A stretch of DNA of 64,000 bases from Zhongshania aliphaticivorans (GTDB lineage: Bacteria > Pseudomonadota > Gammaproteobacteria > Pseudomonadales > Spongiibacteraceae). Location of the stretch: positions 818,742 to 882,741 of the forward strand of contig NZ_CACSIK010000001.1 in the NCBI RefSeq assembly GCF_902705875.1, given 5' to 3'. The notes under the pieces were generated by a model that did no database searches, had not been told where the DNA came from, and worked only from the letters and a program-made list of their open reading frames with translations. Made by a program: the position numbers and the translations under genes. Positions 1-64,000 of this stretch are shown here, one piece after another. Each line of letters starts with the position of its first letter. Position 1 is the stretch's first letter.

Positions 1-2
1 TG

Positions 3-260
3 ACCAAAGGTCGTCATGGTGCTTTGCTTAAAATAGGGGATAAAAAGTACTACAACTCGGGATATTTAATAAATGTTGTTGATACTGTTGGCGCTGGCGA
101 TGCCTTTTTGGGTTCGCTGATTTATCAACTTTGTTGTGATACTGATCCTCAATATGCAGTTGATTTTGCATGCGCAGTGGGTGCGATGGTTGCCGAGCAC
201 CAAGGTGCCACGCCGGTGCTAGGGCTGGATGATATTGCTAACTTTATGAGTCCAGCTTGA
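3..260 (+). CDS. PfkB-family carbohydrate kinase, C-terminal part
   Basis: Only the last 85 codons lie in the window; the reading frame is open to the left edge, so the start is outside. The fragment contains the PfkB signature DTVGAGDAF, in which the Asp is the catalytic base and the GAGD turn forms the anion hole. That places it in the ribokinase/fructokinase family, which phosphorylates sugars with ATP in the cytoplasm. The tail after the signature has the usual helical C-terminus (FACAVGAMVAEHQGA). Fructokinase is the best guess from the GDAFLGSLIY context, but the substrate cannot be told without the N-terminal sugar-binding lid. A hairpin 85 bp downstream could terminate the transcript. 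Confidence 0.85.
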   Translation, partial: TKGRHGALLKIGDKKYYNSGYLINVVDTVGAGDAFLGSLIYQLCCDTDPQYAVDFACAVGAMVAEHQGATPVLGLDDIANFMSPA

Positions 261-345
261 ACACGTTCAAGTAGATTAGCGTTAAAGAGCTTCATTATTC
301 TTAAATTTAGTAACACTTCATGGGTGTACTGACTGAATTTCACCC

Positions 346-366
346 GGTGTCGTTGAGCTCGACACC
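346..366 (+). terminator. Possible terminator after the sugar kinase
   Basis: GGTGTCG and CGACACC form a 7-bp perfect stem around a 7-base loop. Only a weak T-rich stretch follows (TTATCGCTTATTT), so termination is plausible but not certain. Confidence 0.4.
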
Positions 367-688
367 TTATCGCTTATTTAAATAAACCGTACAAGCCTTT
401 TTATGTTAAGCCGAATATTCCTGTTTTGGTTGTCTGCTCGTCTGTAATTAGAATACGTGATGGTTACAAATGCTTTAGTAGTAGGATTTATCGATAATAT
501 AATCACAACAATTTTTTATTACAATTTTAGGTGATGCAGGTTTTGCTATGCGTGCTAGATAGTAATGATAAGTGAATGACGTCAAGACAGCCTAGATGAC
601 TTTACGCCATTCAATTCTCTAATTTTTACTGTTCTCATAAATTAAAACCTAAATATAACGACATGTTCAGAAATTTAGGTGTTGTTTA
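367..688. other. Intergenic, AT-rich, no gene seen
   Basis: About 320 bases between the kinase hairpin and the end of the small membrane-protein gene. I see only short, stop-riddled frames on both strands and no RNA fold I recognise. Confidence 0.5.
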
Positions 689-988
689 TTACAAGTGATT
701 TCTGTCTCTGCGTAATTTAAGTAGCCAAGAGGACTGATTCTTTTCTGCATCATAAAACACTGCCATCGTGAAGAAAAACATCAGTAGCAGTATGACATGA
801 GCGGCTAAGCTTATTCCAAAGTAAATGATACTTCCTAAATAAAGTCCAAATGATAAACTCCACATGCCTGCCAATATCGTCATAATATAAAATCGACTGA
901 CAGGGTCAGGTATGTGTCTAAGCGGATTTTTCTCTGAGTCAAAGATGTATTTATAGAATTCATATAGTTTTAAGGCATGATTTTTCAT
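689..988 (-). CDS. Small membrane protein, function unknown
   Basis: A 99-residue protein with two likely membrane helices, at about residues 34-58 (IMTILAGMWSLSFGLYLGSI) and 61-80 (SLAAHVILLLMFFFTMAVF). The N-terminus is soluble and charged, and the C-terminus is basic (LLKLRRDRNHL). The ATG start is preceded by AAGAGAG at suitable spacing. The topology, with both ends probably cytoplasmic, is inferred from the positive-inside rule. I do not recognise a family. It stands alone on the minus strand between two long intergenic stretches, so context says nothing about its job. Its composition is ordinary for a bacterial inner-membrane protein. Confidence 0.6.
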   Translation of the reverse strand: MKNHALKLYEFYKYIFDSEKNPLRHIPDPVSRFYIMTILAGMWSLSFGLYLGSIIYFGISLAAHVILLLMFFFTMAVFYDAEKNQSSWLLKLRRDRNHL

Positions 989-1221
989 AATATGCGCTCT
1001 CTTATTGATTGCTCATATTTCATTACGGATTATTGTTTAATTTAGATCTTGGCGGGATTTATTTTTGGTGAAATTGCTGCTGTGGCGCATGGTAAGCGGG
1101 TAAGGCTGATCTCTAACGGTATATTAAAGTGTGCTTAATCCTAAGGGATAACTTAGTGCGCCAAGGATAAATCATGATTTTGATGATAGCTCGTCGACAT
1201 GATAATCCCACAGGAGGAGAG

Positions 1222-1258
1222 TTGCAGATAGCCACTTTGCCGCTACCTGCAAATTTTT
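1222..1258. terminator. Hairpin with T-run beside the FG-GAP gene
   Basis: TTGCAGATAGC and GCTACCTGCAA form an 11-bp stem with one mismatch, followed on the plus strand by ATTTTT. It lies 12 bases beyond the stop of the minus-strand lipoprotein gene, so it could block read-through in either direction. A purine-rich AGGAGGAGAG precedes the stem but leads into only a 12-codon frame. Confidence 0.45.
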
Positions 1259-1269
1259 AGAAGGGTGGT

Positions 1270-2826
1270 TTAGTCCTGCGGGTAACGAAAGATAGACAAT
1301 CTACCTGGGGGCAGGGTGAGATCATCTAAGCTATCAGTGTCGGCAGGGTCCATATCCAAGGAGTTGTGCTGCGCGGCAACGATTTCATTTTTACCATCGC
1401 CATCTATATCGGCTACCATGGCCATACCAAACATTTTCCCAGTTGCGACAATGTCTTCTCTGAAGCTGCCATCGCTTTGTTGAATAAAGGCAAATAGCTT
1501 GTCGTTACCGTCTCCCGGCACGGCGACATCTAATAAGCCATCGTTGTTGATGTCGCCCACATTAAAGATACCTGGCACACCTTGGCTGGCAGGGCTGCTA
1601 TAGTACAGGGTTACTCGGAAGTCGGTGGATATGATGTGCTTTTCCCATTTGGCTTCGTCCAGCGGGTCATTCGGTATTTCAAACCAATATAAACCGGGAG
1701 GCACGATGAGGTTGCCTTCGTCATCCTGAAAACGCGGGTCGCCGTCGTTGTTGTGGGCACCAACGATCAGCTCATCTTGCCCGTCGTTGTCGATGTCGGC
1801 AAATTCCATGTGGTAGCCGAGCCCAATGCTGTTATCGATGATGCGGTATACCCATTCACCACTTACTGAAAGGTCATTTTCAAGCCAAATTACGGCGGGG
1901 TTGGGTATTTCTGGTGTGGGTGTGGGATGCCCAAAAAACTGGCTGAGGACGATATCCTCGTCGCCGTCGTTATCAATATCATAGAGCTTTATGAAGACGC
2001 CGCCCATATTACTAATTTCATTGCCGCTGGTGTCGATGGCAACAATTTCACTGTAGTCGAACATGGAGCTGGGGTCTGTGCCGCCGTTGTTGGTATACAG
2101 CTGGACCTTCATTTCCTCTTCGCCATTGGCTGATCCTAAGGGGTTGTCTAATCCTTGGGTTTTGGCCGAGGTGGTTACAATGTCGAGCAAGCCGTCGCCA
2201 TCAATATCAGCTTGGTCTGTTTCATGCCAAAAAAATAAATTGTTAGTTAATGGTGTGGTGTTAGCAAGTGAGAAGAAGTTCTGAGTTGGTGGCAGCGGGC
2301 CATCTAAGTCGTTGCCGTCTAGCCAGAAATGCGCGCCACCCAAGGTGGATAAGAAGCCGGTTTGAACCACAATGTCTAGTTGACCGTCATCATTTACATC
2401 AAAGATTTGCGGGGTGTTAATAAAGGGATAACCTTGCAGGTCAGTGGTATTAATCAAGATGTTTTCTTCCCAAGGCCCATCAAGGCAGCTACCGTCTTTG
2501 CTGTCGCAGCCAGAGGTGTTGAATATTCGCAGTGCGCCCCGAGATAGAGCGTTTGGTGGGCCAGGTGGCGTTTGCTCTACGAGTGTCGAGAGCAGTATTT
2601 CTAGCCCGTTGTCTGAGTTGCCATCAAGGTCGCCTATGCCGATAAAGCCTGCCGATTGTTGTTCGCTTCTAATTGGATGCTCAGAATACACGATTGGGTT
2701 GGCGCTGGAACCGCTACCAGATGATGTACCAGAGGAACTGCTGTTGTTACAGGAGGCAATGAATACACTAAGCAGTGTCAGCGGCACTGTTTGGTAAATG
2801 CGGGAGTAGAGCGAATGGCTAGTCAT
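1270..2826 (-). CDS. FG-GAP/VCBS repeat lipoprotein
   Basis: The product is 518 residues from the ATG at 2826. The longer frame opens with a TTG 84 bases upstream, but only the ATG puts a signal peptide in register and has GAGG upstream. The N-terminus is hydrophobic and ends in the lipobox FIASC, followed by a Ser/Gly-rich linker, so an outer-membrane or periplasmic lipoprotein is likely. About seven calcium-binding blocks of the FG-GAP type recur along the chain, for example DVNDDGQLDIV, DIDGDGLLDIV, DIDNDGDEDIV and DINNDGLLDVAV. This is the pattern of a beta-propeller surface protein. Such proteins are often adhesins or ligand binders; the ligand is unknown. It is a single gene, separated from the cupin gene by about 130 bp. 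Confidence 0.85.
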   Translation of the reverse strand: MTSHSLYSRIYQTVPLTLLSVFIASCNNSSSSGTSSGSGSSANPIVYSEHPIRSEQQSAGFIGIGDLDGNSDNGLEILLSTLVEQTPPGPPNALSRGALRIFNTSGCDSKDGSCLDGPWEENILINTTDLQGYPFINTPQIFDVNDDGQLDIVVQTGFLSTLGGAHFWLDGNDLDGPLPPTQNFFSLANTTPLTNNLFFWHETDQADIDGDGLLDIVTTSAKTQGLDNPLGSANGEEEMKVQLYTNNGGTDPSSMFDYSEIVAIDTSGNEISNMGGVFIKLYDIDNDGDEDIVLSQFFGHPTPTPEIPNPAVIWLENDLSVSGEWVYRIIDNSIGLGYHMEFADIDNDGQDELIVGAHNNDGDPRFQDDEGNLIVPPGLYWFEIPNDPLDEAKWEKHIISTDFRVTLYYSSPASQGVPGIFNVGDINNDGLLDVAVPGDGNDKLFAFIQQSDGSFREDIVATGKMFGMAMVADIDGDGKNEIVAAQHNSLDMDPADTDSLDDLTLPPGRLSIFRYPQD

Positions 2827-2958
2827 AGCATGGGCGCCTCGGTTTGATTGATGGTTTAGAGGAAGTCGTGGGGTAAATCCTTTCAATTTTCGGGTGGTAT
2901 TGTTTGGCAACCGGCAGGGGGGATTGCCGGTTGCAGTGACGCTAATTAATCATGCGTC

Positions 2959-3849
2959 TTATTGGTAAGACGGATCATCCATTGGGCCTATAGAGCGCGA
3001 GCGTACAGGCTGAAGTAAGACGGGTTTTAGAGTGTGGGGATACTCTGGTCCCCAGTTTACGGCATCGCCTTTCATTTCTACCGACGCATTGTCGGTATAC
3101 CAGTCTACCAAGTCGCCATCGCAGCGGAGCAACCAAACAGTGCCTTCATCACCGGCGGTAAAATCGCCGTGACGTACCAGTGCAGGGCGGAAGAAGTAGG
3201 TGCCTGGCCACATTTCACCGTAGTTATAGTGAAAACTTCCCTCAAGGCAGTAGGCTTCTTCAAATACGGGGTGATGAGCTAAAGGGTGCTCTCTCCAGCC
3301 GGGCTTGGCTTTAATTAAGCGAGTGTAAAAGCCGGTTTTTTCATCGCGGTATAGCATTTTAATGTAGAGACCGGGAACGGGGGTGCCACCTAAGTCGAAG
3401 CGCATGGGGCTGCCGCTTTCAACGTCAATCCAATCCATTTTACTGCTGTGAGCGACGACCAATTTCTGGTCTTCTCGAACATAGTCTTTATCTTGCTCAC
3501 AGGGTTCAAACTGCCAGTCGCCGTATTCACGGAAGAGTAAAATAACGGTGTCTTTTTTAACCTGAATGTTCGGAGCCACAACGCCCTTTGGTGCGGCCCA
3601 ATAGTCACCGGCAACTAAAACTTGATCGCCGAGGCTGACTTCACCTTCTAAAATATACCACTCGGTTAAGGCGTTATGAACGCCAGAAGGTCGCTGCCAG
3701 TCACTGGTAAATTTAACTTTTGCCGATACTGATCCGTCTTCTTCGTCGTAGCACAAGTTCTGTTGTTGTGCGGTACCGGTGGCGTGTTCAAACTCAGCAA
3801 TATGCCAAATTAAATCTTTTGCATCGATCAGCTCTACATGTGGGCGCAT
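2959..3849 (-). CDS. Tandem cupin protein (DUF4437/ChrR-like)
   Basis: A 296-residue protein with two cupin barrels: one around residues 50-110 (HNALTEWYILEGEVSLGDQ, then GDYWAAPKG) and one around 180-245 (HPVFEEAYCLEGSFHYNYG, then GTYFFRPALVRHGDF). The EG..G and H..G motifs match the anti-sigma ChrR cupin fold, which often binds a metal. It may be a small-molecule isomerase, a hydrolase or a binding protein. AGGAGA lies 5 bases before the ATG. It is followed in the same direction, after 84 bp, by nothing on this strand, while leuC-leuD lie just upstream; the three probably form one transcript of the catabolic cluster. The enzymatic role is not known. Confidence 0.75.
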   Translation of the reverse strand: MRPHVELIDAKDLIWHIAEFEHATGTAQQQNLCYDEEDGSVSAKVKFTSDWQRPSGVHNALTEWYILEGEVSLGDQVLVAGDYWAAPKGVVAPNIQVKKDTVILLFREYGDWQFEPCEQDKDYVREDQKLVVAHSSKMDWIDVESGSPMRFDLGGTPVPGLYIKMLYRDEKTGFYTRLIKAKPGWREHPLAHHPVFEEAYCLEGSFHYNYGEMWPGTYFFRPALVRHGDFTAGDEGTVWLLRCDGDLVDWYTDNASVEMKGDAVNWGPEYPHTLKPVLLQPVRSRSIGPMDDPSYQ

Positions 3850-3933
3850 TTCGTCTCCTGGTCACATTAATCATGTGTTGTTCAATGGTGCGGTCAAAAT
3901 AAATTAAATAACAGCATAAAATTAACGGTGTCT

Positions 3934-4602
3934 TTAGCTTATGCCGGCAGTTTCAGGGTTTCTTTTCGGTTCTTTTACTTTCTTGGGTAAATATATCCAC
4001 GGTCTTGCTAGGCGATCCGCTTGTTCGAATCTATCGATTTCACTATTCATACTAAGGGTTAAGTCGATAGGATCTAGGCCTTGTAACAACATTTTTTTTG
4101 CATTTTCGTCGATATCAAACTGCGCTTGCTGTTGGTCCCATTGCAGTGTTTGATTTTCAAGATTCACGGTAACCCTATGCTGCTGGGGGTTTTGTTCTAC
4201 CCATGCGGCAATGCGTTCTATCTCTTGTTCTGGCAGCTCAACGGGGAGCAAGCCGTTGGCAATGCAATTGTTAAAAAAGATACTGCCAAAACTGGGGGCG
4301 ACTATGCACTTTATGCCATATTCGGCCAGCGCCCATACGGCGTGTTCGCGGGATGAGCCGCAGCCGAAATTATTACCGGCGAGAATGACGCTGCAATGCT
4401 GATATTCAGGAAGATTTAAGACGAAATTATTGTTCGCCTCTCTGCCTCCGGGTAGGGTGTATCGCCAGCTTGCAAACAAGCCTTCACCAAGCCCAACTTT
4501 GGACACTAATTTCATTTCTCGACTCGGAATGATGGCATCCGTGTCTATATTTGGTCGTAATAAGGGGGCAGCAACACCCGAAAAGGTTTCAAAGATTCCC
4601 AT
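3934..4602 (-). CDS. leuD: 3-isopropylmalate dehydratase small subunit (LeuD-like)
   Basis: A 222-residue aconitase-family swivel domain. The markers are NIDTDAIIPSREMK near the N-terminus, GNNFGCGSSREHAVWAL around residues 76-92, and FFNNCIANGLLPVEL around 109-123. It pairs with the large subunit encoded just upstream; the start overlaps that gene's stop as TAATG, so translation is coupled. In leucine synthesis the complex isomerises 2- to 3-isopropylmalate. Here no leuA or leuB is nearby, and the neighbours are CoA-transferase, lyase and amide hydrolases. A hydro-lyase for citraconate, dimethylmaleate or a similar diacid fits better. The C-terminal tail after residue 200 is basic and longer than in E. 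coli LeuD. Confidence 0.85.
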   Translation of the reverse strand: MGIFETFSGVAAPLLRPNIDTDAIIPSREMKLVSKVGLGEGLFASWRYTLPGGREANNNFVLNLPEYQHCSVILAGNNFGCGSSREHAVWALAEYGIKCIVAPSFGSIFFNNCIANGLLPVELPEQEIERIAAWVEQNPQQHRVTVNLENQTLQWDQQQAQFDIDENAKKMLLQGLDPIDLTLSMNSEIDRFEQADRLARPWIYLPKKVKEPKRNPETAGIS

Positions 4603-6017
4603 TAGATAATTTCCTCCGCACTGCCAATACGACCTAATAACGCTGATGCGGCAACAGTCACCGGACTGGCAATATGGGTTTTAACAGCAGGACCTTGGCG
4701 GCCTTCAAAATTTCGATTGGTACTTGAGATAACGCGCTTGCCGGCCCCAAAGGTTTCACCGCCAGCGTAAAAACACATGGAGCATCCTGGCTCCCGCCAT
4801 TCAAATCCGGCGGCTGTAAAAATGAGATCTAAGCCTTCGGCTTCTGCTTGGCGTTTTACTCTGCCGGAGCCGGGCACGCAGACAGCACGTAGATTGGTGG
4901 CAATTTTACGATTCTTTAAAATGGCAGCTGCAGCGCGTAAATCTGCAATCCTGCTATTGGTGCACGAGCCAATAAAGGCCGCGTCAATGACCACGGTGTT
5001 TAGTGTCTGCTCGGCTTTTAGGTCCATATAATTCAGTGCTTTTTCCATGCCGTCGCGCTGTTGCGGGTCGTCACACGCCATGGGGTTGGGAACGCTGCCG
5101 TTAACGGCGACCGAGTGTTGCGGGTTGGTTCCCCAGCTTACGGTTGCCGAAACAGCATCGGCATCAATCTGTATTTCTTTGTCAAAATGTGCGCCCTCAT
5201 CACTGTTAAGGGCTAGCCAATAGGCCTCTGCCTGTTCGGCGGTGTCTGCTTTGGGGGCGTAGTCGCGGCCCTTGACCCAGTCGATGGTTTTTTCGTCCGG
5301 TGCGATAAAACCCGTGAAGGCAGAAAACTCAACTGCCATATTACAGAGTGTGAAGCGTTCTTCTATTGGCATATCGCGGATGGCTGAGCCAGCAAATTCA
5401 ACCGCATAGCCATTGCCACCCTGTGCGCCGTATTCGGCAATAATATGCAAAATAAGGTCTTTTGCACTCACTCCGCTGCGCAGCGTGCCATTGACGACAA
5501 TACGCATAGAGAGTGGTTTTTCAAGGTCTAGGGTTCGCGTGGCCATGGCGTGCTCAGCCTCGGTTGATCCTATTCCCCACGCTAGGGCGCCAATTGCGCC
5601 GAGTGTGCAGGTGTGGCTGTCTGGGCACACTAAGGTAGAGCCGGGAAGTGCTATTCCCAACTCGGGCGAAATAACATGAGCAATCCCTTGGTCGGGGTTG
5701 TTAAGGTCAAAGAGGGTGATGCCGGCTTTAATGGCCTCGTAACGGGTAGCTTGAATGAATTTATGACCAGAGGGCATTAAGGTATTGTCATTGCGGCCCG
5801 GTGTTGTGTCGATGATATGATCCATGGTGCAGAACACATGCTCGGGGCGTGGAATTTTGCGTTTTCGCTCCGATAAACTTTGCAATGCAATGCTGCCGGT
5901 GCGCTCATGGAGAAACACTCTGTCGATGTAAATCAAACTCCGGCGCGCGCCCAGCGAGGTGACCTCGTGGCTTTGCCAGAGTTTTTCAAAGAGCGAACGT
6001 TGATGGAGGTTATTCAT
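4602..6017 (-). CDS. leuC: 3-isopropylmalate dehydratase large subunit (LeuC-like)
   Basis: A 471-residue aconitase-superfamily catalytic subunit of normal length. The three [4Fe-4S] ligands are visible: the Cys in GSCTNSR (about residue 352) and the pair in PGCSMC (about 411 and 414). DSHTCTLGAIGA and NRNFEGRQG are also family signatures. It works with the small subunit encoded one base downstream in a cytoplasmic heterodimer that dehydrates and rehydrates a malate-type acid. The stretch after CSMC (FYAGGETFGAGKR) differs from the enteric LeuC sequence as I remember it, consistent with a different substrate. It is transcribed divergently from the CoA-transferase across a 156-bp AT-rich intergenic region. 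Confidence 0.88.
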   Translation of the reverse strand: MNNLHQRSLFEKLWQSHEVTSLGARRSLIYIDRVFLHERTGSIALQSLSERKRKIPRPEHVFCTMDHIIDTTPGRNDNTLMPSGHKFIQATRYEAIKAGITLFDLNNPDQGIAHVISPELGIALPGSTLVCPDSHTCTLGAIGALAWGIGSTEAEHAMATRTLDLEKPLSMRIVVNGTLRSGVSAKDLILHIIAEYGAQGGNGYAVEFAGSAIRDMPIEERFTLCNMAVEFSAFTGFIAPDEKTIDWVKGRDYAPKADTAEQAEAYWLALNSDEGAHFDKEIQIDADAVSATVSWGTNPQHSVAVNGSVPNPMACDDPQQRDGMEKALNYMDLKAEQTLNTVVIDAAFIGSCTNSRIADLRAAAAILKNRKIATNLRAVCVPGSGRVKRQAEAEGLDLIFTAAGFEWREPGCSMCFYAGGETFGAGKRVISSTNRNFEGRQGPAVKTHIASPVTVAASALLGRIGSAEEII

Positions 6018-6051
6018 TCATTACCGACCAGTGCTTCGTTGTGCTTAATGG

Positions 6052-6075
6052 CTTAACATTATATCATTATAACTT
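6052..6075. promoter_or_regulatory. AT-rich inverted repeat between leuC and CoA-transferase
   Basis: TTATA and TATAA flank a TCAT centre inside TAACATTATATCATTATAAC, in the middle of the divergent intergenic region. It is a candidate shared operator for the two arms of the cluster. The words resemble those in other divergent gaps of this window, at 17480 and 32491. Confidence 0.3.
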
Positions 6076-6173
6076 AATTTATGTGAGAATCCACTTGAAG
6101 TCACAATATTCTGCGTTTTTATGGTGGGTATTGCTCTCTTACCCACAAGTAGAAAGTCTAATTAGGAAGAATT

Positions 6174-7373
6174 ATGAATAAGCCATTAGCGGGAATTCGC
6201 GTTTTAGATCTTACTCACATGCTGTCTGGGCCGTTCTGTACTATGACCTTGGCAGACCTCGGCGCCGATATGATTAAGGTCGAGCCGCTGACCGGCGAGG
6301 GGACACGCAAGCTATTGGCCACTGACCCTAAAAACTCTATAGATGGCATGGGTGCCTACTTTATTACTCTAAATCGCAATAAGCGCACCATGAGTATTGA
6401 TTTGAAATCAGAGCGTGGCTTAGCCTTATTTTACGATTTGGTAAAAGAGTCAGACGTGGTAATTAATAACTTTGCGGCGGGTGTGCCCAGTAAGTTAAAA
6501 ATTGATTACGCACATCTGTCTGAAGTTAATCCTAAAATTATCACCTGCTCCATAACGGGGTTTGGCGAGGAGGGGCCGGGAGCTAAACGTCCGGCGTTTG
6601 ACCAAGTAGCCCAAGCCTACGGTGGAGGTATGTCAATTACCGGTGAAGACAGCAGTCAGCCGGTGCGTGCCGGTATCCCTATTGGCGATTTGGGTGGTGG
6701 CATGTTTGGCATAATGGGTGTGTTAGCGGCCATTATTGAGCGCAATGTGTCTGGAAAAGGTCAGCATGTGGATATCTCAATGTTAGATGTGCAAGTGTCG
6801 CTGCTAAGTTATATGGCCACAATGCACTTTCTATCTGGTGATGACCCAAGCCCTATCGGCAATGCCCACTTTGTTCATGTGCCTTACAATAGTTATCCAA
6901 CGGCGAACGGCCATTTGGTGATTGCGATTATTACCGACAACTTCTGGCAGAACTTAAAAGAAGTGGTTAATTGTGCTGGATTTGATGATCCCAAATACGA
7001 TGTTCAACCGGGACGCTTGGCAGACAAAGACTTTATAGACGGCACATTGGCAGAAATATTCAGTCAAGACACAAGCGAAAATTGGTTAGAAAAACTCAAT
7101 GCCAAGCGCATTCCTGTTGCGCCGGTAAATAAATTTAGTCAGGTATTTGCTGACGAGCAAGTCAACTTCCGTAATATGGTGGTTGAGTGCGAACATCCAA
7201 ATGGCAAAAAAACCAAAGCACCGGGTTGCCCTATTAAGATGTCGCGCACCTCAGAAGAATCCTTTACACCCGCGCCGTTGCTAGGGCAGCATACTGATGA
7301 GTTGATGTGTGACGTATTGGGTTATGGCCCAGAGGACGTGGCCACGCTAAAACAGCAAGGGGTGATTGCTTAA
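6174..7373 (+). CDS. CaiB/BaiF family III CoA-transferase
   Basis: A 399-residue protein that transfers CoA between carboxylic acids through an aspartyl-CoA thioester. It opens with PLAGIRVLDLTHMLSGPFCT and shows GADMIKVEPLTGEGTR, LNRNKRTMSIDLKSERG and SITGFGEEGPGAKRPAFDQV. The catalytic Asp of the family is in the MSIDLKSE-to-FDQVAQAYGG half, most likely the Asp of MLDVQ around residue 204. Length is typical. AGGAAG lies 7 bases before the ATG. Its stop overlaps the start of the HMG-CoA-lyase-like gene as TAATG. Given that coupling, it probably makes the acyl-CoA (a methylmalyl- or citramalyl-type CoA) that the lyase then splits. Confidence 0.9.
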   Translation: MNKPLAGIRVLDLTHMLSGPFCTMTLADLGADMIKVEPLTGEGTRKLLATDPKNSIDGMGAYFITLNRNKRTMSIDLKSERGLALFYDLVKESDVVINNFAAGVPSKLKIDYAHLSEVNPKIITCSITGFGEEGPGAKRPAFDQVAQAYGGGMSITGEDSSQPVRAGIPIGDLGGGMFGIMGVLAAIIERNVSGKGQHVDISMLDVQVSLLSYMATMHFLSGDDPSPIGNAHFVHVPYNSYPTANGHLVIAIITDNFWQNLKEVVNCAGFDDPKYDVQPGRLADKDFIDGTLAEIFSQDTSENWLEKLNAKRIPVAPVNKFSQVFADEQVNFRNMVVECEHPNGKKTKAPGCPIKMSRTSEESFTPAPLLGQHTDELMCDVLGYGPEDVATLKQQGVIA

Positions 7374-8281
7374 TGTCTGAAAAGATCATTATTAATGATG
7401 TTGGGCCGCGAGATGGTTTGCAGAATCAAGCCAAGGTATTAACCCCCGCGCAGCGCCTGCAGATTATTGAATCACTCTTAGCAGCCGGTGCTAAACATAT
7501 TGAAGTGGGTGCATTTGTGTCGCCCAAGGCAGTGCCGGCGATGGCTGGCACCGATCAAGTTGTGGCTGGCCTGCCCAAGGGCGATTATGAATTTTCTGCC
7601 CTTATTCCTAATTTACGTGGTTACGAGCTTGCCAAGGCTGCGGGTGTGAATACCGTTGGCTTAGTGGTGGCGAGTAGCGAAACCATGAATTTAAAAAACA
7701 TCAAAATGACAACCGCGCAGGCCATGGCGGTGTGCAGTGATGTTTTGGCATTAAGTAAAACCGAGGGAATTAGAAGCCAGGTTTATTTGGCGACAGCATG
7801 GGAGTGTCCGTTTGAAGGCGTCATTGATACCCAGCAAGTGGTAGATTTGGTTGGCGAAATACTAGCCGCAGGAGCGAGTGAAGTTGTACTGGCTGACACC
7901 ATTGGTGCCGCCTCGCCTGCCGGAGTAAAGCACTTATTGCAGGCCATTGAATCAGTCCACGGCACGCAAGCCATTAGTTGTCATTTTCATGATACGCGAG
8001 GTATGGGCGTGGCTAATGTGTATGCCGCCGTTGAGCAAGGTATCCGCAAATTTGATGCCTCTATTGGTGGCCTAGGCGGCTGTCCTTTTGCGCCGGGTGC
8101 AACCGGAAACGTAGCAACCGAGGACGTTGCCGTAATGCTAGAGCAGATGGGTTTTGATACTGGTTTGAATTTTCGTGGCCTGCTTGCCGCGATAGACTTA
8201 GTATCGGAATTAACCGGCAACTGTGATGGCGGGCATTCAAGCCGCTGGATACGCCGGCAAGTAGAAATGGATCGTATGTAA
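7373..8281 (+). CDS. HMG-CoA lyase family C-C lyase
   Basis: A 302-residue DRE-TIM metallolyase barrel. DVGPRDGLQNQ at residues 9-19 holds the catalytic Arg and Asp. CHFHDTRGMGVANVYAA around 200-216 supplies the metal-binding His pair. GLGGCPFAPGATGNVATED around 232-250 is the HMG-CoA lyase signature with its active-site Cys. The family cleaves a 3-hydroxy-3-methyl acyl-CoA into acetyl-CoA or a homologue plus a keto acid. Coupling to a CoA-transferase rather than to an acyl-CoA carboxylase/enoyl-hydratase set argues against plain leucine degradation; a (methyl)malyl-CoA-type substrate is the inference. The gene is complete and its codon use resembles its neighbours. Confidence 0.9.
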   Translation: MSEKIIINDVGPRDGLQNQAKVLTPAQRLQIIESLLAAGAKHIEVGAFVSPKAVPAMAGTDQVVAGLPKGDYEFSALIPNLRGYELAKAAGVNTVGLVVASSETMNLKNIKMTTAQAMAVCSDVLALSKTEGIRSQVYLATAWECPFEGVIDTQQVVDLVGEILAAGASEVVLADTIGAASPAGVKHLLQAIESVHGTQAISCHFHDTRGMGVANVYAAVEQGIRKFDASIGGLGGCPFAPGATGNVATEDVAVMLEQMGFDTGLNFRGLLAAIDLVSELTGNCDGGHSSRWIRRQVEMDRM

Positions 8282-8318
8282 GGTGTTTTTAGAGCGCAAG
8301 CAATAGATAGGGGATGGC

Positions 8319-8990
8319 ATGGAAAAGAGTGATAAAACGGCACGTGAACTTTACGCAGAAATAAAAGCGAATCCGGCAAGAAAAAGATTTGGTTTTGGTC
8401 GTAAGGCTGTTTTGGTCAATATTGATCCACAAAAAGCCTACACGCGAACGGATTTATATAAAACGGCGTATGAAACTGACCCGCGTCAGCTTGAGTATGT
8501 TAACAATCTTGCCAAGGTTTTTCGCGCTTTGGATTGGCCGGTAGTGTGGACCCATGTTGCTTATATGGACTCTGCCGACGATGCGGGTATTTGGGGGACG
8601 CGCACTAACACCCCAGATAGTTTGCAGAACATTAAATTTGATAGCGACCGCTCACAATTTGATGAGCGCTTAGAGATTGATCAAGCTAAAGATGTTATTT
8701 ATTTAAAAAAAATGCCGTCAGCTTTTTTTGAAACTCATTTGCAGTCATTGTGTGTTTGGCATCAGGTAGACACGGTGATACTCACCGGCGGCTCCACCTC
8801 AGGTTGTATTCGCGCAACGGCGGTAGACTCTTTGTCTCGTGGTTACCGCACCATTGTTCCTGAAGAGTGTGTGGCCGATAAACACGAAAGTTACCACTTC
8901 GCCAACCTTACCGACTTGGCTTTAAAGTATGCCGACGTGGTTGATGTGCAAGAAGTGTTTGATTGGTTGGCAACACAAGATTCGGAATAA
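8319..8990 (+). CDS. Isochorismatase-family cysteine hydrolase (probable amidase)
   Basis: A 223-residue cysteine hydrolase with the full catalytic triad: Asp in VNIDPQKAY (about residue 34), Lys in IYLKKMPSAFF (about 130) and Cys in GGSTSGCIRATAVDS (about 165). The cis-peptide turn precedes the Cys as usual. Relatives include N-carbamoylsarcosine amidase, nicotinamidase and maleamate amidase (NicF), all of which release ammonia from amides or carbamoyl groups. GGGGAT lies a few bases before the ATG. Placed between the C-C lyase and two PuuE-like hydrolases, it most likely hydrolyses an amic or ureido acid made by ring opening, but the substrate is inferred from context alone. Confidence 0.88.
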   Translation: MEKSDKTARELYAEIKANPARKRFGFGRKAVLVNIDPQKAYTRTDLYKTAYETDPRQLEYVNNLAKVFRALDWPVVWTHVAYMDSADDAGIWGTRTNTPDSLQNIKFDSDRSQFDERLEIDQAKDVIYLKKMPSAFFETHLQSLCVWHQVDTVILTGGSTSGCIRATAVDSLSRGYRTIVPEECVADKHESYHFANLTDLALKYADVVDVQEVFDWLATQDSE

Positions 8991-9002
8991 GGTGAGGGCG
9001 GC

Positions 9003-9944
9003 ATGAAAGAAGATCCCGGATATTACGACTATTGGCCCTACTTTAAACGTCCCAAAATAACTTGGCCCAATGGCGCAAAATTGGCATTTTGGCTTGCACC
9101 CAATATTGAATTTTACGAGCTGAATCCGCCGCCCAATCCTCAGCGTAAACCCTGGCCGCAAGCGACGCCTGCGGTGGCAGGCTATAGTATCCGTGACTAC
9201 GGCAATCGGGTTGGCCATCAGCGCCAAATGGCATTATTAGATAAATACGGTATTCGTGGTTCTATTTCTCTGTCCACCGCGCTGTGCGATCATCATCCCG
9301 AGATCATCAGCCAGTGCAGCGAGCGTAACTGGGAGTTTTTTAGCCACGGTATTTATAATACCCGCTATACCTACGGCATGAGTGAAGCTCAGGAACGCGA
9401 AATGATTCGCGACTCTATCGACACGATACACCGCCATACTGGGCAAAAATGTGCCGGTTATCTCGCCCCCGCGCTGTCTCACTCCGACAATACCATCGAC
9501 CTTTTTGCCGAGGTAGGCAGTGAATTGTTTGGTGACGACGCCGGCTTTTATACCTGTGATTTATTTCACGATGATCAGCCAACGCCAATACATACTCGCT
9601 CTGGCAAAGAGTTTGTCTCGGTTCCTTATTCCTTAGAAATGAATGACACCATCGCCTATGTCGTCAATAAAATTGAACCACGGCGTTATGGTCAGCAACT
9701 AAAAGATTGTTTTGATCGCTTATACGCAGAAGGCAGTGAGAGTGGCACGGTCATGTGCATTCCAACCCATAATTATCAAGTAAGTTGCCCGCACAGAATG
9801 AAAGCGTTTGAAGAGGCGCTGGAATACATCACTGGTCACAGTGATGTGTGGGTGACCACTGGCCGTGAGATTGCAGAGTATTATCGTGAGCACTATTTAG
9901 CATCGAGCAAAGACGCCATTCTAAACGTGCAAGGAGGCTTGTGA
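9003..9944 (+). CDS. PuuE-like polysaccharide-deacetylase-fold hydrolase A
   Basis: A 313-residue protein of the NodB/polysaccharide deacetylase fold, most like the PuuE allantoinase and cyclic-imide hydrolase branch. Visible pieces are YSIRDYGNRVGHQRQMALLD around residues 60-79, EFFSHGIYNTRYTYGMSE near 117-134, and CAGYLAPALSHSDNTIDLFAE near 155-175. The TFDDG metal motif of chitin or peptidoglycan deacetylases is absent. There is no signal peptide, so it should act in the cytoplasm on a small molecule. Activity on a cyclic amide or imide C-N bond fits the amidase just upstream. It shares its fold and several motifs with the next gene, suggesting a duplicated or heteromeric enzyme. Confidence 0.82.
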   Translation: MKEDPGYYDYWPYFKRPKITWPNGAKLAFWLAPNIEFYELNPPPNPQRKPWPQATPAVAGYSIRDYGNRVGHQRQMALLDKYGIRGSISLSTALCDHHPEIISQCSERNWEFFSHGIYNTRYTYGMSEAQEREMIRDSIDTIHRHTGQKCAGYLAPALSHSDNTIDLFAEVGSELFGDDAGFYTCDLFHDDQPTPIHTRSGKEFVSVPYSLEMNDTIAYVVNKIEPRRYGQQLKDCFDRLYAEGSESGTVMCIPTHNYQVSCPHRMKAFEEALEYITGHSDVWVTTGREIAEYYREHYLASSKDAILNVQGGL

Positions 9945-9946
9945 GC

Positions 9947-10873
9947 ATGAGCTTACCGAACGATTATTTACAATACCCGCAACGCAGCTACGGCATGGAC
10001 CATGATCGTTATAGCTGGTCAATGCTTGAAAATCGCAAGCCCGTAACCTGGCCAGATGGCAAGTTGCTCGCACTTTGGGTCAATGTGAATTTACAGTATT
10101 ACCCGCTTAACCAACAGGGTGTACCGTTTGCGGTGCCTGGTGGCATGACAATGCCATACCCCGATCTACGCCACTATTCGCTGCGCGACTACGGTAACCG
10201 CGTGGGCTTGTTCCGTATTTTAAAAGCCTTAGATGCGAACAACATCACCGCAAGTTTTGCAGTGAACTCACGCTTATTACAACGCATACCGTATTTAGCG
10301 GGTTTATTACGCGAACGCGGCGATGATATTTTGGGCCACGGTGTTCACATGGATGCCTTGCACTATGGCGGCCAGAGTGAAGCAGAAGAGTCGTCACAAA
10401 TTGTTGAATGCGTATCCGTGCTTAGAGATTTGACGGGCCAGCCAGTAGACGGTTGGTTGTCGCCGGTGAGAAGTGAATCTGAAAATACCCCCGATCTATT
10501 GGCAGAAAACGGAGTGCGGTATTTTTCAGATTGGGTGAACGATGACATGCCCTATGAATTTTCAACTAGCTCAAAGCCCTTGATCGCCATGCCATTGAGC
10601 AATGAAATTGAAGACCGTTTTGTGATCGTCAATAATCAGCATTCAGAAGCTAGCTGGGCTCAGCAGGTAGAAGACGCTGCAGCATTTTTGCTAGACGAAG
10701 CGCACCGTTCTGGCGGGCGTATCTTGAGTTTAAATATTCATCCTTGGTTGCTTGGCCAACCCCATCGCATTCAGTTTTTTGAAGCGGTGTTAAGTACTTT
10801 AGCGGCTAACCCTGCGGTGTGGAGTGCGGCCCCCAGTACTATCTTGGACACGTGGGCATCACAGCAGTCATAA
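9947..10873 (+). CDS. PuuE-like polysaccharide-deacetylase-fold hydrolase B
   Basis: A 308-residue paralogue of the preceding protein. YSLRDYGNRVGLFRILKALD, ILGHGVHMDALHYGGQSE and VDGWLSPVRSESENTPDLLAE line up with the corresponding blocks there. I start it at the ATG 9947, because AAGGAGG ends 9 bases before it; the in-frame GTG at 9941 overlaps the previous stop but is only 3 bases from that site. It lacks a signal peptide and the TFDDG metal motif. Like its partner it probably hydrolyses a cyclic C-N bond in the cytoplasm, perhaps as the second subunit. It is the last gene of the plus-strand catabolic operon and a strong terminator follows. Confidence 0.82.
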   Translation: MSLPNDYLQYPQRSYGMDHDRYSWSMLENRKPVTWPDGKLLALWVNVNLQYYPLNQQGVPFAVPGGMTMPYPDLRHYSLRDYGNRVGLFRILKALDANNITASFAVNSRLLQRIPYLAGLLRERGDDILGHGVHMDALHYGGQSEAEESSQIVECVSVLRDLTGQPVDGWLSPVRSESENTPDLLAENGVRYFSDWVNDDMPYEFSTSSKPLIAMPLSNEIEDRFVIVNNQHSEASWAQQVEDAAAFLLDEAHRSGGRILSLNIHPWLLGQPHRIQFFEAVLSTLAANPAVWSAAPSTILDTWASQQS

Positions 10874-10916
10874 GCCGGCTGGCATTACGCAAGTACTATA
10901 TTTTCCCTATCACATA

Positions 10917-10950
10917 GGCGGGCTTCACTGCTGAGAAGCCCGTCCTTCTT
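10917..10950 (+). terminator. Rho-independent terminator of the catabolic operon
   Basis: GGCGGGCTTC and GAAGCCCGTC form a 10-bp stem with one G-U pair around an 8-base loop, followed by a T-rich CTTCTTTG. It lies 43 bases after the last gene. Confidence 0.8.
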
Positions 10951-11238
10951 TGCTTTCAGTACCTTAATACAAACTATCACCTACTCCCTTGATGCTGATT
11001 ATCTATGCAGTATTTCGTTTATGGCAGCGAGTCAGTCACCGGTTCAATAGAAGTAGGCTCGCTAACACTGAGGCTCACACATAAGTTGTTGATTTATTTA
11101 AACGGGTTTATGATCAAGGCAAGGTAATGAGTAAAAGCGTATAGAAGCGGGAATCGAAAAATATGAAGGAAATCGGCATGAATAACCCCCCAAGACTATA
11201 GACACTCCGTATGGTAAAAAAGAACCACCGGAGGATGT
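10951..11238. other. Intergenic region upstream of the HEPN island
   Basis: No gene longer than the leader ORF at 11239 is supported. The stretch holds one copy of a dispersed repeat (11042-11119), listed separately, and becomes AT-rich towards the HEPN gene. Confidence 0.5.
11042..11119. repeat. Dispersed ~80-bp repeat, copy 1
   Basis: This block matches 26001-26080 in the same orientation, at about three quarters identity by eye. Shared runs include TAGAAG, TAAGTTGTTGATTT and GGGTTTATGATCA in the same order and nearly the same spacing. Each copy lies 165-200 bp before an AT-rich gene of the defence or toxin type. Confidence 0.65.
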
Positions 11239-11289
11239 ATGAATCAGCGCAGAAAATACGAATGTTATGTGTCTCGAGGTAAATCATGA
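11239..11289 (+). CDS. Leader ORF coupled to the HEPN gene
   Basis: A 16-codon frame, MNQRRKYECYVSRGKS, starts at an ATG preceded by CGGAGGA with 3-bp spacing. Its stop overlaps the ATG of the next gene as ATGA. The basic peptide shows no family. Its site and coupling suggest a translation-control leader, or a small partner, for the HEPN gene. It may equally be chance. Confidence 0.35.
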   Translation: MNQRRKYECYVSRGKS

Positions 11290-12134
11290 GTAGCATTAAA
11301 GAGTATTACTTAGAAAACGAAGAGAGTCGTTATATTCGATTAGCTGAAATCTTGGGAATTTCTTGGCAAGAGCTACAAGGGTTGGATTATGAAATTAATG
11401 CAAGGGTGTCCAAGGATGGCAATTTATATAGTCACAATCTAACATTTAGCCAAGAAAATGATTCGTATGTTGTTAAAAAAATAAAAGGTTTAAGCGAAGA
11501 TTGGAACGTTGAGATAGCTCCTTGGGAACTTGAGAGAAACGAAGAGGATGAGTACGAACTTGGTGCAATCGCGAGAAATACCGATTATAGGTTAAGTTTT
11601 ATAAATGAGTTGCAGGATCTTAATGGGTTGCTGGGGCTGGATGTTACAGATAATAACTTGCATAGAATACTTTTACGCCAGATTTTTATAAGCATAATTG
11701 GAGCCGTTGAAACTTATTTATCGGATGCATTTATAAACGAAGTACTATCAAAACAATACTATTTGGAAAGATTTGTAGCTACGCATCCAGAATTTAAGAA
11801 ACAAAAAATTAGCCTGAGTGAGATTTTTTATGAATCACTAAAGATTGAAGAGAAGGCAAAAACGATCATGCTGGGAACGATTTATCATAAGTTGCCAACA
11901 GTAAGGCAGATGTATCAAGACACATTTGGCATAACGTTTCCACCTATAGCTGATATGCAAAAATATATAGTAAAGCGTCATGACCTTGTTCATCGGAACG
12001 GAAAAACAGCGGACGGTGTGAAAATTGATATTGATATAGATACTATTGATAAGCTGAAGCGATCAGCGATTGGGCTGGTAGATCAGGTTAGTATAGAGAT
12101 AAACAACCTAAGCGATGAAGATAAACCATTTTAG
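11286..12134 (+). CDS. HEPN-type protein, possible RNase
   Basis: A 282-residue acidic protein with no signal peptide. The C-terminal half is helical (around residues 130-275), and at about 231-236 it contains RHDLVH, the R-x4-H motif used by HEPN ribonucleases, in the context YIVKRHDLVHRNGKT. The N-terminal third, with LAEILGISWQELQGLDYEI, is unrelated to anything I know. HEPN proteins often act as toxins or abortive-infection effectors that cut RNA. No minimal nucleotidyltransferase antitoxin is adjacent; downstream lies ccdAB on the other strand. The gene is much more AT-rich than its surroundings, which points to horizontal gain. The HEPN call rests on one motif and helix content. Confidence 0.55.
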   Translation: MSSIKEYYLENEESRYIRLAEILGISWQELQGLDYEINARVSKDGNLYSHNLTFSQENDSYVVKKIKGLSEDWNVEIAPWELERNEEDEYELGAIARNTDYRLSFINELQDLNGLLGLDVTDNNLHRILLRQIFISIIGAVETYLSDAFINEVLSKQYYLERFVATHPEFKKQKISLSEIFYESLKIEEKAKTIMLGTIYHKLPTVRQMYQDTFGITFPPIADMQKYIVKRHDLVHRNGKTADGVKIDIDIDTIDKLKRSAIGLVDQVSIEINNLSDEDKPF

Positions 12135-12164
12135 TCGTCTTTCACGTCAAGCATAGGTAACAAA

Positions 12165-12240
12165 GTTATCAACCTGACATCTCAGACTACGCTTCATTCT
12201 GTAACATAACACTACACTTCAAAAAAAATCAGGTTATAAC
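12165..12240. repeat. Imperfect inverted repeat between the HEPN gene and ccdB
   Basis: GTTATCAACCTGA (12165-12177) pairs with TCAGGTTATAAC (12229-12240), leaving one bulged base, across a 51-base centre containing an A8 run. It separates two convergent genes. It could be a bidirectional terminator, or a decayed attC-like site; the bulge in the arm is reminiscent of attC. Confidence 0.35.
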
Positions 12241-12244
12241 AGCA

Positions 12245-12559
12245 TTAAATACCCGTCAGAAGAAAATCGAGTGCTGAAATAATGTCTGTTCGATTCAGTA
12301 GCAATGAGCCTTCTTTTTGGGTGAGAAAAGAAACTGACACGGTCGTGATTTGATGGGTAAGAAGGGCATATTTCCAACCGCCAATCTCTACAAGTGGGCA
12401 CAGGTTTTTGGGAAATGCTTTTGCATCCTGTGCTGAAGCAATCGGTATAACTACGCGGCTATTTAGACCATCCAGTAAGTTGGATTGTACATCCACGAAG
12501 AAGGGGTATGTTGCGTGGCTATCAGAATCTGTGTTCACATACAGATCAAATTGCTTCAT
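12245..12559 (-). CDS. ccdB: CcdB-family gyrase toxin
   Basis: A 104-residue protein colinear with CcdB. The markers are FVDVQSNLLDGLNSRVVIPIAS at residues 21-42, LCPLVEIGGWKYALLTHQ around 53-70, and the C-terminal ALDFLLTGI. CcdB poisons DNA gyrase by trapping its cleaved DNA complex; the last three residues are critical. The ending TGI, where F-plasmid CcdB has WGI, matches my memory of the Vibrio fischeri-type CcdB, which is active. The start overlaps the ccdA stop as TAATG. The pair is a type II toxin-antitoxin module; a chromosomal copy may stabilise flanking DNA. The gene looks intact. Confidence 0.92.
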   Translation of the reverse strand: MKQFDLYVNTDSDSHATYPFFVDVQSNLLDGLNSRVVIPIASAQDAKAFPKNLCPLVEIGGWKYALLTHQITTVSVSFLTQKEGSLLLNRTDIISALDFLLTGI

Positions 12560-12801
12560 TAGAAGCCCCGGTGTTTGTCAGCAAAGAGTCCATTGTCTGC
12601 AAGGCGGTTGCAGTTTTCGATGGCCTGCTTGTTGTCTTCGCGCCATTGTTTGCGTTTATTTTCCCGGAGTTCTTCCTCTAGTGCGCGCTCAAGGGTAGCA
12701 GAAAGGTTTACCTTTAAACTTTTAGCTTCCGCAAGTAAGCTGCTGTTTATACTCAGGTTTGTGGCCTTTTTTGGGGCCTTTTTGTCAAATATTTCACGCA
12801 T
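12559..12801 (-). CDS. ccdA: CcdA-family antitoxin
   Basis: An 80-residue protein starting at the ATG at 12801; upstream codons in the same frame lack coding character. KKATNLSINSSLLAEAKSL at residues 10-28 is the ribbon-helix-helix DNA-binding part. The C-terminal tail, with RKQWREDNKQAIENCN and ending GLFADKHRGF, matches the CcdB-wrapping region of CcdA. It neutralises CcdB and, with it, represses its own promoter in a ratio-dependent way. The promoter and repeat half-sites lie 20-70 bases upstream. Antitoxin first, toxin second, with a one-base overlap, is the normal order. Confidence 0.92.
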   Translation of the reverse strand: MREIFDKKAPKKATNLSINSSLLAEAKSLKVNLSATLERALEEELRENKRKQWREDNKQAIENCNRLADNGLFADKHRGF

Positions 12802-12813
12802 TCTAAAACCTCT

Positions 12814-12872
12814 CGCATAGCTAATGCGTATAAGTAATGCGCATCTTAGCAGTAAGGCATTTACCAAGACAA
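12814..12872 (-). promoter_or_regulatory. ccdAB promoter and operator
   Basis: Reading the minus strand, TTGTCT (12872-12867) and TAAGAT (12848-12843) are separated by 18 bases. Direct repeats of CGCATTA occur at 12841-12835 and 12828-12822, and GCATTAGCTATGC forms a small inverted repeat, all overlapping the expected transcription start. This is where CcdA-CcdB autoregulation would act. Confidence 0.55.
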
Positions 12873-12990
12873 GGAAGGTAGATGACAAGCGCGGCTGTGC
12901 TTATAGGTCTAGAGGCTTAGAGCTTTTCTTTTCCCGTGCGTGGGTCCACTTCTTTTGCCCTAGTGTTTCGTTTTAGTCTCTTTTACGCCA

Positions 12991-13016
12991 ACCCAGCTAG
13001 GAATGCCTAGCTGGGT
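12991..13016 (-). terminator. Hairpin at the 3' end of the RND operon
   Basis: ACCCAGCTAGG and CCTAGCTGGGT form a perfect 11-bp stem with a 4-base loop. It includes the last codons and stop of the RND gene. No T-run follows on the minus strand, so it may protect the 3' end of the mRNA rather than terminate by itself. Confidence 0.5.
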
Positions 13017-16000
13017 GTTCTGGTGTCTACCTCAATACTATTGTTTGTCTCCGTGTTCTTATGTGGCTTTGTTAAGCTCATCATGATCGAGGTGAGGGCG
13101 GGAACAAATAATAAGGTTACGGTGGTGGCAAGGAGTACGCCAAAGGCGAGCGATAACACCATGGGAATTAAGAAGCGGGCTTGAATACTGCCCTCTAACA
13201 TAATCGGCATCATGCCGGTGAAGGTGGTTAGCGAGGTGAGTATGATTGGCCTAAAGCGATCACTTGCACCTTGAATAATGGCGCGTTGAATCTCTACTTT
13301 TTCTGCCAGTAATTGATTTATTCGGTCTAGCATCACCAAGTTGTCATTAACGACGACGCCGGCAACAGCGACAACGCCGAGTATGGAGAACATGCTGATT
13401 TCGCGGCCAAAGAGAATGTGACCAAGTATGGCGCCCATCAAGCCGAAAGGGATGGCTGACAGTACCAGCAATGGTTGCCAGTATGAGCGAAAGACAATCG
13501 CGAATAGACCATAAATTAGAATGATCGACAGCAGGCCCATTTGAAACAGTTCAGAAATGAAGGTTTCCTGAGACTCTTGTGCCCCTTCACGGCGAACTTT
13601 GCTGCCCGGAAAAATAGCCGCCCATTCCACCGCATCATTGGTCAAGATACTGCTGGTAATTTGCTTGGCGTTGAATCCGTCTTCAACTTCCGCGGTGATA
13701 GTGGTGGCAACCAGTCCATCGATATGGCGGATTTCTTTTAAGGCGTCCACAAATTCAAGATCGGCAACCATATCAAGTGGGATGTCATTTCCGGTGTTAT
13801 TGCGAATTTTATGTTCTAGTAATTGCGCCAGTTGCTGCCTTTCGGTTTGAGGGTAGCGCAGCATCACTTTGACATCTTCTTGAGCGCGGGGAATGCGTTG
13901 TACTTCTTCACCGTAATAACCTTGGCGCAGCTGACCGATCACATCTTCTGCGGTAATGCCCAGCGTTTCGGCCATGGGTTTTAGGTGTACACGCAACTCC
14001 GGCAGGGCTTCATTAAGCTTGCTGCGAATATCATAAACGCCACTCATTTCGGCTAAGCGCTGTTCCAGTTTTTTGGAGAGTTGCTGTAATTGTTGAGTGT
14101 CTAGGGCGCTAATTTGTAATTCTATGGGTTTAGCGGTTGGCGCTAAGGTGGATTGAATAATGTAATCTCGAACTAGGGCAATTGAGCCGCTATTTTCTAG
14201 CCATTGCTGCTTTAACCGCTCCGTGTCAAAGGGGCGCTCCTCCACATTGAGAAGCTCCATTGAAACCCTAACGGTTTCACCATATATGGCTGTTTCTATG
14301 TGACCGATGAAGGGTTTTTGATACTGCTTGTTAATATCTAATTTTAACTGTAATGCGGCATTCTCAACGCGTTTGCCAAATTCTTCGGCTTGATGAAAAG
14401 GGGTTCCATCGCGAAGGGTGAAACGGGCTTCGACGAGATCTAAAGGGACAATAGGAAAAAAGCTACTGCGTAACCAACCGCCAAATAACAGTGAACTTAC
14501 AATTAAAAATAAGGCAATAAAGGTCGCCACGGTAATGCCGCGATAGTGTAAACAGCGAAGTAATATAGGCCGGTATATTGATTGAGTAAGATAGTCTAAA
14601 CCCTGAGCTACCTTATGTCTTAGTTTCTCGAGCGCACTTAGTACAGGGTTTTTACTAGGTGTTTCGGGCTTCATATGTGCCAAGTGGGCGGGCAAGATAA
14701 AGAGCGAATCTAATAGCGAAAAACTCAGTGCAACCAACACAACCACACCAAGATTATAGGGTTCAGCGAACTCCGGCGGTAAGTTTAAAAAAGGAATAAA
14801 AAATATCATGGTGGTAATAACGGCAAAGATCACCGGTTTACTTACCGAGGCAGTTCCGCGATAGGTTGAGGCGGCGCCCGGTCCCTCTTTGCTGTGGTGG
14901 CTGTATACGGATTCACCGACAATAATGGCGTCGTCAACGACAATACCCAATATCATAATAAAGGCGAATAGCGAGACCATATTCAGGCTGATGCCTGCTG
15001 TGGGCAGAAGCCAGATTGCGCCTAATAGAGAAATGGCGATGCCAGAGCAGACCCAAAATGCCAGCATGGGACGCAAAAATAATAAGAGAATAACAAAGAT
15101 CAGGATCAGGCCGCCAAAGCCATTGTTAATGAGGGTGTTTAATCGACCGCGAAATTCTTTTGATTGGTCGCGCCATAAGCTAAGACTAACGCCGTTTGGC
15201 AGTTGGCTTTGCATTTCTTCAATGAAGTTGTGAGCGGCGGCACTGGTTTTAAGAATGTCGGCATTCTCGGCGACGTAGATGTCGAGGGATAGCGAGGGTA
15301 AACCGTCAAATTGGCTGTATAGCCCGTCTTCGATAAAACCATCTTTGATTGTTGCGATATCACCCAATTTAACTTGGCCACCTGTGGCGGTGCTAATGAC
15401 GGGGATATTCGCAAAATCGCGGCCTTGGTAAGATTGCATACGGGCTTGAATTTGGATGTCGCCGCTTACGCTTTGAATATCACCCGCAGAAACATTCAGG
15501 GAGGCGCGCCGTAATATTTGCGCTAACTCGGTAAAGCTGAGGTCGTATTCATCCAAGGTGCTGGCGGCAACTTCAATGCTTACCTCGTAGTCTCGTGGTT
15601 GGCGGAGCTCAACAATGGGTATCCACGCTTTTTCTAATAGTTGTCGCTGTAAATGTTCGCTTAATGTTTTTAATTCCGCTTCACTAATATCGCCACTAAT
15701 GGCAATGCTAATTACCATGCTGCGAAATTGCTGTTCATAAATTTGTGGGCTTTCGGCATCGCTGGGTAACTCGGACAATGCGTTTACTTTTGCCTTAATG
15801 TCGTTAAGTAATGTTTGGGTGTTGTAATCTGCTAGGGCGTCAACGGTGACGGAAACGCCGTTTTCCAAGGCTTTAGATTCTATTTTGTCGATGCCATTAA
15901 CATCTCGAATGGCGTCTTCTATTCGATTTAAAATTTGTTCTTCTGACTGACGTGGTGAGGCGCCTGGGTAGACAACATCAATTTGAACTTTGTTGACGAT

Positions 16001-16123
16001 ACGCTCAGGGAAAAAATTCTTATCGACGTGACCAAAGGTGGACACGCCGCCAATGAAAATAAGCGCCATCAGGAGGTTGGCGGCGATGGGGTTGCGGATA
16101 AACCAATGAATGATGTGATTCAT
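13007..16123 (-). CDS. RND efflux pump inner-membrane permease
   Basis: A 1038-residue AcrB-type transporter of full length. It begins IHWFIRNPIAANLLMALIF (TM1), has two large periplasmic loops (about 40-330 and 560-860) and two groups of membrane helices. The proton-relay acidic pair is visible in GIVVDDAIIVGES around residues 398-410, with a matching segment GVVVNDNLVMLDR in the second half. It exports small molecules across the envelope by proton antiport, together with the adaptor encoded one base upstream and an outer-membrane channel not present here. The sequence is closer to the divergent marine RND permeases than to E. coli AcrB. The substrate is unknown. The start overlaps the adaptor stop. 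Confidence 0.92.
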   Translation of the reverse strand: MNHIIHWFIRNPIAANLLMALIFIGGVSTFGHVDKNFFPERIVNKVQIDVVYPGASPRQSEEQILNRIEDAIRDVNGIDKIESKALENGVSVTVDALADYNTQTLLNDIKAKVNALSELPSDAESPQIYEQQFRSMVISIAISGDISEAELKTLSEHLQRQLLEKAWIPIVELRQPRDYEVSIEVAASTLDEYDLSFTELAQILRRASLNVSAGDIQSVSGDIQIQARMQSYQGRDFANIPVISTATGGQVKLGDIATIKDGFIEDGLYSQFDGLPSLSLDIYVAENADILKTSAAAHNFIEEMQSQLPNGVSLSLWRDQSKEFRGRLNTLINNGFGGLILIFVILLLFLRPMLAFWVCSGIAISLLGAIWLLPTAGISLNMVSLFAFIMILGIVVDDAIIVGESVYSHHSKEGPGAASTYRGTASVSKPVIFAVITTMIFFIPFLNLPPEFAEPYNLGVVVLVALSFSLLDSLFILPAHLAHMKPETPSKNPVLSALEKLRHKVAQGLDYLTQSIYRPILLRCLHYRGITVATFIALFLIVSSLLFGGWLRSSFFPIVPLDLVEARFTLRDGTPFHQAEEFGKRVENAALQLKLDINKQYQKPFIGHIETAIYGETVRVSMELLNVEERPFDTERLKQQWLENSGSIALVRDYIIQSTLAPTAKPIELQISALDTQQLQQLSKKLEQRLAEMSGVYDIRSKLNEALPELRVHLKPMAETLGITAEDVIGQLRQGYYGEEVQRIPRAQEDVKVMLRYPQTERQQLAQLLEHKIRNNTGNDIPLDMVADLEFVDALKEIRHIDGLVATTITAEVEDGFNAKQITSSILTNDAVEWAAIFPGSKVRREGAQESQETFISELFQMGLLSIILIYGLFAIVFRSYWQPLLVLSAIPFGLMGAILGHILFGREISMFSILGVVAVAGVVVNDNLVMLDRINQLLAEKVEIQRAIIQGASDRFRPIILTSLTTFTGMMPIMLEGSIQARFLIPMVLSLAFGVLLATTVTLLFVPALTSIMMSLTKPHKNTETNNSIEVDTRTPS

Positions 16124-17364
16124 TATTGATTACCCGCTTCTTCACTGGGTTCAGTATTTGTGGGCTTGCTAGTACTGGGTTTGATAGGCTGCGGTGACGG
16201 TGCTGTGTTATTGGGGGCAGAGGTGCTGCTTGGTGTATTAGCAATTGGCAGTAGCGCTGTGCCCTCGGTATTGCTGGCCAAGTCAGAGAGTACGACACGC
16301 TGGGCTTGTTGATCTGTGGTGATGATATAACTGGTGTCGTCATTGGTAAAGGCAACGGTGACTGGCATCAGTTGCAGGGCATTTTGGGCATCGATAATAC
16401 GCAGAAAGCGCTGCTCATAAAGAGCATCAGAGGGTACGGCAAGTAACAGGCTTGGCTGTGTTGCGTGGATGTCTGCCTCTAAAAACGTGCCTATTCTGAG
16501 CTGGTTTTGGGTGAAGGCAAGTTGGCCATCGTCCAGCTCAGCGTACAAGGTGTAAAGCCGGCTATCCGTGTTCAAACTAGCGGCAGCGCGGCGGATGGTT
16601 GCCGTTAAAGAAACACCGTTATTGTGGAGTGTTACCGGAATACCTTGGTCATAATCCGTGGCATTAAAATTTAATAAACGATATTGCTTGGGGCTTATTT
16701 CTAAGGCGATTTCCAGCGCGTTTATATCAATTAAGGTGGCGACAGTGGCGCCTTTGCTAAGGTATTGGCCTAATTCGGCATCAATATGATCTATGACGGC
16801 GGGGAAGGGGGCCCGTAGTTCAAGTCGGTCTACATTGCGCTGCGCGAGTTTTAGCTCGGCTTCGGCGGCGTCGACGGCGCGTTCTGCTTTGTGTAATTGA
16901 GGCTTGCGAAGGAAGAGGGCGTTGGCCTCATCTGAGCCTAAATCACGCCATTCTCTTTTTGTTTGTGCGACTCGTCCCTGTTCACTGGCCAGTTGTTCTT
17001 TGGCTTCGGCTAGCTTGGCTTGGGCACGGCTGAGCTCAGTTTTAACTTCGATACCGTCTATACGAAGTAAAGGCTGTTGGTCGGCAACTGAATTACCGAC
17101 TTTGTAAATATCGTAGGTTTTAATAACCTTACCAGCGACTTCACTTGCGATATCGACTGTTCTACGGCTGCTAATTTTTCCATTGGCGGCAACCTTGATG
17201 GGTAACAGTTGTGGCTCAACGAGTTGAAAAATAGCATCCTGCGGGGGTGGCGCTGTTTGCACTGTGGGCGGTGGCGAGCTCGGGCCGCTGAGTAAGGTGC
17301 GAGCAGTAAGAACCCCGATAACGAGAATAACCAGTGGCAAGAGTTGGCGTAGTAATTTTGGCAT
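16123..17364 (-). CDS. RND efflux periplasmic adaptor (MFP)
   Basis: A 413-residue membrane-fusion protein. An N-terminal anchor (LLPLVILVIGVLTA) is followed by a lipoyl half-motif (VAANGKISSRRTVDIASEVAGKV near 57-80), an alpha-hairpin (about 110-185, rich in A, E, K, L and R), the second lipoyl half (LRAPFPAVIDHIDAELGQYLSKG) and beta-barrel domains. The last 40 residues are a Pro/Ser/Thr-rich disordered tail ending EPSEEAGNQ. It links the permease to an outer-membrane channel. The gene leads the two-gene operon, and its ATG lies 216 bp from the divergent membrane-protein gene. The AT-rich inverted repeat at 17480 in that gap may control it. Confidence 0.9.
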   Translation of the reverse strand: MPKLLRQLLPLVILVIGVLTARTLLSGPSSPPPTVQTAPPPQDAIFQLVEPQLLPIKVAANGKISSRRTVDIASEVAGKVIKTYDIYKVGNSVADQQPLLRIDGIEVKTELSRAQAKLAEAKEQLASEQGRVAQTKREWRDLGSDEANALFLRKPQLHKAERAVDAAEAELKLAQRNVDRLELRAPFPAVIDHIDAELGQYLSKGATVATLIDINALEIALEISPKQYRLLNFNATDYDQGIPVTLHNNGVSLTATIRRAAASLNTDSRLYTLYAELDDGQLAFTQNQLRIGTFLEADIHATQPSLLLAVPSDALYEQRFLRIIDAQNALQLMPVTVAFTNDDTSYIITTDQQAQRVVLSDLASNTEGTALLPIANTPSSTSAPNNTAPSPQPIKPSTSKPTNTEPSEEAGNQ

Positions 17365-17479
17365 GGGTATTCCTTTTATGCGCTGCGACCGCTCAGTTTT
17401 AGCTGTCTTGCCACGGCGGGCTTTGTTGCCGATGTTGTCAGTTGACCTTGTGTGGAGAAACTGGCTAAACTTACAAAAG

Positions 17480-17496
17480 ATATAATGTTATTATAT
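17480..17496. promoter_or_regulatory. Inverted repeat in the RND/membrane-protein divergent gap
   Basis: ATATAAT and ATTATAT flank GTT, a perfect 7-bp arm inverted repeat, in the gap between the two divergent genes. It is a candidate operator of TetR-like size. TATAAT may alternatively be a -10 element. Confidence 0.35.
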
Positions 17497-17580
17497 TAAT
17501 ACATTTGTGCATCTGTCGACCTCTGCTGCAATATTTATATAGGCGGCGGGTGACAATTTTCTCCCTATTTAGGCGGTGTA

Positions 17581-18240
17581 ATGGAATATATTTTACTGAA
17601 ATACCTACATATTCTTGGTTTTGTGTACTGGTTGGGCGGTGATTTGGGTACATTTTTATCAAGTCGGTATTTGGTTAATCGTGAGTTGAGTAATGAAGCC
17701 AGGTTAGTGGCGACCAAAATCATGCTTGCCTGTGATCAGGGACCAAAATTGGCGATGCCGCTGATGTTTTCGCTGGGTGTTCATCTGGCCACCATCCTTG
17801 GCGTTGTCCCGCTTAATGGTGTTGGTTTGTTAGCCACTTGGCTGATTGGTTTGGTGTGGCTGGCTAATGTTCTGATTCTATATAGCTTTGAGGGCAAGCC
17901 CTTTACCGCCATGCTGGCGAAATTTGATTTTGGATTTCGCGTGGCGGTGCTGCTGGCAATTTTAGTGTTTTTAGTGGCTGCGCAATTCATATCAGGCTTG
18001 ATCACCGCCGATTGGGTGGCTTGGAAGCTGTTTATCTTTGCCTTGCTAGTGGCCTGTGGAGTGGGTATTCGTATTCAGCTAAAACCCTTTGTTCCCGCCT
18101 TTACCAAGTTGATGCAGGACGGCCCTAGCGATGAAGTTAATGACATTTTAGAGTCAGCGGTCAGTCGTAGCCGTCCCTTTGTCGCAATTATTTGGTTGGG
18201 GCTGTTTGTGAGTGCCGCACTGGGTGTGCATTTGCTGTAA
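17581..18240 (+). CDS. Membrane protein, CopD/DUF2269-like, function unknown
   Basis: A 219-residue inner-membrane protein with about six helices. It starts YILLKYLHILGFVYWLGGDLG, a pattern shared with CopD and DUF2269-type proteins in which a His in the first helix precedes a WxGG turn. Further helices are at roughly 58-78, 80-100, 117-140, 145-163 and 198-218. The loop at 165-195 is soluble. AGGCGG lies before the ATG. It is followed after 54 bp by a glutathione S-transferase gene in the same direction. The conserved His/Trp suggests possible heme or metal contact, but that is conjecture. I do not know its role. Confidence 0.65.
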   Translation: MEYILLKYLHILGFVYWLGGDLGTFLSSRYLVNRELSNEARLVATKIMLACDQGPKLAMPLMFSLGVHLATILGVVPLNGVGLLATWLIGLVWLANVLILYSFEGKPFTAMLAKFDFGFRVAVLLAILVFLVAAQFISGLITADWVAWKLFIFALLVACGVGIRIQLKPFVPAFTKLMQDGPSDEVNDILESAVSRSRPFVAIIWLGLFVSAALGVHLL

Positions 18241-18294
18241 CTAGGTGCTAAGTAAGCCCTTGCTTAAACAAGAATCTTAGAGGTAGACGCAGTA

Positions 18295-18942
18295 ATGGAA
18301 TTATACAATTTGCCACATTCACCCTATGCCGCTCGGGTACGAATGTTAATTTATGAGCGCGATTTAGCCGTCGATCTTTGCGACCCGCCGGGTGGTATGG
18401 GAAGTGAGGAATACCGCAGTTTAACGGTGATGGGCAAGGTGCCGGTGTTAAAGCATGGCGATCGCTATTTGTCTGAATCTACCGCGATTATGGAATACTT
18501 AGAGGCGCTATATCCCGATGGCAAGCTAACACCAGAAGATGCATGGCAGCGCAGTCAGCAAAGCGCCATGATTCGCTATGTCGATTTGTATTTTGCCCAA
18601 GCGTTGTTCCCTCTTTTTCAACAAATGAAAGCCTCGCCACGAGATCAGCAAGTTGTTGATGCCGCCTTGGTAAACCTGAGTGCAGAACTTAAACGGCTAC
18701 AGGCATGGTATGAATTACCGGAATTAGCTCCTTCCTCTAGCCTTAGTTTGGCGGATTGTGTGGTGATGCCGGTGTTGTTTTATGTGGTGAGTTTGTCGCC
18801 CTTTTTTGGCGAAAATGAACCGCTATTGGCAACCCCTGTACTGGCCGAACGCTGGGCATGGGCGCAAGAGCAGGCGGCATCCAAGCGGGTGTTGGGTGAG
18901 ATGGCTGCCGGCTTAAAAGCCATGATGTCACCGGCGAATTAA
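18295..18942 (+). CDS. Glutathione S-transferase family protein
   Basis: A 215-residue protein with the thioredoxin-like N-terminal domain (YNLPHSPYAARVRMLIYERDL at 3-23, VPVLKHGDRYLSESTAIMEYLEALYP around 45-70) and an all-helical C-terminal domain (85-215). The cis-Pro (VPVL) and the S-x-I glutathione-binding motif (SESTAI) are present, and a Ser in PHSPYA may activate glutathione. Family members conjugate glutathione to electrophiles or isomerise maleyl-type intermediates. The neighbours, a membrane protein and two alpha/beta hydrolases, hint at detoxification or ester catabolism, but no specific substrate can be named. Confidence 0.88.
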   Translation: MELYNLPHSPYAARVRMLIYERDLAVDLCDPPGGMGSEEYRSLTVMGKVPVLKHGDRYLSESTAIMEYLEALYPDGKLTPEDAWQRSQQSAMIRYVDLYFAQALFPLFQQMKASPRDQQVVDAALVNLSAELKRLQAWYELPELAPSSSLSLADCVVMPVLFYVVSLSPFFGENEPLLATPVLAERWAWAQEQAASKRVLGEMAAGLKAMMSPAN

Positions 18943-18964
18943 TTGAACGTGGAGAAGATAGCAG

Positions 18965-19918
18965 TTGGCTAAATTCTTAAAAGTGCTGTTGCTCGGCGTT
19001 GCGACCTTGTTGCTTGTTATTGCGGCGTATATCGCATGGAGTTTGCTGGCTTATCGCGATATACCCACTGCCGAGCTTGTTGCTCGCTACGGTCAGGGTG
19101 CGCAGTTTGCTGACTTAGAAGGTACGCCGATTGCTTATCGAGTCAGTGGTGATCTAAACGCAGGGCCGCCTTGGGTCTTATTACACTCTCATTATTTTGA
19201 TTCGCTAATGTGGGACGATGTAATAAGCCACTTGGCCCCAGGTCATGCAGTGATTCGTTATGACATGACATCTCATGGCCTTAGCGGTCCAGATGCGCAA
19301 TCGAATTATAGTATGGACCGCGATGTGGCGATTCTGGATGCGCTGTTAAATAAGTTAAATGTTAAATCTGCCTTGGTGGTGGGTTCGTCATTAGGTGGCA
19401 ATATTGCTTTTCATTATGCCGCCAAATTTCCTGAGCGCACAGCGGGCTTGGTGCTGATTAATTCTGGCGGTATTAAACGCCAGCAGAGTAGCCGTCGCAG
19501 CGCTGCCGGCATTCCACCGTGGTTTTATCGCGTTTTTTATTTTATACCCACCATCGCTTATCGCAAATTTATAGAGTGGATGGTGGTAGACAAGACGGTA
19601 GTGAGTGAGAGTCTGGTTGAACGTTTTCACGATATGTTTAGGCATAAGGGTAATCGGCAAGCAGAAATGCAGCGCATGGCGAGCTTTGATGCCGGTGAGC
19701 CGAGTGAAGTGCTAGGGGCAATACGGGCGCCTAGCTTAATTATTTGGGGGCGGAAAAACCCCCAACTCCCGGTAGCACTTATGACCCAGTTTGAAAATTT
19801 GATGACAAATACCGAATCGATTACCTCTGAGATTGTTGATGGGACAGGGCATTTACTGCCTGTCGAGCGGCCAGAAATAACGGCGACACTGCTCGATCGT
19901 TTTAGGGGCAGTTTATGA
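18965..19918 (+). CDS. Alpha/beta hydrolase, membrane-anchored
   Basis: A 317-residue protein starting at a TTG, supported by GGAGAAG 8 bases upstream; no better start exists before the hydrophobic anchor FLKVLLLGVATLLLVIAAYI at residues 4-23. The fold is clear: HSHYFD oxyanion loop near 75, nucleophile elbow GSSLGGN near 141-147 and GTGHLLPVERP (His) near 295. The usual WGxxDxxxP acid motif reads WGRKNPQLP, so the expected catalytic Asp is Asn; the acid may be elsewhere or activity reduced. Esterase, lipase or C-C hydrolase roles are all possible. The stop overlaps the next start as ATGA. Confidence 0.85.
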   Translation: MAKFLKVLLLGVATLLLVIAAYIAWSLLAYRDIPTAELVARYGQGAQFADLEGTPIAYRVSGDLNAGPPWVLLHSHYFDSLMWDDVISHLAPGHAVIRYDMTSHGLSGPDAQSNYSMDRDVAILDALLNKLNVKSALVVGSSLGGNIAFHYAAKFPERTAGLVLINSGGIKRQQSSRRSAAGIPPWFYRVFYFIPTIAYRKFIEWMVVDKTVVSESLVERFHDMFRHKGNRQAEMQRMASFDAGEPSEVLGAIRAPSLIIWGRKNPQLPVALMTQFENLMTNTESITSEIVDGTGHLLPVERPEITATLLDRFRGSL

Positions 19919-20949
19919 TTGTGGATCGCGGTGATTTTTTTAGCCTTAAAATAAATCCTTGTTGGGCGGTGTTATTGTTGTGTTTACTGCTCTCGGCATG
20001 CGGTGAGCCACTGGTATTAGAAGAGGCCACGCCGCTAGGCGCTGAGCGAGCAGCATTAGAGAGCATCCCCGGCTATCCCCAAGGTTCTTATGAGTATCAG
20101 CTGATCGAACGGGTTGGTCTTAAAGCCGAGCAGGGCGGCATGATCGATCTGCGAGTGTGGTATCCCTTTAGCGAAGAGCCAGCCCCCGTCATTATTTTTT
20201 CTCATGGCAATTGGTCGGATAAAGACCGTTACGACAACATTTTATCGCACTGGGCAAGTTACGGTTTTGTGGTGATTGCTGGCACTCACTTAGATGGCAA
20301 AAATATGGCCAGAGGTATTTTCAATGCCCTGCGTCATGGCAATGATGGCTTAATTGCCCAGCGAGTGGCGGACATAAATTATCTGCTGGATCATATTGAA
20401 GAGCTACAAGAATTATTACCGCTGCGTTTGGACGCCAACCGTGTTGCGGTGGCAGGGCATAGTTTTGGTGCTTTTACGGCCCAGCAATTTTCAGGTGCGC
20501 GGGCGATAACAGAAAAGGGCGATATTTCTGCTGATGATCGTCGCGTTAATGCCGTGGTGGCACTGTCACCGCCTGGTCCAATGTTTGATGAAATTACCGC
20601 AGAGAGTTGGACGCAGATGCACGGTCCAGTCTTGATGTCAACGGGAACGCACGATGTAAACGCGCAGTTCTGGCCGGATTGGCGCGACCATAAAATGAGT
20701 TTTGATACTGCGCCAGATGGCCATCAATATGCACTTGTCGTGCAGGGTGCGGATCACTATCTGGGCAACCTAATATGCCGGCCAGATCGAGATGCAGAGC
20801 CGCAACACGATGCCCTTAATGTCGTAAATGCGGTATCGACACTCTTTCTTCTTGCCTATGTGAATGGTGATCTTCAGGCCATGGAGTGGCTTGATCAATT
20901 AGAGTTAAGTGCGACCAGCGGTGGCTTTGCCGAATTGCATACCCATTAA
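19915..20949 (+). CDS. Lipoprotein alpha/beta hydrolase (PAF-acetylhydrolase/chlorophyllase-like)
   Basis: A 344-residue secreted hydrolase. The signal peptide ends in the lipobox LLSAC at residues 26-30, so it is a lipidated envelope protein. The oxyanion strand is VIIFSHGNWSDK (about 92-103), the nucleophile elbow VAVAGHSFGAFTAQ (about 180-193), with likely acid in STGTHDVN and His in QGADHYL. This layout resembles bacterial PAF-acetylhydrolase-like and chlorophyllase-like dienelactone hydrolases, which act on ester bonds. It is translationally coupled to the preceding hydrolase, so the two may act in sequence on one ester substrate, one outside and one at the membrane. The ester is unknown. 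Confidence 0.82.
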   Translation: MIVDRGDFFSLKINPCWAVLLLCLLLSACGEPLVLEEATPLGAERAALESIPGYPQGSYEYQLIERVGLKAEQGGMIDLRVWYPFSEEPAPVIIFSHGNWSDKDRYDNILSHWASYGFVVIAGTHLDGKNMARGIFNALRHGNDGLIAQRVADINYLLDHIEELQELLPLRLDANRVAVAGHSFGAFTAQQFSGARAITEKGDISADDRRVNAVVALSPPGPMFDEITAESWTQMHGPVLMSTGTHDVNAQFWPDWRDHKMSFDTAPDGHQYALVVQGADHYLGNLICRPDRDAEPQHDALNVVNAVSTLFLLAYVNGDLQAMEWLDQLELSATSGGFAELHTH

Positions 20950-21043
20950 TCAAATATAAAATTTGCATTATTTAAGGCTGTTTGGGTAATCCAATCAGTT
21001 TTTATCTGCGTACACCCCTCAATATTTAATAATGGGGGTAATG

Positions 21044-21358
21044 ATGAAAACACTATTTGCTTTTATGATTCTTGCGCTAGGCGTATCTAGCAGTGTTAAT
21101 GCTGATGCGTTTAACAAGCCTGTCAAACTCAGCTATTACGCCGCTGATAATGTTGTTCACTACGATGTAAGCTGCGCTAATGGTCTGCAGTATGAGTTAA
21201 TCCGTGAAGACCGTAAGTGGTGTATTGGTGGAGCTGATGCCTCACAGTGCGAAACTAAAAAAATGCGGGCGGCTAGCAAAGCCTGTCGCTTGGGTAAATA
21301 CATAGTAGGGGCAGATAAGCCAGCTGAGCTGAGCCAGCGCGTCGCCACTAATCCATAA
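21044..21358 (+). CDS. Small secreted protein, function unknown
   Basis: A 104-residue protein with a signal peptide (KTLFAFMILALGVSSSVNA), probably cut at VNA/DAF. Three ATGs are clustered; I chose 21044 because GGGGG ends 5 bases upstream, but 21041 is equally possible. The mature part has five cysteines or so (DVSCANG, RKWCIGG, SQCETK, SKACRLG), so disulphides in the periplasm are likely. I recognise no family. A hairpin terminator follows at 21416. No operon partner is visible. Confidence 0.6.
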   Translation: MKTLFAFMILALGVSSSVNADAFNKPVKLSYYAADNVVHYDVSCANGLQYELIREDRKWCIGGADASQCETKKMRAASKACRLGKYIVGADKPAELSQRVATNP

Positions 21359-21415
21359 GGTGAGTGGTGTGGGTTCTTGCCCAATTCGTTACCGAAGTTA
21401 ACCCTTTCTGCGTAT

Positions 21416-21448
21416 AGCTTAATCCGGCCCTCCTGCTGTGATTAAGCT
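21416..21448 (+). terminator. Hairpin after the small secreted protein
   Basis: AGCTTAATC and GATTAAGCT form a perfect 9-bp stem around a 15-base loop, followed by TTATCTTATAAG. The weak T content makes it a moderate candidate. Confidence 0.45.
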
Positions 21449-21695
21449 TTATCTTATAAGCCGGCATCGATTAAGACGGTGTTTGCTAGCTATTAATATC
21501 TTCTAAGCGTTCCGCCATCACCTGTAACACAATCATCCCTCTTGCCTAGTGAGCTAGATCTGTAACTCATTGATATTTAAGATGGTTGGCGATAGTCTGA
21601 CCATATTGGTGATAATGTTGAGTACGAATAAATTTGCATATAGACATATACATTAGCAGTGTCATTCTATTCATGGTTGTACAAGGGTTAATACT
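21449..21695. other. AT-rich intergenic region before the glycosyltransferase-like gene
   Basis: About 250 bases without a supported gene. Base composition shifts to AT-rich over this stretch, as in the following gene, so it probably belongs to the same acquired segment. Confidence 0.4.
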
Positions 21696-23033
21696 TTGAA
21701 CAAAATTCAAAAATTGAGGAAGAATGGCGAAGAGTTATATCTTAATGGCAGAGTGGGGGAAGCACTCAAGGTCTATCATAAAATGGTTAAAAATCCATTT
21801 TATGAAAAACTATGCAATGTAAAAGATAAGGTTAATGACTTGCATGGCATGTTCAGCATGTCTAATTATCTTGGACTGCACAATGATGCACTGCAGTATG
21901 CCAAGAATATTTTTTCTCTAAAGCCCAATGATGTTGATTCAATCATTACTTTGTCAAAAGGCTTTCATTTTGTTAAATCTCCAGAGCAAGCAATAAAATA
22001 CGCTTTATTAGCAGAGAGATCAGATGATGCTAATTATGAGGTATACGACATCTTGTCAGAAAACTATATGCTCATTTCAGATTTTGAAAACGCTAGGGCT
22101 TCTGGTATCAAGTCATTATTATTAAAAGAGAAAGAAGTAGACTCATACCCTTCGCATAGAGAAGCTGATGTTTCCGTAAAATCACTAAATAAAAATGATA
22201 AGTCAAAAAATATTATCTCGTTTTCATTATTTGGTGACAGCCCAAGATATTGTGAAAATGCAGTTATAAATTCAATTAAAGCACCAGAAATATATCCTCA
22301 CTGGACGTGCCGGTTTTATTGTAGTGACAATGTTCCGGTAGACGTCATTGAAAGATTAAAAAACAATGGTGCTGAGGTGATTTTTAAAAAGACATCAAAA
22401 GACCCCAAGGATATGCTCTTTTGGCGATTTTTGGTTATGAGCGACAAAACGATAGATCGGTATATTGTTAGAGATTGTGACTCGGTTGTTAATTTAAAAG
22501 AAGCGGTTGCTGTTGATGATTGGATTGAGTCAAATAAGTCTTTTCATATCTTGAGAGATTATTATACGCATGCAACGTTGATATTAGCCGGTATGTTTGG
22601 TGGCGTGTCGGGTGTGTTCAGTGATGTTGAAAAGATGATTGATTCATTTCATAAGAATATACACACATCAAGAACGCATTTGGACCAGGATTTTCTAGCC
22701 CAATATGTTTGGCCGTCAATAAAAACTGACGTTATGATTCATGACAGTTGTTTTCATAGTAGTGATTGTGGAAGTGTCGATTTTCCTGAAAATGCAATGA
22801 TTATTAAAAACCATCACATCGGTATGAATGAAGGCGCGGCCACCCTAAATGTTAAGTTGGGAGAAAAGACTGCTTGTGAAAAAGTGAAATGGTCGATATT
22901 AGATAAAAACAATACAACTATATGCACTTACCATTCTAGAATAGTCAATGGGGCGTATTGCGCTGAAATACCAACCTCGTATGTTGGTAAGTTGCAGAAC
23001 AAAGAATATATGCTTAAATCTGTCCCGTACTGA
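21696..23033 (+). CDS. TPR-like plus glycosyltransferase-like protein
   Basis: A 445-residue protein starting at TTG, with AAGGGT upstream. Residues 1-150 are helical with repeats of the TPR kind (NGRVGEALKVYHKMV, NDALQYAKNIFSLKPND, PEQAIKYALLAERS). From about 165 the chain turns into an alpha/beta domain: ISFSLFGDSPRYCENAV, then WTCRFYCSDNVP, DMLFWRFLVMSD and YIVRDCDSVVNLKEAVAV. The RDCDS stretch fits the metal-binding DxD of GT-A glycosyltransferases, and HLDQDFLAQYVWP looks like the acceptor-side motif. It may modify a glycan or a protein. The gene is markedly AT-rich, unlike the flanking genes, which suggests transfer. The function is inferred from motifs only. Confidence 0.6.
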   Translation: MNKIQKLRKNGEELYLNGRVGEALKVYHKMVKNPFYEKLCNVKDKVNDLHGMFSMSNYLGLHNDALQYAKNIFSLKPNDVDSIITLSKGFHFVKSPEQAIKYALLAERSDDANYEVYDILSENYMLISDFENARASGIKSLLLKEKEVDSYPSHREADVSVKSLNKNDKSKNIISFSLFGDSPRYCENAVINSIKAPEIYPHWTCRFYCSDNVPVDVIERLKNNGAEVIFKKTSKDPKDMLFWRFLVMSDKTIDRYIVRDCDSVVNLKEAVAVDDWIESNKSFHILRDYYTHATLILAGMFGGVSGVFSDVEKMIDSFHKNIHTSRTHLDQDFLAQYVWPSIKTDVMIHDSCFHSSDCGSVDFPENAMIIKNHHIGMNEGAATLNVKLGEKTACEKVKWSILDKNNTTICTYHSRIVNGAYCAEIPTSYVGKLQNKEYMLKSVPY

Positions 23034-23087
23034 TTTTGTATGTAAAAAACTGCCGTAAGCGGCGGGATATTTGTACTTGGAAATAAC

Positions 23088-23408
23088 ATGACCTGTATTA
23101 CTAATATAATATTGACGACGGCTATACATGATGGCGCGTGGATGAATAGCGATTACGGAAGCGTCGATACATTAAATGACTACTTATATACGCATTACCA
23201 GGGTTCTAGGCTTCAATGTGTGGATGCCCATTCAGGTGGGAATAAATCTTTAAGTTGTAATGTGTTTATTGCGGCAATAGATTACTTAAATGTAGATGAG
23301 TTTATTGCATTATTTTATCAGGTGGCGTGGGATAAACCTGAGCAAGCCCAGCTAATGATAAAGACAGACGACCAGCCTAGTTTCACCCTGTATCAGGCGA
23401 AAACGTAA
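23088..23408 (+). CDS. Hypothetical protein
   Basis: A 106-residue acidic soluble protein without a signal peptide or membrane helix; GGA lies 7 bases before the ATG. The chain has a mixed alpha/beta look (CITNIILTTAIHDGAW, then VDEFIALFYQVAWDKPEQAQLMI). I recognise no family. It follows the glycosyltransferase-like gene after 54 bp in the same direction and is less AT-rich. It may belong to the same transcript. Confidence 0.45.
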   Translation: MTCITNIILTTAIHDGAWMNSDYGSVDTLNDYLYTHYQGSRLQCVDAHSGGNKSLSCNVFIAAIDYLNVDEFIALFYQVAWDKPEQAQLMIKTDDQPSFTLYQAKT

Positions 23409-23435
23409 TACCGCTTTAAACGCTGCATGATGACG

Positions 23436-23724
23436 CTATCTGTTGCGTTTAACATCACGATAGAAATTTTCGTGTGAACCAAGTGCCAGTAATTCTAAAA
23501 TCAGTTTTCCTTCGTCATAGCTATAGCCAAGTAAGGTCTGTTGCTTGTTCATTTTGAATTTATGGACACGTAAAAATCCTAGGTCGCCTTTTTTTGTTCA
23601 CCTAGTATTGAGTCTTTCATTAGCGCCTTAATTGCAGCGTCCAAATCATTCTTTTGAGTTGAGCTGAGTTTTTTACTGTTTTTTTTAAAGTAGGGGTTTG
23701 AAGTACGCTGGCAACCTTAGCCAA
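23436..23724 (-). pseudogene. RelE/ParE-type toxin gene with two frameshifts
   Basis: Reading the minus strand from TTG 23724, which overlaps the antitoxin stop, the frame gives AKVASVLQTPT, then continues one frame over as KKLSSTQKNDLDAAIKALM and again as GDLGFLRVHKFKMNKQQTL, LILELLALGSHENFYRDVK and stop. The whole is 97 codons, the normal size for this RelE/ParE toxin family. Each break falls in an A-run that is one base short (6 instead of 7; 7 instead of 8). The gene is therefore either a recent pseudogene or the product of homopolymer sequencing errors. An active toxin would cut mRNA on the ribosome or act on gyrase, depending on the subfamily. Confidence 0.75.
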
Positions 23725-23938
23725 AGTCGTATTCCTCTAATTTCCCCTCCTCTTTTTCAGCTTTTGCTATTATCGCTTGCTTTACAAATTCATAAGGTAA
23801 ATCTGGATTATCCTCCATCATTTCACCAATTTTAGCCCAGTGTTCAATCTGTTTTGGCGGTGTTCTATTCAGCGCTTTTGCCATGATTGTGGCTTTATCA
23901 ATTAGGTCTTGGTCTAATCGTATGCTTGATGTAGCCAT
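23717..23938 (-). CDS. ParD-like antitoxin
   Basis: A 73-residue protein of the ParD-like antitoxin family. The N-terminus TSSIRLDQDLIDKATIMAKALNR is a ribbon-helix-helix DNA-binding segment. PKQIEHWAKIGEMMEDNPDLPYEFV in the middle (about 28-52) is the family hallmark. The acidic tail (EKEEGKLEEYDFG) would bind the toxin. It precedes the frameshifted RelE/ParE gene with an 8-base overlap, the usual order and coupling. If the toxin is dead, this is an orphan antitoxin that can still repress its promoter or neutralise related toxins. Confidence 0.85.
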   Translation of the reverse strand: MATSSIRLDQDLIDKATIMAKALNRTPPKQIEHWAKIGEMMEDNPDLPYEFVKQAIIAKAEKEEGKLEEYDFG

Positions 23939-24226
23939 AGCGATATCCTCTGTAGGTTGGTATTAGTAAAATGTATCTTCTCGCTACAAATGTGGCAAGT
24001 TGCATCAGCCTTGTCTTGATGGCTTTTTTCCGGTTGCGGGCCAATGCCTCCGCAAATTATGCTGCTGATAAAGCGGAATTTTCTTATCATTAATTTTGTA
24101 GATGGCAGTAACTAAGACTAAAAGGTGAGCTTTAGTCGGCTTCTGTTTTCTTTTGGCTGTGTCTGATTTTTAGCAGACGGTGGCCAAGCGGGGAGCATTG
24201 GTGAATTGAAAGCCGACTAGGGGGTA
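23939..24226. other. Intergenic with structured repeats, no gene
   Basis: About 290 bases. TTAGTCGGCTT near 24132 pairs with AAGCCGACTA near 24210, and GTCTGATTTTTAGCAGAC forms a small hairpin between them. The right arm is just beyond the stop of the racemase-family gene, so this may form its terminator. Confidence 0.35.
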
Positions 24227-24985
24227 TTAGTTCTCTGCTAACAACGAGCCAAATCCTTTAATGCGGTCGGGGATGCCATTATTGCGGAGCGCATGCCAAA
24301 AGGTGATGGCGTTAATGGCTAAAACGGGTTTTCCTAATTCTTGTTCTAGCTGCGCGGCTAATTCAACAAAGTGCAAATTCGTACCGGCCTGTAAAATCAA
24401 ATCTATATCGTCACCATCTACCTTTTTGACCAGTGCGCGGTTATCGCCAGACGTTTCATAGGCAATGCTGACAGGGCTGTCAGATTTGTGGCCTTCTATA
24501 CGCACGACTTCATAACCGATATCGGCTAAAAATTTTACCACCATGCCGTCACCAACAGGCATATATGGGGTGATGACACCAATGCGCTTTACGCCGGGAT
24601 AGCATTTTAAGGCATCCATAATGGCTTGGGCGCCAAAGGTAATATTACAGCCGCCTTCGGCTTGGGCAATGCTGTTGTAACGTTCAAATTCTCGGTCGGA
24701 GCGATCTTTGCCATCCCAGAAGGTTTCAGCGGAATATCCAAAAATAACATGGTCAGGTAATACCGTCAGGGCGTCCCGCAAACCTTGTTCAGTAGCGTTG
24801 CCAATAGCTTTAACCAGTGCCACAAAGCTGTCTTCGTCGGTGACCGACATGGGTGGAATAACACAGGCCCGCGTTGCCAGTACCACGCCTTCGGGGCACA
24901 TCTTGTGATACTCGGTTTCTACTGCCGTATTTGTGGATGGGACAAGTACCGCAAATTTTTTACGGTAGCCATAATAATCGACCAT
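24227..24985 (-). CDS. Asp/Glu racemase superfamily protein (maleate isomerase/AMDase-like)
   Basis: A 252-residue protein of the two-domain racemase fold. It has KFAVLVPSTNTAVETEY at 9-25, DHVIFGYSAETFWDG near 78-92, IGVITPYMPVGDGMV near 140-154, and PVLAINAITFWHALRN near 222-237. These blocks correspond to those of maleate cis-trans isomerase and arylmalonate decarboxylase. The two positions that hold catalytic Cys in racemases read Tyr (FGYSAE) and Ala (LQAGTN), so both expected cysteines are missing; the other Cys residues are elsewhere. It may catalyse a different reaction or bind a dicarboxylate. The gene is transcribed divergently from an SDR gene across a palindromic operator. Confidence 0.8.
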   Translation of the reverse strand: MVDYYGYRKKFAVLVPSTNTAVETEYHKMCPEGVVLATRACVIPPMSVTDEDSFVALVKAIGNATEQGLRDALTVLPDHVIFGYSAETFWDGKDRSDREFERYNSIAQAEGGCNITFGAQAIMDALKCYPGVKRIGVITPYMPVGDGMVVKFLADIGYEVVRIEGHKSDSPVSIAYETSGDNRALVKKVDGDDIDLILQAGTNLHFVELAAQLEQELGKPVLAINAITFWHALRNNGIPDRIKGFGSLLAEN

Positions 24986-25021
24986 TGTGCGCTCCGGTGT
25001 TGCTCGTAAAACACTATTAAA

Positions 25022-25041
25022 TATATTGATATATCAATATA
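25022..25041. promoter_or_regulatory. 20-bp perfect palindrome in a divergent promoter
   Basis: The half-site TATATTGATA is followed directly by its reverse complement. A further TATCAAT lies at 25046-25052. It sits midway between the racemase-family gene (minus) and the SDR gene (plus), where an operator of a TetR- or GntR-type dimer would be expected. Confidence 0.5.
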
Positions 25042-25077
25042 ATATTATCAATGTAATAGCAGCTTGGCGAGGAAAAA

Positions 25078-25782
25078 ATGACGAAATTTAAAACGGCGCT
25101 AGTGACGGGGGCAAATCGCGGCATTGGTTTAGAAACAGTGCGCCAGTTGGCTATAAAAGGGATTCATGTTTTTGCAACGGTGAGATCACTAAGCTCTGCT
25201 GAGCAACTACATAAACTGATAGAGCAGGGGCTTTCGGTAACAGTGGTGCAATTGGATGTGTGCTCGCAGGAAAGTGTAGATACCCTCGCCGCTAGATTGT
25301 TATCTGAACACGTCAAAATAGATATCTTAATTAATAATGCGGGGGTTGCCTTAGATCAGTGGGTGCCTGCCCTTGAGTTAGATATCGATCTATGGCGGCA
25401 AACCATGGAGGTCAATCTTTACGGCGCGCTGCGACTCTGCCAAGCCTTTATTCCCGCCATGATCGCGGATGGCAGCGGCCGTATTGTTAATGTGTCTAGC
25501 GAATTGGGATCGTTACAGGATGTGCAGCTAGGATCGACTTTGGCCTATCGGTCGTCGAAGACAGCATTGAATTCCCTTACCGCATTATTAGCCTGTGAGC
25601 TAAAGGTGTATCCCGATATTTTGGTTAATGCCAGCTGTCCTGGCTGGGTTAAAACCGCGTTAGGGGGCGATGATGCCCCATTGAGTGTTGCGGAAGGCGC
25701 GGATACCACGGTGTGGCTGGCAACCTTGGCATCAGGCCAAAGCGGTGGTTTATACCGAGAACGAAAAATTTGGCCTTGGTGA
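25078..25782 (+). CDS. Short-chain dehydrogenase/reductase
   Basis: A 234-residue classical SDR. TGANRGIG at 9-16 binds the cofactor dinucleotide, NNAG near 86-89 is the structural motif, NVSSELGS near 138-145 holds the catalytic Ser, and YRSSK near 158-162 is the Tyr-x3-Lys pair. An Arg in VRSLSS after strand 2 favours NADPH. SCPGWVKTALGG closes the core. It is cytoplasmic and should oxidise an alcohol or reduce a carbonyl. The divergent partner is the maleate-isomerase-like gene; shared control through the palindrome between them is likely, so the substrate may be a keto or hydroxy acid of that pathway. That link is inference. Confidence 0.9.
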   Translation: MTKFKTALVTGANRGIGLETVRQLAIKGIHVFATVRSLSSAEQLHKLIEQGLSVTVVQLDVCSQESVDTLAARLLSEHVKIDILINNAGVALDQWVPALELDIDLWRQTMEVNLYGALRLCQAFIPAMIADGSGRIVNVSSELGSLQDVQLGSTLAYRSSKTALNSLTALLACELKVYPDILVNASCPGWVKTALGGDDAPLSVAEGADTTVWLATLASGQSGGLYRERKIWPW

Positions 25783-26115
25783 AGACCATTGTCGATTCAC
25801 CTCAAAGCTGGCGTAAGGTTGAGCCATAAAATGACAAAGTTGTGATTCTTGGATAGTTGAAATTCAAATATGCCGTTCAGGGCTACCCAGAATTTGGCTG
25901 CGAGCTGACTCTTGTGATGGGATTTAAAGTCAGTAAGTGAGCGTTAAATTAGACCTATTCTTCGGCAGACCTAAATCTCGTTCACCTTTATTAATAGGGT
26001 GTTCAGTAGAAGCGGGCTCACTAATTCTGCGGGTAGCTGTCTAAGTTGTTGATTTCTTGAGATATGGGTTTATGATCAGGAGAAAGGATTTCAGAAAAAA
26101 TAGAGGGAGCCAGTC
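25783..26115. other. Intergenic region with repeat copy 2, no gene
   Basis: About 330 bases after the SDR gene. It holds the second copy of the dispersed repeat and then turns AT-rich. I see no promoter strong enough to name. Confidence 0.45.
26001..26080. repeat. Dispersed ~80-bp repeat, copy 2
   Basis: It matches the block at 11042-11119: GTTCAGTAGAAGCGGGCTC against GTTCAATAGAAGTAGGCTC, then TAAGTTGTTGATTT and GGGTTTATGATCA. It lies 200 bp before the nucleotidyltransferase-DUF262 pair, in the same orientation as copy 1 relative to its island. Confidence 0.65.
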
Positions 26116-26247
26116 TTGCTAACACAGATAGTCAATTCCACGAAATACAATCAAGTGCATGATATGGCTATGGTTTTTGACGCCATTCTGAATCCTGGTT
26201 CAGAGATAGGGAGCCAAAGTGATATATGGCCCCAGTCTTCTAGATAA
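26116..26247 (+). CDS. Possible 43-residue ORF before the NTase gene
   Basis: A frame from TTG 26116, preceded by GGGAG, encodes a 43-residue peptide with a natural-looking composition (VHDMAMVFDAILNPGSEIG). It may be a small partner of the downstream pair, or the tail of a gene truncated when the segment arrived. There is no family match I know of. Treat as tentative. Confidence 0.25.
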   Translation: MLTQIVNSTKYNQVHDMAMVFDAILNPGSEIGSQSDIWPQSSR

Positions 26248-26279
26248 AACTGTTAGCTCCTATTTGAGAAGCTGGATAT

Positions 26280-26834
26280 ATGAATGAATTCAAAGACGAT
26301 TTAAGGCTCTTAAATAGTCTTCAGATTGTAAGAAAACATATATTTAACGGTGCATGCCACTTGCTGGATAACGCTAATTATTATCAGCTAAAAGAGGACA
26401 TATGTGAGTATTTTGATGTTGAGTTTAATGATGTACTAGTTGTTGGATCTGGAAAATTAGGATTTAGTATAAAGCCTCAAAGACGTTACGGTGCGTTTAA
26501 TGACGAATCTGATATTGATATAGCGGTCGTTTCGACAGAGCTATTTCAGAAGATTTGGAAAGAGGCATATTTATATCAAAGAAGCGGGGCATATTGGCCA
26601 AAATCAGCTGATTTTTTTAAATATCTCTCTGAGGGCTGGATTAGACCAGACAAGTTACCATCGAGTAAGTACTTTAGTTTTACGGAGGATTGGTGGAATT
26701 TCTTTAATAAGCTAACAATCTCTGAAAGATATGGTCCTTACAAAATTAGGGGTGGTTTGTATCAATCGTGGTTTTTCTTACAAGAGTATCAAAAAATATG
26801 CGTAGAACAGTGCTTAACTGAGGTGAAGACATGA
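26280..26834 (+). CDS. Nucleotidyltransferase-like protein
   Basis: A 184-residue protein with the nucleotidyltransferase core: VVGSGKLGFSI (about 55-65) followed 14 residues later by DESDIDIAVV (about 75-84), the GS...DxD arrangement that binds Mg-NTP. The rest is helical and rich in Trp, Tyr and Phe. The G-x-S is written as GSGKLGFS, with an inserted Lys, and a Pol-beta third Asp is not obvious, so activity is uncertain. Its stop overlaps the start of the DUF262 gene as ATGA, making a strict two-gene unit. MNT-like enzymes often serve as toxins, antitoxins or second-messenger synthases. AT-rich composition and isolation suggest an acquired defence gene. Confidence 0.6.
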   Translation: MNEFKDDLRLLNSLQIVRKHIFNGACHLLDNANYYQLKEDICEYFDVEFNDVLVVGSGKLGFSIKPQRRYGAFNDESDIDIAVVSTELFQKIWKEAYLYQRSGAYWPKSADFFKYLSEGWIRPDKLPSSKYFSFTEDWWNFFNKLTISERYGPYKIRGGLYQSWFFLQEYQKICVEQCLTEVKT

Positions 26835-27826
26835 GAACATCCGCAACCAATCGGCGTTTACGTGTTTTATTGACGGCAATAAGTAATAAATCCCTTGTGC
26901 CTCAACCAGATTTTCAAAGACGTTTAGTATGGTCAAATAAAGACAAAGTGGCATTTGTGCGAACTGTTCTTGAGGGTTTTCCGTTTCCAGAAATATATAT
27001 TGCTGCTGGAAAGGTCGACCCGAAAACTGGGGAGGGGTGCGAGTTACTAGTCGATGGCCAGCAAAGAATAACTACTTTATACCAATATTTTAAAGGTTCA
27101 GAGGATTTAAAATTACCTGCAGAGCTAGTCGAATATTCAAAGCTTGATGAGCAAAAACAATTAGAGTTTTTGGAGTATGAAGTTGTAGTAAGGGATTTGG
27201 GGAGCAAGCCTATCGATGAGGTAAAAGAAATATTTCAGAGAATTAACTCTACTAGCTATGGTCTTAACACAATGGAAATCCACAACTCAAGGTACGCCGG
27301 TGGATTCAAGACGTTTGCTGAGACGATGTCTGAGATGGAATTTTTTAGCACTTATCGAATTTTCACACCAACAGATATCAAGCGAATGAATGATGTTCGA
27401 TTTTGCCTAGGAATGCTGTCTGCAATTATCGTAGGTTATTTTAATCGAGACAAAGAAATAGAACCGCTTTTGGAGCGTTATAACGAAGAGTTTGATAGGG
27501 CTGAAGAATTCGAAGAGCGTATTAGTAAAGTTATTAACAGCATTGAAAGGCTAAATTTTCCTACTTCATCCAGAGCATTTAAAAAAGCGGATTTTTATAG
27601 TATTTTTATTGAAATTTACAAAGCTTTGTATCTTCACAAGAAAAAAATTGATATCTCGAAAACCCGGGCGAATATAGATGAATTTTTTGAAAAAGTTGAA
27701 AAGGCTTCTGAAAATAAAGAGAAAGACCCAATAGCTAACGACTATTATAAAGCTGCTCTTCAGGGTAGTAACGATAGAAATAATAGGATTCTACGAGGGA
27801 ATGCTATTCAAAATTTAATCGTTTAA
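26831..27826 (+). CDS. DUF262 (GmrS N-terminal-like) protein
   Basis: A 331-residue protein whose N-terminal 100 residues carry the DUF262 fold: VPQPDFQRRLVWSNKDKVAFVRTVLEGFPFPEIYI (positions about 22-56) and LVDGQQRITTLYQYF near 77-91. DGQQR is the ParB-like NTP-binding signature also used by the type IV restriction enzyme GmrSD. EIFQRINSTSYGLNTMEI is the second conserved block. The remainder is helical. No DUF1524 HNH nuclease is fused or adjacent, unlike in GmrSD, so the effector may be the coupled nucleotidyltransferase. The gene is AT-rich and ends before a hairpin terminator. A phage-defence role is the inference. Confidence 0.75.
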   Translation: MRTSATNRRLRVLLTAISNKSLVPQPDFQRRLVWSNKDKVAFVRTVLEGFPFPEIYIAAGKVDPKTGEGCELLVDGQQRITTLYQYFKGSEDLKLPAELVEYSKLDEQKQLEFLEYEVVVRDLGSKPIDEVKEIFQRINSTSYGLNTMEIHNSRYAGGFKTFAETMSEMEFFSTYRIFTPTDIKRMNDVRFCLGMLSAIIVGYFNRDKEIEPLLERYNEEFDRAEEFEERISKVINSIERLNFPTSSRAFKKADFYSIFIEIYKALYLHKKKIDISKTRANIDEFFEKVEKASENKEKDPIANDYYKAALQGSNDRNNRILRGNAIQNLIV

Positions 27827-27866
27827 GCTAACAAGTTGCTCCTGTCGACATTTTTTTCGTTGCGCC

Positions 27867-27889
27867 TTTTGTGCTTAAATAGCACAAAA
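27867..27889. terminator. Hairpin terminator after the DUF262 gene
   Basis: TTTTGTGCT and AGCACAAAA form a perfect 9-bp stem with a 5-base loop (TAAAT), 40 bases after the stop. The flanking T and A runs allow it to work in both directions. Confidence 0.6.
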
Positions 27890-28125
27890 TTCTCCATTTC
27901 AAAAATGCGGAAGAGCAAGGTGTTGAGGCTGTAGAATTACTCCGCTCAGTGTCCGCTTACGATGGATTGCTTCCTTCAATTTACTTTGGCACCTCCCCAC
28001 TAATTTACCTTAATCCTCGTTTATGGCGCACGATAACAGCGTTTACCATAAGTTGGCCTCGGGCCATTTTCACCATAAGGTAGCAAACGCAGACACCTTA
28101 CGGGTGAATCAACGCAATGTAATGA
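27890..28125. other. Intergenic, no gene
   Basis: About 235 bases before the convergent MFS gene end. CACCATAAGGT near 28069 and ACCTTACGGGTG near 28101 are partly complementary and may end the MFS transcript. Nothing else is evident. Confidence 0.35.
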
Positions 28126-29418
28126 TTAGCCAGGCTCAGCTGAATTTGGGTTGATAATTTTTGACCTAATTATTAGCGAGCTGATGAAAACAAGCATATT
28201 TAAAACCCCAAAAAGTACAAAGGGTGCGCTGGGGCTAAATGCCGCAAATAACCAGCCACCACCGGCGGTGCCGACGAGGATACCAACGGCACCGGCAACG
28301 CCGAAAAATCCGATGACGGCTCCCCGGCGAGCACGTGGTGCTTGCTGTCCTACTAGTGCTTGGCTAGATACAAAGGCACTGATTTCGGCCACACCCATTA
28401 TTCCCAGTAAGGCAAAGACCCAGGGTGAGGTTGGGTCATCGACAAGGCCGACGCTGAGGTATACACAGCCAGCGAGTCCAGCTGCTAATGTTACCGCGGT
28501 GCTACGGCGAATTTTGTCGGCGATAAATCCCATGGCAATGGCGCCAATCATCGCGCCCGTTACCGTGGTTAAAATGCGTGGCACCGCAAGTTCTTGCATG
28601 GCTTGACTGGGTGCCATGCCCAAGTTTTGAGTGCCAAACTGCACCAGCCATAAACCCATAAAGGCTCCCGTAACAGCAAGATCGCCTCGGGAAATAAATG
28701 CAGCGCCATAGCTCAGAGCCACGCCGGGGTCTTTGGCGGCGGCCAAACCTTTTTTGAGCATGGTGGATAGTGGCTCTTGCGCTTGTTTTACCAAGACTGT
28801 TGTTTTGGGTGCCAAGCCAATGAGGACAACGGCGGTGCCAACAATCCCCATGGCGCCACCAATTCCAAAGCTCGCTTGTTGGGCCTCAAGCTCAGTGAAT
28901 CCTTTGCTGACAAAGATGCCGGGTAAAATACCCAGTATCGGTGGAATGAATGCACCAAACGTGGCAATGAGCCCTTGCAAGCCATTGGCTTTGCCACGGT
29001 CTTTGTCGCTGCTGTAGTCGGCAATCACCGTTACCATCATGCCGATCATTGCCGCTCCACCAAGGGCGATAACTAAGCGAAACGCAATGAGCTGGGGAAG
29101 ATTTTGGGCGTAGGGATAAATAATAAAACCAAGGGCGGTGAAGCTAAGTCCAAAGGCATAAACCGAGCGCCGGCCTATGCGGTCGGCGAATACGCCAAAT
29201 AGGCCCATGGTAAGAATTAAAACCGCCTCTTGAGCCGCGCCGAGAAGCCCTGTGATATGAGCTTGGTCAGCCGTGGCGTAGCCCAGAGTGGCTAATAGGC
29301 CGGGTTGCAGTACGGCCAATGCACCCGCGTAGCCTGATGAAATAAAGGCGGCAATTAAATAGGCGGTGAGGTGTCGTGGGCGAATGCCCTCAGATAATTC
29401 TATGCCAAGGGCTCGCAT
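28126..29418 (-). CDS. MFS transporter
   Basis: A 430-residue transporter with about twelve membrane helices. The cytoplasmic loop 2-3 motif of the superfamily reads GVFADRIGRRSVYA near 75-88, and a second copy in the C-terminal half reads GFIADKIRRSTAVT. It should carry a small solute by proton coupling at the inner membrane; direction is unclear. GAGGAA precedes the ATG. It is the last gene of a minus-strand operon with an RCC-reductase-like protein, an SDR, an epimerase-like protein and a DUF2141 protein, nine bases after the RCC-reductase stop. It may import the pathway's substrate or export its product. Confidence 0.9.
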   Translation of the reverse strand: MRALGIELSEGIRPRHLTAYLIAAFISSGYAGALAVLQPGLLATLGYATADQAHITGLLGAAQEAVLILTMGLFGVFADRIGRRSVYAFGLSFTALGFIIYPYAQNLPQLIAFRLVIALGGAAMIGMMVTVIADYSSDKDRGKANGLQGLIATFGAFIPPILGILPGIFVSKGFTELEAQQASFGIGGAMGIVGTAVVLIGLAPKTTVLVKQAQEPLSTMLKKGLAAAKDPGVALSYGAAFISRGDLAVTGAFMGLWLVQFGTQNLGMAPSQAMQELAVPRILTTVTGAMIGAIAMGFIADKIRRSTAVTLAAGLAGCVYLSVGLVDDPTSPWVFALLGIMGVAEISAFVSSQALVGQQAPRARRGAVIGFFGVAGAVGILVGTAGGGWLFAAFSPSAPFVLFGVLNMLVFISSLIIRSKIINPNSAEPG

Positions 29419-29427
29419 GGTGTTTCC

Positions 29428-30240
29428 TCAATAGGTTTTACTTTTTTGCATTTGATCTTTGCCCATACGCACGTCGATCATGTGTTCAACCTGATCTTCG
29501 CCAAAGACTTGGGCGGCCAGTTTGTTCATGGGATCTAGTCGATAACCGAGTTCACGCACTTTGTGGTCATAGCGTTGTAGCTCGGCTCGTTTTTCTTCTG
29601 GCACGGGGGTGGCGTTATCTAACCAGCCAAGCCAGCGATTTAAAAAACGGTAGGCAAAATCTTCTAGAATATCGATGTTTTCGTCAGTCAGCTCCGCGCT
29701 TAAACTGAGTGCAGAGGGTGATAACAATGCGCGCATATACGGGCCGTGGCTTACAGACCATTGGAAGTTTGGATGGCCGCGCAATTCGAGGAAGTCGGCG
29801 TTGGCTTCGTCGCCGTAATATTTGTTGAGATACTCTTCGTCAATGCGAATATCACTGCGGGGAGTAAAATCAAAATAGAAAAACAGTTTTGGAATGGTGC
29901 CAAAAACCATAATGAAATGCGGCACATCGGTTTCTTGGCCAAGAAAGGCGGTGGCGTTCATATCAAGAATACTGGCCTTGCGATTGCCCAGCCAAGAATT
30001 GACTAGCCACTCAACACCCTTGCCAGACCATGCCTGCATAGAGCCTTCAAATTCGCCGTTGGGAGAGGTGTAATATTCACGCCCCTCGCAGTTTGGGTCT
30101 AATTGGAAATCGGAAAAACGTTCGGCAATACGATTTTTGATGTCGGTTAGAATATGGAAGCTGCGCTCCCACGCTTTACTGACATCAACGTCTGGATTTT
30201 CTGCAAGAAACTGGTCAATGGTTTTGGTATCGGCGGTCAT
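29428..30240 (-). CDS. Red chlorophyll catabolite reductase-like protein
   Basis: A 270-residue soluble protein. From about residue 60 it follows the order of blocks in plant RCC reductase: WLVNSWLGN, NATAFLG, VPHFIMVFG, LFFYFDFTPRSDIRIDEEYLNKYYG, then GPYMRALLSPSALSLSAE. Plant RCC reductase and bilin reductases such as PcyA are ferredoxin-dependent enzymes that reduce open-chain tetrapyrroles. The D in FDFTPRSD and the RxxxSP turn are kept; the acid after the PNFVVE-type strand in plants is a Val here, as I recall the alignment, so the reaction may differ. TGAGG precedes the ATG. It sits third from the end of the operon, between an SDR and an MFS transporter. Confidence 0.65.
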   Translation of the reverse strand: MTADTKTIDQFLAENPDVDVSKAWERSFHILTDIKNRIAERFSDFQLDPNCEGREYYTSPNGEFEGSMQAWSGKGVEWLVNSWLGNRKASILDMNATAFLGQETDVPHFIMVFGTIPKLFFYFDFTPRSDIRIDEEYLNKYYGDEANADFLELRGHPNFQWSVSHGPYMRALLSPSALSLSAELTDENIDILEDFAYRFLNRWLGWLDNATPVPEEKRAELQRYDHKVRELGYRLDPMNKLAAQVFGEDQVEHMIDVRMGKDQMQKSKTY

Positions 30241-30270
30241 GAGTGCCTCAAAAGTGGTTGCTTAGAAAAA

Positions 30271-31065
30271 TTAAAGTCCGAAGGCTTCGAACTGATCTTG
30301 CCGCGCTTTGATACGGCTTTTTAACATTCGTATTGCGATTTTTTTTCCGTTGAGCCAGCGAATTTTATGACCCGATTTTGTGGTGGCAAGAATTTGTTCT
30401 ACCAACCAAGGCGCGACGGTTTCGACGGTGTCGACTAAGTTGTTCATCATTTTTCGGGATTTTTGAAAGTTGTCAAAATCAGCTTTGGCTTCGCGAATAA
30501 CCCCCTCGGTAATAATCATTCCGGGGCGAATTTTGGCGACGATGACGGGTGTGTCTTTTAGTTCTTTTACCAATGCATTGGTAAAGTAATCCAGACCGCG
30601 CTTGGTGCTGCCATAAATCCCCATGCCAGGAAAGGTTTCGCCATCGCTACCGCCGCCAAGCATATTGAATATTTTGCCGTGGCCTTGTTGCAACATGCCA
30701 GAGGCCGCTACTTTGCTGCCATTAATGGTGCCGAGCATATTGGTGGTAATCATGGCTTGTACTTCGTCGTGTGGGGTGTCGACGATGGACCACACTGTAC
30801 GGGCTAGCCCGGCATTGTTAATCCAGATGTCTACGCTGCCAAATAAGTGTTGGGCTTCATCCCACAGGGCTTGCACCTGTTGAAAATCGCGGACATCAGC
30901 AACCTTGCCGTAAACGGTGCCGCAGTTTTTTAGTGTGTGCAGGGCATCGTCTATGCTGGCTTGATGACTCCCCGCGATAAGAACCTGATGATCGCCTCTA
31001 GCAAATTCACGGGCCAGTCCCAAGCCAATACCTTTTGTGCTGCCGGTGATAACGATATTGGCCAT
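30271..31065 (-). CDS. Short-chain dehydrogenase/reductase
   Basis: A 264-residue SDR from the ATG at 31065. A longer frame would start inside the upstream gene, but only this start leads directly into the Rossmann strand ANIVITGSTKGIGLG. NNAG is near 85, MLGGGSDG near 140 replaces the usual Ser-Ser strand, and YGSTK near 151-155 is the catalytic Tyr-x3-Lys. KIRPGMIITEGV follows. An N/H-rich loop after GSHQ suggests neither cofactor clearly. The C-terminal 60 residues (KKIAIRMLKSRIKARQDQFEAFGL) are basic and extended. The gene begins 4 bases after the epimerase-like stop, so it is in one operon with the RCC-reductase-like protein. Confidence 0.88.
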   Translation of the reverse strand: MANIVITGSTKGIGLGLAREFARGDHQVLIAGSHQASIDDALHTLKNCGTVYGKVADVRDFQQVQALWDEAQHLFGSVDIWINNAGLARTVWSIVDTPHDEVQAMITTNMLGTINGSKVAASGMLQQGHGKIFNMLGGGSDGETFPGMGIYGSTKRGLDYFTNALVKELKDTPVIVAKIRPGMIITEGVIREAKADFDNFQKSRKMMNNLVDTVETVAPWLVEQILATTKSGHKIRWLNGKKIAIRMLKSRIKARQDQFEAFGL

Positions 31066-31069
31066 CGTC

Positions 31070-31942
31070 TTAGGCCTCTTGCGTGGTGTGTGTTTCGACC
31101 AGCAGGGCATTGGGGTCTGGATGCTTCACCCGGTAGCCTGTGTTGTAAATTTTCTGTGCCGAAATTTTGCGGTTTGGCGCTTGAATTTGGTCTAAATACT
31201 CTAAGCGGCTGAGGCCTTGGGCGTCGGTAATCGCATCGAATACCTGTTTGTTTGTATACGGTAGGTTGTCGTTGTCGCAGACGTTGTATACACCGCAAAG
31301 GGTGTTATCAACGGCGTGCTTAACGGCTTCTATGACGTCTTCAAAGTGAATGCAGTAGAGCGGTGCATTAGGGCCAAAAACAACTTTGCCACCAAAAAAA
31401 TTATGAGCCATTTTTACGCGATCGGGAAAACTCATATCCCCAGGAGCGCCATACATATCGGGAAAGCGCAGTACACATCCTGTAGATGAACCGAGAACGG
31501 CTTGCTCTGCAGCCTGATAGTAGCGCGACGAGGGTTCTTCGTGATTAGCGGTTGGGGTTTGTTCGTCAATGGGATCAGTGCCACTACCACCGTTACCGTA
31601 AACAGAAAATGAGGATAAGAAAATCACTCGCGGCGAGGCTTTTGCTGCGTTAATACAGCTTTTTTCCAGCGTTTCATGGTATTCAGTTTCGCGCTCTTCT
31701 CGGGTTCGCGTTTTGCGAATATTGGGGGCAACGGTGACAATAATCGCATCGCAGCCGGTGGCGGCAGCCGCGACTTTTGCCGTGTCACTGCCTTTGAGCA
31801 GCACGACTTCGTCGGCATAATTATAGAGATCATTTACTTTTTCGGGGGTGGTGGTGCTACCAATAATTTGATGGCCATCGCTGCGTAAGCGATTTGCCAA
31901 TGCTTTTCCAGCATGACCCATGCCGAGTATGAAAACTTTCAT
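31070..31942 (-). CDS. NAD(P)-binding epimerase-like protein
   Basis: A 290-residue extended-SDR-type protein. I start it at 31942, where KVFILGMGHAGKALANRL places the GxGxxG cofactor loop at the N-terminus. Residues such as VTVAPNIRKTR, VIFLSSFSVYGNGG and CVLRFPDMYG follow the NAD-dependent epimerase plan. The active-site YxxxK is replaced by YYQAAEQ, so the classical Lys is absent and the protein may be a reductase of another kind, or an inactive binder. The C-terminal half has KHAVDNTLCGVYNVCDND. It lies between the DUF2141 protein and the SDR in a tight minus-strand operon. Confidence 0.8.
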   Translation of the reverse strand: MKVFILGMGHAGKALANRLRSDGHQIIGSTTTPEKVNDLYNYADEVVLLKGSDTAKVAAAATGCDAIIVTVAPNIRKTRTREERETEYHETLEKSCINAAKASPRVIFLSSFSVYGNGGSGTDPIDEQTPTANHEEPSSRYYQAAEQAVLGSSTGCVLRFPDMYGAPGDMSFPDRVKMAHNFFGGKVVFGPNAPLYCIHFEDVIEAVKHAVDNTLCGVYNVCDNDNLPYTNKQVFDAITDAQGLSRLEYLDQIQAPNRKISAQKIYNTGYRVKHPDPNALLVETHTTQEA

Positions 31943-31986
31943 CTTAACGTTGCCTTTTGTTCTTGAGCGTAAAAATCGAAACATGA

Positions 31987-32418
31987 TTAATCTAAGCTAA
32001 TACGTATTTCGCTAGTGTCGCTGCCAATGGTGATTTCAGCTTTGCGGTAGCGTGGAGGACCAAAACGGGGTTTATGATCATTGGATAATCCGACTGGCTC
32101 AGCAGGCAGACCAATCACGGTTTTATTCATTTGGCCGTTGTCGTCGAGATCGTGATAAGCGGTAAAAGCGTAATTGCCCAATGCAATGTCCATAGGGATG
32201 GTGACGGCGCTTCCGCTGTAATCAGCTGGCAGCGCTAGGCTTGCAGTTTGAAGGGGGGCATCACTTAGCCAATTGTCTTTGTTGTATACCCTAACCACTA
32301 TGGTGCCAGTCTCTTGTTTTATACCGTCAACTAGCACGTTTAGATTCACGCTGTCGGCTTCAGAGGGAGAAGCAAAAAAGAGATTGAGGGCAAGCAGGGT
32401 AATAGCGCGGGTGATCAT
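31987..32418 (-). CDS. DUF2141 periplasmic protein
   Basis: A 143-residue protein. A signal peptide (ITRAITLLALNLFFASPSEA) is cut near EA/DS. The mature chain is a beta-sandwich of the DUF2141 family: GTIVVRVYNKDNWL, then NYAFTAYHDLDDNGQMNKTVIGLPAEPVG around 80-110 and GLSNDHKPRFGPP. The acidic Asp/Asn loop (DLDDNGQMN) may bind calcium. Members are often found beside carotenoid, bilin or lipid genes, but no activity is proven. It is the first gene of the five-gene minus operon, with a divergent VOC gene 130 bp away and an inverted repeat at 32491 in between. Confidence 0.8.
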   Translation of the reverse strand: MITRAITLLALNLFFASPSEADSVNLNVLVDGIKQETGTIVVRVYNKDNWLSDAPLQTASLALPADYSGSAVTIPMDIALGNYAFTAYHDLDDNGQMNKTVIGLPAEPVGLSNDHKPRFGPPRYRKAEITIGSDTSEIRISLD

Positions 32419-32490
32419 GTAATTACTCTCTCAATAAGTGACATGCCGATAATATGAGTTGAAACGATGTTTTCGTGTTACTTTCTTCGC

Positions 32491-32508
32491 TTAATGATAT
32501 AACATTAA
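32491..32508. promoter_or_regulatory. Inverted repeat before DUF2141 and VOC genes
   Basis: TTAATG and CATTAA flank ATATAA, a perfect 6-bp arm repeat in the divergent gap. TAATACATTATTGG next to it could hold a -10 box. A candidate operator for the RCC-reductase-like operon. Confidence 0.35.
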
Positions 32509-32548
32509 TACATTATTGGTTTGATATCTAGCGTGTCATTGGAAAAAT

Positions 32549-33004
32549 ATGAGAAATATCGCGGCAACCATACAGGACTACTTTCTTGGTCTTCAGCATA
32601 TTGGCTATGTTGTCGATGACCTTGAAACATCATTGGCCGAATTCGCACAGATTTATGGTGTGGACCTAACGTCAGTGCGCTTGGAGCCAGAGGCTGGGGT
32701 GGACAGTCCTAGCCGCTTTGCTTTTTTCAGCGTTGCGGGTACTGAATTTGAGTTGATTGAGGCTTGTGATCCTGATTTGAAGGCGTTAATCGAGACCTAT
32801 CCCTCAGGCGCGGGGGGCATTAACCACACCGCTTGGCGGGTTAGAGAACTGGACAAGGTTATGTCGCTACTCGCCGACAAAGGGATTGTGCCGGGCCATG
32901 TGACCCCCGCTGGCCCGGTCACATTTGGCAATAAAACTCTGGTGTATTTAGACCCAAAAACCACGGGTGGGCATTTGATTGAATTGATAGAAATTGCAGA
33001 ATGA
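32549..33004 (+). CDS. VOC-family (glyoxalase/methylmalonyl-CoA epimerase-like) protein
   Basis: A 151-residue protein with the two beta-alpha-beta-beta-beta modules of the vicinal oxygen chelate fold. LQHIGYVVDDLETSLAEF (about 14-31) begins module one and GGINHTAWRVRELDKVMSLL (about 88-107) begins module two. The probable metal ligands are His 16, Glu in GTEFELIEA, His in INHTAW and Glu in HLIELIE. Length and layout suit methylmalonyl-CoA epimerase or a lactoylglutathione-lyase relative. It starts an operon with the next gene, whose start overlaps its stop as ATGA. The substrate is not evident. Confidence 0.88.
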   Translation: MRNIAATIQDYFLGLQHIGYVVDDLETSLAEFAQIYGVDLTSVRLEPEAGVDSPSRFAFFSVAGTEFELIEACDPDLKALIETYPSGAGGINHTAWRVRELDKVMSLLADKGIVPGHVTPAGPVTFGNKTLVYLDPKTTGGHLIELIEIAE

Positions 33005-33687
33005 GTAGCGTTGATTACACCTTTGTTGGCGGCGGAAAAGCATTGGCAGCGGGTGAATACGTCTATTATCTCAATGACGAGTTGCAAGCAATTAAAGAAC
33101 AGTGGTGCCGTTATGAGCAAGATGGTGGCATTGAGTTAATTGAAAGTAGTCGAGCACTCACCGATGTATTTGAGTTGCGTAGTCAGGCTATTTTAAGCGA
33201 AGGGATGTTCAAGCAAGTTCGTATTCAATGGCGAGCCGAGCAAGATGTTGATGTGTTCTATGACAATGAAGCCGGTGTGTGTTATCGCCAAATTGATGGC
33301 CAAGAGCAACCGGAAACAGTTCTTCCTGCGGGGCCAATTTACCCTTTGATGCGCATTTATACCGCTGCGTTAATTCAACACATTGCAAAATGTGGTGGCA
33401 ATACTCAGGTCGTTATTCCAGACATTCGGCCGGCTAGTTCAGCGCAGGAAAAGTTATTACCTTTGCTAACGTCTAGACAGTGTGAATATTTGGGGGACGA
33501 AGTTATTAGCACTGAGACAATGGAAATACCATGTGAACGTTGGACGTTTAAGGGCGACCAATACAGCAGCGGTGATCTGTTTTATATCAACCGTGCTGGC
33601 ATATTAGCGCGCTATTGTTGGCAGCAAGATAGTCAGTCCCAGTGGCGGGTAGAATTGCGTCATTCAATAAGCGGAAGTAAAACCTAA
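33001..33687 (+). CDS. Hypothetical protein, beta-rich
   Basis: A 228-residue soluble protein without a signal peptide. It opens SSVDYTFVGGGKALAAGEYVYYL and continues with alternating hydrophobic strands and a CERWTFKGDQYSSGDLFYINRAGILARYCW stretch (split here at about 178-207), reminiscent of DUF3108/DUF6134-type beta-sheet proteins, but I cannot assign a family. It is coupled to the VOC gene by an ATGA overlap, so it may be its partner in one reaction. Its stop overlaps by 4 bases the convergent 2-hydroxyacid dehydrogenase gene. Confidence 0.6.
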   Translation: MSSVDYTFVGGGKALAAGEYVYYLNDELQAIKEQWCRYEQDGGIELIESSRALTDVFELRSQAILSEGMFKQVRIQWRAEQDVDVFYDNEAGVCYRQIDGQEQPETVLPAGPIYPLMRIYTAALIQHIAKCGGNTQVVIPDIRPASSAQEKLLPLLTSRQCEYLGDEVISTETMEIPCERWTFKGDQYSSGDLFYINRAGILARYCWQQDSQSQWRVELRHSISGSKT

Positions 33688-34643
33688 ACTTGATTGATGG
33701 GTTTTCCCGCTCGAAAGGCCTTTACAATCTCGATAGATTGATCGATCAGTACTTGCCGAGATTCGCAGCTTGCCCATGCATTGTGAGGGGTGATAATTAA
33801 ATTTGGGTGATGGCAATCTAGCAGTGGATTGCCGTTGCGCGGCGGTTCCTCACTTAATACATCTACAGCAGCCCCAGCTAAGAGACCTTGATTCAAGGCG
33901 TGTGCTAAATCATGTTCGTGAACAATCCCACCCCGCGCCGTGTTGATCAACATTGCGCTGGGTTTCATTAAGGTTAAGGCGGCATAATCGATAAGGTGTT
34001 TTGTTTCTGAAGTAAGCGGGCAGTGGATGCTGACAATATCGCACTGTGGTAGCAGTTCAGTGAGTGGTAAACGAGGCGGTTGTTGATGACTTGCTTGGCT
34101 GCGGCAGGATTGCCATGCAAGAATATTCATGCCCATCGCGCGGCCAAAATCAGCGACACCTTTGCCGGATGCGCCATAGCCTATAATGCCCAAGGTCTTG
34201 CCACGCAATTCCCGTATGGGTGGGTTTAGCATGCAAAACTGATCATGCTGCTGCCATTTTCCCTGTTGTACGCTGTGGTGATAGCTGCTTAGTTGGCGCA
34301 TAAGCGCGAGCATTAACATGGCGCTATGCTCTACAAGCGCGGTCGTTGAATAAGCAATGTTATTGCATACCGTCACCTTATGTTCTGCGGCTGCGACGAG
34401 GTCGATATTGTTGGTGCCGGTGGCTAGCACAACAATCAATTTCAGATTCTTAGCGTGTGCAAAATGATCACGGTTGATGTGTACTTTATTGGTGAAGATA
34501 ATATCGGCGTTTGCGATTCTGGCCGCTGTCTCTGTTGCCAATGTATGTGCATATATCTCTGAGCTTTCTATGCTGTCTTTTAAGCCTTGCCAATGAATAT
34601 CCGACGGTGAAAAGCTGTCGGTATCTAAAAAAACGCCGTGCAT
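33684..34643 (-). CDS. D-2-hydroxyacid dehydrogenase
   Basis: A 319-residue NAD-dependent dehydrogenase. The cofactor loop is LGIIGYGASGKGVADFGRAMG at about 149-169. The catalytic residues are in NTARGGIVHEHDL (Arg), DVLSEEPP (Glu) and ITPHNAWASCE (His). It reduces a 2-keto acid such as hydroxypyruvate or glyoxylate to the D-hydroxy acid; hydroxypyruvate/glyoxylate reductase is the closest guess. It is cytoplasmic and probably dimeric. It lies convergent to the VOC operon, with a 4-base overlap at the ends, and 31 bp downstream of a membrane-protein gene on the same strand. Confidence 0.9.
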   Translation of the reverse strand: MHGVFLDTDSFSPSDIHWQGLKDSIESSEIYAHTLATETAARIANADIIFTNKVHINRDHFAHAKNLKLIVVLATGTNNIDLVAAAEHKVTVCNNIAYSTTALVEHSAMLMLALMRQLSSYHHSVQQGKWQQHDQFCMLNPPIRELRGKTLGIIGYGASGKGVADFGRAMGMNILAWQSCRSQASHQQPPRLPLTELLPQCDIVSIHCPLTSETKHLIDYAALTLMKPSAMLINTARGGIVHEHDLAHALNQGLLAGAAVDVLSEEPPRNGNPLLDCHHPNLIITPHNAWASCESRQVLIDQSIEIVKAFRAGKPINQV

Positions 34644-34674
34644 AGTTGTTTTACCTTAGGTGAATTACTTGGCT

Positions 34675-35454
34675 TTAGGTCTTGCTAAGTGAAACGCTGC
34701 GATCTGCCCAATGAGGAAAGTGCATGCGATGACTTGAAATAAGCAGTGCAGTGGTTTGCAAAAATAGATACAACTGGATGTTACCGTAAACACTCAAGAA
34801 AGAAAGCGTCAAAATTAAGTTAGGAACGTGGCATAAAAGTACTTTGCGCAGATTCCATTCTGCAATGTTGTGGTCAGGCGATACATAGTGATCCCAGTAA
34901 TGTTGCTGCCAAAGTCCATTGTAAATGGAGATCGTCACGGCTGTGAGTAAAGCGGTAAGCAATAAACTCATATTGAAGATTTCACATAGCGCCCAAAAGC
35001 TCAAAAAGAGTTGGCCCTGACTTAATCCCCACATAATTCCAAATAGCGAACAGCTAACAGGGTGCCATGGCCGACCCGCTGTATAAGTGCCTCTGGCCCA
35101 AATATAGCCATACGCAAAAATAATAAACCCAGTGCATACGAGAAATGAACATAGCCAAAGTGGATCGTTAATATTTTCTGTGCTGGCAACTGGGCGAAGT
35201 AATAAAGCATCAGTGACACCGGTAAATACACTAAGCAATGAACAAACGCAGAAATAGATAATGGCTCTTCGCCATGCATTGCTCGGCAAATAGTGATTTA
35301 TATCGCCACGGTTATTTCTTAAACCAATAAAGCTAATAGCAGCGGTTATCACCAATATAAGCGTGTATAGGGTGTGCCAACTATCTAAGGAGAATACAGG
35401 CGGGGTAAAGAAGGGGAAGGTAGACACAGCAAGCTCACACTTTGTACATGCCAC
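34675..35454 (-). CDS. Multi-pass membrane protein, function unknown
   Basis: Up to 259 residues from a GTG start at 35454; no clear ribosome site is present, and a GTG at 35427 is an alternative. About six or seven membrane helices follow: HTLYTLILVITAAISFIGL, RRAIIYFCVCSLLSVFTGV, PLWLCSFLVCTGFIIFAYG, then two in the 140-190 range and a final pair around 210-240. Trp, His and aromatic residues are frequent in the membrane part (GLWQQHYWDHYVSPDHN). I recognise no family. It precedes the dehydrogenase gene on the same strand and may share its transcript. Confidence 0.55.
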   Translation of the reverse strand: MACTKCELAVSTFPFFTPPVFSLDSWHTLYTLILVITAAISFIGLRNNRGDINHYLPSNAWRRAIIYFCVCSLLSVFTGVTDALLLRPVASTENINDPLWLCSFLVCTGFIIFAYGYIWARGTYTAGRPWHPVSCSLFGIMWGLSQGQLFLSFWALCEIFNMSLLLTALLTAVTISIYNGLWQQHYWDHYVSPDHNIAEWNLRKVLLCHVPNLILTLSFLSVYGNIQLYLFLQTTALLISSHRMHFPHWADRSVSLSKT

Positions 35455-35586
35455 AGAGTGTTAACTGCTCATCATCTTCTGTCAAGGCGGTAATGATGGC
35501 GCGCGCTTCGTTTATAAATCACTGCCGTGTTACTAAGGTCTCGTTTAATTCAAACTTGATCATGTTGAGATAAATTTGCGGTGAGC

Positions 35587-36780
35587 TTACGTCAGTGACA
35601 TTAATGCCGAGACCAACAGTTCATTATCGTAGTAGGGTGCACTTTGTTTGCTAACAAGGCGGGTATCAATAAGTTCGACATTTAAGGACTTAAGTACCGC
35701 GGTTGATAATCGAGAGGGGTAGATGCCATTGCGGCTGTCGAGCAAGACAAAATTTAACAACTGCTGATTACTTGTATCGGGATCGCAACCCGCGTGAAGT
35801 TGAGCTAGTAAGCGTTCTACTGAACTGGTTAAGTCCATATTGAATTGCTCTGGGTCGCTGCCTAAGTTGGGGATATATACTTTTGGACAGTCGTTCTCAG
35901 CAATGGCTTTACCTACACCCTCTGGGATTAAGTTTGCTAATAGTGATGAAAAAAAGCTGCCGGGTGGATAGCAAATTAATTCGGCTGACTCGATGAGCTT
36001 GCGGGTTTTCTTGCGTATTGCGGTTGATTTAATCGACTTAATGTCTGGGTGTTCAGATAAAAAAATCTGATTGATGGCAGAGTTTAATGGCGGCACTTCT
36101 TTACCGGTTAGTAAATGTTGGCCTATTAATTCACTGCCATCTTCAAGATCGGCCCCCAGATGCAGGTCATCATTAACAATGGCCCTTACCGTACCCTGTA
36201 CATTGACGAGCTTTGAGAACAGAAAAATAATGGGGTCTAAATGGCGGTGATTATTTAAATAGCCTCCCGTTAAAATAAGGTTGCCAATACTTGCACCGCG
36301 CAAGTCAAAGTTTTTTGGCATCGCATTAAAGAAGTACCCCAGTTGATTGCAAATTAATTTTCGCATGGGGTTGGCAATGTCATTAATCAGCGGTGATTTA
36401 CCACGGATCAGTTCGGCTAGCTCTGCTTTTAAGGTCTCTTGGGATAAGTGTTTGTCGAGCCGGTGATTAAATAGCGCGACCACCTCAGGGTGACCTAATA
36501 CCGATTCGTCAGCCAGGGCCATTAAACGGCTGCGAAGATCTCCTATTGATGGCATGTCAAAAGCTTTGCGTAATTCAGCTGAGCTGCCGCCAGAATCAAA
36601 GGGCGTTATGAGGTGTACGGAATTATGTGTGTAGTTCTTGAGCGTTTTACACAGGCTATTGAGAGCAGACCCGCCACTAAAAAATAAAACACGAGGACCA
36701 AGCTCAGGTATTTTTTTATAGCGGCTGATGCGTAGGGCGTCTGGAATGGTGAGGCTGCGGGTAACGCGAATACTGGTCAT
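35587..36780 (-). CDS. GAK system CofD-like protein
   Basis: A 397-residue protein of the CofD/YvcK superfamily. VLFFSGGSALNSLCKTLKNY (about 31-50) is the phosphate-binding GG-S-A-L loop and HLITPFDSGGSSAELRKAFDMPSIGDLRSRL (about 56-86) matches the LTPFDSGGSS hallmark. GASIGNLILTGGYL and YPPGSFFSSLLANLIPEGV are further superfamily blocks. The GAK form is longer than YvcK. Superfamily members transfer or sense phosphorylated ligands: CofD makes F420 precursors and YvcK binds UDP-sugars. It is divergent, by 239 bp, from the other GAK genes. The particular ligand is unknown. Confidence 0.85.
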   Translation of the reverse strand: MTSIRVTRSLTIPDALRISRYKKIPELGPRVLFFSGGSALNSLCKTLKNYTHNSVHLITPFDSGGSSAELRKAFDMPSIGDLRSRLMALADESVLGHPEVVALFNHRLDKHLSQETLKAELAELIRGKSPLINDIANPMRKLICNQLGYFFNAMPKNFDLRGASIGNLILTGGYLNNHRHLDPIIFLFSKLVNVQGTVRAIVNDDLHLGADLEDGSELIGQHLLTGKEVPPLNSAINQIFLSEHPDIKSIKSTAIRKKTRKLIESAELICYPPGSFFSSLLANLIPEGVGKAIAENDCPKVYIPNLGSDPEQFNMDLTSSVERLLAQLHAGCDPDTSNQQLLNFVLLDSRNGIYPSRLSTAVLKSLNVELIDTRLVSKQSAPYYDNELLVSALMSLT

Positions 36781-37019
36781 AGCAATAAATTCATTGTGTT
36801 TGTGGCTGATAATATGACGGTTGTCTTATTTCTGTAACAGACAATAGGTGTTCTATCGGTCAGAATTGGCACATGATATCGCTATATTATGACGGTTTTC
36901 TGTGTTGATCACCTGTAAACGCTCAACTATTCGTTTCACTCATTGTGTAACAAATGTGAAAATAACGTAGTGAAATCCCCAATAGCCCTTTTGATATGTA
37001 AGCGTGATGACACAAGTTT

Positions 37020-38663
37020 ATGAAGCTCCCCAAGAATATACGCGATAATTTGCGATTTTTATGTATCGAAATTGATTCGCTCTTAGAAAGTTTGGAGTCG
37101 TGTTTTCTTGGCGACGTTGCAGTGCAGGGGCGGCGTATTCTCGATAGAGGCGGCTATGCATATAACTTGAAAGTGCGTATACACAATGCCTCATTGACTG
37201 AGCTATCAGGGTTAAACACCGGTGATGCCAGTATTATGAGTTTGCGTGGCGCCGAGTTTATTGCCACGGATCTAGAGCGTATTGCAGAGCTGTGCCGTGA
37301 GAGTGTAAAACAAATTAACTACCTTGAAGATATCCGGCAGTTACACCCAGAGGCTTATCCACCGATGCTGGCCTTAATTCGTGAAGGTATTGCGATGATA
37401 GGCGGCGCAGCGCGGGCTAGCGATAGCCGGCAGGCACTTCAAATTGGTCAGCTAGAACCCCAGGTTGATAGAGCGTATCACGCCCTGTATAAGCGTTATA
37501 TCACTGCCTTGAATGCAAAGCATAAACGTACTGAAAGCTTGGTGACAGCCCTCTTTATTGCTCATAATATTGAGCAGATGGGCGATGCGCTGCGCAATAT
37601 GAGTGAAACGATTATCTCTGCCAATATTGGTCAGCCAGTTAATTTTGAACGCTATCACGCCTTGCAAGAGTCAGTGGAGCACTTAGAAACAGCAGTGTTA
37701 AAAGGGCCATTAAAGGTGGTGCCGATTGCTGAAACCCGTTCTGGCAGTGCGATATCTGGGGTTCATGCTGGCTCGGGTCGTGATCGAGAAACGGTTGCCA
37801 TCTTCAAAGAAGGTCAAAAGAGCAAGTTAAAAGAAGAGCGACAGGGTGTAGAAAGCTGGCACGAGATTTACCCTGGCTTAGCACCTAGAATTTTGAGTTA
37901 CAAAAAACGTGGCCAGTCTGCCGCGCTTCTTATTGAGCATTTACCTGGCTTAACTTTTGAACAAATCTTATTGAATGGTAACCGACGGCAACTTGCGGCT
38001 TGTCTTGAAAGGCTCAATGAAACCCTGCAGTCAGTGTGGACCGAAACCCGTAATAAAAAGCCTGTTGCGGCCGGATTTATTGCCCAAACCCGCAAGCGAC
38101 TCCCAGAAATTTATAAAATTCACCCGGAGTTTCAGCAGAGTGCAAGTGAGATCTGCGGTTTAAAAAAACCGTCATTTGCTGATTTGTTAGCAAGCGCGGA
38201 TGCCTATGAAAAAGAACTAAAAGCGCCTTTTTCGGTATACATTCACGGCGATTTTAATGTCGATAATATTATTTATGACCCCGCCGAAGAGCGTATCAAT
38301 TTTATCGATTTACACCGCTCACGGTATATGGATTATGTTCAAGATGTATCTGTGTTCATGGTGTCTAATTATCGCCTACAGATTTTAGATCACAAAGTAC
38401 GTCAGCGAATTATGGCTGTGGCCCGAGAGTTTTGTGAATCAGCGCGTCGTTTTGCTGTTCAGCAGGGTGATGACAGTTTTGAAATTCGGCTGGCCTTGGG
38501 GTTGGCACGTTCATTTATTACATCTACCCGATTTACGCTAGATAAGTCACAGGCGCGGAGTATGTTTCAGCGCTCGTGTTATTTGATTGAGTTGGTACTG
38601 AATACCCCCATTAAAGATGTGGCGTCATTTAAAGTACCCATTAAGGAGATTTTCATTGCCTGA
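37020..38663 (+). CDS. PhoU-domain/aminoglycoside-phosphotransferase fusion (GAK system)
   Basis: A 547-residue two-part protein. Residues 1-225 are helical with PhoU-type repeats (NLKVRIHNASLTEL, ATDLERIAELCRESVKQI, ALFIAHNIEQMGDALRNMSETI). Residues 240-520 form an APH/choline-kinase fold, with VYIHGDFNVDNIIYD (Brenner motif H-G-D-x2-x-x-N, about 411-425) and NFIDLHRSRY for the second metal Asp. A kinase that phosphorylates a small molecule or carbohydrate, under control of the PhoU part, is likely. It is the first of six plus-strand GAK genes. Its last 8 bases overlap the ATP-grasp gene. The substrate is unknown. Confidence 0.82.
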   Translation: MKLPKNIRDNLRFLCIEIDSLLESLESCFLGDVAVQGRRILDRGGYAYNLKVRIHNASLTELSGLNTGDASIMSLRGAEFIATDLERIAELCRESVKQINYLEDIRQLHPEAYPPMLALIREGIAMIGGAARASDSRQALQIGQLEPQVDRAYHALYKRYITALNAKHKRTESLVTALFIAHNIEQMGDALRNMSETIISANIGQPVNFERYHALQESVEHLETAVLKGPLKVVPIAETRSGSAISGVHAGSGRDRETVAIFKEGQKSKLKEERQGVESWHEIYPGLAPRILSYKKRGQSAALLIEHLPGLTFEQILLNGNRRQLAACLERLNETLQSVWTETRNKKPVAAGFIAQTRKRLPEIYKIHPEFQQSASEICGLKKPSFADLLASADAYEKELKAPFSVYIHGDFNVDNIIYDPAEERINFIDLHRSRYMDYVQDVSVFMVSNYRLQILDHKVRQRIMAVAREFCESARRFAVQQGDDSFEIRLALGLARSFITSTRFTLDKSQARSMFQRSCYLIELVLNTPIKDVASFKVPIKEIFIA

Positions 38664-39546
38664 GTTAAAAATTGCCGTGGTCGGCATTCCCGGAAAGTGG
38701 TCGACGGAAGTATTGGCAGATGCCCTAGAGGCGCAAACGGGTTTTCGCTTAGTGGTCGATATGGCAGAAGTGAGCTTGGACTTGAGTCTTGGAGCACTAA
38801 TGTATCGCGGGGCTAACCTCTGTGATTTAGATGGCATTGTGGTGAAAAAGATCAGTGCTGAATATAACCCAGATACCTTAAATAGATTGGAAATGCTGCG
38901 TTTTGCAGAGGCTAAAGGGGTAAGGGTATTTAGCCCTGCCTCAAGTATGCTGGGTTTAATAAACCGCTTAAGTTGTACGGTGACGTTACGCCAGCACGAT
39001 ATCCCTATGCCTGATACGGTGGTGACAGAAGATATTGATGAGGCCATGTTTGCGGTTCGCTCCTTTTCCGAAGCGGTATGTAAGCCATTATTTTCTACAA
39101 AGGCGCGGGGCATGTGCGTTATTGATGCTAATCAGAGTGACGAAGCCTTGGCCGCCGAGCTAAGGGCGTTTCAAGCGCTTAATCCTGTTATGTATCTGCA
39201 GCGCAAAATTGAATTACCGGGGCGGGATATGGGCATGGTGTTCTTGGGGGGAGAGTATCTGGGCAGTTACGCACGGGTATCGCAAAGTGACAGCTGGAAT
39301 ACCACCATTAATAGCGGTGGGCGCTATGCTCTTGCTGAGCCACCGGCTACCACGATTGCGATGGCGCAGCGCGCACAAGCCGCTTTTGATCTAGATTTTA
39401 CCACGGTGGATGTAGCCGATACCGATAATGGTCCGATTGTCTTTGAAGTGTCTGCTTTTGGCGGCTTTCGCGGCGCGCTGGATGGAGCGGGTATTGATGC
39501 CGCAACACTTTATAGTAAATATGCCATTGAGAAGATTCAGATATGA
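38656..39546 (+). CDS. GAK system ATP-grasp enzyme
   Basis: A 296-residue ATP-grasp ligase of the RimK type. The frame can be opened further upstream, but AAGGAG ends 7 bases before the TTG at 38656, which gives LPELKIAVVGIPGKWSTEVL as the N-terminus. ATP-grasp landmarks are AVCKPLFSTKARGM (Lys that contacts ATP, near 138-151), VMYLQRKIELPGRDMGMVF, and DFTTVDVADTDNGPIVFEVSAFGGF with the metal-binding Glu. Such enzymes make an amide or peptide-like bond through an acyl phosphate. It is sandwiched, with overlaps on both sides, between the PhoU-APH fusion and an HprK-related kinase. The substrate is unknown. Confidence 0.85.
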   Translation: MPELKIAVVGIPGKWSTEVLADALEAQTGFRLVVDMAEVSLDLSLGALMYRGANLCDLDGIVVKKISAEYNPDTLNRLEMLRFAEAKGVRVFSPASSMLGLINRLSCTVTLRQHDIPMPDTVVTEDIDEAMFAVRSFSEAVCKPLFSTKARGMCVIDANQSDEALAAELRAFQALNPVMYLQRKIELPGRDMGMVFLGGEYLGSYARVSQSDSWNTTINSGGRYALAEPPATTIAMAQRAQAAFDLDFTTVDVADTDNGPIVFEVSAFGGFRGALDGAGIDAATLYSKYAIEKIQI

Positions 39547-40664
39547 TTAAATCTAGTGAAGAGATGTACCATTATTTTCTTAATAATGTGGAGCTTGAAG
39601 AGGTTGTTTTGACATTGGCGTGGGCTGATATCACCGTCAATGTACAGACTAATTCTGCTGACCTTCTAACCGGTTTAAGGGACTATTTTTCATTTTGCCT
39701 TGCGTCTGCTGCAGAAATTTCAAACGCGTCAAAAGTCATTAATCTTGTGGCGCTTGAAATGGCGGCGCCAGAGCTTCCCGTTACATTTGAAGACTGGCAA
39801 CGTGAGCCTGGTAAAAAAGGGCGTAAAGATAGCTTTTTCGCGCTGGATGACGGTAGATTATTGCGAAAAGTTCGCACTGGTATGGTGTTTTTACAAAGCC
39901 AAAGTGTCTTGCTGGCGGCAGGTCCCTGTATTGCCAATAGCAACCAGGTAGTCAACTTTATCAATTCCCAGATAATGAATCATCTACAGCAGCAAAATTA
40001 CCTTATTGGCCACGCCGCCGCGGCGTATATCAACGGTTGTGGGGTCGCCTTTGCGGGTTTCTCTGGTGGTGGAAAGTCCACTTTAATGTTGAAACTTATG
40101 GAGCACTCAGACAGTAAGTTTATCAGCAATGACCGCTTGTTCTTGCGAGAAGATGGTGACGGTGTACAGGCCGTGGGTGTGCCTAAATTACCACGGGTAA
40201 ATCCGGGTACGCTATTGAATAATCCTCGCTTACGTGGATTGATGACGGACGATGAATGCCGCTATTTTGCCGAGATGTCCATGCCTGAGTTATGGGATGT
40301 CGAGCAGAAATACGATGTTCCTATTGCTGCACTTTATGGCCCTAAGCGGATTCTTGCTGCTGCGCCATTATCGGCCATTGTGATTTTGAATTGGCGCCAT
40401 GATAGTGAGCAAGCAACCGCAATTAATCCCGTTGATATTACTGAGCGTCAGGAGCTGATAAGTGCTGTACAAAAGTCGCCAGGGCCATTTTATCAAAGTA
40501 CTGATGGGCGGTTTCTAAGCGATGAACTCCGTATTGATAGCACGCCGTACTTGGCTGCACTCAAGCGAATTCAGGTGTGGGAGTTGTCTGGAAAAGTAGA
40601 TATTGAGCAGGGTGTAATGCTTATCAATGAGCAGCTAGAAGCAGATCTTGTATGCCACGCTTAG
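39543..40664 (+). CDS. HprK-related kinase (GAK system)
   Basis: A 373-residue protein with the P-loop of the HPr kinase fold: GCGVAFAGFSGGGKSTLMLKL (about 168-188), followed by SNDRLFLREDGDGVQAVGVPKLPRVNPGTLL, the region equivalent to the HprK catalytic and hinge elements. The N-terminal 150 residues are specific to the HprK-related B type. HprK normally phosphorylates a Ser on HPr; here no HPr is encoded nearby, so the acceptor may be another GAK protein or a small molecule. The start overlaps the ATP-grasp stop as ATGA, and the end overlaps the histidine-phosphatase start by 13 bases. Confidence 0.85.
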   Translation: MIKSSEEMYHYFLNNVELEEVVLTLAWADITVNVQTNSADLLTGLRDYFSFCLASAAEISNASKVINLVALEMAAPELPVTFEDWQREPGKKGRKDSFFALDDGRLLRKVRTGMVFLQSQSVLLAAGPCIANSNQVVNFINSQIMNHLQQQNYLIGHAAAAYINGCGVAFAGFSGGGKSTLMLKLMEHSDSKFISNDRLFLREDGDGVQAVGVPKLPRVNPGTLLNNPRLRGLMTDDECRYFAEMSMPELWDVEQKYDVPIAALYGPKRILAAAPLSAIVILNWRHDSEQATAINPVDITERQELISAVQKSPGPFYQSTDGRFLSDELRIDSTPYLAALKRIQVWELSGKVDIEQGVMLINEQLEADLVCHA

Positions 40665-41350
40665 TCGCTGCGCTTGTTCGACACGGTGATTATAAGCAGC
40701 GCGAGAGTACACCAAGTGCTCTACAACCCTTTCCCTTAAGCGCAAACGGGCGGCAGCAAGCTAGGTTGGCAGCTGATGAGTTGTTGCAGTTTGCTAGCAG
40801 TCACGGCCTAACGATTTGTAATAGCATCGATTGTTCTTCCTTGCTTAGAGCTTGGCAAACGGCTCAATACTATCGAGAGAAAATAGATGCTCGTCTTTCA
40901 GTTTTTACTGATGTAGATAGTTTTGATAGTTTGTGTGAGCGCAGTGTGGGTAGCGCGGCAAATTTAAGTTTAAATGAGATTAATCAAGTTATAAGAGATG
41001 ATCCACGCTTTGCTGAGCTTCCTCCAAATTGGAAGTCGGACAGCCATTATCGTTTGCCCTTGGTGGGATCGGAATCTCTGATGGATGCAGGACAGCGTGT
41101 TGCCGATCATATTAGCGTTAGAATGCGTGAGTGTGAGGGTGGTCAGCAGGATATTCTAAAGATTTTTGTCGGCCACGGTGCGGCTTTTCGTCATGCTGCC
41201 TGTCAGTTAGGTGTGCTGAAATTTGAAGACATTGCGGCATTGAGTATGCACCACGCTAAGCCGGTTTATATCGAATTGATAGAAGGTGTTTGGCAGCATA
41301 TTGGTGGTGAATGGAAGCATCGGCAGGGTAATGATACGCCTTTGGATTGA
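40652..41350 (+). CDS. Histidine phosphatase family protein (GAK system)
   Basis: A 232-residue branch-1 histidine phosphatase. LVRHGDYKQRES near 8-18 has the nucleophilic His of the RHG motif, CSSLLRAWQTAQYYRE near 64-79 supplies the second Arg, and KIFVGHGAAFRHA near 169-181 supplies the second His. It should remove phosphate from a sugar phosphate or phosphoprotein. Together with the HprK-like kinase and the metallophosphatase it makes the cassette rich in phosphate-adding and phosphate-removing enzymes. It is translationally coupled to the kinase gene. Confidence 0.88.
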   Translation: MPRLVAALVRHGDYKQRESTPSALQPFPLSANGRQQARLAADELLQFASSHGLTICNSIDCSSLLRAWQTAQYYREKIDARLSVFTDVDSFDSLCERSVGSAANLSLNEINQVIRDDPRFAELPPNWKSDSHYRLPLVGSESLMDAGQRVADHISVRMRECEGGQQDILKIFVGHGAAFRHAACQLGVLKFEDIAALSMHHAKPVYIELIEGVWQHIGGEWKHRQGNDTPLD

Positions 41351-41449
41351 ATTGCCTGACAAAGAAAATCAATAAATTTCACCGCGATTCATTGAAATGT
41401 CACAGTGCTGAAATATAACTGTAGGCTGAAGATGAAGGGTGTAAATATC

Positions 41450-42781
41450 ATGGCCATAACCGCCGCACAGAACATTCAACAATCTGCGATGAATAGTGAT
41501 AGCTACAATTTAGACTCGCACGAAATTGCCTATGAACCTTGGGAGTTGGGAAGCGGAAGTGACCCGCTTAAGCTAGCTAAGCGCCGCGTGTTAATGAGGG
41601 AGACCTTAGAAACTGCCGTTGCGGAACATCCTTGGCAGTGGCCTAAACAACCTATTATTTTTGTCTCGGACGCCCATGCCGACGCGGAGGCCTTTTCTGA
41701 GTCGCTTCTTGCATCGGGAGGCGTACGCCTGAATCGGCGAGGCGGCTTTATCCTTACCGCTTTGGGGCGTAAAGCCGTTTTTGTGATTGGTGGCGATTGT
41801 CTGGATAAAGGTCCGAGTAATCTCGCGCTGTTGCGGCGTATAAAAATGCTGATAGATTGTCGCGCTAAGGTAAAGTTGTTAGCGGGAAATCATGATGTCC
41901 GCTTATTGGTGGGTTTGCGAGCATTGAGTTTGCCAAAGCACTGTGACACGGAGCATATGTTTGCGCGTATGTCGCCAAAGGTGATCCCGCTCTTATTAGA
42001 AATTTACCAAGAGTATGTTCAGGGAAAGAAATCAGCATTGAAAGGTGTGCCTTCTGCCGAAATATGTCGACAACATCTAATGCCTGCCGAAGCATGGGCT
42101 GAAAGATTCTCAGCTTCTGCGCAGGGGCGAATGTCTGCTGATAACTTGCAGCGTGAATTGGCGCGGATGCGTAAAAAAATTGCGGGCCTAGAAAACGCAT
42201 TTTTAGACGCAGGTATGAATATACGTGAGGTGTATGCCACGGCTAAGGTCTGTCAAAAGCTATTTTTAAAACGAAAAGGTGAGTTTTCGTGGTTCTTTAA
42301 AACCATGCAGTTGGCATACCGTAGTGGTTCATTTTTGTTTATTCACGCCGGTTTGGATGATGAGGTTATTAGCATCATCGAAAGCGATGGCGTAAAAAAA
42401 GTGAATAAAATTTATAAAAAGCAGATTGAGAAAAATCTATTCGACTTTTATTACGGTTCGGTCGCCAATACGATGCGGACCAAATATCGTGATGTTGATA
42501 TGCCATTGACGAAAGAGGCTGTTAAGTCAGCATTTCGTGAAGGTATTCATGCCGTCGTGCATGGGCACAGAAATCGTCTTGAAGGGCAGCGCTTAATGCT
42601 TAGGCAGGGGATGTTGCATATTGAAGGCGATATCACCATGGACCGCAATTCTCGTATAAAAGAAGGGCTGAGTGGAATTGGTATTGGTGCTACGATTATA
42701 GAACCTCAGGGCTGGGTATTGGGTATTAGCAATGATTACCCTGCCATTAAGGTGTTTTCACCAGCACGGTATTTACAGTAA
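41450..42781 (+). CDS. Metallophosphoesterase (GAK system)
   Basis: A 443-residue calcineurin-like phosphatase. I use the ATG at 41450, with AAGGGTG 9 bases upstream. The two-metal ligands are in FVSDAHADAEAF (about 67-78), GGDCLDKGPSN (GDxxDxG, about 108-118), LAGNHDVRLL (GNHD, about 144-153) and VVHGHRNRL (GHxx, about 363-371). A long insert (about 180-310) contains coiled-coil-like helices. It acts in the cytoplasm on an unknown phosphomonoester or diester, perhaps the product of the GAK kinases. It lies 99 bp after the histidine phosphatase gene, in the same direction. Confidence 0.85.
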   Translation: MAITAAQNIQQSAMNSDSYNLDSHEIAYEPWELGSGSDPLKLAKRRVLMRETLETAVAEHPWQWPKQPIIFVSDAHADAEAFSESLLASGGVRLNRRGGFILTALGRKAVFVIGGDCLDKGPSNLALLRRIKMLIDCRAKVKLLAGNHDVRLLVGLRALSLPKHCDTEHMFARMSPKVIPLLLEIYQEYVQGKKSALKGVPSAEICRQHLMPAEAWAERFSASAQGRMSADNLQRELARMRKKIAGLENAFLDAGMNIREVYATAKVCQKLFLKRKGEFSWFFKTMQLAYRSGSFLFIHAGLDDEVISIIESDGVKKVNKIYKKQIEKNLFDFYYGSVANTMRTKYRDVDMPLTKEAVKSAFREGIHAVVHGHRNRLEGQRLMLRQGMLHIEGDITMDRNSRIKEGLSGIGIGATIIEPQGWVLGISNDYPAIKVFSPARYLQ

Positions 42782-42824
42782 TTGCTGTGTCTTGCAGTTA
42801 AAAAGAATTAGGAATAAGCCATTT

Positions 42825-43091
42825 ATGCGTCAAGCCAAAACCAGTTTTCGTCACGAGTCGCTGCAAGACAGTAAGTCGATACAGGATTTTTTGAAAGCGA
42901 TATCTAAGGGGTTAAATAAGGGCTCGCTACAGTTTAGTGATGAAGACGGTAAAATTGTTATGAAACCTGAGGGCTTGTTGAATGTGAAATTAACAGCGAG
43001 CCAAGATGAGGCCAAGCATGTTATTGATTTGCGAATTAGCTGGCAGGTTGATGACGGTGAAATTGATAAAAAGACGCTGACCATTTCCTAA
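42825..43091 (+). CDS. Amphi-Trp domain protein (GAK system)
   Basis: An 88-residue protein from ATG 42825, with AGGA 11 bases upstream. It matches the amphi-Trp pattern: a short N-terminal strand (KTSFRHESLQDSKSIQDFLKAI), a strand pair around GSLQFSDEDGKIVMKPEGLL and the closing ISWQ motif (LRISWQVDDGE) that names the family. The fold is an alpha-beta module of about 65 residues. Its partner is probably another GAK protein. It is the last gene in the GAK array and is followed by a convergent pseudouridine synthase gene. Confidence 0.8.
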   Translation: MRQAKTSFRHESLQDSKSIQDFLKAISKGLNKGSLQFSDEDGKIVMKPEGLLNVKLTASQDEAKHVIDLRISWQVDDGEIDKKTLTIS

Positions 43092-43124
43092 TGGTTAAAT
43101 ACCAAAATACTCAGTTATATCGAT

Positions 43125-43796
43125 CTAAAACGGGCATGGGCAGTGAATGGACAAGGGCTCATGAGTGACGGGATGATTGAAGTCTAAGGAACTGGCATGA
43201 AGGCATAACCTTGATGCGAGCGTGTTTGAATTTTCAGAATAATACAAATCACAGCCCAATATGGGGTGGCCTATTAAGTGACTGTGTAGGCGTAATTGGT
43301 GGGTTCTTCCTGTTAGCGGTGTAAAAAGGACTCGGGTTCTTGTGGGGGCGTGTAAGCGAGAGATTACCTTAAAGTGACTTTGTGCTGGCTTACCTAGGGT
43401 GTTGCATATTTTTAGTTTCGGAAACTGCTCGGGGTCTTTGGCAATGCCTGCATTGATAATGCCTTCGTCCTCGTCGATATGTCCCATTAGCTCACTGGTA
43501 TAGGTCTTTTTGACTTTCCGCTCTTGAAATTGTCTGCCTAGGTTAGCATTAGCCGCTTTATTTAAAGCCAATATCATAATACCCGAGGTGCCAAAGTCTA
43601 GGCGGTGAACCATGGTGATTTGAGGAAAGGCCTTGCGCATTCGGAAGTGAACGGAGTCTTGATTTAGCGGGTTCTTGCCCGATAAGCTCAACAACCCGCT
43701 GGGTTTGTTGAGTAGCAAAATATCATCGTCCTGAAAGAGAATACGAATATCCTCTTTACAGGGAGGCGCAATGAAGTTGTCGCCTTGCTTAGTCAA
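43125..43796 (-). CDS. RluA-family RNA pseudouridine synthase
   Basis: A 223-residue protein. ILLLNKPSGLLSLSGK (about 25-40) opens the catalytic domain, MVHRLDFGTSGIMILALNK (about 62-80) is the RluA motif II with the catalytic Asp in HRLDxxTSG, and PLTGRTHQLRLHSHLIGHPILGCDLYY (about 160-186) closes it. It isomerises uridine in rRNA or tRNA in the cytoplasm. It lacks the S4 RNA-binding domain and is short, like RluA. The start is a TTG at 43796, the only start that leaves the frame intact, five bases after the MarR gene's stop. That start is uncertain. Confidence 0.9.
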   Translation of the reverse strand: MTKQGDNFIAPPCKEDIRILFQDDDILLLNKPSGLLSLSGKNPLNQDSVHFRMRKAFPQITMVHRLDFGTSGIMILALNKAANANLGRQFQERKVKKTYTSELMGHIDEDEGIINAGIAKDPEQFPKLKICNTLGKPAQSHFKVISRLHAPTRTRVLFTPLTGRTHQLRLHSHLIGHPILGCDLYYSENSNTLASRLCLHASSLDFNHPVTHEPLSIHCPCPF

Positions 43797-43801
43797 TGAT
43801 G

Positions 43802-44332
43802 TCAGCTTCTGATTTTAGAAAATTCATCGTCCATGCGCATAAACATGTACACACCCATTTTGTTCTCTTCGTCAGAGAAGTTTTCGGTTATGCGTTTAAT
43901 GACATTGCATGCGCTTGCAATCATTTCTTCACAATGTTGTTCACCGGCAGGTGTTAAGGTGATGAGCTTCTCTCTTCCAGAGTTGGGGTCTTCTTCCAGC
44001 TCTATATAATTTAATGGGGCTTTTGAGAGCGCGCGAAGAGCCTTGGAGACGCTACTGCTGGTAATGTCATACCAGTTGGTCATCATTCTTACGATATCTT
44101 TGCGGCTGATAGCCGTTGAGCCTTCATTGCGAAGAGATTCCGATCGCAATATCCACATAATGACTGTTTGGTGACGATCAAGCCGTCCGCACTCCATAAG
44201 TCCTGCTTCTATTTTCATCCCAATAGAGAAGTGAATAGGGTAGAAATAGTCCAAAAACATATTGGGTGCAGTTTCTTTGGTGACGGGTACGTCGTCGTGT
44301 TTTTTCCAGTTACTTCTCAATTTTCTATCCAA
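43802..44332 (-). CDS. MarR-family transcriptional regulator
   Basis: Up to 176 residues from TTG 44332, or about 152 from ATG 44260; neither has a strong ribosome site. Residues 60-130 hold the winged helix: SRKDIVRMMTNWYDITSSSVSKALRALSKAPLNYIELEEDPNSGREKLITLTPAGEQH (split in blocks, with recognition helix SSSVSKALRAL and wing SGREKLI). Helices at both ends form the dimer. MarR proteins usually repress until a phenolic or similar ligand binds. It is divergent from the aldehyde-dehydrogenase/P450 operon, and a 15-bp-arm inverted repeat over that operon's promoter is its most likely operator. Confidence 0.85.
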   Translation of the reverse strand: MDRKLRSNWKKHDDVPVTKETAPNMFLDYFYPIHFSIGMKIEAGLMECGRLDRHQTVIMWILRSESLRNEGSTAISRKDIVRMMTNWYDITSSSVSKALRALSKAPLNYIELEEDPNSGREKLITLTPAGEQHCEEMIASACNVIKRITENFSDEENKMGVYMFMRMDDEFSKIRS

Positions 44333-44405
44333 AATACTGATTTATATATAAATTTAGGGTTGATTTGGCGTCATGTCAAGATATTTGAAATGAGACATTG
44401 TACGC

Positions 44406-44440
44406 AAAAGAAATAGTGTCCTGTTGACACTGTTTCTTTT
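44406..44440. promoter_or_regulatory. Inverted repeat operator, probable MarR site
   Basis: AAAAGAAATAGTGTC and GACACTGTTTCTTTT are inverted with 14 of 15 positions matched, around a CTGTT centre. The repeat covers the -35 element of the plus-strand promoter, an ideal place for repression. It lies 74 bp from the MarR start. Confidence 0.75.
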
Positions 44441-44452
44441 GGCTTGTAATCT
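44424..44452 (+). promoter_or_regulatory. Sigma-70 promoter of the ALDH-P450 operon
   Basis: A consensus TTGACA (44424-44429) is followed after 17 bases by TAATCT (44447-44452). The TTGACA overlaps the inverted repeat, so promoter and operator are superimposed. Confidence 0.75.
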
Positions 44453-44489
44453 TTGCTGAAACAATAATGTGAAGATACAGGTTACTGAT

Positions 44490-45884
44490 GTGAGTATCAC
44501 CAATTTAGAAACACAGTTCACCACCCTGCGCTGTGCTTATCATTTAGAGCGTTTTCCATCGCTGGCGACCCGTTTAGACCGTTTGCGTCGTATACGCGCC
44601 ATGCTTATTGAAAATGAGTCGGCGTGGTGTGAGGCGCTGTCAGAAGATTTTGGATATCGCTCAGCAGATCAAAGTTCGTTTGCCGATATCACCACCAGTA
44701 TTAAATCGGTCAATCACGCCTTAAAGAATTTGAAATTTTGGATGAAGGCTGAGCGCAGAACGCCGGATCTCAGTTTACGAATGAGTGGTGCTAAGACCTA
44801 TGTGGAAGCCTTTCCAAAAGGGGTTGTGGGTATTGTTAGCCCTTGGAACTTCCCAATTAACTTAGCAATATCACCGCTGGTTTCTGTGTTGGCCGCGGGC
44901 AACCGCGCTTATATCAAGCCTTCAGAAGCCACACCTGCAACGTCTGCGTTGTTAGAAAAGTTGATTTCAGACTATTTTTCTGAAGATGAGGTTGCGGTGG
45001 CGTGTGGTGATGTGGATGTTGCCCAGGCATTTGTGAAGCTACCCTTTGATCATATTATTTATACCGGCGGTGAAACAGTAGCGCGTCATATTATGCGAGA
45101 CGCGGCTGAAAACCTTGTGCCATTAACACTGGAGTTAGGTGGTAAATCACCGGTCATCGTAAGTTCCTCTGCGGATTTAGCGATGACAGCTAAGCGGGTG
45201 GCTTTTGGTAAGTATTTTAATGCTGGCCAAATCTGTATCGCACCAGATTACTTGCTAATTGATGCTGAGCGTTTAGAGCCATTCTTGAGTGAGCTTAAAA
45301 GTGCTGTTGAAAATACAGATTCTTCCCAAGGGTCGGCTGATTCGGTATCTATTGTTAATAATCGTCATCGTCAGCGCTTGGAAAATTTGGTCTCTGAAGG
45401 TGAAAGTAAAAGCGGTCGTGTTATTAAGCTATCCGGGAACAATCAATCTGCTTATGAACTAACGGTTGTCATCGATCCCGCGGATGAGGCAGGAATTAAT
45501 ACCTCAGAGATATTTGGGCCAGTATTGTTGATTAAAACAATGGGTGGCCTCTCTGAGCAAATTGCTTATATCAATAAATCATCACATCCCCTCGTTATTT
45601 ATTACTTTGGCCGCAGCGAAGCGGAGTTCCGACGTGTTGCTTGTGAGACAAGCTCCGGTGGCTTGGTGAAAAATGACGTTATCTTTCAATACGCCAATGA
45701 TGATTTACCCTTTGGCGGTGTTGGCGGTAGCGGTATGGGCAAATATCGCGGTGAATATGGATTTAAAGAATTTTCAAACAGTAGGGCAGTGTACAAATCT
45801 GGATTTATCGATGTGTCTGGCTTTGTAACACCTCCTTATACAGATGTGTTCAGAATGGTTAATAAATTAATGAGGAAAATATGA
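44490..45884 (+). CDS. Aldehyde dehydrogenase (coniferyl-aldehyde type)
   Basis: A 464-residue enzyme. I use the GTG at 44490 because AGG lies 8 bases upstream and the promoter's start site would fall at about 44460; GTG 44469 is possible. PKGVVGIVSPWNFPINLAI near 108-126 is the ALDH Rossmann motif, LELGGKSPVIV near 215-225 contains the general-base Glu, and FNAGQICIAPDYLL near 245-258 has the catalytic Cys. DLPFGGVGGSGMGKY ends the core. It oxidises an aldehyde to an acid with NAD(P). Its order beside a P450 suggests it oxidises the aldehyde that the P450 forms. Its stop overlaps the P450 start as ATGA. Confidence 0.9.
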   Translation: MSITNLETQFTTLRCAYHLERFPSLATRLDRLRRIRAMLIENESAWCEALSEDFGYRSADQSSFADITTSIKSVNHALKNLKFWMKAERRTPDLSLRMSGAKTYVEAFPKGVVGIVSPWNFPINLAISPLVSVLAAGNRAYIKPSEATPATSALLEKLISDYFSEDEVAVACGDVDVAQAFVKLPFDHIIYTGGETVARHIMRDAAENLVPLTLELGGKSPVIVSSSADLAMTAKRVAFGKYFNAGQICIAPDYLLIDAERLEPFLSELKSAVENTDSSQGSADSVSIVNNRHRQRLENLVSEGESKSGRVIKLSGNNQSAYELTVVIDPADEAGINTSEIFGPVLLIKTMGGLSEQIAYINKSSHPLVIYYFGRSEAEFRRVACETSSGGLVKNDVIFQYANDDLPFGGVGGSGMGKYRGEYGFKEFSNSRAVYKSGFIDVSGFVTPPYTDVFRMVNKLMRKI

Positions 45885-47143
45885 ATAATAACGCGATGAA
45901 TACTGCAGACATAGATATCGATAACCTCATTAAGAATATGTTATCGCCGGAGTGTATTAGCAATCCGTATCCAGTTTATAAGCAGCTACGTACCCAGCCA
46001 CCAGTAAATGGTTTGTTGGATTATCCGCCAGGCACAGTACCGGGTGTAGATACGCCGTACCCTGCATGGGTGGTAACACGATACGAAGATGTTGATTATG
46101 TATTGCGCAACCCAGAGATATTTTCTTCAGAAGATCCGATGCAGGCTAACTCTAGTGCGCCAAGCCTAATGTTGGTGAATCACGATAAGCCTCGTCATAC
46201 CTCATTGAGAAATCTGGCAAAAATGGCTTTCACTCCCAAGCGAATTCACGATGATATCGTTGATCGCTTGCGAATTGATGTGAATGAGATTGTAGATCGC
46301 TCGTTAAATGCTGAAATGGATTTTATGGTTGAAGTTGCTGGCGTAATTCCTGCGTTAGTGATGACATATTTGATGGGACTGCCAAAAGAAGATTATAAAC
46401 TATTAGTACGCTGGGCTAACGCGTTTATGGTGTCTTCTGATTTTACCCCCGAAGAGCGCCAAGCTTGTAATGAAGAGCTATTCCATTACTTTGTTGCCAA
46501 TGTAGAAAAGCGTTACCAAGATATTGCTGCAGGTATTGAAGTCTCTGATGATTTGATGACCGCTTTTATTAATGCTGAGTACGAAGGCGATGTGTTAACA
46601 AAACAAGAAGTTATTTTGTTCTGCATCACTTTAGTCGTTGCCGGGGCTGAAACAACAACCTATTTTATTGGTAACCTTCTTGGCGTTATGCTCGAAGATG
46701 ATAGCTGGTTTGATAAATTAAAAACTGATAGAAAAATTATCCGTCCTTTTATGGAAGAGTGTCTGCGTCGCGATGGCCCGCCACAAAGACTGTTCCGCTT
46801 AGTGTTGCAAGACTGCGAAATCTCAGGTCAAAAAATAAAAGCCGGAGATTGGGTCGCTTTCTTTATGGCTGCAGCCAACCATGATGAAAGTGTTTTTCCT
46901 GATCCAGAGAAATTCATTATTGGCCGCAAGAATGTGTCTAAGCACGTCACCTTTGGTCGTGGAATACATCACTGCCTAGGTGCTCCTTTGGCTAGGGTAG
47001 AAGCAGAAATAATGCTTAACGTAATACTAGACAAATGTGATGGTATTAAAGGAAGTATTACTAATTCGCGTCGCCAATCAGGAGGCTTGCTTGCCTACGG
47101 ATTTGCAACATTGCCATTAGAGCTTGTTGGTAAAACCGCCTAA
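45881..47143 (+). CDS. Cytochrome P450, class I bacterial type
   Basis: A 420-residue soluble P450. The I-helix AGAETTTYFIGNL near 248-260 has the acid-alcohol oxygen-activation pair, EECLRRDGPPQRLFR near 287-301 provides the ExxR core, and FGRGIHHCLGAPLARVEAE near 361-379 is the heme loop with its Cys ligand. It has no membrane anchor, as usual in bacteria that use a ferredoxin. It hydroxylates or epoxidises a small hydrophobic compound, perhaps a terpene, steroid or alkyl aromatic. The electron donor is probably the ferredoxin encoded next; no ferredoxin reductase is in the operon. The CYP family cannot be assigned by eye. Confidence 0.95.
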   Translation: MNNNAMNTADIDIDNLIKNMLSPECISNPYPVYKQLRTQPPVNGLLDYPPGTVPGVDTPYPAWVVTRYEDVDYVLRNPEIFSSEDPMQANSSAPSLMLVNHDKPRHTSLRNLAKMAFTPKRIHDDIVDRLRIDVNEIVDRSLNAEMDFMVEVAGVIPALVMTYLMGLPKEDYKLLVRWANAFMVSSDFTPEERQACNEELFHYFVANVEKRYQDIAAGIEVSDDLMTAFINAEYEGDVLTKQEVILFCITLVVAGAETTTYFIGNLLGVMLEDDSWFDKLKTDRKIIRPFMEECLRRDGPPQRLFRLVLQDCEISGQKIKAGDWVAFFMAAANHDESVFPDPEKFIIGRKNVSKHVTFGRGIHHCLGAPLARVEAEIMLNVILDKCDGIKGSITNSRRQSGGLLAYGFATLPLELVGKTA

Positions 47144-47183
47144 TTTATTGTTTGTATATGCAGTTATAGATAAGGGTTAAATA

Positions 47184-47492
47184 GTGCAAGTAATAGTGAC
47201 AGATCGATCCGGTGACGTAGCAGAGTACGATGTTTCTGAGTTTTCAGAGTTGTTTTCTGTACTGGGCGATGAACTGAAAATTGATGCTTTGTGTGGCGGT
47301 TGTTGTTCTTGTGCAACATGCCACATTTATACTGAAATCAGCGATGAGAAATACTTATCGGACTGTACAGAAGAAGAGCAAGACATATTGGATGGTTTAC
47401 TGCATGTGCAGGCTGGAAGCCGCCTACTATGTCAATTAAGCAAGAAAGAAAACGTGGATAGTTTGAAAATAACCATAGCCCAAGCTGAATAG
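47184..47492 (+). CDS. [2Fe-2S] ferredoxin, putidaredoxin-like
   Basis: A 102-residue plant/putidaredoxin-type ferredoxin from GTG 47184, with AAGGGT 7 bases upstream. The cluster cysteines follow C-x5-C-x2-C (LCGGCCSCATCHIY, positions about 37-50) and a distant Cys in LLCQL near 86. Adrenodoxin-type ferredoxins donate electrons to P450s, which fits its position 40 bases after the P450 gene. The extra Cys (GGCC) beside the ligands is unusual. A reductase must come from elsewhere in the genome. Confidence 0.93.
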   Translation: MQVIVTDRSGDVAEYDVSEFSELFSVLGDELKIDALCGGCCSCATCHIYTEISDEKYLSDCTEEEQDILDGLLHVQAGSRLLCQLSKKENVDSLKITIAQAE

Positions 47493-47503
47493 AGGAAATA
47501 ATA

Positions 47504-47935
47504 ATGAGTGATACTGAAGTGAAACAACTTGAAGAAGATAATCTAGCCGTCACCAAAGAATTGTTTGCGAGATTTGGTGCTGGTGATGTGGATGGCATAG
47601 TGGAGTTATTACACGACGATGCACATATCGAGTTTTATGGGCCTAGTGAGATCCCATACGCTGGAGATTACAATGGCTTGGAAGAATGTCGTAAGTTTTT
47701 CACCACAGTTTTGTCATCAGTAAATATCCATGTTTTTGATGCTGAAGAATTCATTTGTGAAAATGATAAAGTCATTGTGGTGGGAAGCCTTCGTTTAACA
47801 ACAAAGGCAAACGGCAACGAAATTAAGTCACCTTTTGTTCATGTTATTACCTGCAAAGATAATAAATGGATTTGGTTCCGTGACTTTATGAATACCACCG
47901 TAGCTTATAAGGCGTTTAGTACAAATGCTGCCTAA
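47504..47935 (+). CDS. SnoaL/NTF2-like protein
   Basis: A 143-residue cone-fold protein of the NTF2-like superfamily: VTKELFARFGAGDVDGIVELLHDDAHIEFYG (about 15-45, in blocks), then YNGLEECRKFFTTVLSSV and NGNEIKSPFVHVITCKDNKWIWFRDFMNTT. SnoaL-type members are isomerases, cyclases or epoxide hydrolases acting on polyketides, terpenes or steroids. GAGGAA lies 6 bases before the ATG. It is 11 bases after the ferredoxin gene, so it probably processes the P450 product, for instance by opening an epoxide. A limonene-epoxide-hydrolase role is plausible, but I do not see its catalytic Asp-Arg-Asp trio with certainty. Confidence 0.8.
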   Translation: MSDTEVKQLEEDNLAVTKELFARFGAGDVDGIVELLHDDAHIEFYGPSEIPYAGDYNGLEECRKFFTTVLSSVNIHVFDAEEFICENDKVIVVGSLRLTTKANGNEIKSPFVHVITCKDNKWIWFRDFMNTTVAYKAFSTNAA

Positions 47936-48302
47936 TCATCGTAATTTCTATTATTCAGATGTGGGCTTATTTTTATTGCTCGCTACGCCATGGCTGAATG
48001 AATGGGTCATCGGCTTAGTTCTATCGTTTGGTGATACTGACTTTTTTGTTGGTTCAGCAAAAACGATGTTAACTACTTTTGTTGGTATTGCTGGTGTCTT
48101 AGGTTTGGGCTTCTCTTTATTGAGATTAAATACTCCCGATAGCCGCTCAATTGTAATGATTAGTTTTTTCGTGAAGTTATTTGCGGGTAGCTGGATGCTA
48201 TTTGCATATTTTCAGGGGATATCTCTGATATTGCTGATATTTGCAGTTGCCGATTTAGGGGCTGCATTGGTTCTGAGTGCTGCATTGATAAAGCAGACCT
48301 GA
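47925..48302 (+). CDS. Four-helix membrane protein, function unknown
   Basis: A 125-residue protein with four likely membrane helices, around 14-32, 44-62, 76-94 and 97-118 (for example LFLLLATPWLNEWVIGLVL and ISLILLIFAVADLGAALVL). The start overlaps the SnoaL-like gene by 11 bases, so it is coupled to it. No family is recognised. It lies directly before the TonB receptor gene; it might help take up or retain the hydrophobic substrate of the operon, but this is conjecture. Confidence 0.6.
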   Translation: MLPNHRNFYYSDVGLFLLLATPWLNEWVIGLVLSFGDTDFFVGSAKTMLTTFVGIAGVLGLGFSLLRLNTPDSRSIVMISFFVKLFAGSWMLFAYFQGISLILLIFAVADLGAALVLSAALIKQT

Positions 48303-48392
48303 GCTATAGATTTTATATAAGGGTAGGAGTGTATGGCTGGCAGTAATGCCGCCATCACTATAAATAAATAGATAATAAATGGTGTGTGAATC

Positions 48393-50744
48393 ATGAATTA
48401 CCTTAAACGAATGATGGCTTTGGCTATTGGTGGCAGTACTGCTGTCACTTTTCCGATGTCAGTTCTAGCTGCAGGTCAGGGGAGCCGCTTACTTGAAGAA
48501 GTAGTGGTTACTGCGCAAAAACGGGAGGAAGACTCTCAAGACATCCCGATTATGATCAGTGCTTTCGGTGCTGAAAAACTTGATGCAATGGGTGTGGAAT
48601 CCACTGCCGATTTGCAAAAAATAACACCGGGCTTAACGTTTACCTACGCTTACGGCTATACCGTTATTTATCTGCGTGGTATTGGTACTGATGCTTTTCT
48701 GCCAAATGCAGACCCCAGCATCGCTACCTATATAGATGGCATTAATATCGGGCCTAGCCAGGGTAAGCAAGATACCCTTGGTGCCGTAAAACGGGTTGAG
48801 GTATTAAAAGGTCCACAGGGTACGCTGTTTGGCCGTAATGCCACTGGTGGTGCAATTAGCATTATTACTGAAGATCCACCAGAAGAATTTACAGGTTACC
48901 TGAAAACGGAAATGGGTAATTATAATGCCAAAGCGAGCCAGTTATATTTGGGCTTGCCTGTAACTGATAGCTTGGGTTTTACCGTTTCTTTGTTTAATAG
49001 TTCTCAAGATCTATATGGTCGTAATGAAGTAAACGGCGCTCCTGGTCCTATGCGGGATGAGTTTGCTGAGGGTGCCCGAGTGAAAATGCGTTGGGACCCG
49101 TTTGACAGCTTTGCGATGACGTTGATCGCCTCGTACGGGAATCAGTTTACGAGTAACTCTTTGTCTCAAGAAAATACCCGTCCTGCACCTGTATTAATGG
49201 CTGGCGCAGAAACCGATGAGTTAGACCGTGTCTGGCACAATAATGACCTAGGCGGTAACTCAACGATGAATGAGTTGTACGGGGCAATATTTGAATGGCA
49301 CCCTGGCCCTGTTGATTTGAAATTCATTTACTCTGAAAACTACGCCAATGTTGATGAGGCCCATTACGATCTGGACTCCACAGCGCAAGCAGAAGCGTAT
49401 TTCTACAGTGCTGACCAGTTCAATGATCAAAAGACCTATGAGCTGCAAGTGATCTCTAATGAGGACACTTGGTTGTCTGAGGATCTGCAGTGGGTGGCCG
49501 GTTTGTATCGACTAGAAGGTGAAGGTGGCTTTGGTAGCCTGTATTTAACCTTAAACCCAGTTGGGGTTGCGGCAAACTTAGTGGGTTTGCCTAGTTTGCT
49601 CTCACCTATCTTGGGTCCACTACTGAATGGGATTCCTGATATTGTTTTAGGTAATGGCGGTATACTTACCACAGAATCGAACTCTGCTTATGCCCAGGCA
49701 ACGTGGTATACAACAGATTGGTTTAATGTCACAGCGGGTGTTCGTTATCAGGAAGAAGTTCGTGGTATTACTAATAGCTACTTAGACGTTGTATTACCTA
49801 CGGCAGGTGATCCACCAAATGATTACTATCGCTCTGGAGATCGTTCACAAAATATTCGTATTTCTGATTTTGAAGCGCCTGATCTTGAAGAAAAAACGCT
49901 TTCGCCTCGTTTGGCTTTACAGTTTTTCCCAACGGATTACCTGCAAATATTCGCCTCGGCGCAACGCGGTTACAAAAGCCCCACGTATAATATTGTGAAC
50001 TTCTTCACCGACCCTGATCCGGTTGAAAGAGAAGAGGCAACTGCTTTTGAGATCGGCTTTAAGTCTGACTTGTTTGACAACACCCTACGCTTAAATGGCG
50101 CTGTGTTTAAGACCAAAATTGAAGGCTTGTTAACCGCGTTAGTGGCTATTCCTTCTGGTGGTATTGTTAGTTTTAAAAATGCCGGTACAGCGGAAATTGA
50201 AGGTGCTGAAATCGATTTTCAGTGGCAGCCAATGTCAAATCTCAACCCCGGCTTAGTATTGAGCGGTGGTGCAACCTATTTAGACGCCTATTACACCGAC
50301 TATAAAAACGGTGCAGGTTTTGATGATGATACTGGTCTGTACTTTGGTGACGACAGCTTAACAGGTGATCCTGCTCGTGACTTTAGTGGTAATCGCATTG
50401 TAAGAACGCCTCGCTTTAGCTCTAGTGTATCGGCCAACCAATTCCTTAGTTTGGGTGACTTTGGTGACTTAGAGTTAGGCGTCGATTATTACTATAACGG
50501 CGGTTATAACACGACCCCTCAAGCATCACCGTACTATATTCAGGATCAGTACGAGACGTGGTCTGGACGTGTTTCATATTTCTATGATCCGCTTGGCTTG
50601 CAGTTAACGGCATTTGTTAACAACGCCAAGGATAAGGAGTATACCCAAGCGATGGTGCAGCAAGACTTTGGTCGAACTGTGACCTTGGCCCCACCACGCA
50701 CTTATGGTCTTAAATTAAAATGGGATTTCGACACTTTGCTCTAA
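48393..50744 (+). CDS. TonB-dependent outer-membrane receptor
   Basis: A 783-residue receptor. The signal peptide (MMALAIGGSTAVTFPMSVLAAG) is followed by the TonB box EEVVVTAQKR near 32-41 and a plug domain with VKRVEVLKGPQGTLFGRNATGGAISIITE near 130-158 (in blocks). A 22-strand barrel follows, ending in the outer-membrane signature with PRTYGLKLKWDF. This is the form common in marine bacteria taking up hydrophobic organics or polyketides, rather than siderophores. An extracellular loop near 390-420 (VAANLVGLPSLLSPILGPLL) is unusually hydrophobic. It closes the P450 operon and probably imports its substrate. A terminator follows after the stop. Confidence 0.95.
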   Translation: MNYLKRMMALAIGGSTAVTFPMSVLAAGQGSRLLEEVVVTAQKREEDSQDIPIMISAFGAEKLDAMGVESTADLQKITPGLTFTYAYGYTVIYLRGIGTDAFLPNADPSIATYIDGINIGPSQGKQDTLGAVKRVEVLKGPQGTLFGRNATGGAISIITEDPPEEFTGYLKTEMGNYNAKASQLYLGLPVTDSLGFTVSLFNSSQDLYGRNEVNGAPGPMRDEFAEGARVKMRWDPFDSFAMTLIASYGNQFTSNSLSQENTRPAPVLMAGAETDELDRVWHNNDLGGNSTMNELYGAIFEWHPGPVDLKFIYSENYANVDEAHYDLDSTAQAEAYFYSADQFNDQKTYELQVISNEDTWLSEDLQWVAGLYRLEGEGGFGSLYLTLNPVGVAANLVGLPSLLSPILGPLLNGIPDIVLGNGGILTTESNSAYAQATWYTTDWFNVTAGVRYQEEVRGITNSYLDVVLPTAGDPPNDYYRSGDRSQNIRISDFEAPDLEEKTLSPRLALQFFPTDYLQIFASAQRGYKSPTYNIVNFFTDPDPVEREEATAFEIGFKSDLFDNTLRLNGAVFKTKIEGLLTALVAIPSGGIVSFKNAGTAEIEGAEIDFQWQPMSNLNPGLVLSGGATYLDAYYTDYKNGAGFDDDTGLYFGDDSLTGDPARDFSGNRIVRTPRFSSSVSANQFLSLGDFGDLELGVDYYYNGGYNTTPQASPYYIQDQYETWSGRVSYFYDPLGLQLTAFVNNAKDKEYTQAMVQQDFGRTVTLAPPRTYGLKLKWDFDTLL

Positions 50745-50761
50745 CCACTTAGGTCAACTTT

Positions 50762-50797
50762 GCGGTGGGCATGTGACGGCGTGTCCTCCGCTTTTTT
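50762..50797 (+). terminator. Rho-independent terminator after the TonB receptor
   Basis: GCGGTGGGCA and TGTCCTCCGC pair with one mismatch and one wobble around a 10-base loop, then TTTTTT. The next gene may still be reached by read-through or from its own promoter. Confidence 0.65.
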
Positions 50798-50823
50798 AAT
50801 TCTAAAATAAAAAGGAAATTATT

Positions 50824-51255
50824 ATGAAATTGAAAACTCGTTTTACCAAAGCGCTTGTTACTGCTTCAATTCTGGCACTTCCGCTATTTACTGCGGCTAG
50901 CCGTGTTAATGCTCAAGCTGAGTTTGTAAACTTTCTCTCTTTGACCGATGGCCCTTTGGCAGTGCTTTATACTCCACTGGGAGATTTAGGTATTTTACCG
51001 GCTGGGATTGAGAATCTTGATGCGATCGTTATCGCGGGGTCGGATATTTTGTTAGCTGGAGATAACCCACTTGATACCGTGCTGGGTTTGGGCGGTCCTC
51101 TAAAGGGACAGTTGATTCCAATATTCGATGTGCTGGTTGAAGACCCCTTATCTACAGTGGATTATATATTAGAGGGTGGCACCATCATTTCGGAAGGCTT
51201 AACGATAATCCCAACCTTGCCGTTGCTAAACTCGCCTTTGATCCCTGAAATGTAA
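50824..51255 (+). CDS. Secreted protein, function unknown
   Basis: A 143-residue protein with a clear signal peptide (KALVTASILALPLFTAASRVNA/QA). AAGGAAA precedes the ATG. The mature part is rich in Leu, Ile, Pro and Gly with a repeated hydrophobic rhythm (DGPLAVLYTPLGDLGILPAG, LDTVLGLGGPLKG, IIPTLPLLNSPLIPEM) and few charges. It has no cysteines. It follows the TonB receptor by 79 bp. A periplasmic or surface binding role for a hydrophobic compound is possible. I do not recognise the family. Confidence 0.6.
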   Translation: MKLKTRFTKALVTASILALPLFTAASRVNAQAEFVNFLSLTDGPLAVLYTPLGDLGILPAGIENLDAIVIAGSDILLAGDNPLDTVLGLGGPLKGQLIPIFDVLVEDPLSTVDYILEGGTIISEGLTIIPTLPLLNSPLIPEM

Positions 51256-51266
51256 TGCACTCTTGC

Positions 51267-51488
51267 TTAGCGAAGCAGGGGTCTTAGCATATTTTCTAGA
51301 CCATTGAGTTTTATCTCGTACATGAGTGCGAGCTGCTCGCCTAGCTTACCTGCCGGAAACCCCTGTTTGTGAAACCAAACTAAATAGGGTTCCGGCAGTT
51401 CTAGTAATTTTCGCCCCTTATACTTGCCGAAAGGCATAACCTGATTTACGGCATCTAATAATTGCTGTGGGTCTTGATCAAATGGCAT
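51267..51488 (-). CDS. DUF3820 family protein
   Basis: A 73-residue protein from ATG 51488. Upstream in-frame codons overlap the TetR gene's end and are not expected to be coding. VNQVMPFGKYKGRKLLELPEPYLVWF near 13-38 is the hallmark of DUF3820 (QSregVF_b), a family seen in many gammaproteobacteria; the F-G-K-Y-K-G core is kept. The role is unknown. The stop is in a small hairpin with the convergent secreted-protein gene. Confidence 0.85.
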   Translation of the reverse strand: MPFDQDPQQLLDAVNQVMPFGKYKGRKLLELPEPYLVWFHKQGFPAGKLGEQLALMYEIKLNGLENMLRPLLR

Positions 51489-52134
51489 TTTGAAAATCCG
51501 AGCTGTGCCAGGCATTTGCGCCAAGGGTAATTAGTCGCAGCTGCTTTTCTGCCTTTTGTATTAAAGCGGCATCATCTTCTCCGTTTGGCCTGCCCATAAG
51601 TTGTTCTGACACAATTTGTATCATTGAACCAATCATCAAGCTGGCTAGCATCTGTAAATCATCAGCGGTCCAGTTATTGTTGTTCACCAGCCTTGCTAAA
51701 TCGTCCGTGAGTTCAGTTTCCAATTGTTTGAACTCATTATTTATGGCATTTCGGATGGTGGCGACACCACCATAGGCTTCTCTGCTTATAAACTGGAATT
51801 GTCGATGATGGGCGCGTACATAAATAATGAATGTTTCTACCGAGCGGCGAATGATGAGCTCCTCTGGAATCGAGGTTGCTCGCGCTGTAATCAGCATAGC
51901 TCGCAAGGTGCTAAATGAAGAGGTAACTAATTCTAGGCCGAGGCTGTTCATGTCTGGAAAATGACGATAAAACGCGCCCGGCGTAATACCAACTTCGCGT
52001 GTCACTTCCCTGAGGCTTATGCCATCGAAACTTTTATCACGGCTCATCAGTTCCAGAGCGGCTTCAAGCAGAGCTTGGCGCGTATTGATTAGGGTGTCGT
52101 CGTGGCCGCGATGGCGCTTTTGGGGGCGACTCAT
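51478..52134 (-). CDS. TetR-family regulator, FabR-like
   Basis: A 218-residue repressor with an N-terminal helix-turn-helix: ISLREVTREVGITPGAFYRHFPDMNSLGLELV (about 41-72, in blocks). That stretch and the downstream FIIYVRAHHRQFQFISREAYGG strongly recall FabR and DesT, which control unsaturated fatty acid synthesis in response to acyl-CoA. The basic N-terminal arm (SRPQKRHRGHDD) extends beyond FabR's. It is alone on its strand with the DUF3820 gene behind it. Its target promoters are not evident here. The role as a fatty-acid regulator is inferred from similarity. Confidence 0.88.
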   Translation of the reverse strand: MSRPQKRHRGHDDTLINTRQALLEAALELMSRDKSFDGISLREVTREVGITPGAFYRHFPDMNSLGLELVTSSFSTLRAMLITARATSIPEELIIRRSVETFIIYVRAHHRQFQFISREAYGGVATIRNAINNEFKQLETELTDDLARLVNNNNWTADDLQMLASLMIGSMIQIVSEQLMGRPNGEDDAALIQKAEKQLRLITLGANAWHSSDFQNAI

Positions 52135-52535
52135 ATTGCAAGTGGCTCTGATTCAAAAATGTTGGCTTGAGCTAAACACGTATACGGTCATGAAGGGAAA
52201 GCTCAGAGAAGTGTTTAGGTATAAACCAGTTTACAAGCCCTGACTAGGCTTGGCTAGAAGAGTGGGAGCTTGCTTGAGCTACCGATGGTGCTGGCGCCAG
52301 TATTGTGACTGTGAACGGTTTTTCTTATGTTATTGTTTTTAAAGTATTTTGTTTTATTACTCGGCGCTTGATGTTGGTTGATGGTGTTTGGCGATGTTGT
52401 AGCTAGAGCGCGTGATGTTGGTTTTTGGTTAATGATATTCGCTCTCGGGCTCTATCACGCCTTAAGTGGTGTGATTGGATTAATCAATTCTGTTAAACTG
52501 CGCGGCCCCAGTATCCGTGACGAAGAGATAGAGCT
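52135..52535. other. Intergenic region between the FabR-like gene and nadA
   Basis: About 400 bases without a convincing gene. TTGG/TTGATGTTGG words recur in 52370-52430 but no clear hairpin or RNA fold is visible. It must contain the nadA promoter and that of the divergent regulator. Confidence 0.4.
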
Positions 52536-53576
52536 ATGGCGGAACAAGCTTCAGCGCAACAAGTGGTTCGTGAGCATTTAGCGCAGTTGCATGAACAACC
52601 GGTGGTACCTGCAGAAGAGCGGGCGGCTTTACGTGAAAAAATAAAGCGCCTTCTCAATGAGAGAAATGCGGTACTGGTTGCACATTATTATACTGACCCT
52701 GAAATCCAGTCCCTCGCCGAGGAAACCGGTGGGTGTATCTCTGATTCGCTAGAAATGGCTAGGTTTGGTCGTGACCACGATGCGTCGACGCTGGTTGTCG
52801 CGGGCGTCAAATTTATGGGTGAAACCGCAAAGATATTGTCTCCTGAGAAGCGCGTTTTAATGCCGACGCTGGAAGCAACATGTTCTTTGGATATTGGTTG
52901 CCCAATCGACGAGTTTTCTGCTTTTTGTGATGAGCATCCAGATCGTACCGTTGTGGTTTACGCTAATACCTCGGCGGCAGTTAAGGCCCGAGCTGACTGG
53001 GTAGTGACATCAAGTATTGCCCTGGATGTGGTTGATTATTTAGATGGCGAAGGTGAAAAGATTTTGTGGGCGCCGGATAAGCATCTAGGTGATTACGTGC
53101 GCAGAGAGACGGGCGCGGATGTGTTGTTGTGGGACGGTGCTTGTATTGTCCACGAGGAATTCAAGGCACAAGGTATTCTCGATTTACAAAAAGTGTATCC
53201 CGATGCCGCAGTGTTGGTGCATCCTGAATCACCCGCCAGTGTTGTGGCCTTGGCTGATATGGTGGGGTCGACTACTCAGATCATTAATGCCGCTCGAGAT
53301 TTACCCAATAAGCAAATGATTGTGGCAACTGATCAGGGGATATTTTATAAGCTGCAGCAGTTAGTGCCAGACAAAGAGTTTATTATTGCTCCCACGGCAG
53401 GCAGTGGCGCTACCTGCCGCAGTTGCGCTAACTGTCCGTGGATGGCGATGAATGCCCTAGATAATTTAGCGGCTGTTTTAGAAAGTGGTTCTAATGAAGT
53501 GTTTGTAGACCCAGATTTGGGTGTGCAAGCGATGAAGCCGCTGACCCGAATGCTGGACTTTGCTGCGGCTAAGTGA
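52536..53576 (+). CDS. nadA: Quinolinate synthase NadA
   Basis: A 346-residue enzyme that condenses iminoaspartate with dihydroxyacetone phosphate to quinolinate in NAD synthesis. The three [4Fe-4S] ligand cysteines lie in [11 protein letters not shown] (about 106-116), [11 protein letters not shown] (about 200-210) and [13 protein letters not shown] (about 293-305). [20 protein letters not shown] opens the first domain and [20 protein letters not shown] marks another conserved block. It is followed by a terminator and the convergent M48 gene. The order nadA-M48-tusA-perM is conserved in pseudomonads. Confidence 0.96.
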
Positions 53577-53601
53577 TGGCTCTTTAGAGAGTGAAGGTAT
53601 C

Positions 53602-53639
53602 GCGTAGCTAAGCGCTACGCATCCTCTCGGTGCTTTTTT
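53602..53639. terminator. Bidirectional terminator after nadA
   Basis: GCGTAGC and GCTACGC form a 7-bp stem with a 5-base loop, with GAGAG and CTCTC as an outer pairing, followed by TTTTTT. It separates the convergent nadA and M48 genes. Confidence 0.65.
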
Positions 53640-53641
53640 GA

Positions 53642-55081
53642 TTACAGCTGTTCGAGTGTTTCTTCCATATCGGCGATGTCTTTTAGTCGCTGTCTTATCC
53701 GGCTTTGCTCAATATGGTGGTTGCCTGTGCGCTCGTGGGCATAGCGTAGCTGCTGTTTAGCGCGGTCAAATTGGCCAACAAGAATGAAATATTCTGCTCT
53801 CGCATGGTGAACACCAAAAATATTACCCGCCAAGCCGCGAATTTCTGCTAATTCATACCAAAGATGTGGGTCGTTTGGTCGTGATTGTGATTGCTTACTT
53901 AGCAATAAATCAGCTTCTTGAAAGCGGTTCGCACCCTCTAAGGCCTCAGCTAGTTTCATTGTATAAGGGTGGTTGTTAGGGGTGATGACAAGTTGTTTCT
54001 TTAATATCTCAATTGCTGAGTCGTATTCCTTTTTGCCAATGAGAATATCCGCTTGGGCGATGCGATAAGCTATCCGGTTAATGTCGTTGTTTAGCAGCTC
54101 GCTGAGTTTGTCTTCGGCTTCTTCCCAGCGTTTTAGCTTAATTAACGCAATAACAACACCGTATCGGTAAGCTTCACCATTAGAGCCGGTATGCGCGGTC
54201 CAGTTTTTGAGCAGGTCCTCGGGATTGCTGCTATGGAACAAGGTGGCTCGCATTTTCATCAGCTGAAAGTTCAAGTTGTCTACATAGACATTGCGGGTGT
54301 ATTGGCGGGCGCGATTCTTACTGTCACTAATCCGGCTTTCAGTAAGTGGGTGAGTTAAAAGAAATTCTGGCGGTTTGGAGCGGGCGTAGCGAAGGTTTTT
54401 ACCCATGTTTTCAAACATGGCAGGAATACCGTTTGGGTCCATACCGGCCTTGGAGAGGGTTTCCATACCTAGACGATCTGCTTCTTGTTCGTTTTGCCGA
54501 CTAAAGCGAAGCTGGCTGTCTAGGGCGGCTGCTTGGGTTGCGGTAATGGCGGCTATGCCCGCATCAGCACCTGCGGTGGCGGCCAAGACAATCCCCGCCA
54601 GCAGCCCCGCTAACGTTGGAATGGTACTTTGGGCAGAGTTGTCCAGCGAGCGGGTAAAGTGTCGTTGGCTAATGTGGGCGATTTCGTGAGCAAGTACACC
54701 TGCTAATTGCGATTCATTGTCGGTGTTTAAGAATAAGCCGCTGTGTACGCCAATAACGCCGCCTGGTACCGCAAATGCGTTAATTGTGGCGTTATTAACA
54801 ACCACGGTTTCTAATCGCCGATCTTTCAGCTCACTATTAGATGCTAGGCGGTATAGTAACGATTCGATGTAATCCTGCATTAAGGGGTCATCAATCGTTT
54901 TAGCGCTGCTGCGGAACATTTTTAACCACATGCGCCCGAGGTCATACTCTTGTTGTGCAGAATAACGTGATGCGGTAACGTCGCCGAGATCGGGTAATTG
55001 GCTAGATGGACTGCTGTCTGCAAGGCTCAGACTAGCTGCAAACAGAACACCAATACCGAGTAGTTGTTTTAACACAGTCAA
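53642..55081 (-). CDS. M48 metalloprotease with TPR domain (BepA-like)
   Basis: A 479-residue periplasmic zinc protease, from TTG 55081 with AAGGT 8 bases upstream. The signal peptide (LKQLLGIGVLFAASLSLA) is followed by VLAHEIAHISQRH near 135-147 with the HExxH zinc site and NEQEADRLGMETL with the third ligand Glu. The C-terminal half has tetratricopeptide repeats (ILIGKKEYDSAIEILKKQL, MKLAEALEGANRFQEADLLL). BepA proofreads LptD and BAM assembly at the outer membrane. Length and order match BepA and the Pseudomonas homologue in the same spot. Confidence 0.93.
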   Translation of the reverse strand: MTVLKQLLGIGVLFAASLSLADSSPSSQLPDLGDVTASRYSAQQEYDLGRMWLKMFRSSAKTIDDPLMQDYIESLLYRLASNSELKDRRLETVVVNNATINAFAVPGGVIGVHSGLFLNTDNESQLAGVLAHEIAHISQRHFTRSLDNSAQSTIPTLAGLLAGIVLAATAGADAGIAAITATQAAALDSQLRFSRQNEQEADRLGMETLSKAGMDPNGIPAMFENMGKNLRYARSKPPEFLLTHPLTESRISDSKNRARQYTRNVYVDNLNFQLMKMRATLFHSSNPEDLLKNWTAHTGSNGEAYRYGVVIALIKLKRWEEAEDKLSELLNNDINRIAYRIAQADILIGKKEYDSAIEILKKQLVITPNNHPYTMKLAEALEGANRFQEADLLLSKQSQSRPNDPHLWYELAEIRGLAGNIFGVHHARAEYFILVGQFDRAKQQLRYAHERTGNHHIEQSRIRQRLKDIADMEETLEQL

Positions 55082-55347
55082 TCTTAGTTACCTTGCATCG
55101 AGAAATTATGTTGAGGTCTTTATCATACTAGAGCACTTTGTCTATGACCTTCTTATTTGTTAAAAGTGCTGGGGATACCCCTGCATTTTAATACAGAGCA
55201 TATACTACTGGTTTTCAGAAGAGAGCGCTGATTGCAGTAAAAAATCAGCTGTATATATTATGTCTTTGAGTGGACTCTAGCTTCCTAGCTTGGGGCAGCA
55301 GGGGGCACAAGCTATACTAGTGAACTTTGTAAATACGCAGCGAATCT

Positions 55348-55578
55348 ATGATTGAAATTGATGTCTTTTTAGACGCAGGGGGCTTGGATTGCCCTCTACC
55401 ACTATTAAAAGCAAAACAGGCCTTAAATCGAATGACAAGTGGCGAAGTGCTAGAAGTCCTGGCAACCGATACCGGCTCGGTACGAGATTTTGACGTGTTT
55501 GCCAAGCAAAGTGGTAATACTTTGTTATTGAGCGAGGATAATGCGGGAATTTATCGCTATCTATTTAAAAAGAAGTAA
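55348..55578 (+). CDS. TusA-family sulfurtransferase
   Basis: A 76-residue protein with the family signature LDAGGLDCPLPLLKAKQALNRM (about 6-27, Cys 13). The active Cys carries a persulfide, and the remaining chain follows the two-layer alpha/beta TusA fold (VLEVLATDTGSVRDFDVFAKQSG). Members deliver sulfur for tRNA thiolation, molybdenum cofactor or sulfur oxidation. In the pseudomonad order nadA-M48-tusA-perM this TusA-like protein is the common one. The perM-like gene starts 42 bp later. Confidence 0.9.
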   Translation: MIEIDVFLDAGGLDCPLPLLKAKQALNRMTSGEVLEVLATDTGSVRDFDVFAKQSGNTLLLSEDNAGIYRYLFKKK

Positions 55579-55620
55579 CACTATCTTCCCTACATCACCA
55601 ACCAAATAGGAATCTCAGTC

Positions 55621-56706
55621 ATGCTGGGTATTGTTCGTTCGTGGTTTGATCGCCTGTTTGCAGAAGAAGAGACCGTTGTTCTTCTGTTACTGCTAGCGGC
55701 TTGCTTAGTATTAATGCTGACGCTGGGTAATGTGCTGGTGCCCATTGTGGCGAGCGTGGTTTTAGCGTTCATGATGCAGGGGATTATTGCTCGGCTCAGT
55801 GGTATGGGAATGCCTCGCTGGCTGACGATTACTATTGCCTATGCTGTGTTTGTCAGTGTGTTTTTTGGGGTGTTAGTGATTTTGATGCCGTTGGTTTGGC
55901 AGCAGCTTACTAATTTATTCCAAGAGCTTCCCAGTATGCTGCGTAAGCTGCAGCATTTGTTATTGCTGTTACCTCAGCGCTCTGAAATGTTCACCGAGCA
56001 ACAAATACGCGACTGGATGGCGTTGGCGAGTAAAGAGCTTGGCTCGGTGGGGCAGTATCTTTTGTCCTTCTCTATTGCTCAGCTACCCAATGTGGTCGGG
56101 CTAATTATAAATATAGTGCTGATTCCCATTTTGGTGTTTTTCTTCTTAAAAGATAAGGAGTCGATTTTAGCTTGGTTGGCGAGCTTTCTTCCGGGGCGGC
56201 GCCCCCTTTTAAGTGCGGTCTGGGCTGAAATGAATGTCCAAGTGGCAAATTATGTTCGCGGAAAGGCGGTGGAAATCGTCATTGTCGGTTTCATATCGTA
56301 CATCTCGTTTTACGTTATTGGCTTGAATTATTCTGCGTTGTTGGCACTTGCAGTGGGGCTTTCTGTTGTCATTCCGTACATCGGTGCTGCGGTTGTTACT
56401 TTGCCGGTATTGCTCGTTGGCTTTATTCAGTGGGGCTGGGGAGGGGAGTTTTTCACCTTATTTATTGTCTATAGCGTGATCCAGGCTTTGGATGGCAATG
56501 TATTAGTTCCGCTCTTGTTCTCTGAAGCCGTGAATATGCACCCCGTAGCAATCATTGTTGCAGTGTTAGTTTTTGGAGGTTTATGGGGAATTTGGGGGGT
56601 GTTTTTTGCGATTCCGCTGGCAACCCTCGTCAAGGCGATTTTATATGCCTGGCCGCGCCCGCAGCCTAATCCAGTTGATGGCGGCGATGTAGCAATAGAC
56701 GAATAA
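55621..56706 (+). CDS. AI-2E family transporter/PerM-like permease
   Basis: A 361-residue membrane protein with about eight helices: VVLLLLLAACLVLMLTLGNVL, PIVASVVLAFMMQGII, LTITIAYAVFVSVFFGVLVILM and further ones at about 155-175, 210-250, 260-285 and 310-335. QALDGNVLVPLLFSEAVNMHPVAIIV is the conserved C-terminal block of the family. E. coli PerM and TqsA belong here; some members move AI-2 or cations. Its cargo is unknown. AGGA precedes the ATG. It is in an operon-like order after the TusA-like gene. Confidence 0.92.
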   Translation: MLGIVRSWFDRLFAEEETVVLLLLLAACLVLMLTLGNVLVPIVASVVLAFMMQGIIARLSGMGMPRWLTITIAYAVFVSVFFGVLVILMPLVWQQLTNLFQELPSMLRKLQHLLLLLPQRSEMFTEQQIRDWMALASKELGSVGQYLLSFSIAQLPNVVGLIINIVLIPILVFFFLKDKESILAWLASFLPGRRPLLSAVWAEMNVQVANYVRGKAVEIVIVGFISYISFYVIGLNYSALLALAVGLSVVIPYIGAAVVTLPVLLVGFIQWGWGGEFFTLFIVYSVIQALDGNVLVPLLFSEAVNMHPVAIIVAVLVFGGLWGIWGVFFAIPLATLVKAILYAWPRPQPNPVDGGDVAIDE

Positions 56707-56743
56707 ACTGGCCTCTGGGCCCAAGCTTAACAAAGGACAATGT

Positions 56744-59581
56744 GTGAAATATCTAAAATCAGTGGCTTTTTTTGGGGTGATGTTACAGCTGTTTGCCTGT
56801 AGTTACTTGCCCCTAGGTAATCAAGATAGTGCAGTATTGAAGCCTGCCAGTGATCAACGAGAATATCGCTATACAGAGCTTGAAAATGGCTTGAAAGTTG
56901 TTCTGATTTCGGATGCCGGTGCAGATAAAGCGGCGGCATCATTAGATGTGAATGTGGGGAGCCGCCAAGATCCCAGTAATTACCAAGGCTTGGCTCACTT
57001 TTTAGAGCATATGCTATTTCTTGGCACCGAAAAATACCCCGAGGCTGGTGCTTATCAAGCGTATATTACGGCTCACGGCGGAAGTCATAATGCCTTTACC
57101 AGTTTTGAGCATACAAACTATTTCTTTGATATTAGCGCTGATTCCCTAGAGCCAGCATTAGATCAATTCGCTCAGTTCTTTGTGGCACCACTATTTAATG
57201 CAGAGTATGTGCAGCGTGAAGTTAATGCGGTTAACTCAGAATATCGGGCACGTATTCGCGATGATCAGCGTAGAGAGCTAGCGGTTTTTAAGTCGCAAAT
57301 TAATCCAGAACATCCTTTTTCCAAATTCTCCGTTGGTAATTTACATACCCTACACAGCAATGACGAAGCGGCCTTGCGTGAGCAGTTACTGGCCTTTTAC
57401 CGTAAAAATTACTCTGCCAATATTATGACGTTAACTGTCATTGGGCGTGAATCGCTTGATGAACTCGAGTCAATAGTACTGCCTAAGTTTGCCGAGGTTG
57501 AAAACCATAATCGCGAGCTTGCGCCTATCGAAACGCCGTTGTTTAAAGCACAAGATTTACCCCGTTGGGTGAATATTCAACCCGTGCAAAATCGGCGTTC
57601 GCTGTCCGTTAATTTCCCAGTTGCTGATGCTGAAGAATATTGGCAGAGCAAGCCGCTGAATTACATAGGCAATATTCTCGGTCACGAAGGGCCAGGCAGT
57701 TTGTTGTCGTTACTCAAGGCGCGGGGCTGGGCAGATAGCTTGAATGCAGGACAGGGCTTTAATTATCAAGGCGGAGCCCTATTTGGCATTGATGTGGCGT
57801 TGACCGAGTCGGGCCTAGATCATGTTGATGATATTTTGGGGCTTATTTATGAAGGTATTGCCCAGCTTCGTGACAAGGGCATTGACGAATGGCGTTTTGA
57901 CGAGCAAGCGGGATTAGCGAACCAGCAATTCATGTTTCGGGCGCAGCCGGCAGCCATTCACGAAGTCGTGCAGCTATCGATGGCTTTACAGAAATTGCCA
58001 GCACGTGAATTGTTGCGTGGACCTTATTTGATGAATCAATACCGGCCTGAATTGCTAGAGGATTTTCTGGCAATGATGACGCCAGAAAATAGCTTTATTA
58101 GTCTAGTGGCGCCAGATGTGGACGTCAGCGCGGATATACCGCGATATCAAGTTGAGTATGGCCTGCGTGATATCAGTGAGCCGCAATTGACGGCGATGGC
58201 GTCGGCAAATACCAGCGGCATGACGCTTCCAAGTAAAAATGAATTTGTTGCTACAAATTTCAGCCTAAAAAAGGCAGTGGGTGAAAAGGGGCCTAAACAA
58301 CTGACCGAGACGCCGTTTGAGGTTTGGCTGAATACCGATGATGTATTTGATTTGCCGAAAGGGCGGGTTTATTTGCTGCTTGAGTCTGATAAGGCGGTGA
58401 CCGACGCGGCAAGTAGAGCGAAAAGTGATTTATGGTTGAAAATGGTCAAAGATCAGCTAAACGAGCTTTCATATCCCGCACAACTCGCCGGTTTGAATTT
58501 TGACCTATCAGTTGGCTGGCGTGGCGTGCAAATCAGTATTGGCGGGTTTAATGAGAAACAAGGTGAATTACTCCGTGAGCTGCTGACAGCATTAAAAGAC
58601 CCTGAATGGCAGCAAGCACGCTTTGATCGTTTAAAGGCGCAGCGAATTCGACAATTTGAAAATGCACGTCGCCAATCGCCTTACAAACAAGTGGTTGCTG
58701 AGCTTCCGCGTATGCTAAAACGCGTTACGCCCAGTTTGGATAACCATGAGATGGCAACCAAATCTACGGATATGGCTGCGGTCAGCGAGCATGCGAAAAC
58801 GGTGATGAAGGGTGTGCGTTTGCGAATGTTGCTTGATGGCAATTTTGATGAGGCGGACGCCGTCTCGTTGGCCAGTGTTGTAACGAGCGTATTACCGAAA
58901 TCCTTAAGCGAAGGAACATCATCGCAGTTTATTACCCATTTACCCATTGGCAAGTCAGTCAGGGAAATCACCGCAGAGCATGACGATACGGCGGTGCTTA
59001 TGTATTTGCAAAGTGCTGATACAGGTATGAAAGCACGGGTCGCGATGGGCTTAACGGCACAAATGTTAAGTGCTGATTTTTATCATCAGCTGCGCACTGA
59101 AAAGCAACTCGGCTATGTTGTTAATGCCAGTGTTTATCCGCAGCGAGAGGTGGCTGGCTTGATGTTTTTGATACAGTCTCCGGTATTAGATCCTGCTTCA
59201 GTGCAGGCGGAGATTAGCGCTTATTTACAGCAATGGTTAAGCTCTGGCATGGATGAGGCTAGCTTTGATAAACACAAGGCCGGACTGCTGCTACGCTTGG
59301 CAGAGCAGCCGGAAAACCTCTGGGATGCGGCAAGCCGCCATTGGCAGGATTTGTTGGAGGGTTACCCAGAATTTAATAGCCGAGAATTATTGGTAACCGC
59401 TTTACGTGATCTAAGCTATACCGACTGGTTGGCATTGGCTAAGCGTGATCTGGCAGAGCAAGGGCAGCGAGCTATAGTGGTCTATAACGCAGGCAAATGG
59501 CCTGAATCTTTACCCCAGGGTGCGCCGAGTGGCGAGCCAAATGAATTCAAATCTAGGCTGCCGGCTTATCAATTTGATTGA
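56744..59581 (+). CDS. M16 zinc protease lipoprotein (insulinase family)
   Basis: A 945-residue protease from GTG 56744, with AAAGGA 7 bases upstream. A short signal peptide ends at the lipobox LFAC near residue 19, so it is a lipoprotein in the envelope. The zinc site is inverted: HFLEH near 84-88 within GLAHFLEHMLFLGTEKYPEAG, with the distal Glu in REVNAVNSEYRAR near 161-173. Four M16 domains of pitrilysin size make up the chain. It degrades small proteins and peptides in the periplasm. It follows the perM-like gene by 37 bp. Confidence 0.93.
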   Translation: MKYLKSVAFFGVMLQLFACSYLPLGNQDSAVLKPASDQREYRYTELENGLKVVLISDAGADKAAASLDVNVGSRQDPSNYQGLAHFLEHMLFLGTEKYPEAGAYQAYITAHGGSHNAFTSFEHTNYFFDISADSLEPALDQFAQFFVAPLFNAEYVQREVNAVNSEYRARIRDDQRRELAVFKSQINPEHPFSKFSVGNLHTLHSNDEAALREQLLAFYRKNYSANIMTLTVIGRESLDELESIVLPKFAEVENHNRELAPIETPLFKAQDLPRWVNIQPVQNRRSLSVNFPVADAEEYWQSKPLNYIGNILGHEGPGSLLSLLKARGWADSLNAGQGFNYQGGALFGIDVALTESGLDHVDDILGLIYEGIAQLRDKGIDEWRFDEQAGLANQQFMFRAQPAAIHEVVQLSMALQKLPARELLRGPYLMNQYRPELLEDFLAMMTPENSFISLVAPDVDVSADIPRYQVEYGLRDISEPQLTAMASANTSGMTLPSKNEFVATNFSLKKAVGEKGPKQLTETPFEVWLNTDDVFDLPKGRVYLLLESDKAVTDAASRAKSDLWLKMVKDQLNELSYPAQLAGLNFDLSVGWRGVQISIGGFNEKQGELLRELLTALKDPEWQQARFDRLKAQRIRQFENARRQSPYKQVVAELPRMLKRVTPSLDNHEMATKSTDMAAVSEHAKTVMKGVRLRMLLDGNFDEADAVSLASVVTSVLPKSLSEGTSSQFITHLPIGKSVREITAEHDDTAVLMYLQSADTGMKARVAMGLTAQMLSADFYHQLRTEKQLGYVVNASVYPQREVAGLMFLIQSPVLDPASVQAEISAYLQQWLSSGMDEASFDKHKAGLLLRLAEQPENLWDAASRHWQDLLEGYPEFNSRELLVTALRDLSYTDWLALAKRDLAEQGQRAIVVYNAGKWPESLPQGAPSGEPNEFKSRLPAYQFD

Positions 59582-59957
59582 GAGTGTCTTTGCTTAGGGT
59601 GAATACAACGTAGGCAAGGATCGCTGTTTACTCGTTTGTGTGAACCTTAAGTCACCTCGCGGTTGCTGAAATATCTTGTCATACATGAAAGCCAGAGCGT
59701 TGAGGGCCGGCTGATGTGCATTAACAGCGACATGGCGTTCATTCACGAGTATAGATAGAAAAGCAACAAGTATATCCCTCTCTGCCGCTCCCCCTGCTTA
59801 AATACACTGAGCACAAATAAAGTATATTTTTATGGCATCAAGATATATGCTCATATTTCCAGTTCGCTGTGCTCGTTTTGTCGGTAGCTGTCAGAAAAAT
59901 GGAATAAAAAACAAGAGCATAGGGGTATGAGGCTGTACATATGAGACCCCTTCAAAT
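59582..59957. other. Intergenic region before the cassette array
   Basis: About 375 bases without a gene. No integrase-like frame is seen on either strand. GCTCGTTTTG at about 59869 recurs near the first attC-like site. Confidence 0.4.
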
Positions 59958-60099
59958 TTACAACTACGCATGCTCGTTTAATCGAAACGCGCCTAAGTAT
60001 CAATTCCTGTTTTTTCTTAAATAAATTAATGAGTTGCGCTAGTTCCCTAGGTATATCGATTTTGGCAAAACGAGCATGCGCACGATTAAAATGTTAGGT
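59958..60099 (+). repeat. Probable attC-like site at the 5' edge of the array (attC0)
   Basis: It ends in the integrase core GTTAGGT at 60093-60099 and has 13-bp perfect inner arms, CGCATGCTCGTTT at 59967-59979 and AAACGAGCATGCG at 60068-60080. TTACAAC at 59958 could be the degenerate 5' core. It is longer than the other sites. The GTTAGGT core is matched by ACCTAAC at the end of the next cassette. Confidence 0.5.
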
Positions 60100-60112
60100 G
60101 TATGAGATCGAG

Positions 60113-61189
60113 ATGACTTCCGAATCGACCAGAGGTAATGCAATCCTCCTATGCTCAGAATGCTTTGCAGATGAGGGATTGAGAATTGATGCGGCCAAAC
60201 ATGGTCTTGAACAACAAGATGTATGCCCGAATTGTGGAAGTACTGAAGGCCGTAAGCTCTCAAAAAAACATATAGAAGGCCTCGCATGGCGTTTTTTTGT
60301 TAGTGGTACGACAATCCGCTGTGATTACGGCGCAGCGCCCGTAATCCAATGCAATGAGTATCACTATCGTAAGAGTGATATCTCCCCATCTTCATGGCTC
60401 GAAAATGACATTAATCTGATTGAAGAAGCAGCAAAGGTCGGGTTCTTTCACTATGGTCCACGACTTTGGATGGTTGGTGAAGTGGAGCCGCTTAAAGCTC
60501 TGCAAGACCCTGCGATGAGGCCACAGATTATAGAGCGAGTGCTAACGGAATACCCAGTAACGGAGCTCGCTAAAGGTACTAAGTTTTACCGCCTTCGTAT
60601 TGAGCCGAATAGGCCTGCGGATACTGGAGAGTACGACAGTCCCCCGGTTGAGTATTCGGGAAATGGACGCTTGTGTTTAACTGAGCTTCGAGTGATGTAC
60701 GGTTCCCAAGATATCGATGTTTGTATCCATGAATGCCGCGCCGCAGCAGAAGACGACATTTATGTCGCTACTATAGTGACTCAGCAAGATTTGCGCCTTC
60801 TCGATTTGACTCATGTTCTTGAAGAGGAATGCACTGAGTTTGAAAGTCTAGATATGGCGATACATATGCTGTTTCTTGCCAAATCTCATTCATATGAAAT
60901 TTCCCGTTCTATCGCATTAGCGGCACGAGACGCTGGTTTTGATGGTGTCATTTACCCCTCATTTTTCAGTCTTATTCGTACGGGCGGTCATCCCTTTGAA
61001 ACAGCTTATGGTCTTTCCTTGCGCCGATTTCACGCAGAGAAGAACAAGTATGCGGAGGCATTCACAATTCAAAATTTAGCCTTGTTTGGACGCCCACTAG
61101 AAAAAGGTGTAGTTAGTGTTGAATGTATCAATCGACTTATACTCACCCAAATTGGCTACAAAGGTCATTTCGGGCCAGTCGAGTATTGA
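60113..61189 (+). CDS. RES-domain protein with zinc ribbon, cassette-borne
   Basis: A 358-residue protein. I use the ATG at 60113; a GTG at 60098 lies within the core site. Residues 14-50 hold two Cys pairs (CSECF near 14-18 and CPNCG near 38-42) forming a zinc ribbon. From about 160 the RES domain appears: GTKFYRLRIEP (the Arg), GNGRLCLTELRVMYGSQDIDVCIHECRA (the Glu region) and DGVIYPSFFSLIRTGGHPFETAYG (the Ser region). RES proteins degrade NAD+ and act as toxins, usually with an Xre antitoxin; none is present in this cassette. An anti-phage or stress role is the inference. Confidence 0.7.
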   Translation: MTSESTRGNAILLCSECFADEGLRIDAAKHGLEQQDVCPNCGSTEGRKLSKKHIEGLAWRFFVSGTTIRCDYGAAPVIQCNEYHYRKSDISPSSWLENDINLIEEAAKVGFFHYGPRLWMVGEVEPLKALQDPAMRPQIIERVLTEYPVTELAKGTKFYRLRIEPNRPADTGEYDSPPVEYSGNGRLCLTELRVMYGSQDIDVCIHECRAAAEDDIYVATIVTQQDLRLLDLTHVLEEECTEFESLDMAIHMLFLAKSHSYEISRSIALAARDAGFDGVIYPSFFSLIRTGGHPFETAYGLSLRRFHAEKNKYAEAFTIQNLALFGRPLEKGVVSVECINRLILTQIGYKGHFGPVEY

Positions 61190-61202
61190 TGCGTATGAGC
61201 AC

Positions 61203-61286
61203 ACCTAACAAGTGCCGGCACGGCGACACCTACTACATTGCGCCTTCGGCTCCATTCCGCAGGCGCGCATGCTGCAAGCGTTAAAT
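61203..61286 (+). repeat. attC site 1
   Basis: The 5' core ACCTAAC (61203-61209) and 3' core GTTAAAT (61280-61286) match RYYYAAC and GTTRRRY, with inverted inner arms (GTGCCGGCACGGCG and GCGCGCATGCTGC regions). ACCTAAC is the exact complement of the core GTTAGGT at 60093, as expected if this is the end of the cassette carrying the RES gene. Confidence 0.8.
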
Positions 61287-61391
61287 GGCTTTAAGTAGTT
61301 TTAATTTGAGCTGAATACGTGTCGAAAATATTCAATACCAGGGTTGAGTCATAAGCTATCTTTGCTCCAACAACTATTGAGGAGATAAGAT

Positions 61392-61853
61392 ATGACTTTA
61401 CGTGCAAACTACTTCGGTCTTGCATCCAAAGCAATGCAGATTCTGATGAATCAGGAAAACTATTTATGTGAGCAATTTAGCGTTTCAGAAACAGTGTCAA
61501 TCCAGATCTGGGAATTGGTTAAACTGAGAGTGTCCCAGATCAACCATTGTGCTTTCTGTATCGATATGCACAGCAAAGATGCGCTGAGTCAGGGTGAAAC
61601 TCTGGAACGTATCATTGGCTTAAGCGCATGGCGTGATATGCCTCTTTACTCAGAGACAGAACTCGTAGCACTAGATTGGGCAGAGCATTTGACCGCAGGT
61701 AAACCAGCGGACGATGAAAGCTATAAGAAAGTGGTACAGGCATTAGGTGAACAAGCCGTTGTAGATTTAACCATTGCAATTAATGCAATCAACAGCTGGA
61801 ATCGAATTGCCAAAACATTTAAACCAGAGGTGGGCAGCTATAAACCGCAATAA
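61392..61853 (+). CDS. AhpD-like carboxymuconolactone decarboxylase family protein
   Basis: A 153-residue helical protein with the family active site HCAFCIDMHSKDA near 51-63: a CxxC pair followed by a conserved His. VKLRVSQIN before it and LDWAEHLTAG after it are typical. AhpD-type members reduce peroxides with the Cys pair; carboxymuconolactone decarboxylases use the same fold. A related alkylhydroperoxidase role is likely. It precedes an AraC-type regulator that overlaps its 3' end. It lies in an integron cassette. Confidence 0.9.
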   Translation: MTLRANYFGLASKAMQILMNQENYLCEQFSVSETVSIQIWELVKLRVSQINHCAFCIDMHSKDALSQGETLERIIGLSAWRDMPLYSETELVALDWAEHLTAGKPADDESYKKVVQALGEQAVVDLTIAINAINSWNRIAKTFKPEVGSYKPQ

Positions 61854-62610
61854 ACCACTTAAACAAGCATTCAACTTTCAGCTGTCTCAACCATCGGGGC
61901 AGCTGTCTGCATTTGTACAGGGAATATGGTCAGCATCTGTGCTTCAGTCAGATTCGGTAATGAGGCCACTGTATTCTGATGCAGGCAGTGGCATTATTTT
62001 TAATCTGGTTGGTGACGTGAAGATTGGCAATGAAGCTCTGCCGGAAGGTGTAATCATGCTTCCGATAAATAAACAGGCTGAGAACATTGTTTTGGCCTCT
62101 GGAGCGCAACTCGCAGGCATCCGCTTCCATCCGGCAATTGGTTATGGTGTCTTAGGGCGGCACTATGACAAGCCAACGTTATTATTGCCAGAACAAGATC
62201 AACTGTATAGCCTCTACCAGATTTATTCTGAACTCCGGATGCAAAAAGACAATGATAGGCAGATTGAAGCTCTGTACCTGTGGGCAGAAACAAACCTGGA
62301 TTTTACCAATGTGATTCCAAATTCTCTGGAAAAAGCACTGGAATGTATCGAGCAAGACGAAACTCTGGGTCAACTGAGTGAAAGTATTGAATTGAGCCAA
62401 CGACAAATCGAGCGACTTTTTAAACTCCGGCTAGGAATGACTCCCAAACATTATCAGCGCATTTTAAGGATTAAAAAAGCAATCTGTTTTTTACGGCTAC
62501 ATAAAAACGTAAATCTGGCGGATGTTTCTCAACAGTTCGGATTCAGTGATCAGGCTCATATGACACGAGAGTTCCGCACTATTGCATGTATTACACCAGG
62601 ACAAGTATGA
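61783..62610 (+). CDS. AraC-family transcriptional regulator
   Basis: Up to 275 residues from ATG 61783, which overlaps the AhpD-like gene by 71 bases. The first 19 residues look like out-of-frame translation; a Shine-Dalgarno AGAGG ends 9 bases before an ATA at 61840, where the protein body (NRNKPLKQAFNF) begins. The C-terminal AraC helix-turn-helix pair is around 175-275: LSESIELSQRQIERLFKLRLGMTPKHYQRILRIKKAICFLRL (in blocks) and LADVSQQFGFSDQAHMTREFR. The chain ends abruptly at ITPGQV, short of the usual tail. It probably controls the neighbouring hydroperoxidase. Confidence 0.8.
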   Translation: MQSTAGIELPKHLNQRWAAINRNKPLKQAFNFQLSQPSGQLSAFVQGIWSASVLQSDSVMRPLYSDAGSGIIFNLVGDVKIGNEALPEGVIMLPINKQAENIVLASGAQLAGIRFHPAIGYGVLGRHYDKPTLLLPEQDQLYSLYQIYSELRMQKDNDRQIEALYLWAETNLDFTNVIPNSLEKALECIEQDETLGQLSESIELSQRQIERLFKLRLGMTPKHYQRILRIKKAICFLRLHKNVNLADVSQQFGFSDQAHMTREFRTIACITPGQV

Positions 62611-62661
62611 AGGGTCATTGGCTTTCGGATTTTAGTTCCATCGATAAACGTTCTGTAGTTA

Positions 62662-62827
62662 GCCTAATAAACTTAAACCCGAGGCAGGGCCCATACAAGC
62701 ACGCGAAGTTAGCCGCTGAAAAGCGCGGCGGGACAGCCAAAGCTCCGCACCTTTTTGTGCAATCGCTGCGCTCATTCTTGCACAAAAATGCGCTCCACTT
62801 TGTTTGCCCCTAGCGTGGGCGTTATGG
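62662..62827 (+). repeat. attC site 2, long and degenerate
   Basis: It ends in the core GTTATGG (62821-62827). The 5' core GCCTAAT at 62662 is imperfect and does not complement the previous core GTTAAAT, unlike the other sites. Inside, CAAAGCTCCGCACCTTTTTG and its partly complementary CAAAAATGCGCTCCACTTTG form a long stem. The site may be a fusion of two sites. Confidence 0.6.
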
Positions 62828-62839
62828 CCCTTGAGAGTT

Positions 62840-63463
62840 ATGGAACAATTCATTAAATCTAAGCTATTGAAAGCGGATCTAGTCGAAATAGATCGGCAAT
62901 TTGAAGATTCTGGTTTCAAAGATATGTCCAGCATCATCTTGGTTAAGCAAGCGTTTGTTGCAATCGCGAACCTAGTCGATTTTGAATTAACCGTGCGTTC
63001 AATTTATGCGGAACATAGGGATTTATCAGCCATATATGCAAAGGCATCTAAAGAGTTCGAATTTGCTAAGTATTTAAGAAATACATTTATTGGCCGCATC
63101 AAGCCTGAGCTTTTGGAAAAGGCTATAGAGTGGAAACCTGAGTTGAGGTACATGCTCAAAGACACTGAAAAACCAGATGCTATGTTTATGTACAATCTTT
63201 GGGTTTTAGAAACAGCTATTAACACATACGTAAACCCTGATGGTAGCCATAAGTTATTCGATTCCGAAACAGACTTAGTATATCCGCCCGACCTAAAGCG
63301 GTTTCTTATTTTCTTAACTCATGTAGTAAAGTCTGGAATCGAGTATTTAGAGGCTCTTAGTACTGTACTTGGTAATAAAATAGAAATGTTAGATCACACC
63401 CAGCAGGAACTGGAGCATTGGTTGGTAGCAGGAAAAACGGATTTTGCGTACATTAAAAAATAG
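62840..63463 (+). CDS. Hypothetical cassette protein
   Basis: A 207-residue protein from ATG 62840, with GAGAG upstream; a longer frame enters the attC site. It is mostly helical and soluble. Residues 80-105 (EFAKYLRNTFIGRIKPELLEKAIEW) recall a HEPN-like RN-x4-H stretch in which the His would be an Arg, so I do not call it HEPN. WVLETAINTYV and FLIFLTHVVKSGIEYLEALS are further helices. I recognise no family. Its cassette borders match perfectly (GTTATGG, then CCATAAC), so it is one gene per cassette. Confidence 0.6.
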   Translation: MEQFIKSKLLKADLVEIDRQFEDSGFKDMSSIILVKQAFVAIANLVDFELTVRSIYAEHRDLSAIYAKASKEFEFAKYLRNTFIGRIKPELLEKAIEWKPELRYMLKDTEKPDAMFMYNLWVLETAINTYVNPDGSHKLFDSETDLVYPPDLKRFLIFLTHVVKSGIEYLEALSTVLGNKIEMLDHTQQELEHWLVAGKTDFAYIKK

Positions 63464-63542
63464 CCATAACAAAGCCAGCCAGAGGGACCAAAAAACCGCC
63501 GCTCCGCTTCGCTCCGGCGGGCGTGTTACTGCGCCGTTATGT
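63463..63542 (+). repeat. attC site 3
   Basis: CCATAAC (63463-63469) and GTTATGT (63536-63542) are its outer cores, with a GC-rich hairpin (CCGCCGCTCCG, TTCG, CTCCGGCGG) inside. CCATAAC is the exact complement of GTTATGG, the core at the start of its cassette. Confidence 0.8.
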
Positions 63543-63565
63543 AAAAAGTATTCTGGTATATAAAG

Positions 63566-63907
63566 ATGATACAGATATATCTAGTTTTTGCTGTGGTTTT
63601 ATTCTTAGTTATCTCGGTGTTGCAGGACGATCTACTTGAGTATCAGTACCATAATTACAGAGAGGAATGGAAAAAAGACGGGTGCCCTCGGGGGTTTCTA
63701 TTTAGCCCGCCCAGATCATCTGTATTTGCATACAAAGTGCTTGGGTACAGGAATTATAAAAGGTATGAAGCGGCCCTTTGGATTAAAAATGACAATAAAG
63801 CAAAACAAAAGTATATATATTTAAGGCGATTAAATAGGGTGTGGGGATGGTACTGTATAGGTGTTTTCCCAGTTGTTATTATACATATTATGTTTTTTAG
63901 TAATTGA
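63566..63907 (+). CDS. Hypothetical membrane protein, cassette-borne
   Basis: A 113-residue protein with an N-terminal membrane helix (IYLVFAVVLFLVISVLQ at 4-20) and a C-terminal one (WGWYCIGVFPVVIIHIMFF at about 92-110). The soluble middle is basic and aromatic (EYQYHNYREEWKKDGCPRGF, NYKRYEAALWIKNDNKAKQK). Small proteins of this type are common in integron cassettes, where most lack a known function. It is AT-rich. I recognise no family. Confidence 0.55.
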   Translation: MIQIYLVFAVVLFLVISVLQDDLLEYQYHNYREEWKKDGCPRGFLFSPPRSSVFAYKVLGYRNYKRYEAALWIKNDNKAKQKYIYLRRLNRVWGWYCIGVFPVVIIHIMFFSN

Positions 63908-63914
63908 TATATGC

Positions 63915-64000
63915 ACATAACAAGCCAATCAACAGGAAACCAAACCTACACTTCGTTACGCGCATGGGCTCCGCCCATTATATGCGCTACACTACGCTCA
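63915..64000 (+). repeat. attC site 4, cut by the window edge
   Basis: ACATAAC (63915-63921) is the exact complement of GTTATGT, the core that starts its cassette. A GC-rich hairpin begins (CATGGGCTCCGCCCAT) and the 3' core lies beyond the window. Confidence 0.7.

Follow-up and report, generated by a model that had tools for sequence, protein, structure and literature searches.

What substrate is served by a group of eight genes of Zhongshania aliphaticivorans, in which two PuuE-like hydrolases and an isochorismatase-family amidase lie beside a LeuCD-type hydro-lyase, a family III CoA-transferase, an HMG-CoA-lyase-like (HMGL) enzyme and a double cupin? The initial annotation had read the group as a route from a cyclic imide or N-heterocycle to acyl-CoA fragments, by analogy with anaerobic nicotinate breakdown. 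The reaction logic of that reading is retained here, on the basis of gene linkage and of the different enzyme lineages found for the same step, while the cupin as a core enzyme and nicotinate as more than an analogy find no support. What is added is a likely source of the imide, which is probably a tetrapyrrole, and probably chlorophyll, as judged from the genes nearby.

Gene organization

The window is the whole stretch of 64,000 nucleotides analysed, and its features are listed in Table 1. All eight ORFs of the cluster (8/8) are open and full-length with strong family matches, and these confirm the cupin, LeuD, LeuC, CoA-transferase, HMGL-like, amidase and two PuuE-like genes where they had originally been placed. 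Intergenic distances within the two gene sets range from -4 to 84 bases. The spacer between the sets contains inverted repeats, none of them convincing as an operator.

Table 1. Features of the proposed imide cluster and of other genes in the window
Feature	Position	Strand	Evidence and remarks
Double cupin DUF4437	2959..3849	-	Pfam PF14499, 129 bits; doubtful route member
LeuD-like small subunit, proposed dialkylmaleate hydratase	3934..4602	-	PF00694; PRK01641, 250.6 bits (cut-off 167)
LeuC-like large subunit (PRK12466 subfamily), proposed dialkylmaleate hydratase	4602..6017	-	PRK12466, 666 bits (cut-off 531)
Divergent spacer between the two gene sets, 156 bases	6018..6173	.	Coordinates
Family III CoA-transferase (CaiB), proposed dialkylmalate activation	6174..7373	+	PF02515, 405.2 bits (cut-off 23.3)
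HMG-CoA-lyase-like enzyme, proposed dialkylmalyl-CoA lyase	7373..8281	+	PRK05692, 312.5 bits (cut-off 246)
Isochorismatase-family amidase, proposed alkylmaleamate amidase	8319..8990	+	PF00857
PuuE-like hydrolase 1 (PuuE1), proposed alkylmaleimide hydrolase	9003..9944	+	PF01522
PuuE-like hydrolase 2 (PuuE2), possible second imide hydrolase or partner	9941..10873	+	PF01522
Glutathione S-transferase family	18295..18942	+	Pfam; shared neighbour, 9/80 related loci
Alpha/beta hydrolase	18965..19918	+	Pfam; shared neighbour, 4/80 related loci
Chlorophyllase-like alpha/beta hydrolase	19915..20949	+	PF07224, 36.6 bits (cut-off 26; weak); 5/80 related loci
Arylmalonate decarboxylase-family protein	24227..24985	-	PF17645, 36 bits (cut-off 25.9)
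Transporter (MFS-like) beside RCCR	28126..29418	-	Homologous to cluster with MFS_1 representative
Red chlorophyll catabolite reductase (RCCR) homologue	29428..30240	-	PF06405, 58.5 bits (cut-off 24.9)
Short-chain dehydrogenase (SDR) beside RCCR	30271..31110	-	Pfam; homologue of clusters 43 and 25

Conservation of the amidase-puuE1-puuE2 trio

The linkage of the trio is conserved beyond the host. Both puuE1 and puuE2 are present in 80/80 related loci and the amidase gene in 78/80, and thus the grouping is not due to chance. A strict adjacency script is passed by 75/80 loci; among the failures, L063 and L080 start just upstream of puuE1, and L020, L049 and L064 contain over-long ORF calls. By script, puuE2 adjoins puuE1 in 79/80 loci, and the trio is conserved across Gammaproteobacteria, Bacteroidota and alphaproteobacterial MAGs. 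Homologues of puuE1 number 3510 proteins at E <= 1e-60, and the given names among the 120 matches listed are all allantoinase or deacetylase.

In puuE1 flanks of up to 10 kb, leuC and leuD are each found at 42/80 loci, a CaiB gene at 45/80, at least one of three lyase families at 53/80, and leuC together with a lyase at 39/80; neither leuC nor a lyase occurs in the flanks of 24/80 loci, many of these flanks being incomplete. Several lineages of hydro-lyase and lyase have been recruited: the LeuC-type hydro-lyases at related loci belong to several lineages, and at other loci a lyase of the PrpB/isocitrate-lyase or HpcH/HpaI family stands beside the HMGL enzyme or replaces it. The recurrence of LeuC-type hydro-lyases and three lyase families around the trio supports a putative sequence in which an imide is opened and deamidated and the product is then hydrated and split at a C-C bond. 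The cupin is matched in only 6/80 related loci (two of these at 66-70% identity), and is therefore dropped from the core enzymes.

Enzymes of the cluster

Both PuuE-like proteins carry the NodB-type polysaccharide-deacetylase domain PF01522 (35.3 and 35.8 bits, cut-off 23.1). PuuE1 matches the PuuE structure 3cl6 (E 1.5e-24), and 166 of its 313 positions reach at least 97% conservation among 77 sequences. The nearest solved structure to the amidase is 4l07 (E 1.2e-27), almost equalled by N-carbamoylsarcosine amidohydrolase 26st (E 5.8e-27). Each of the amidase residues D36, K130 and C163 is kept by at least 97% of 81 sequences, and the protein has the Asp-Lys-Cys triad that we take to be the motif of isochorismatase-type maleamate amidases. 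The structures 4l07/4l08 and 3uao, presumably maleamate amidases of the isochorismatase family, are among those nearest to the window amidase and have the triad in common with it. The window CaiB protein scores below the cut-off of all seven NCBIfam families matched. Of 21 other genomes searched, the majority picked for carrying RCCR, 17 have an HMGL-like enzyme of the window type (46-72% identity).

By analogy, the window PuuE-like proteins are proposed as candidate cyclic imide hydrolases. PuuE1 is also matched by 3qbu (E 6.4e-10), and in the available part of PMC9304392 Aspergillus HxnM and the Pseudomonas putida imidase are described as relatives of both PuuE and 3qbu, HxnM, of a PuuE-related group, being proposed there as a cyclic imide hydrolase on the basis of metabolite data from mutants.

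RCCR and CpeT genes

About 19 kb from the imide cluster, and not in one operon with it, the gene at 29428..30240 is by its matches an RCCR homologue, nearer to RCCR than to the bilin reductases: Arabidopsis RCCR 3agb is hit at E 2.7e-13 and phytochromobilin synthase 6kmd only at 0.0039. Its transporter neighbour has homologues in 7/80 related loci (best 61% identity) and 14/43 RCCR stretches, and the adjoining short-chain dehydrogenase type in 11/43 of the latter. A second RCCR of the host genome, at C1:747755, adjoins a Rieske oxygenase. The product of 24227..24985, which we take to be maleate isomerase-like, is 38% identical to the product of a gene that follows the Rieske-SDR pair close to this other RCCR. 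The gene at 19915..20949 also matches PF03403 (36.5 bits, cut-off 20). An operon nearby encodes a Pfam-less protein with an RCCR-like fold; the matches of a 322-aa Pfam-less RCCR neighbour to DUF3598, nitrobindin, CpeT and UnaG come from a poor model (mean pLDDT 54.9) and are only suggestive. The pheophorbide oxygenase domain PF08417 has no match in the host genome (2/14 control genomes matched), and a plant-type PaO domain was rejected for this host. Heme oxygenase PF01126, absent from the host genome and found in only 4/32 genomes, was likewise rejected as the entry point. CpeT is absent from the host genome. Staygreen dechelatase was matched in 0/32 genomes, in a search whose control likewise gave no match.

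The association of RCCR and CpeT with puuE1 is both statistical and physical. RCCR or CpeT occurs in at least 53/79 puuE1 genomes versus 1/365 class genomes without a puuE1 orthologue, RCCR in 22/79 versus 0/365, and CpeT, presumably a bilin-lyase family, in 31/44 RCCR-less puuE1 genomes tested versus 1/365. These counts ignore phylogeny, and the 365 controls are drawn from fewer phyla than the 79 genomes. RCCR and puuE1 share a contig in 16/22 genomes, within 72 kb in 16/16. In the 14 flavobacterial genomes measured, out of 16 in the CpeT search (G396 and G404 being set aside), the puuE1 contig carries 3 to 5 CpeT copies, all but one of them within 60 kb of puuE1. The RCCR in the window and the frequency of RCCR or CpeT in related genomes thus point to tetrapyrrole breakdown as the imide source.

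Proposed route

With moderate confidence, the cluster may be read as the lower branch of a tetrapyrrole catabolism in bacteria, most likely fed by chlorophyll, in which nitrogen is released and carbon recovered; its reactions, substrates and upper pathway are what we infer from gene families and neighbourhood. Conversion of the pigment to monopyrrolic alkylmaleimides, namely methylethylmaleimide, methylvinylmaleimide and hematinic acid imide, would be the work of a Rieske oxygenase, RCCR-type reductases and a flavin monooxygenase, whose genes lie no more than about 80 kb from puuE1 in the host genome. Opening of the imide ring by the two PuuE-like hydrolases would give an alkylmaleamate, from which the amidase would produce a dialkylmaleate and ammonia; LeuCD would add water to give a dialkylmalate, the CaiB-type transferase would convert this to a CoA thioester, and the HMGL-like enzyme would cleave the thioester, yielding a 2-oxo acid together with an acyl-CoA. 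According to the accessible portion of PMC7318184, the degradation products of chlorophyll or heme include methyl-, methylethyl- and methylvinylmaleimide as well as hematinic acid; in leaves hematinic acid was found and maleimides were undetected, older reports being cited for the latter. In a wider form, which is tentative and has somewhat less than an even chance of being correct, a complete chlorophyll-mineralising pathway might exist in two or more phyla of marine bacteria; the oxygenase and RCCR-type reductases would open and split the macrocycle, and each alkylmaleimide would yield ammonia as well as a 2-oxo acid and an acyl-CoA.

Alternative explanations

The trio might instead degrade small substituted imides in general (maleimides or succinimides of soil, plant or chemical origin) and not those of tetrapyrroles in particular, with the RCCR neighbours serving some other purpose; this is rather unlikely. 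Neither RCCR nor CpeT is present in three of the five class-sample genomes with a puuE1 orthologue (G317, G147 and G042), and CpeT is missing from 13/44 tested puuE1 genomes that lack RCCR, Billgrantia included. The trio is also found, in varied company, on plasmids of Comamonas, Burkholderia, Salipiger, Sphingobium and Acidiphilium, in five stretches whose incomplete gene tables name neither gene. The imide module therefore also exists apart and can serve another source, although as a general account this is opposed by the skewed frequency of RCCR or CpeT described above and by their close physical linkage to puuE1. It is rather unlikely that the same module is fed by a bilin, be it a phycobilin or biliverdin from heme, instead of by chlorophyll; this reading overlaps with the preferred one. 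The multiple CpeT copies near puuE1 in Flavobacteria, the fold common to RCCR and bilin reductases, and a heme oxygenase match of NOR5-3 about 12 kb from puuE1 are in keeping with it, but are countered by the rarity of PF01126, by the much greater nearness of the window RCCR to plant RCCR than to bilin reductase, and by the Rieske oxygenase that adjoins one RCCR type in 10/43 stretches. In plants, a Rieske enzyme acts directly before RCCR (PMC10151467).

Breakdown of a ureide, pyrimidine or pyridine (nicotinate) ring through an allantoinase-type PuuE is improbable. Its attraction is that PuuE is the nearest characterised family and that a related operon has a flavin monooxygenase, an alpha/beta hydrolase and a second isochorismatase, which we take to resemble nicotinate-type genes; yet the PuuE-like proteins score 113.7 and 94.3 bits against the PuuE allantoinase equivalog TIGR03212 (cut-off 424.6), and the amidase scores 23.6 against RutB (cut-off 377.95). 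The ureide and pyrimidine readings are weakened because LeuCD, CaiB and the lyase have, to our knowledge, no role in allantoin or pyrimidine routes. Least probable, and already contradicted, is plain leucine biosynthesis by LeuCD among unrelated neighbours. The window LeuD does exceed the leuD equivalog cut-off (TIGR00171, 212.4 vs 116.25), but LeuC falls below that for leuC (TIGR00170, 548.7 vs 560.25), and a separate leuC-leuD-leuB is found elsewhere in the host genome. In a tree with two leucine LeuCs only and with outside PRK12466 sequences left out, the window LeuC, a long branch, clusters with LeuCs of imide loci in a clade of 14 rows (support 99/98), and E. coli LeuC and the host leuCDB fall outside it. 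Given this second gene set and the conserved linkage, the original reading of the cluster is not refuted by the conditions set for it.

Comparison with known systems

Anaerobic nicotinate breakdown in Eubacterium barkeri employs dimethylmaleate hydratase and then 2,3-dimethylmalate lyase. The tetrapyrrole-fed route preferred here would be similar in that an aconitase-superfamily hydro-lyase hydrates a dialkylmaleate before C-C cleavage; the flavobacterial LeuD of L033, the only one tested, passes the LeuD/DmdB cut-off (TIGR02087, 198.4 vs 108.95), and a PrpB/isocitrate-lyase-family gene is found near puuE1 in 22/80 loci. In contrast, the window LeuD stays under that cut-off (82.5), the cleavage step in the window would be carried out by an HMGL-type lyase on a CoA ester, and the maleate would come from an imide. 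The plant PaO/RCCR phyllobilin pathway shares RCCR homologues and, with one RCCR type, an adjoining Rieske oxygenase, but the bacterial Rieske enzyme is VanA-type and the host genome lacks PF08417. We know of no mineralisation of chlorophyll rings in plants. The HxnM and P. putida imidase systems have in common with the proposed route the opening of a cyclic imide followed by an amidase, whereas the Aspergillus imide is six-membered, the HxnN amidase belongs to another family, and no downstream hydro-lyase, CoA-transferase or lyase is described for them in the available part of PMC9304392.

Significance

Chlorophyll is produced and broken down at about 10^12 kg per year, as given in the accessible portion of PMC7318184. 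Among the literature matches listed, which cover few subscription papers, there was no bacterial gene set for using the pyrrole remains of chlorophyll. If true, the proposed route would be, within that literature, the first genetically defined one for chlorophyll nitrogen and carbon into central metabolism; puuE1 would be a marker gene of bacterial pigment recycling, and many LeuCD, CaiB and HMGL paralogues would acquire a testable function.

Organization and conservation of the cluster

The eight genes that the initial annotation had proposed are all present at their positions, as judged by an ORF check and family matches. They lie in two divergent, closely spaced sets: the minus strand carries leuC-leuD-cupin and the plus strand caiB-hmgl-amidase-puuE1-puuE2, with a spacer of 156 bases between them. 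Searching 84,980 species genomes with PuuE1 turned up 529 relatives; the 80 best (77–87% identity; Gammaproteobacteria, Flavobacteriaceae, Saprospiraceae, Kordiimonadaceae and others) served as related loci. Among these best 80, PuuE1 and PuuE2 occur together in every one and the amidase in 78, and the two loci without it start just upstream of puuE1; the co-occurrence that the initial annotation had asked about is conserved for these genes. Profile searches within 10 kb of puuE1, in flanks many of which are shortened by contig ends, detected leuC at 42 of the 80 loci, CaiB at 45, HMGL at 35, a PrpB/isocitrate-lyase-family gene at 22 and HpcH/HpaI at 8. Any lyase was found at 53 loci, leuC together with a lyase at 39, either of them at 56, and neither at 24, again with many flanks shortened. 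The genome has four aconitase-family genes, so that a random 20-kb stretch would hold one in an estimated ~2% of cases. The cluster is real and conserved.

At six loci (L008, L009, L015, L017, L020 and L023), a third PuuE-like gene lies next to genes for an acyl-CoA dehydrogenase and an HpcH/HpaI lyase, and five of the six loci also have CaiB genes; this may be a second imide-type set. In the window itself, a HEPN (RiboL-PSP) domain gene (29.2 bits; cut-off, 28.4) sits between the cluster and a putative RND efflux pump read from the sequence. Further downstream, an aldehyde dehydrogenase-like gene, which resembles cluster 8, found near puuE1 in Flavobacteria, is followed, with an overlap, by a cytochrome P450-like gene recognized from the sequence alone. 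Upstream of the window, one stretch reads as a polysaccharide-lyase-like protein and another as a mannitol-type dehydrogenase with a transporter, which hints at an alga-associated lifestyle.

Features of the window (G000:C1:818742-882741 of the 3.98-Mb genome) and of other stretches
Feature	Location	Remark
puuE1	window 9003-9944	PuuE-like hydrolase
puuE2	window 9941-10873	PuuE-like hydrolase
HEPN domain gene	window 11286-12134	
RCC_reductase	window 29428-30240	Arabidopsis RCCR match E 2.7e-13; bilin reductase only 0.0039
Aldehyde dehydrogenase-like and P450-like genes	window 44469-47143	
Second RCCR	C1:747755	divergent from a Rieske oxygenase gene
RCCR-fold protein	C1 759226-760023	~11 kb beyond second RCCR; without Pfam match
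Gene run with RCCR-fold protein	L166 1527-11681	C1 ~757.5-767.7 kb
Second HMGL/CaiB pair	C1 ~809-812 kb	
Separate leuC-leuD-leuB	C1:1.54 Mb	leuB extends past locus end
Polysaccharide-lyase-like and mannitol-type genes	L091 3998-6244 and 16012-19340	same genome as the window, upstream
322-aa protein	L165 9747-10715	
Heme oxygenase, NOR5-3 (genome G382)	C6:1940175	~12 kb from puuE1

Candidate route from alkylmaleimides to acyl-CoA

The PuuE-like proteins score far under the PuuE cut-off and are therefore not filed as allantoinases. In PMC9304392, HxnM (64% identity to a Pseudomonas putida cyclic imide hydrolase homologue) is placed among the relatives of PuuE, and ring opening of a cyclic imide ahead of an amidase step is suggested as its role; its kinship with PuuE is taken here from that description. 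The closest structural match of the window amidase is 4l07 (E 1.2e-27), and N-carbamoylsarcosine amidohydrolase 26st comes close behind (5.8e-27); residues D36, K130 and C163 of the window amidase are conserved.

Products of chlorophyll and heme degradation include methyl-, methylethyl- and methylvinylmaleimide as well as hematinic acid (PMC7318184). Methylethylmaleimide would be opened by PuuE to a maleamate, from which the amidase would release ammonia to give ethylmethylmaleate; LeuCD would convert this to a tertiary malate, and once CaiB had formed the thioester, retro-Claisen cleavage of the HMGL type would yield, for example, 2-oxobutyrate and propionyl-CoA. The imide of hematinic acid would give either 2-oxoglutarate and propionyl-CoA or pyruvate and glutaryl-CoA. 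Tertiary alcohols are substrates of HMGL enzymes, which fits the proposed cleavage. The genome has two HMGL/CaiB pairs, one of them in the window, and the two PuuE enzymes and two pairs could serve two different maleimides. The cluster is well explained by an imide-to-acyl-CoA route, and the literature matches listed, from a search that covered a minority of subscription papers, include no description of such a cluster.

Lineages of the hydro-lyase and lyase

The initial annotation had named as a point against this route a phylogeny that places LeuCD firmly among leucine-biosynthesis enzymes with no leuCD elsewhere in the genome; a separate leuC-leuD-leuB is present on the same contig, so that leucine synthesis is not the default role of the window LeuCD. 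The LeuC of the window falls below the leuC equivalog cut-off (548.7 vs 560.25) and above that of the PRK12466 subfamily (666 vs 531); the window LeuD passes the leuD equivalog cut-off. LeuC genes at related loci belong to more than one lineage in a tree of 45 in which long branches, the window row included, are flagged. The window LeuC lies in a 14-row clade (support 99/98) with those of Alteromonas, Halieaceae, Sphingobium and Acidiphilium loci, far from those of Burkholderia/Paraferrimonas/Alkalimonas and Flavobacteriaceae loci. Billgrantia and Hydrogenophaga LeuCs form a fourth group beside the leucine type (90/85, short of the starred support level), and another LeuC from Sphingobium groups with the leucine type at weak support (85/70), in a tree that took in two leucine LeuCs only and left out PRK12466 sequences from outside. 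Of the flavobacterial LeuD small subunits, one was scored, and it exceeds the LeuD/DmdB cut-off.

Three lyase families are found in the same puuE1 neighbourhoods, two of which, PrpB and HpcH/HpaI, have a common superfamily fold. The Sphingobium TomTYG65 plasmid carries both the HMGL-CaiB version and the isocitrate-lyase-family version. Different enzymes apparently recruited for the same chemistry, hydration of a maleate-like diacid and cleavage of a malate-like product, are the strongest evidence for the route.

Probable association with tetrapyrrole catabolism

Neighbours at related loci include genes for red chlorophyll catabolite reductase (RCCR), a VanA-type Rieske oxygenase, the bilin-lyase family CpeT/CpcT and a chlorophyllase-like hydrolase (a weak match), with profile matches in puuE1 flanks at 12, 13, 22 and 5 of the 80 loci, respectively, and any of them at 37. 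A Rieske gene is present in 10 of 43 RCCR stretches (flanks up to 1.5 kb), all 10 with an RCCR of the type of the second copy.

As a control, 370 genomes were drawn evenly from across the class, with a puuE1 orthologue defined by at least 60% identity. RCCR occurs in two of these genomes, one being that of Z. aliphaticivorans, and both belong to the five with puuE1; CpeT also occurs in two, one of them a puuE1 genome. Among the 79 genomes of the 80 loci, 22 have RCCR at E ≤ 0.001 (19 above the cut-off), and CpeT was found in 31 of 44 tested out of the 57 RCCR-less ones (overall 32/48, including four class genomes, one with CpeT). RCCR or CpeT is thus present in at least 53/79 puuE1 genomes, which include Bacteroidota, vs 1/365 controls, which do not (Fisher 1.4e-47; RCCR alone, 2e-18; kinship ignored in both). 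A single contig carries both RCCR and puuE1 in 16 of the 22 genomes; the two are 5.6–72 kb apart in all 16 and within 20 kb in 9, vs 2.5 expected from random placement on the same contigs. In 14 of 16 flavobacterial genomes, those measured, the puuE1 contig carries three to five CpeT copies, all but one <60 kb away. The window-type HMGL is found in 17 of 21 other genomes; counting the Z. aliphaticivorans genome, it lies within 88 kb of RCCR in 16 of 18 (within 25 kb in 14) and on a separate contig in two.

Several observations speak against a pigment link. The chlorophyllase match is weak, and the window RCCR is ~19 kb from the cluster, with other genes in between. Neither RCCR nor CpeT was found in three puuE1 genomes (G317, G147 and G042), CpeT was not found in 13 of the 44 RCCR-less genomes tested, Billgrantia included, and five plasmid stretches with incomplete gene tables have no gene named RCCR or CpeT. 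A search of the Z. aliphaticivorans genome found no pheophorbide oxygenase (PaO), CpeT or heme oxygenase. In leaves, hematinic acid was found and maleimides were undetected (PMC7318184).

Two further observations concern single neighbourhoods or proteins. Heme oxygenase is encoded near puuE1 in gammaproteobacterium NOR5-3. A highly conserved 322-aa protein, with homologues in L029, L043, L049, L057, L067, L081 and L085, adjoins RCCR or Rieske genes; two members have no Pfam match, and a weak model suggests a fold like DUF3598, nitrobindin, CpeT and UnaG, all beta-barrels.

The predicted structure of the RCCR-fold protein (pLDDT 90.3) best matches RCCR structures (TM ~0.7), followed by bilin reductases, and 18 of 25 other genomes, most picked for having RCCR, encode relatives at 49–72% identity. 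Its operon encodes a nitrilase, flavin enzymes, aldehyde dehydrogenases and an isochorismatase, and counterparts of these genes directly precede amidase-puuE1-puuE2 in Litorivivens (L006). The whole run comprises genes for the nitrilase, the RCCR-fold protein, an acyl-CoA-dehydrogenase-like flavin enzyme, two aldehyde dehydrogenase-like proteins, an alpha/beta hydrolase, an isochorismatase, a GntR-like regulator and an FAD monooxygenase, and it probably encodes the middle steps of the route. By genomics the case for linking the cluster to tetrapyrrole catabolism is strong, and the cluster would represent its lower branch in bacteria, in which alkylmaleimides would be converted to 2-oxo acids and acyl-CoA.
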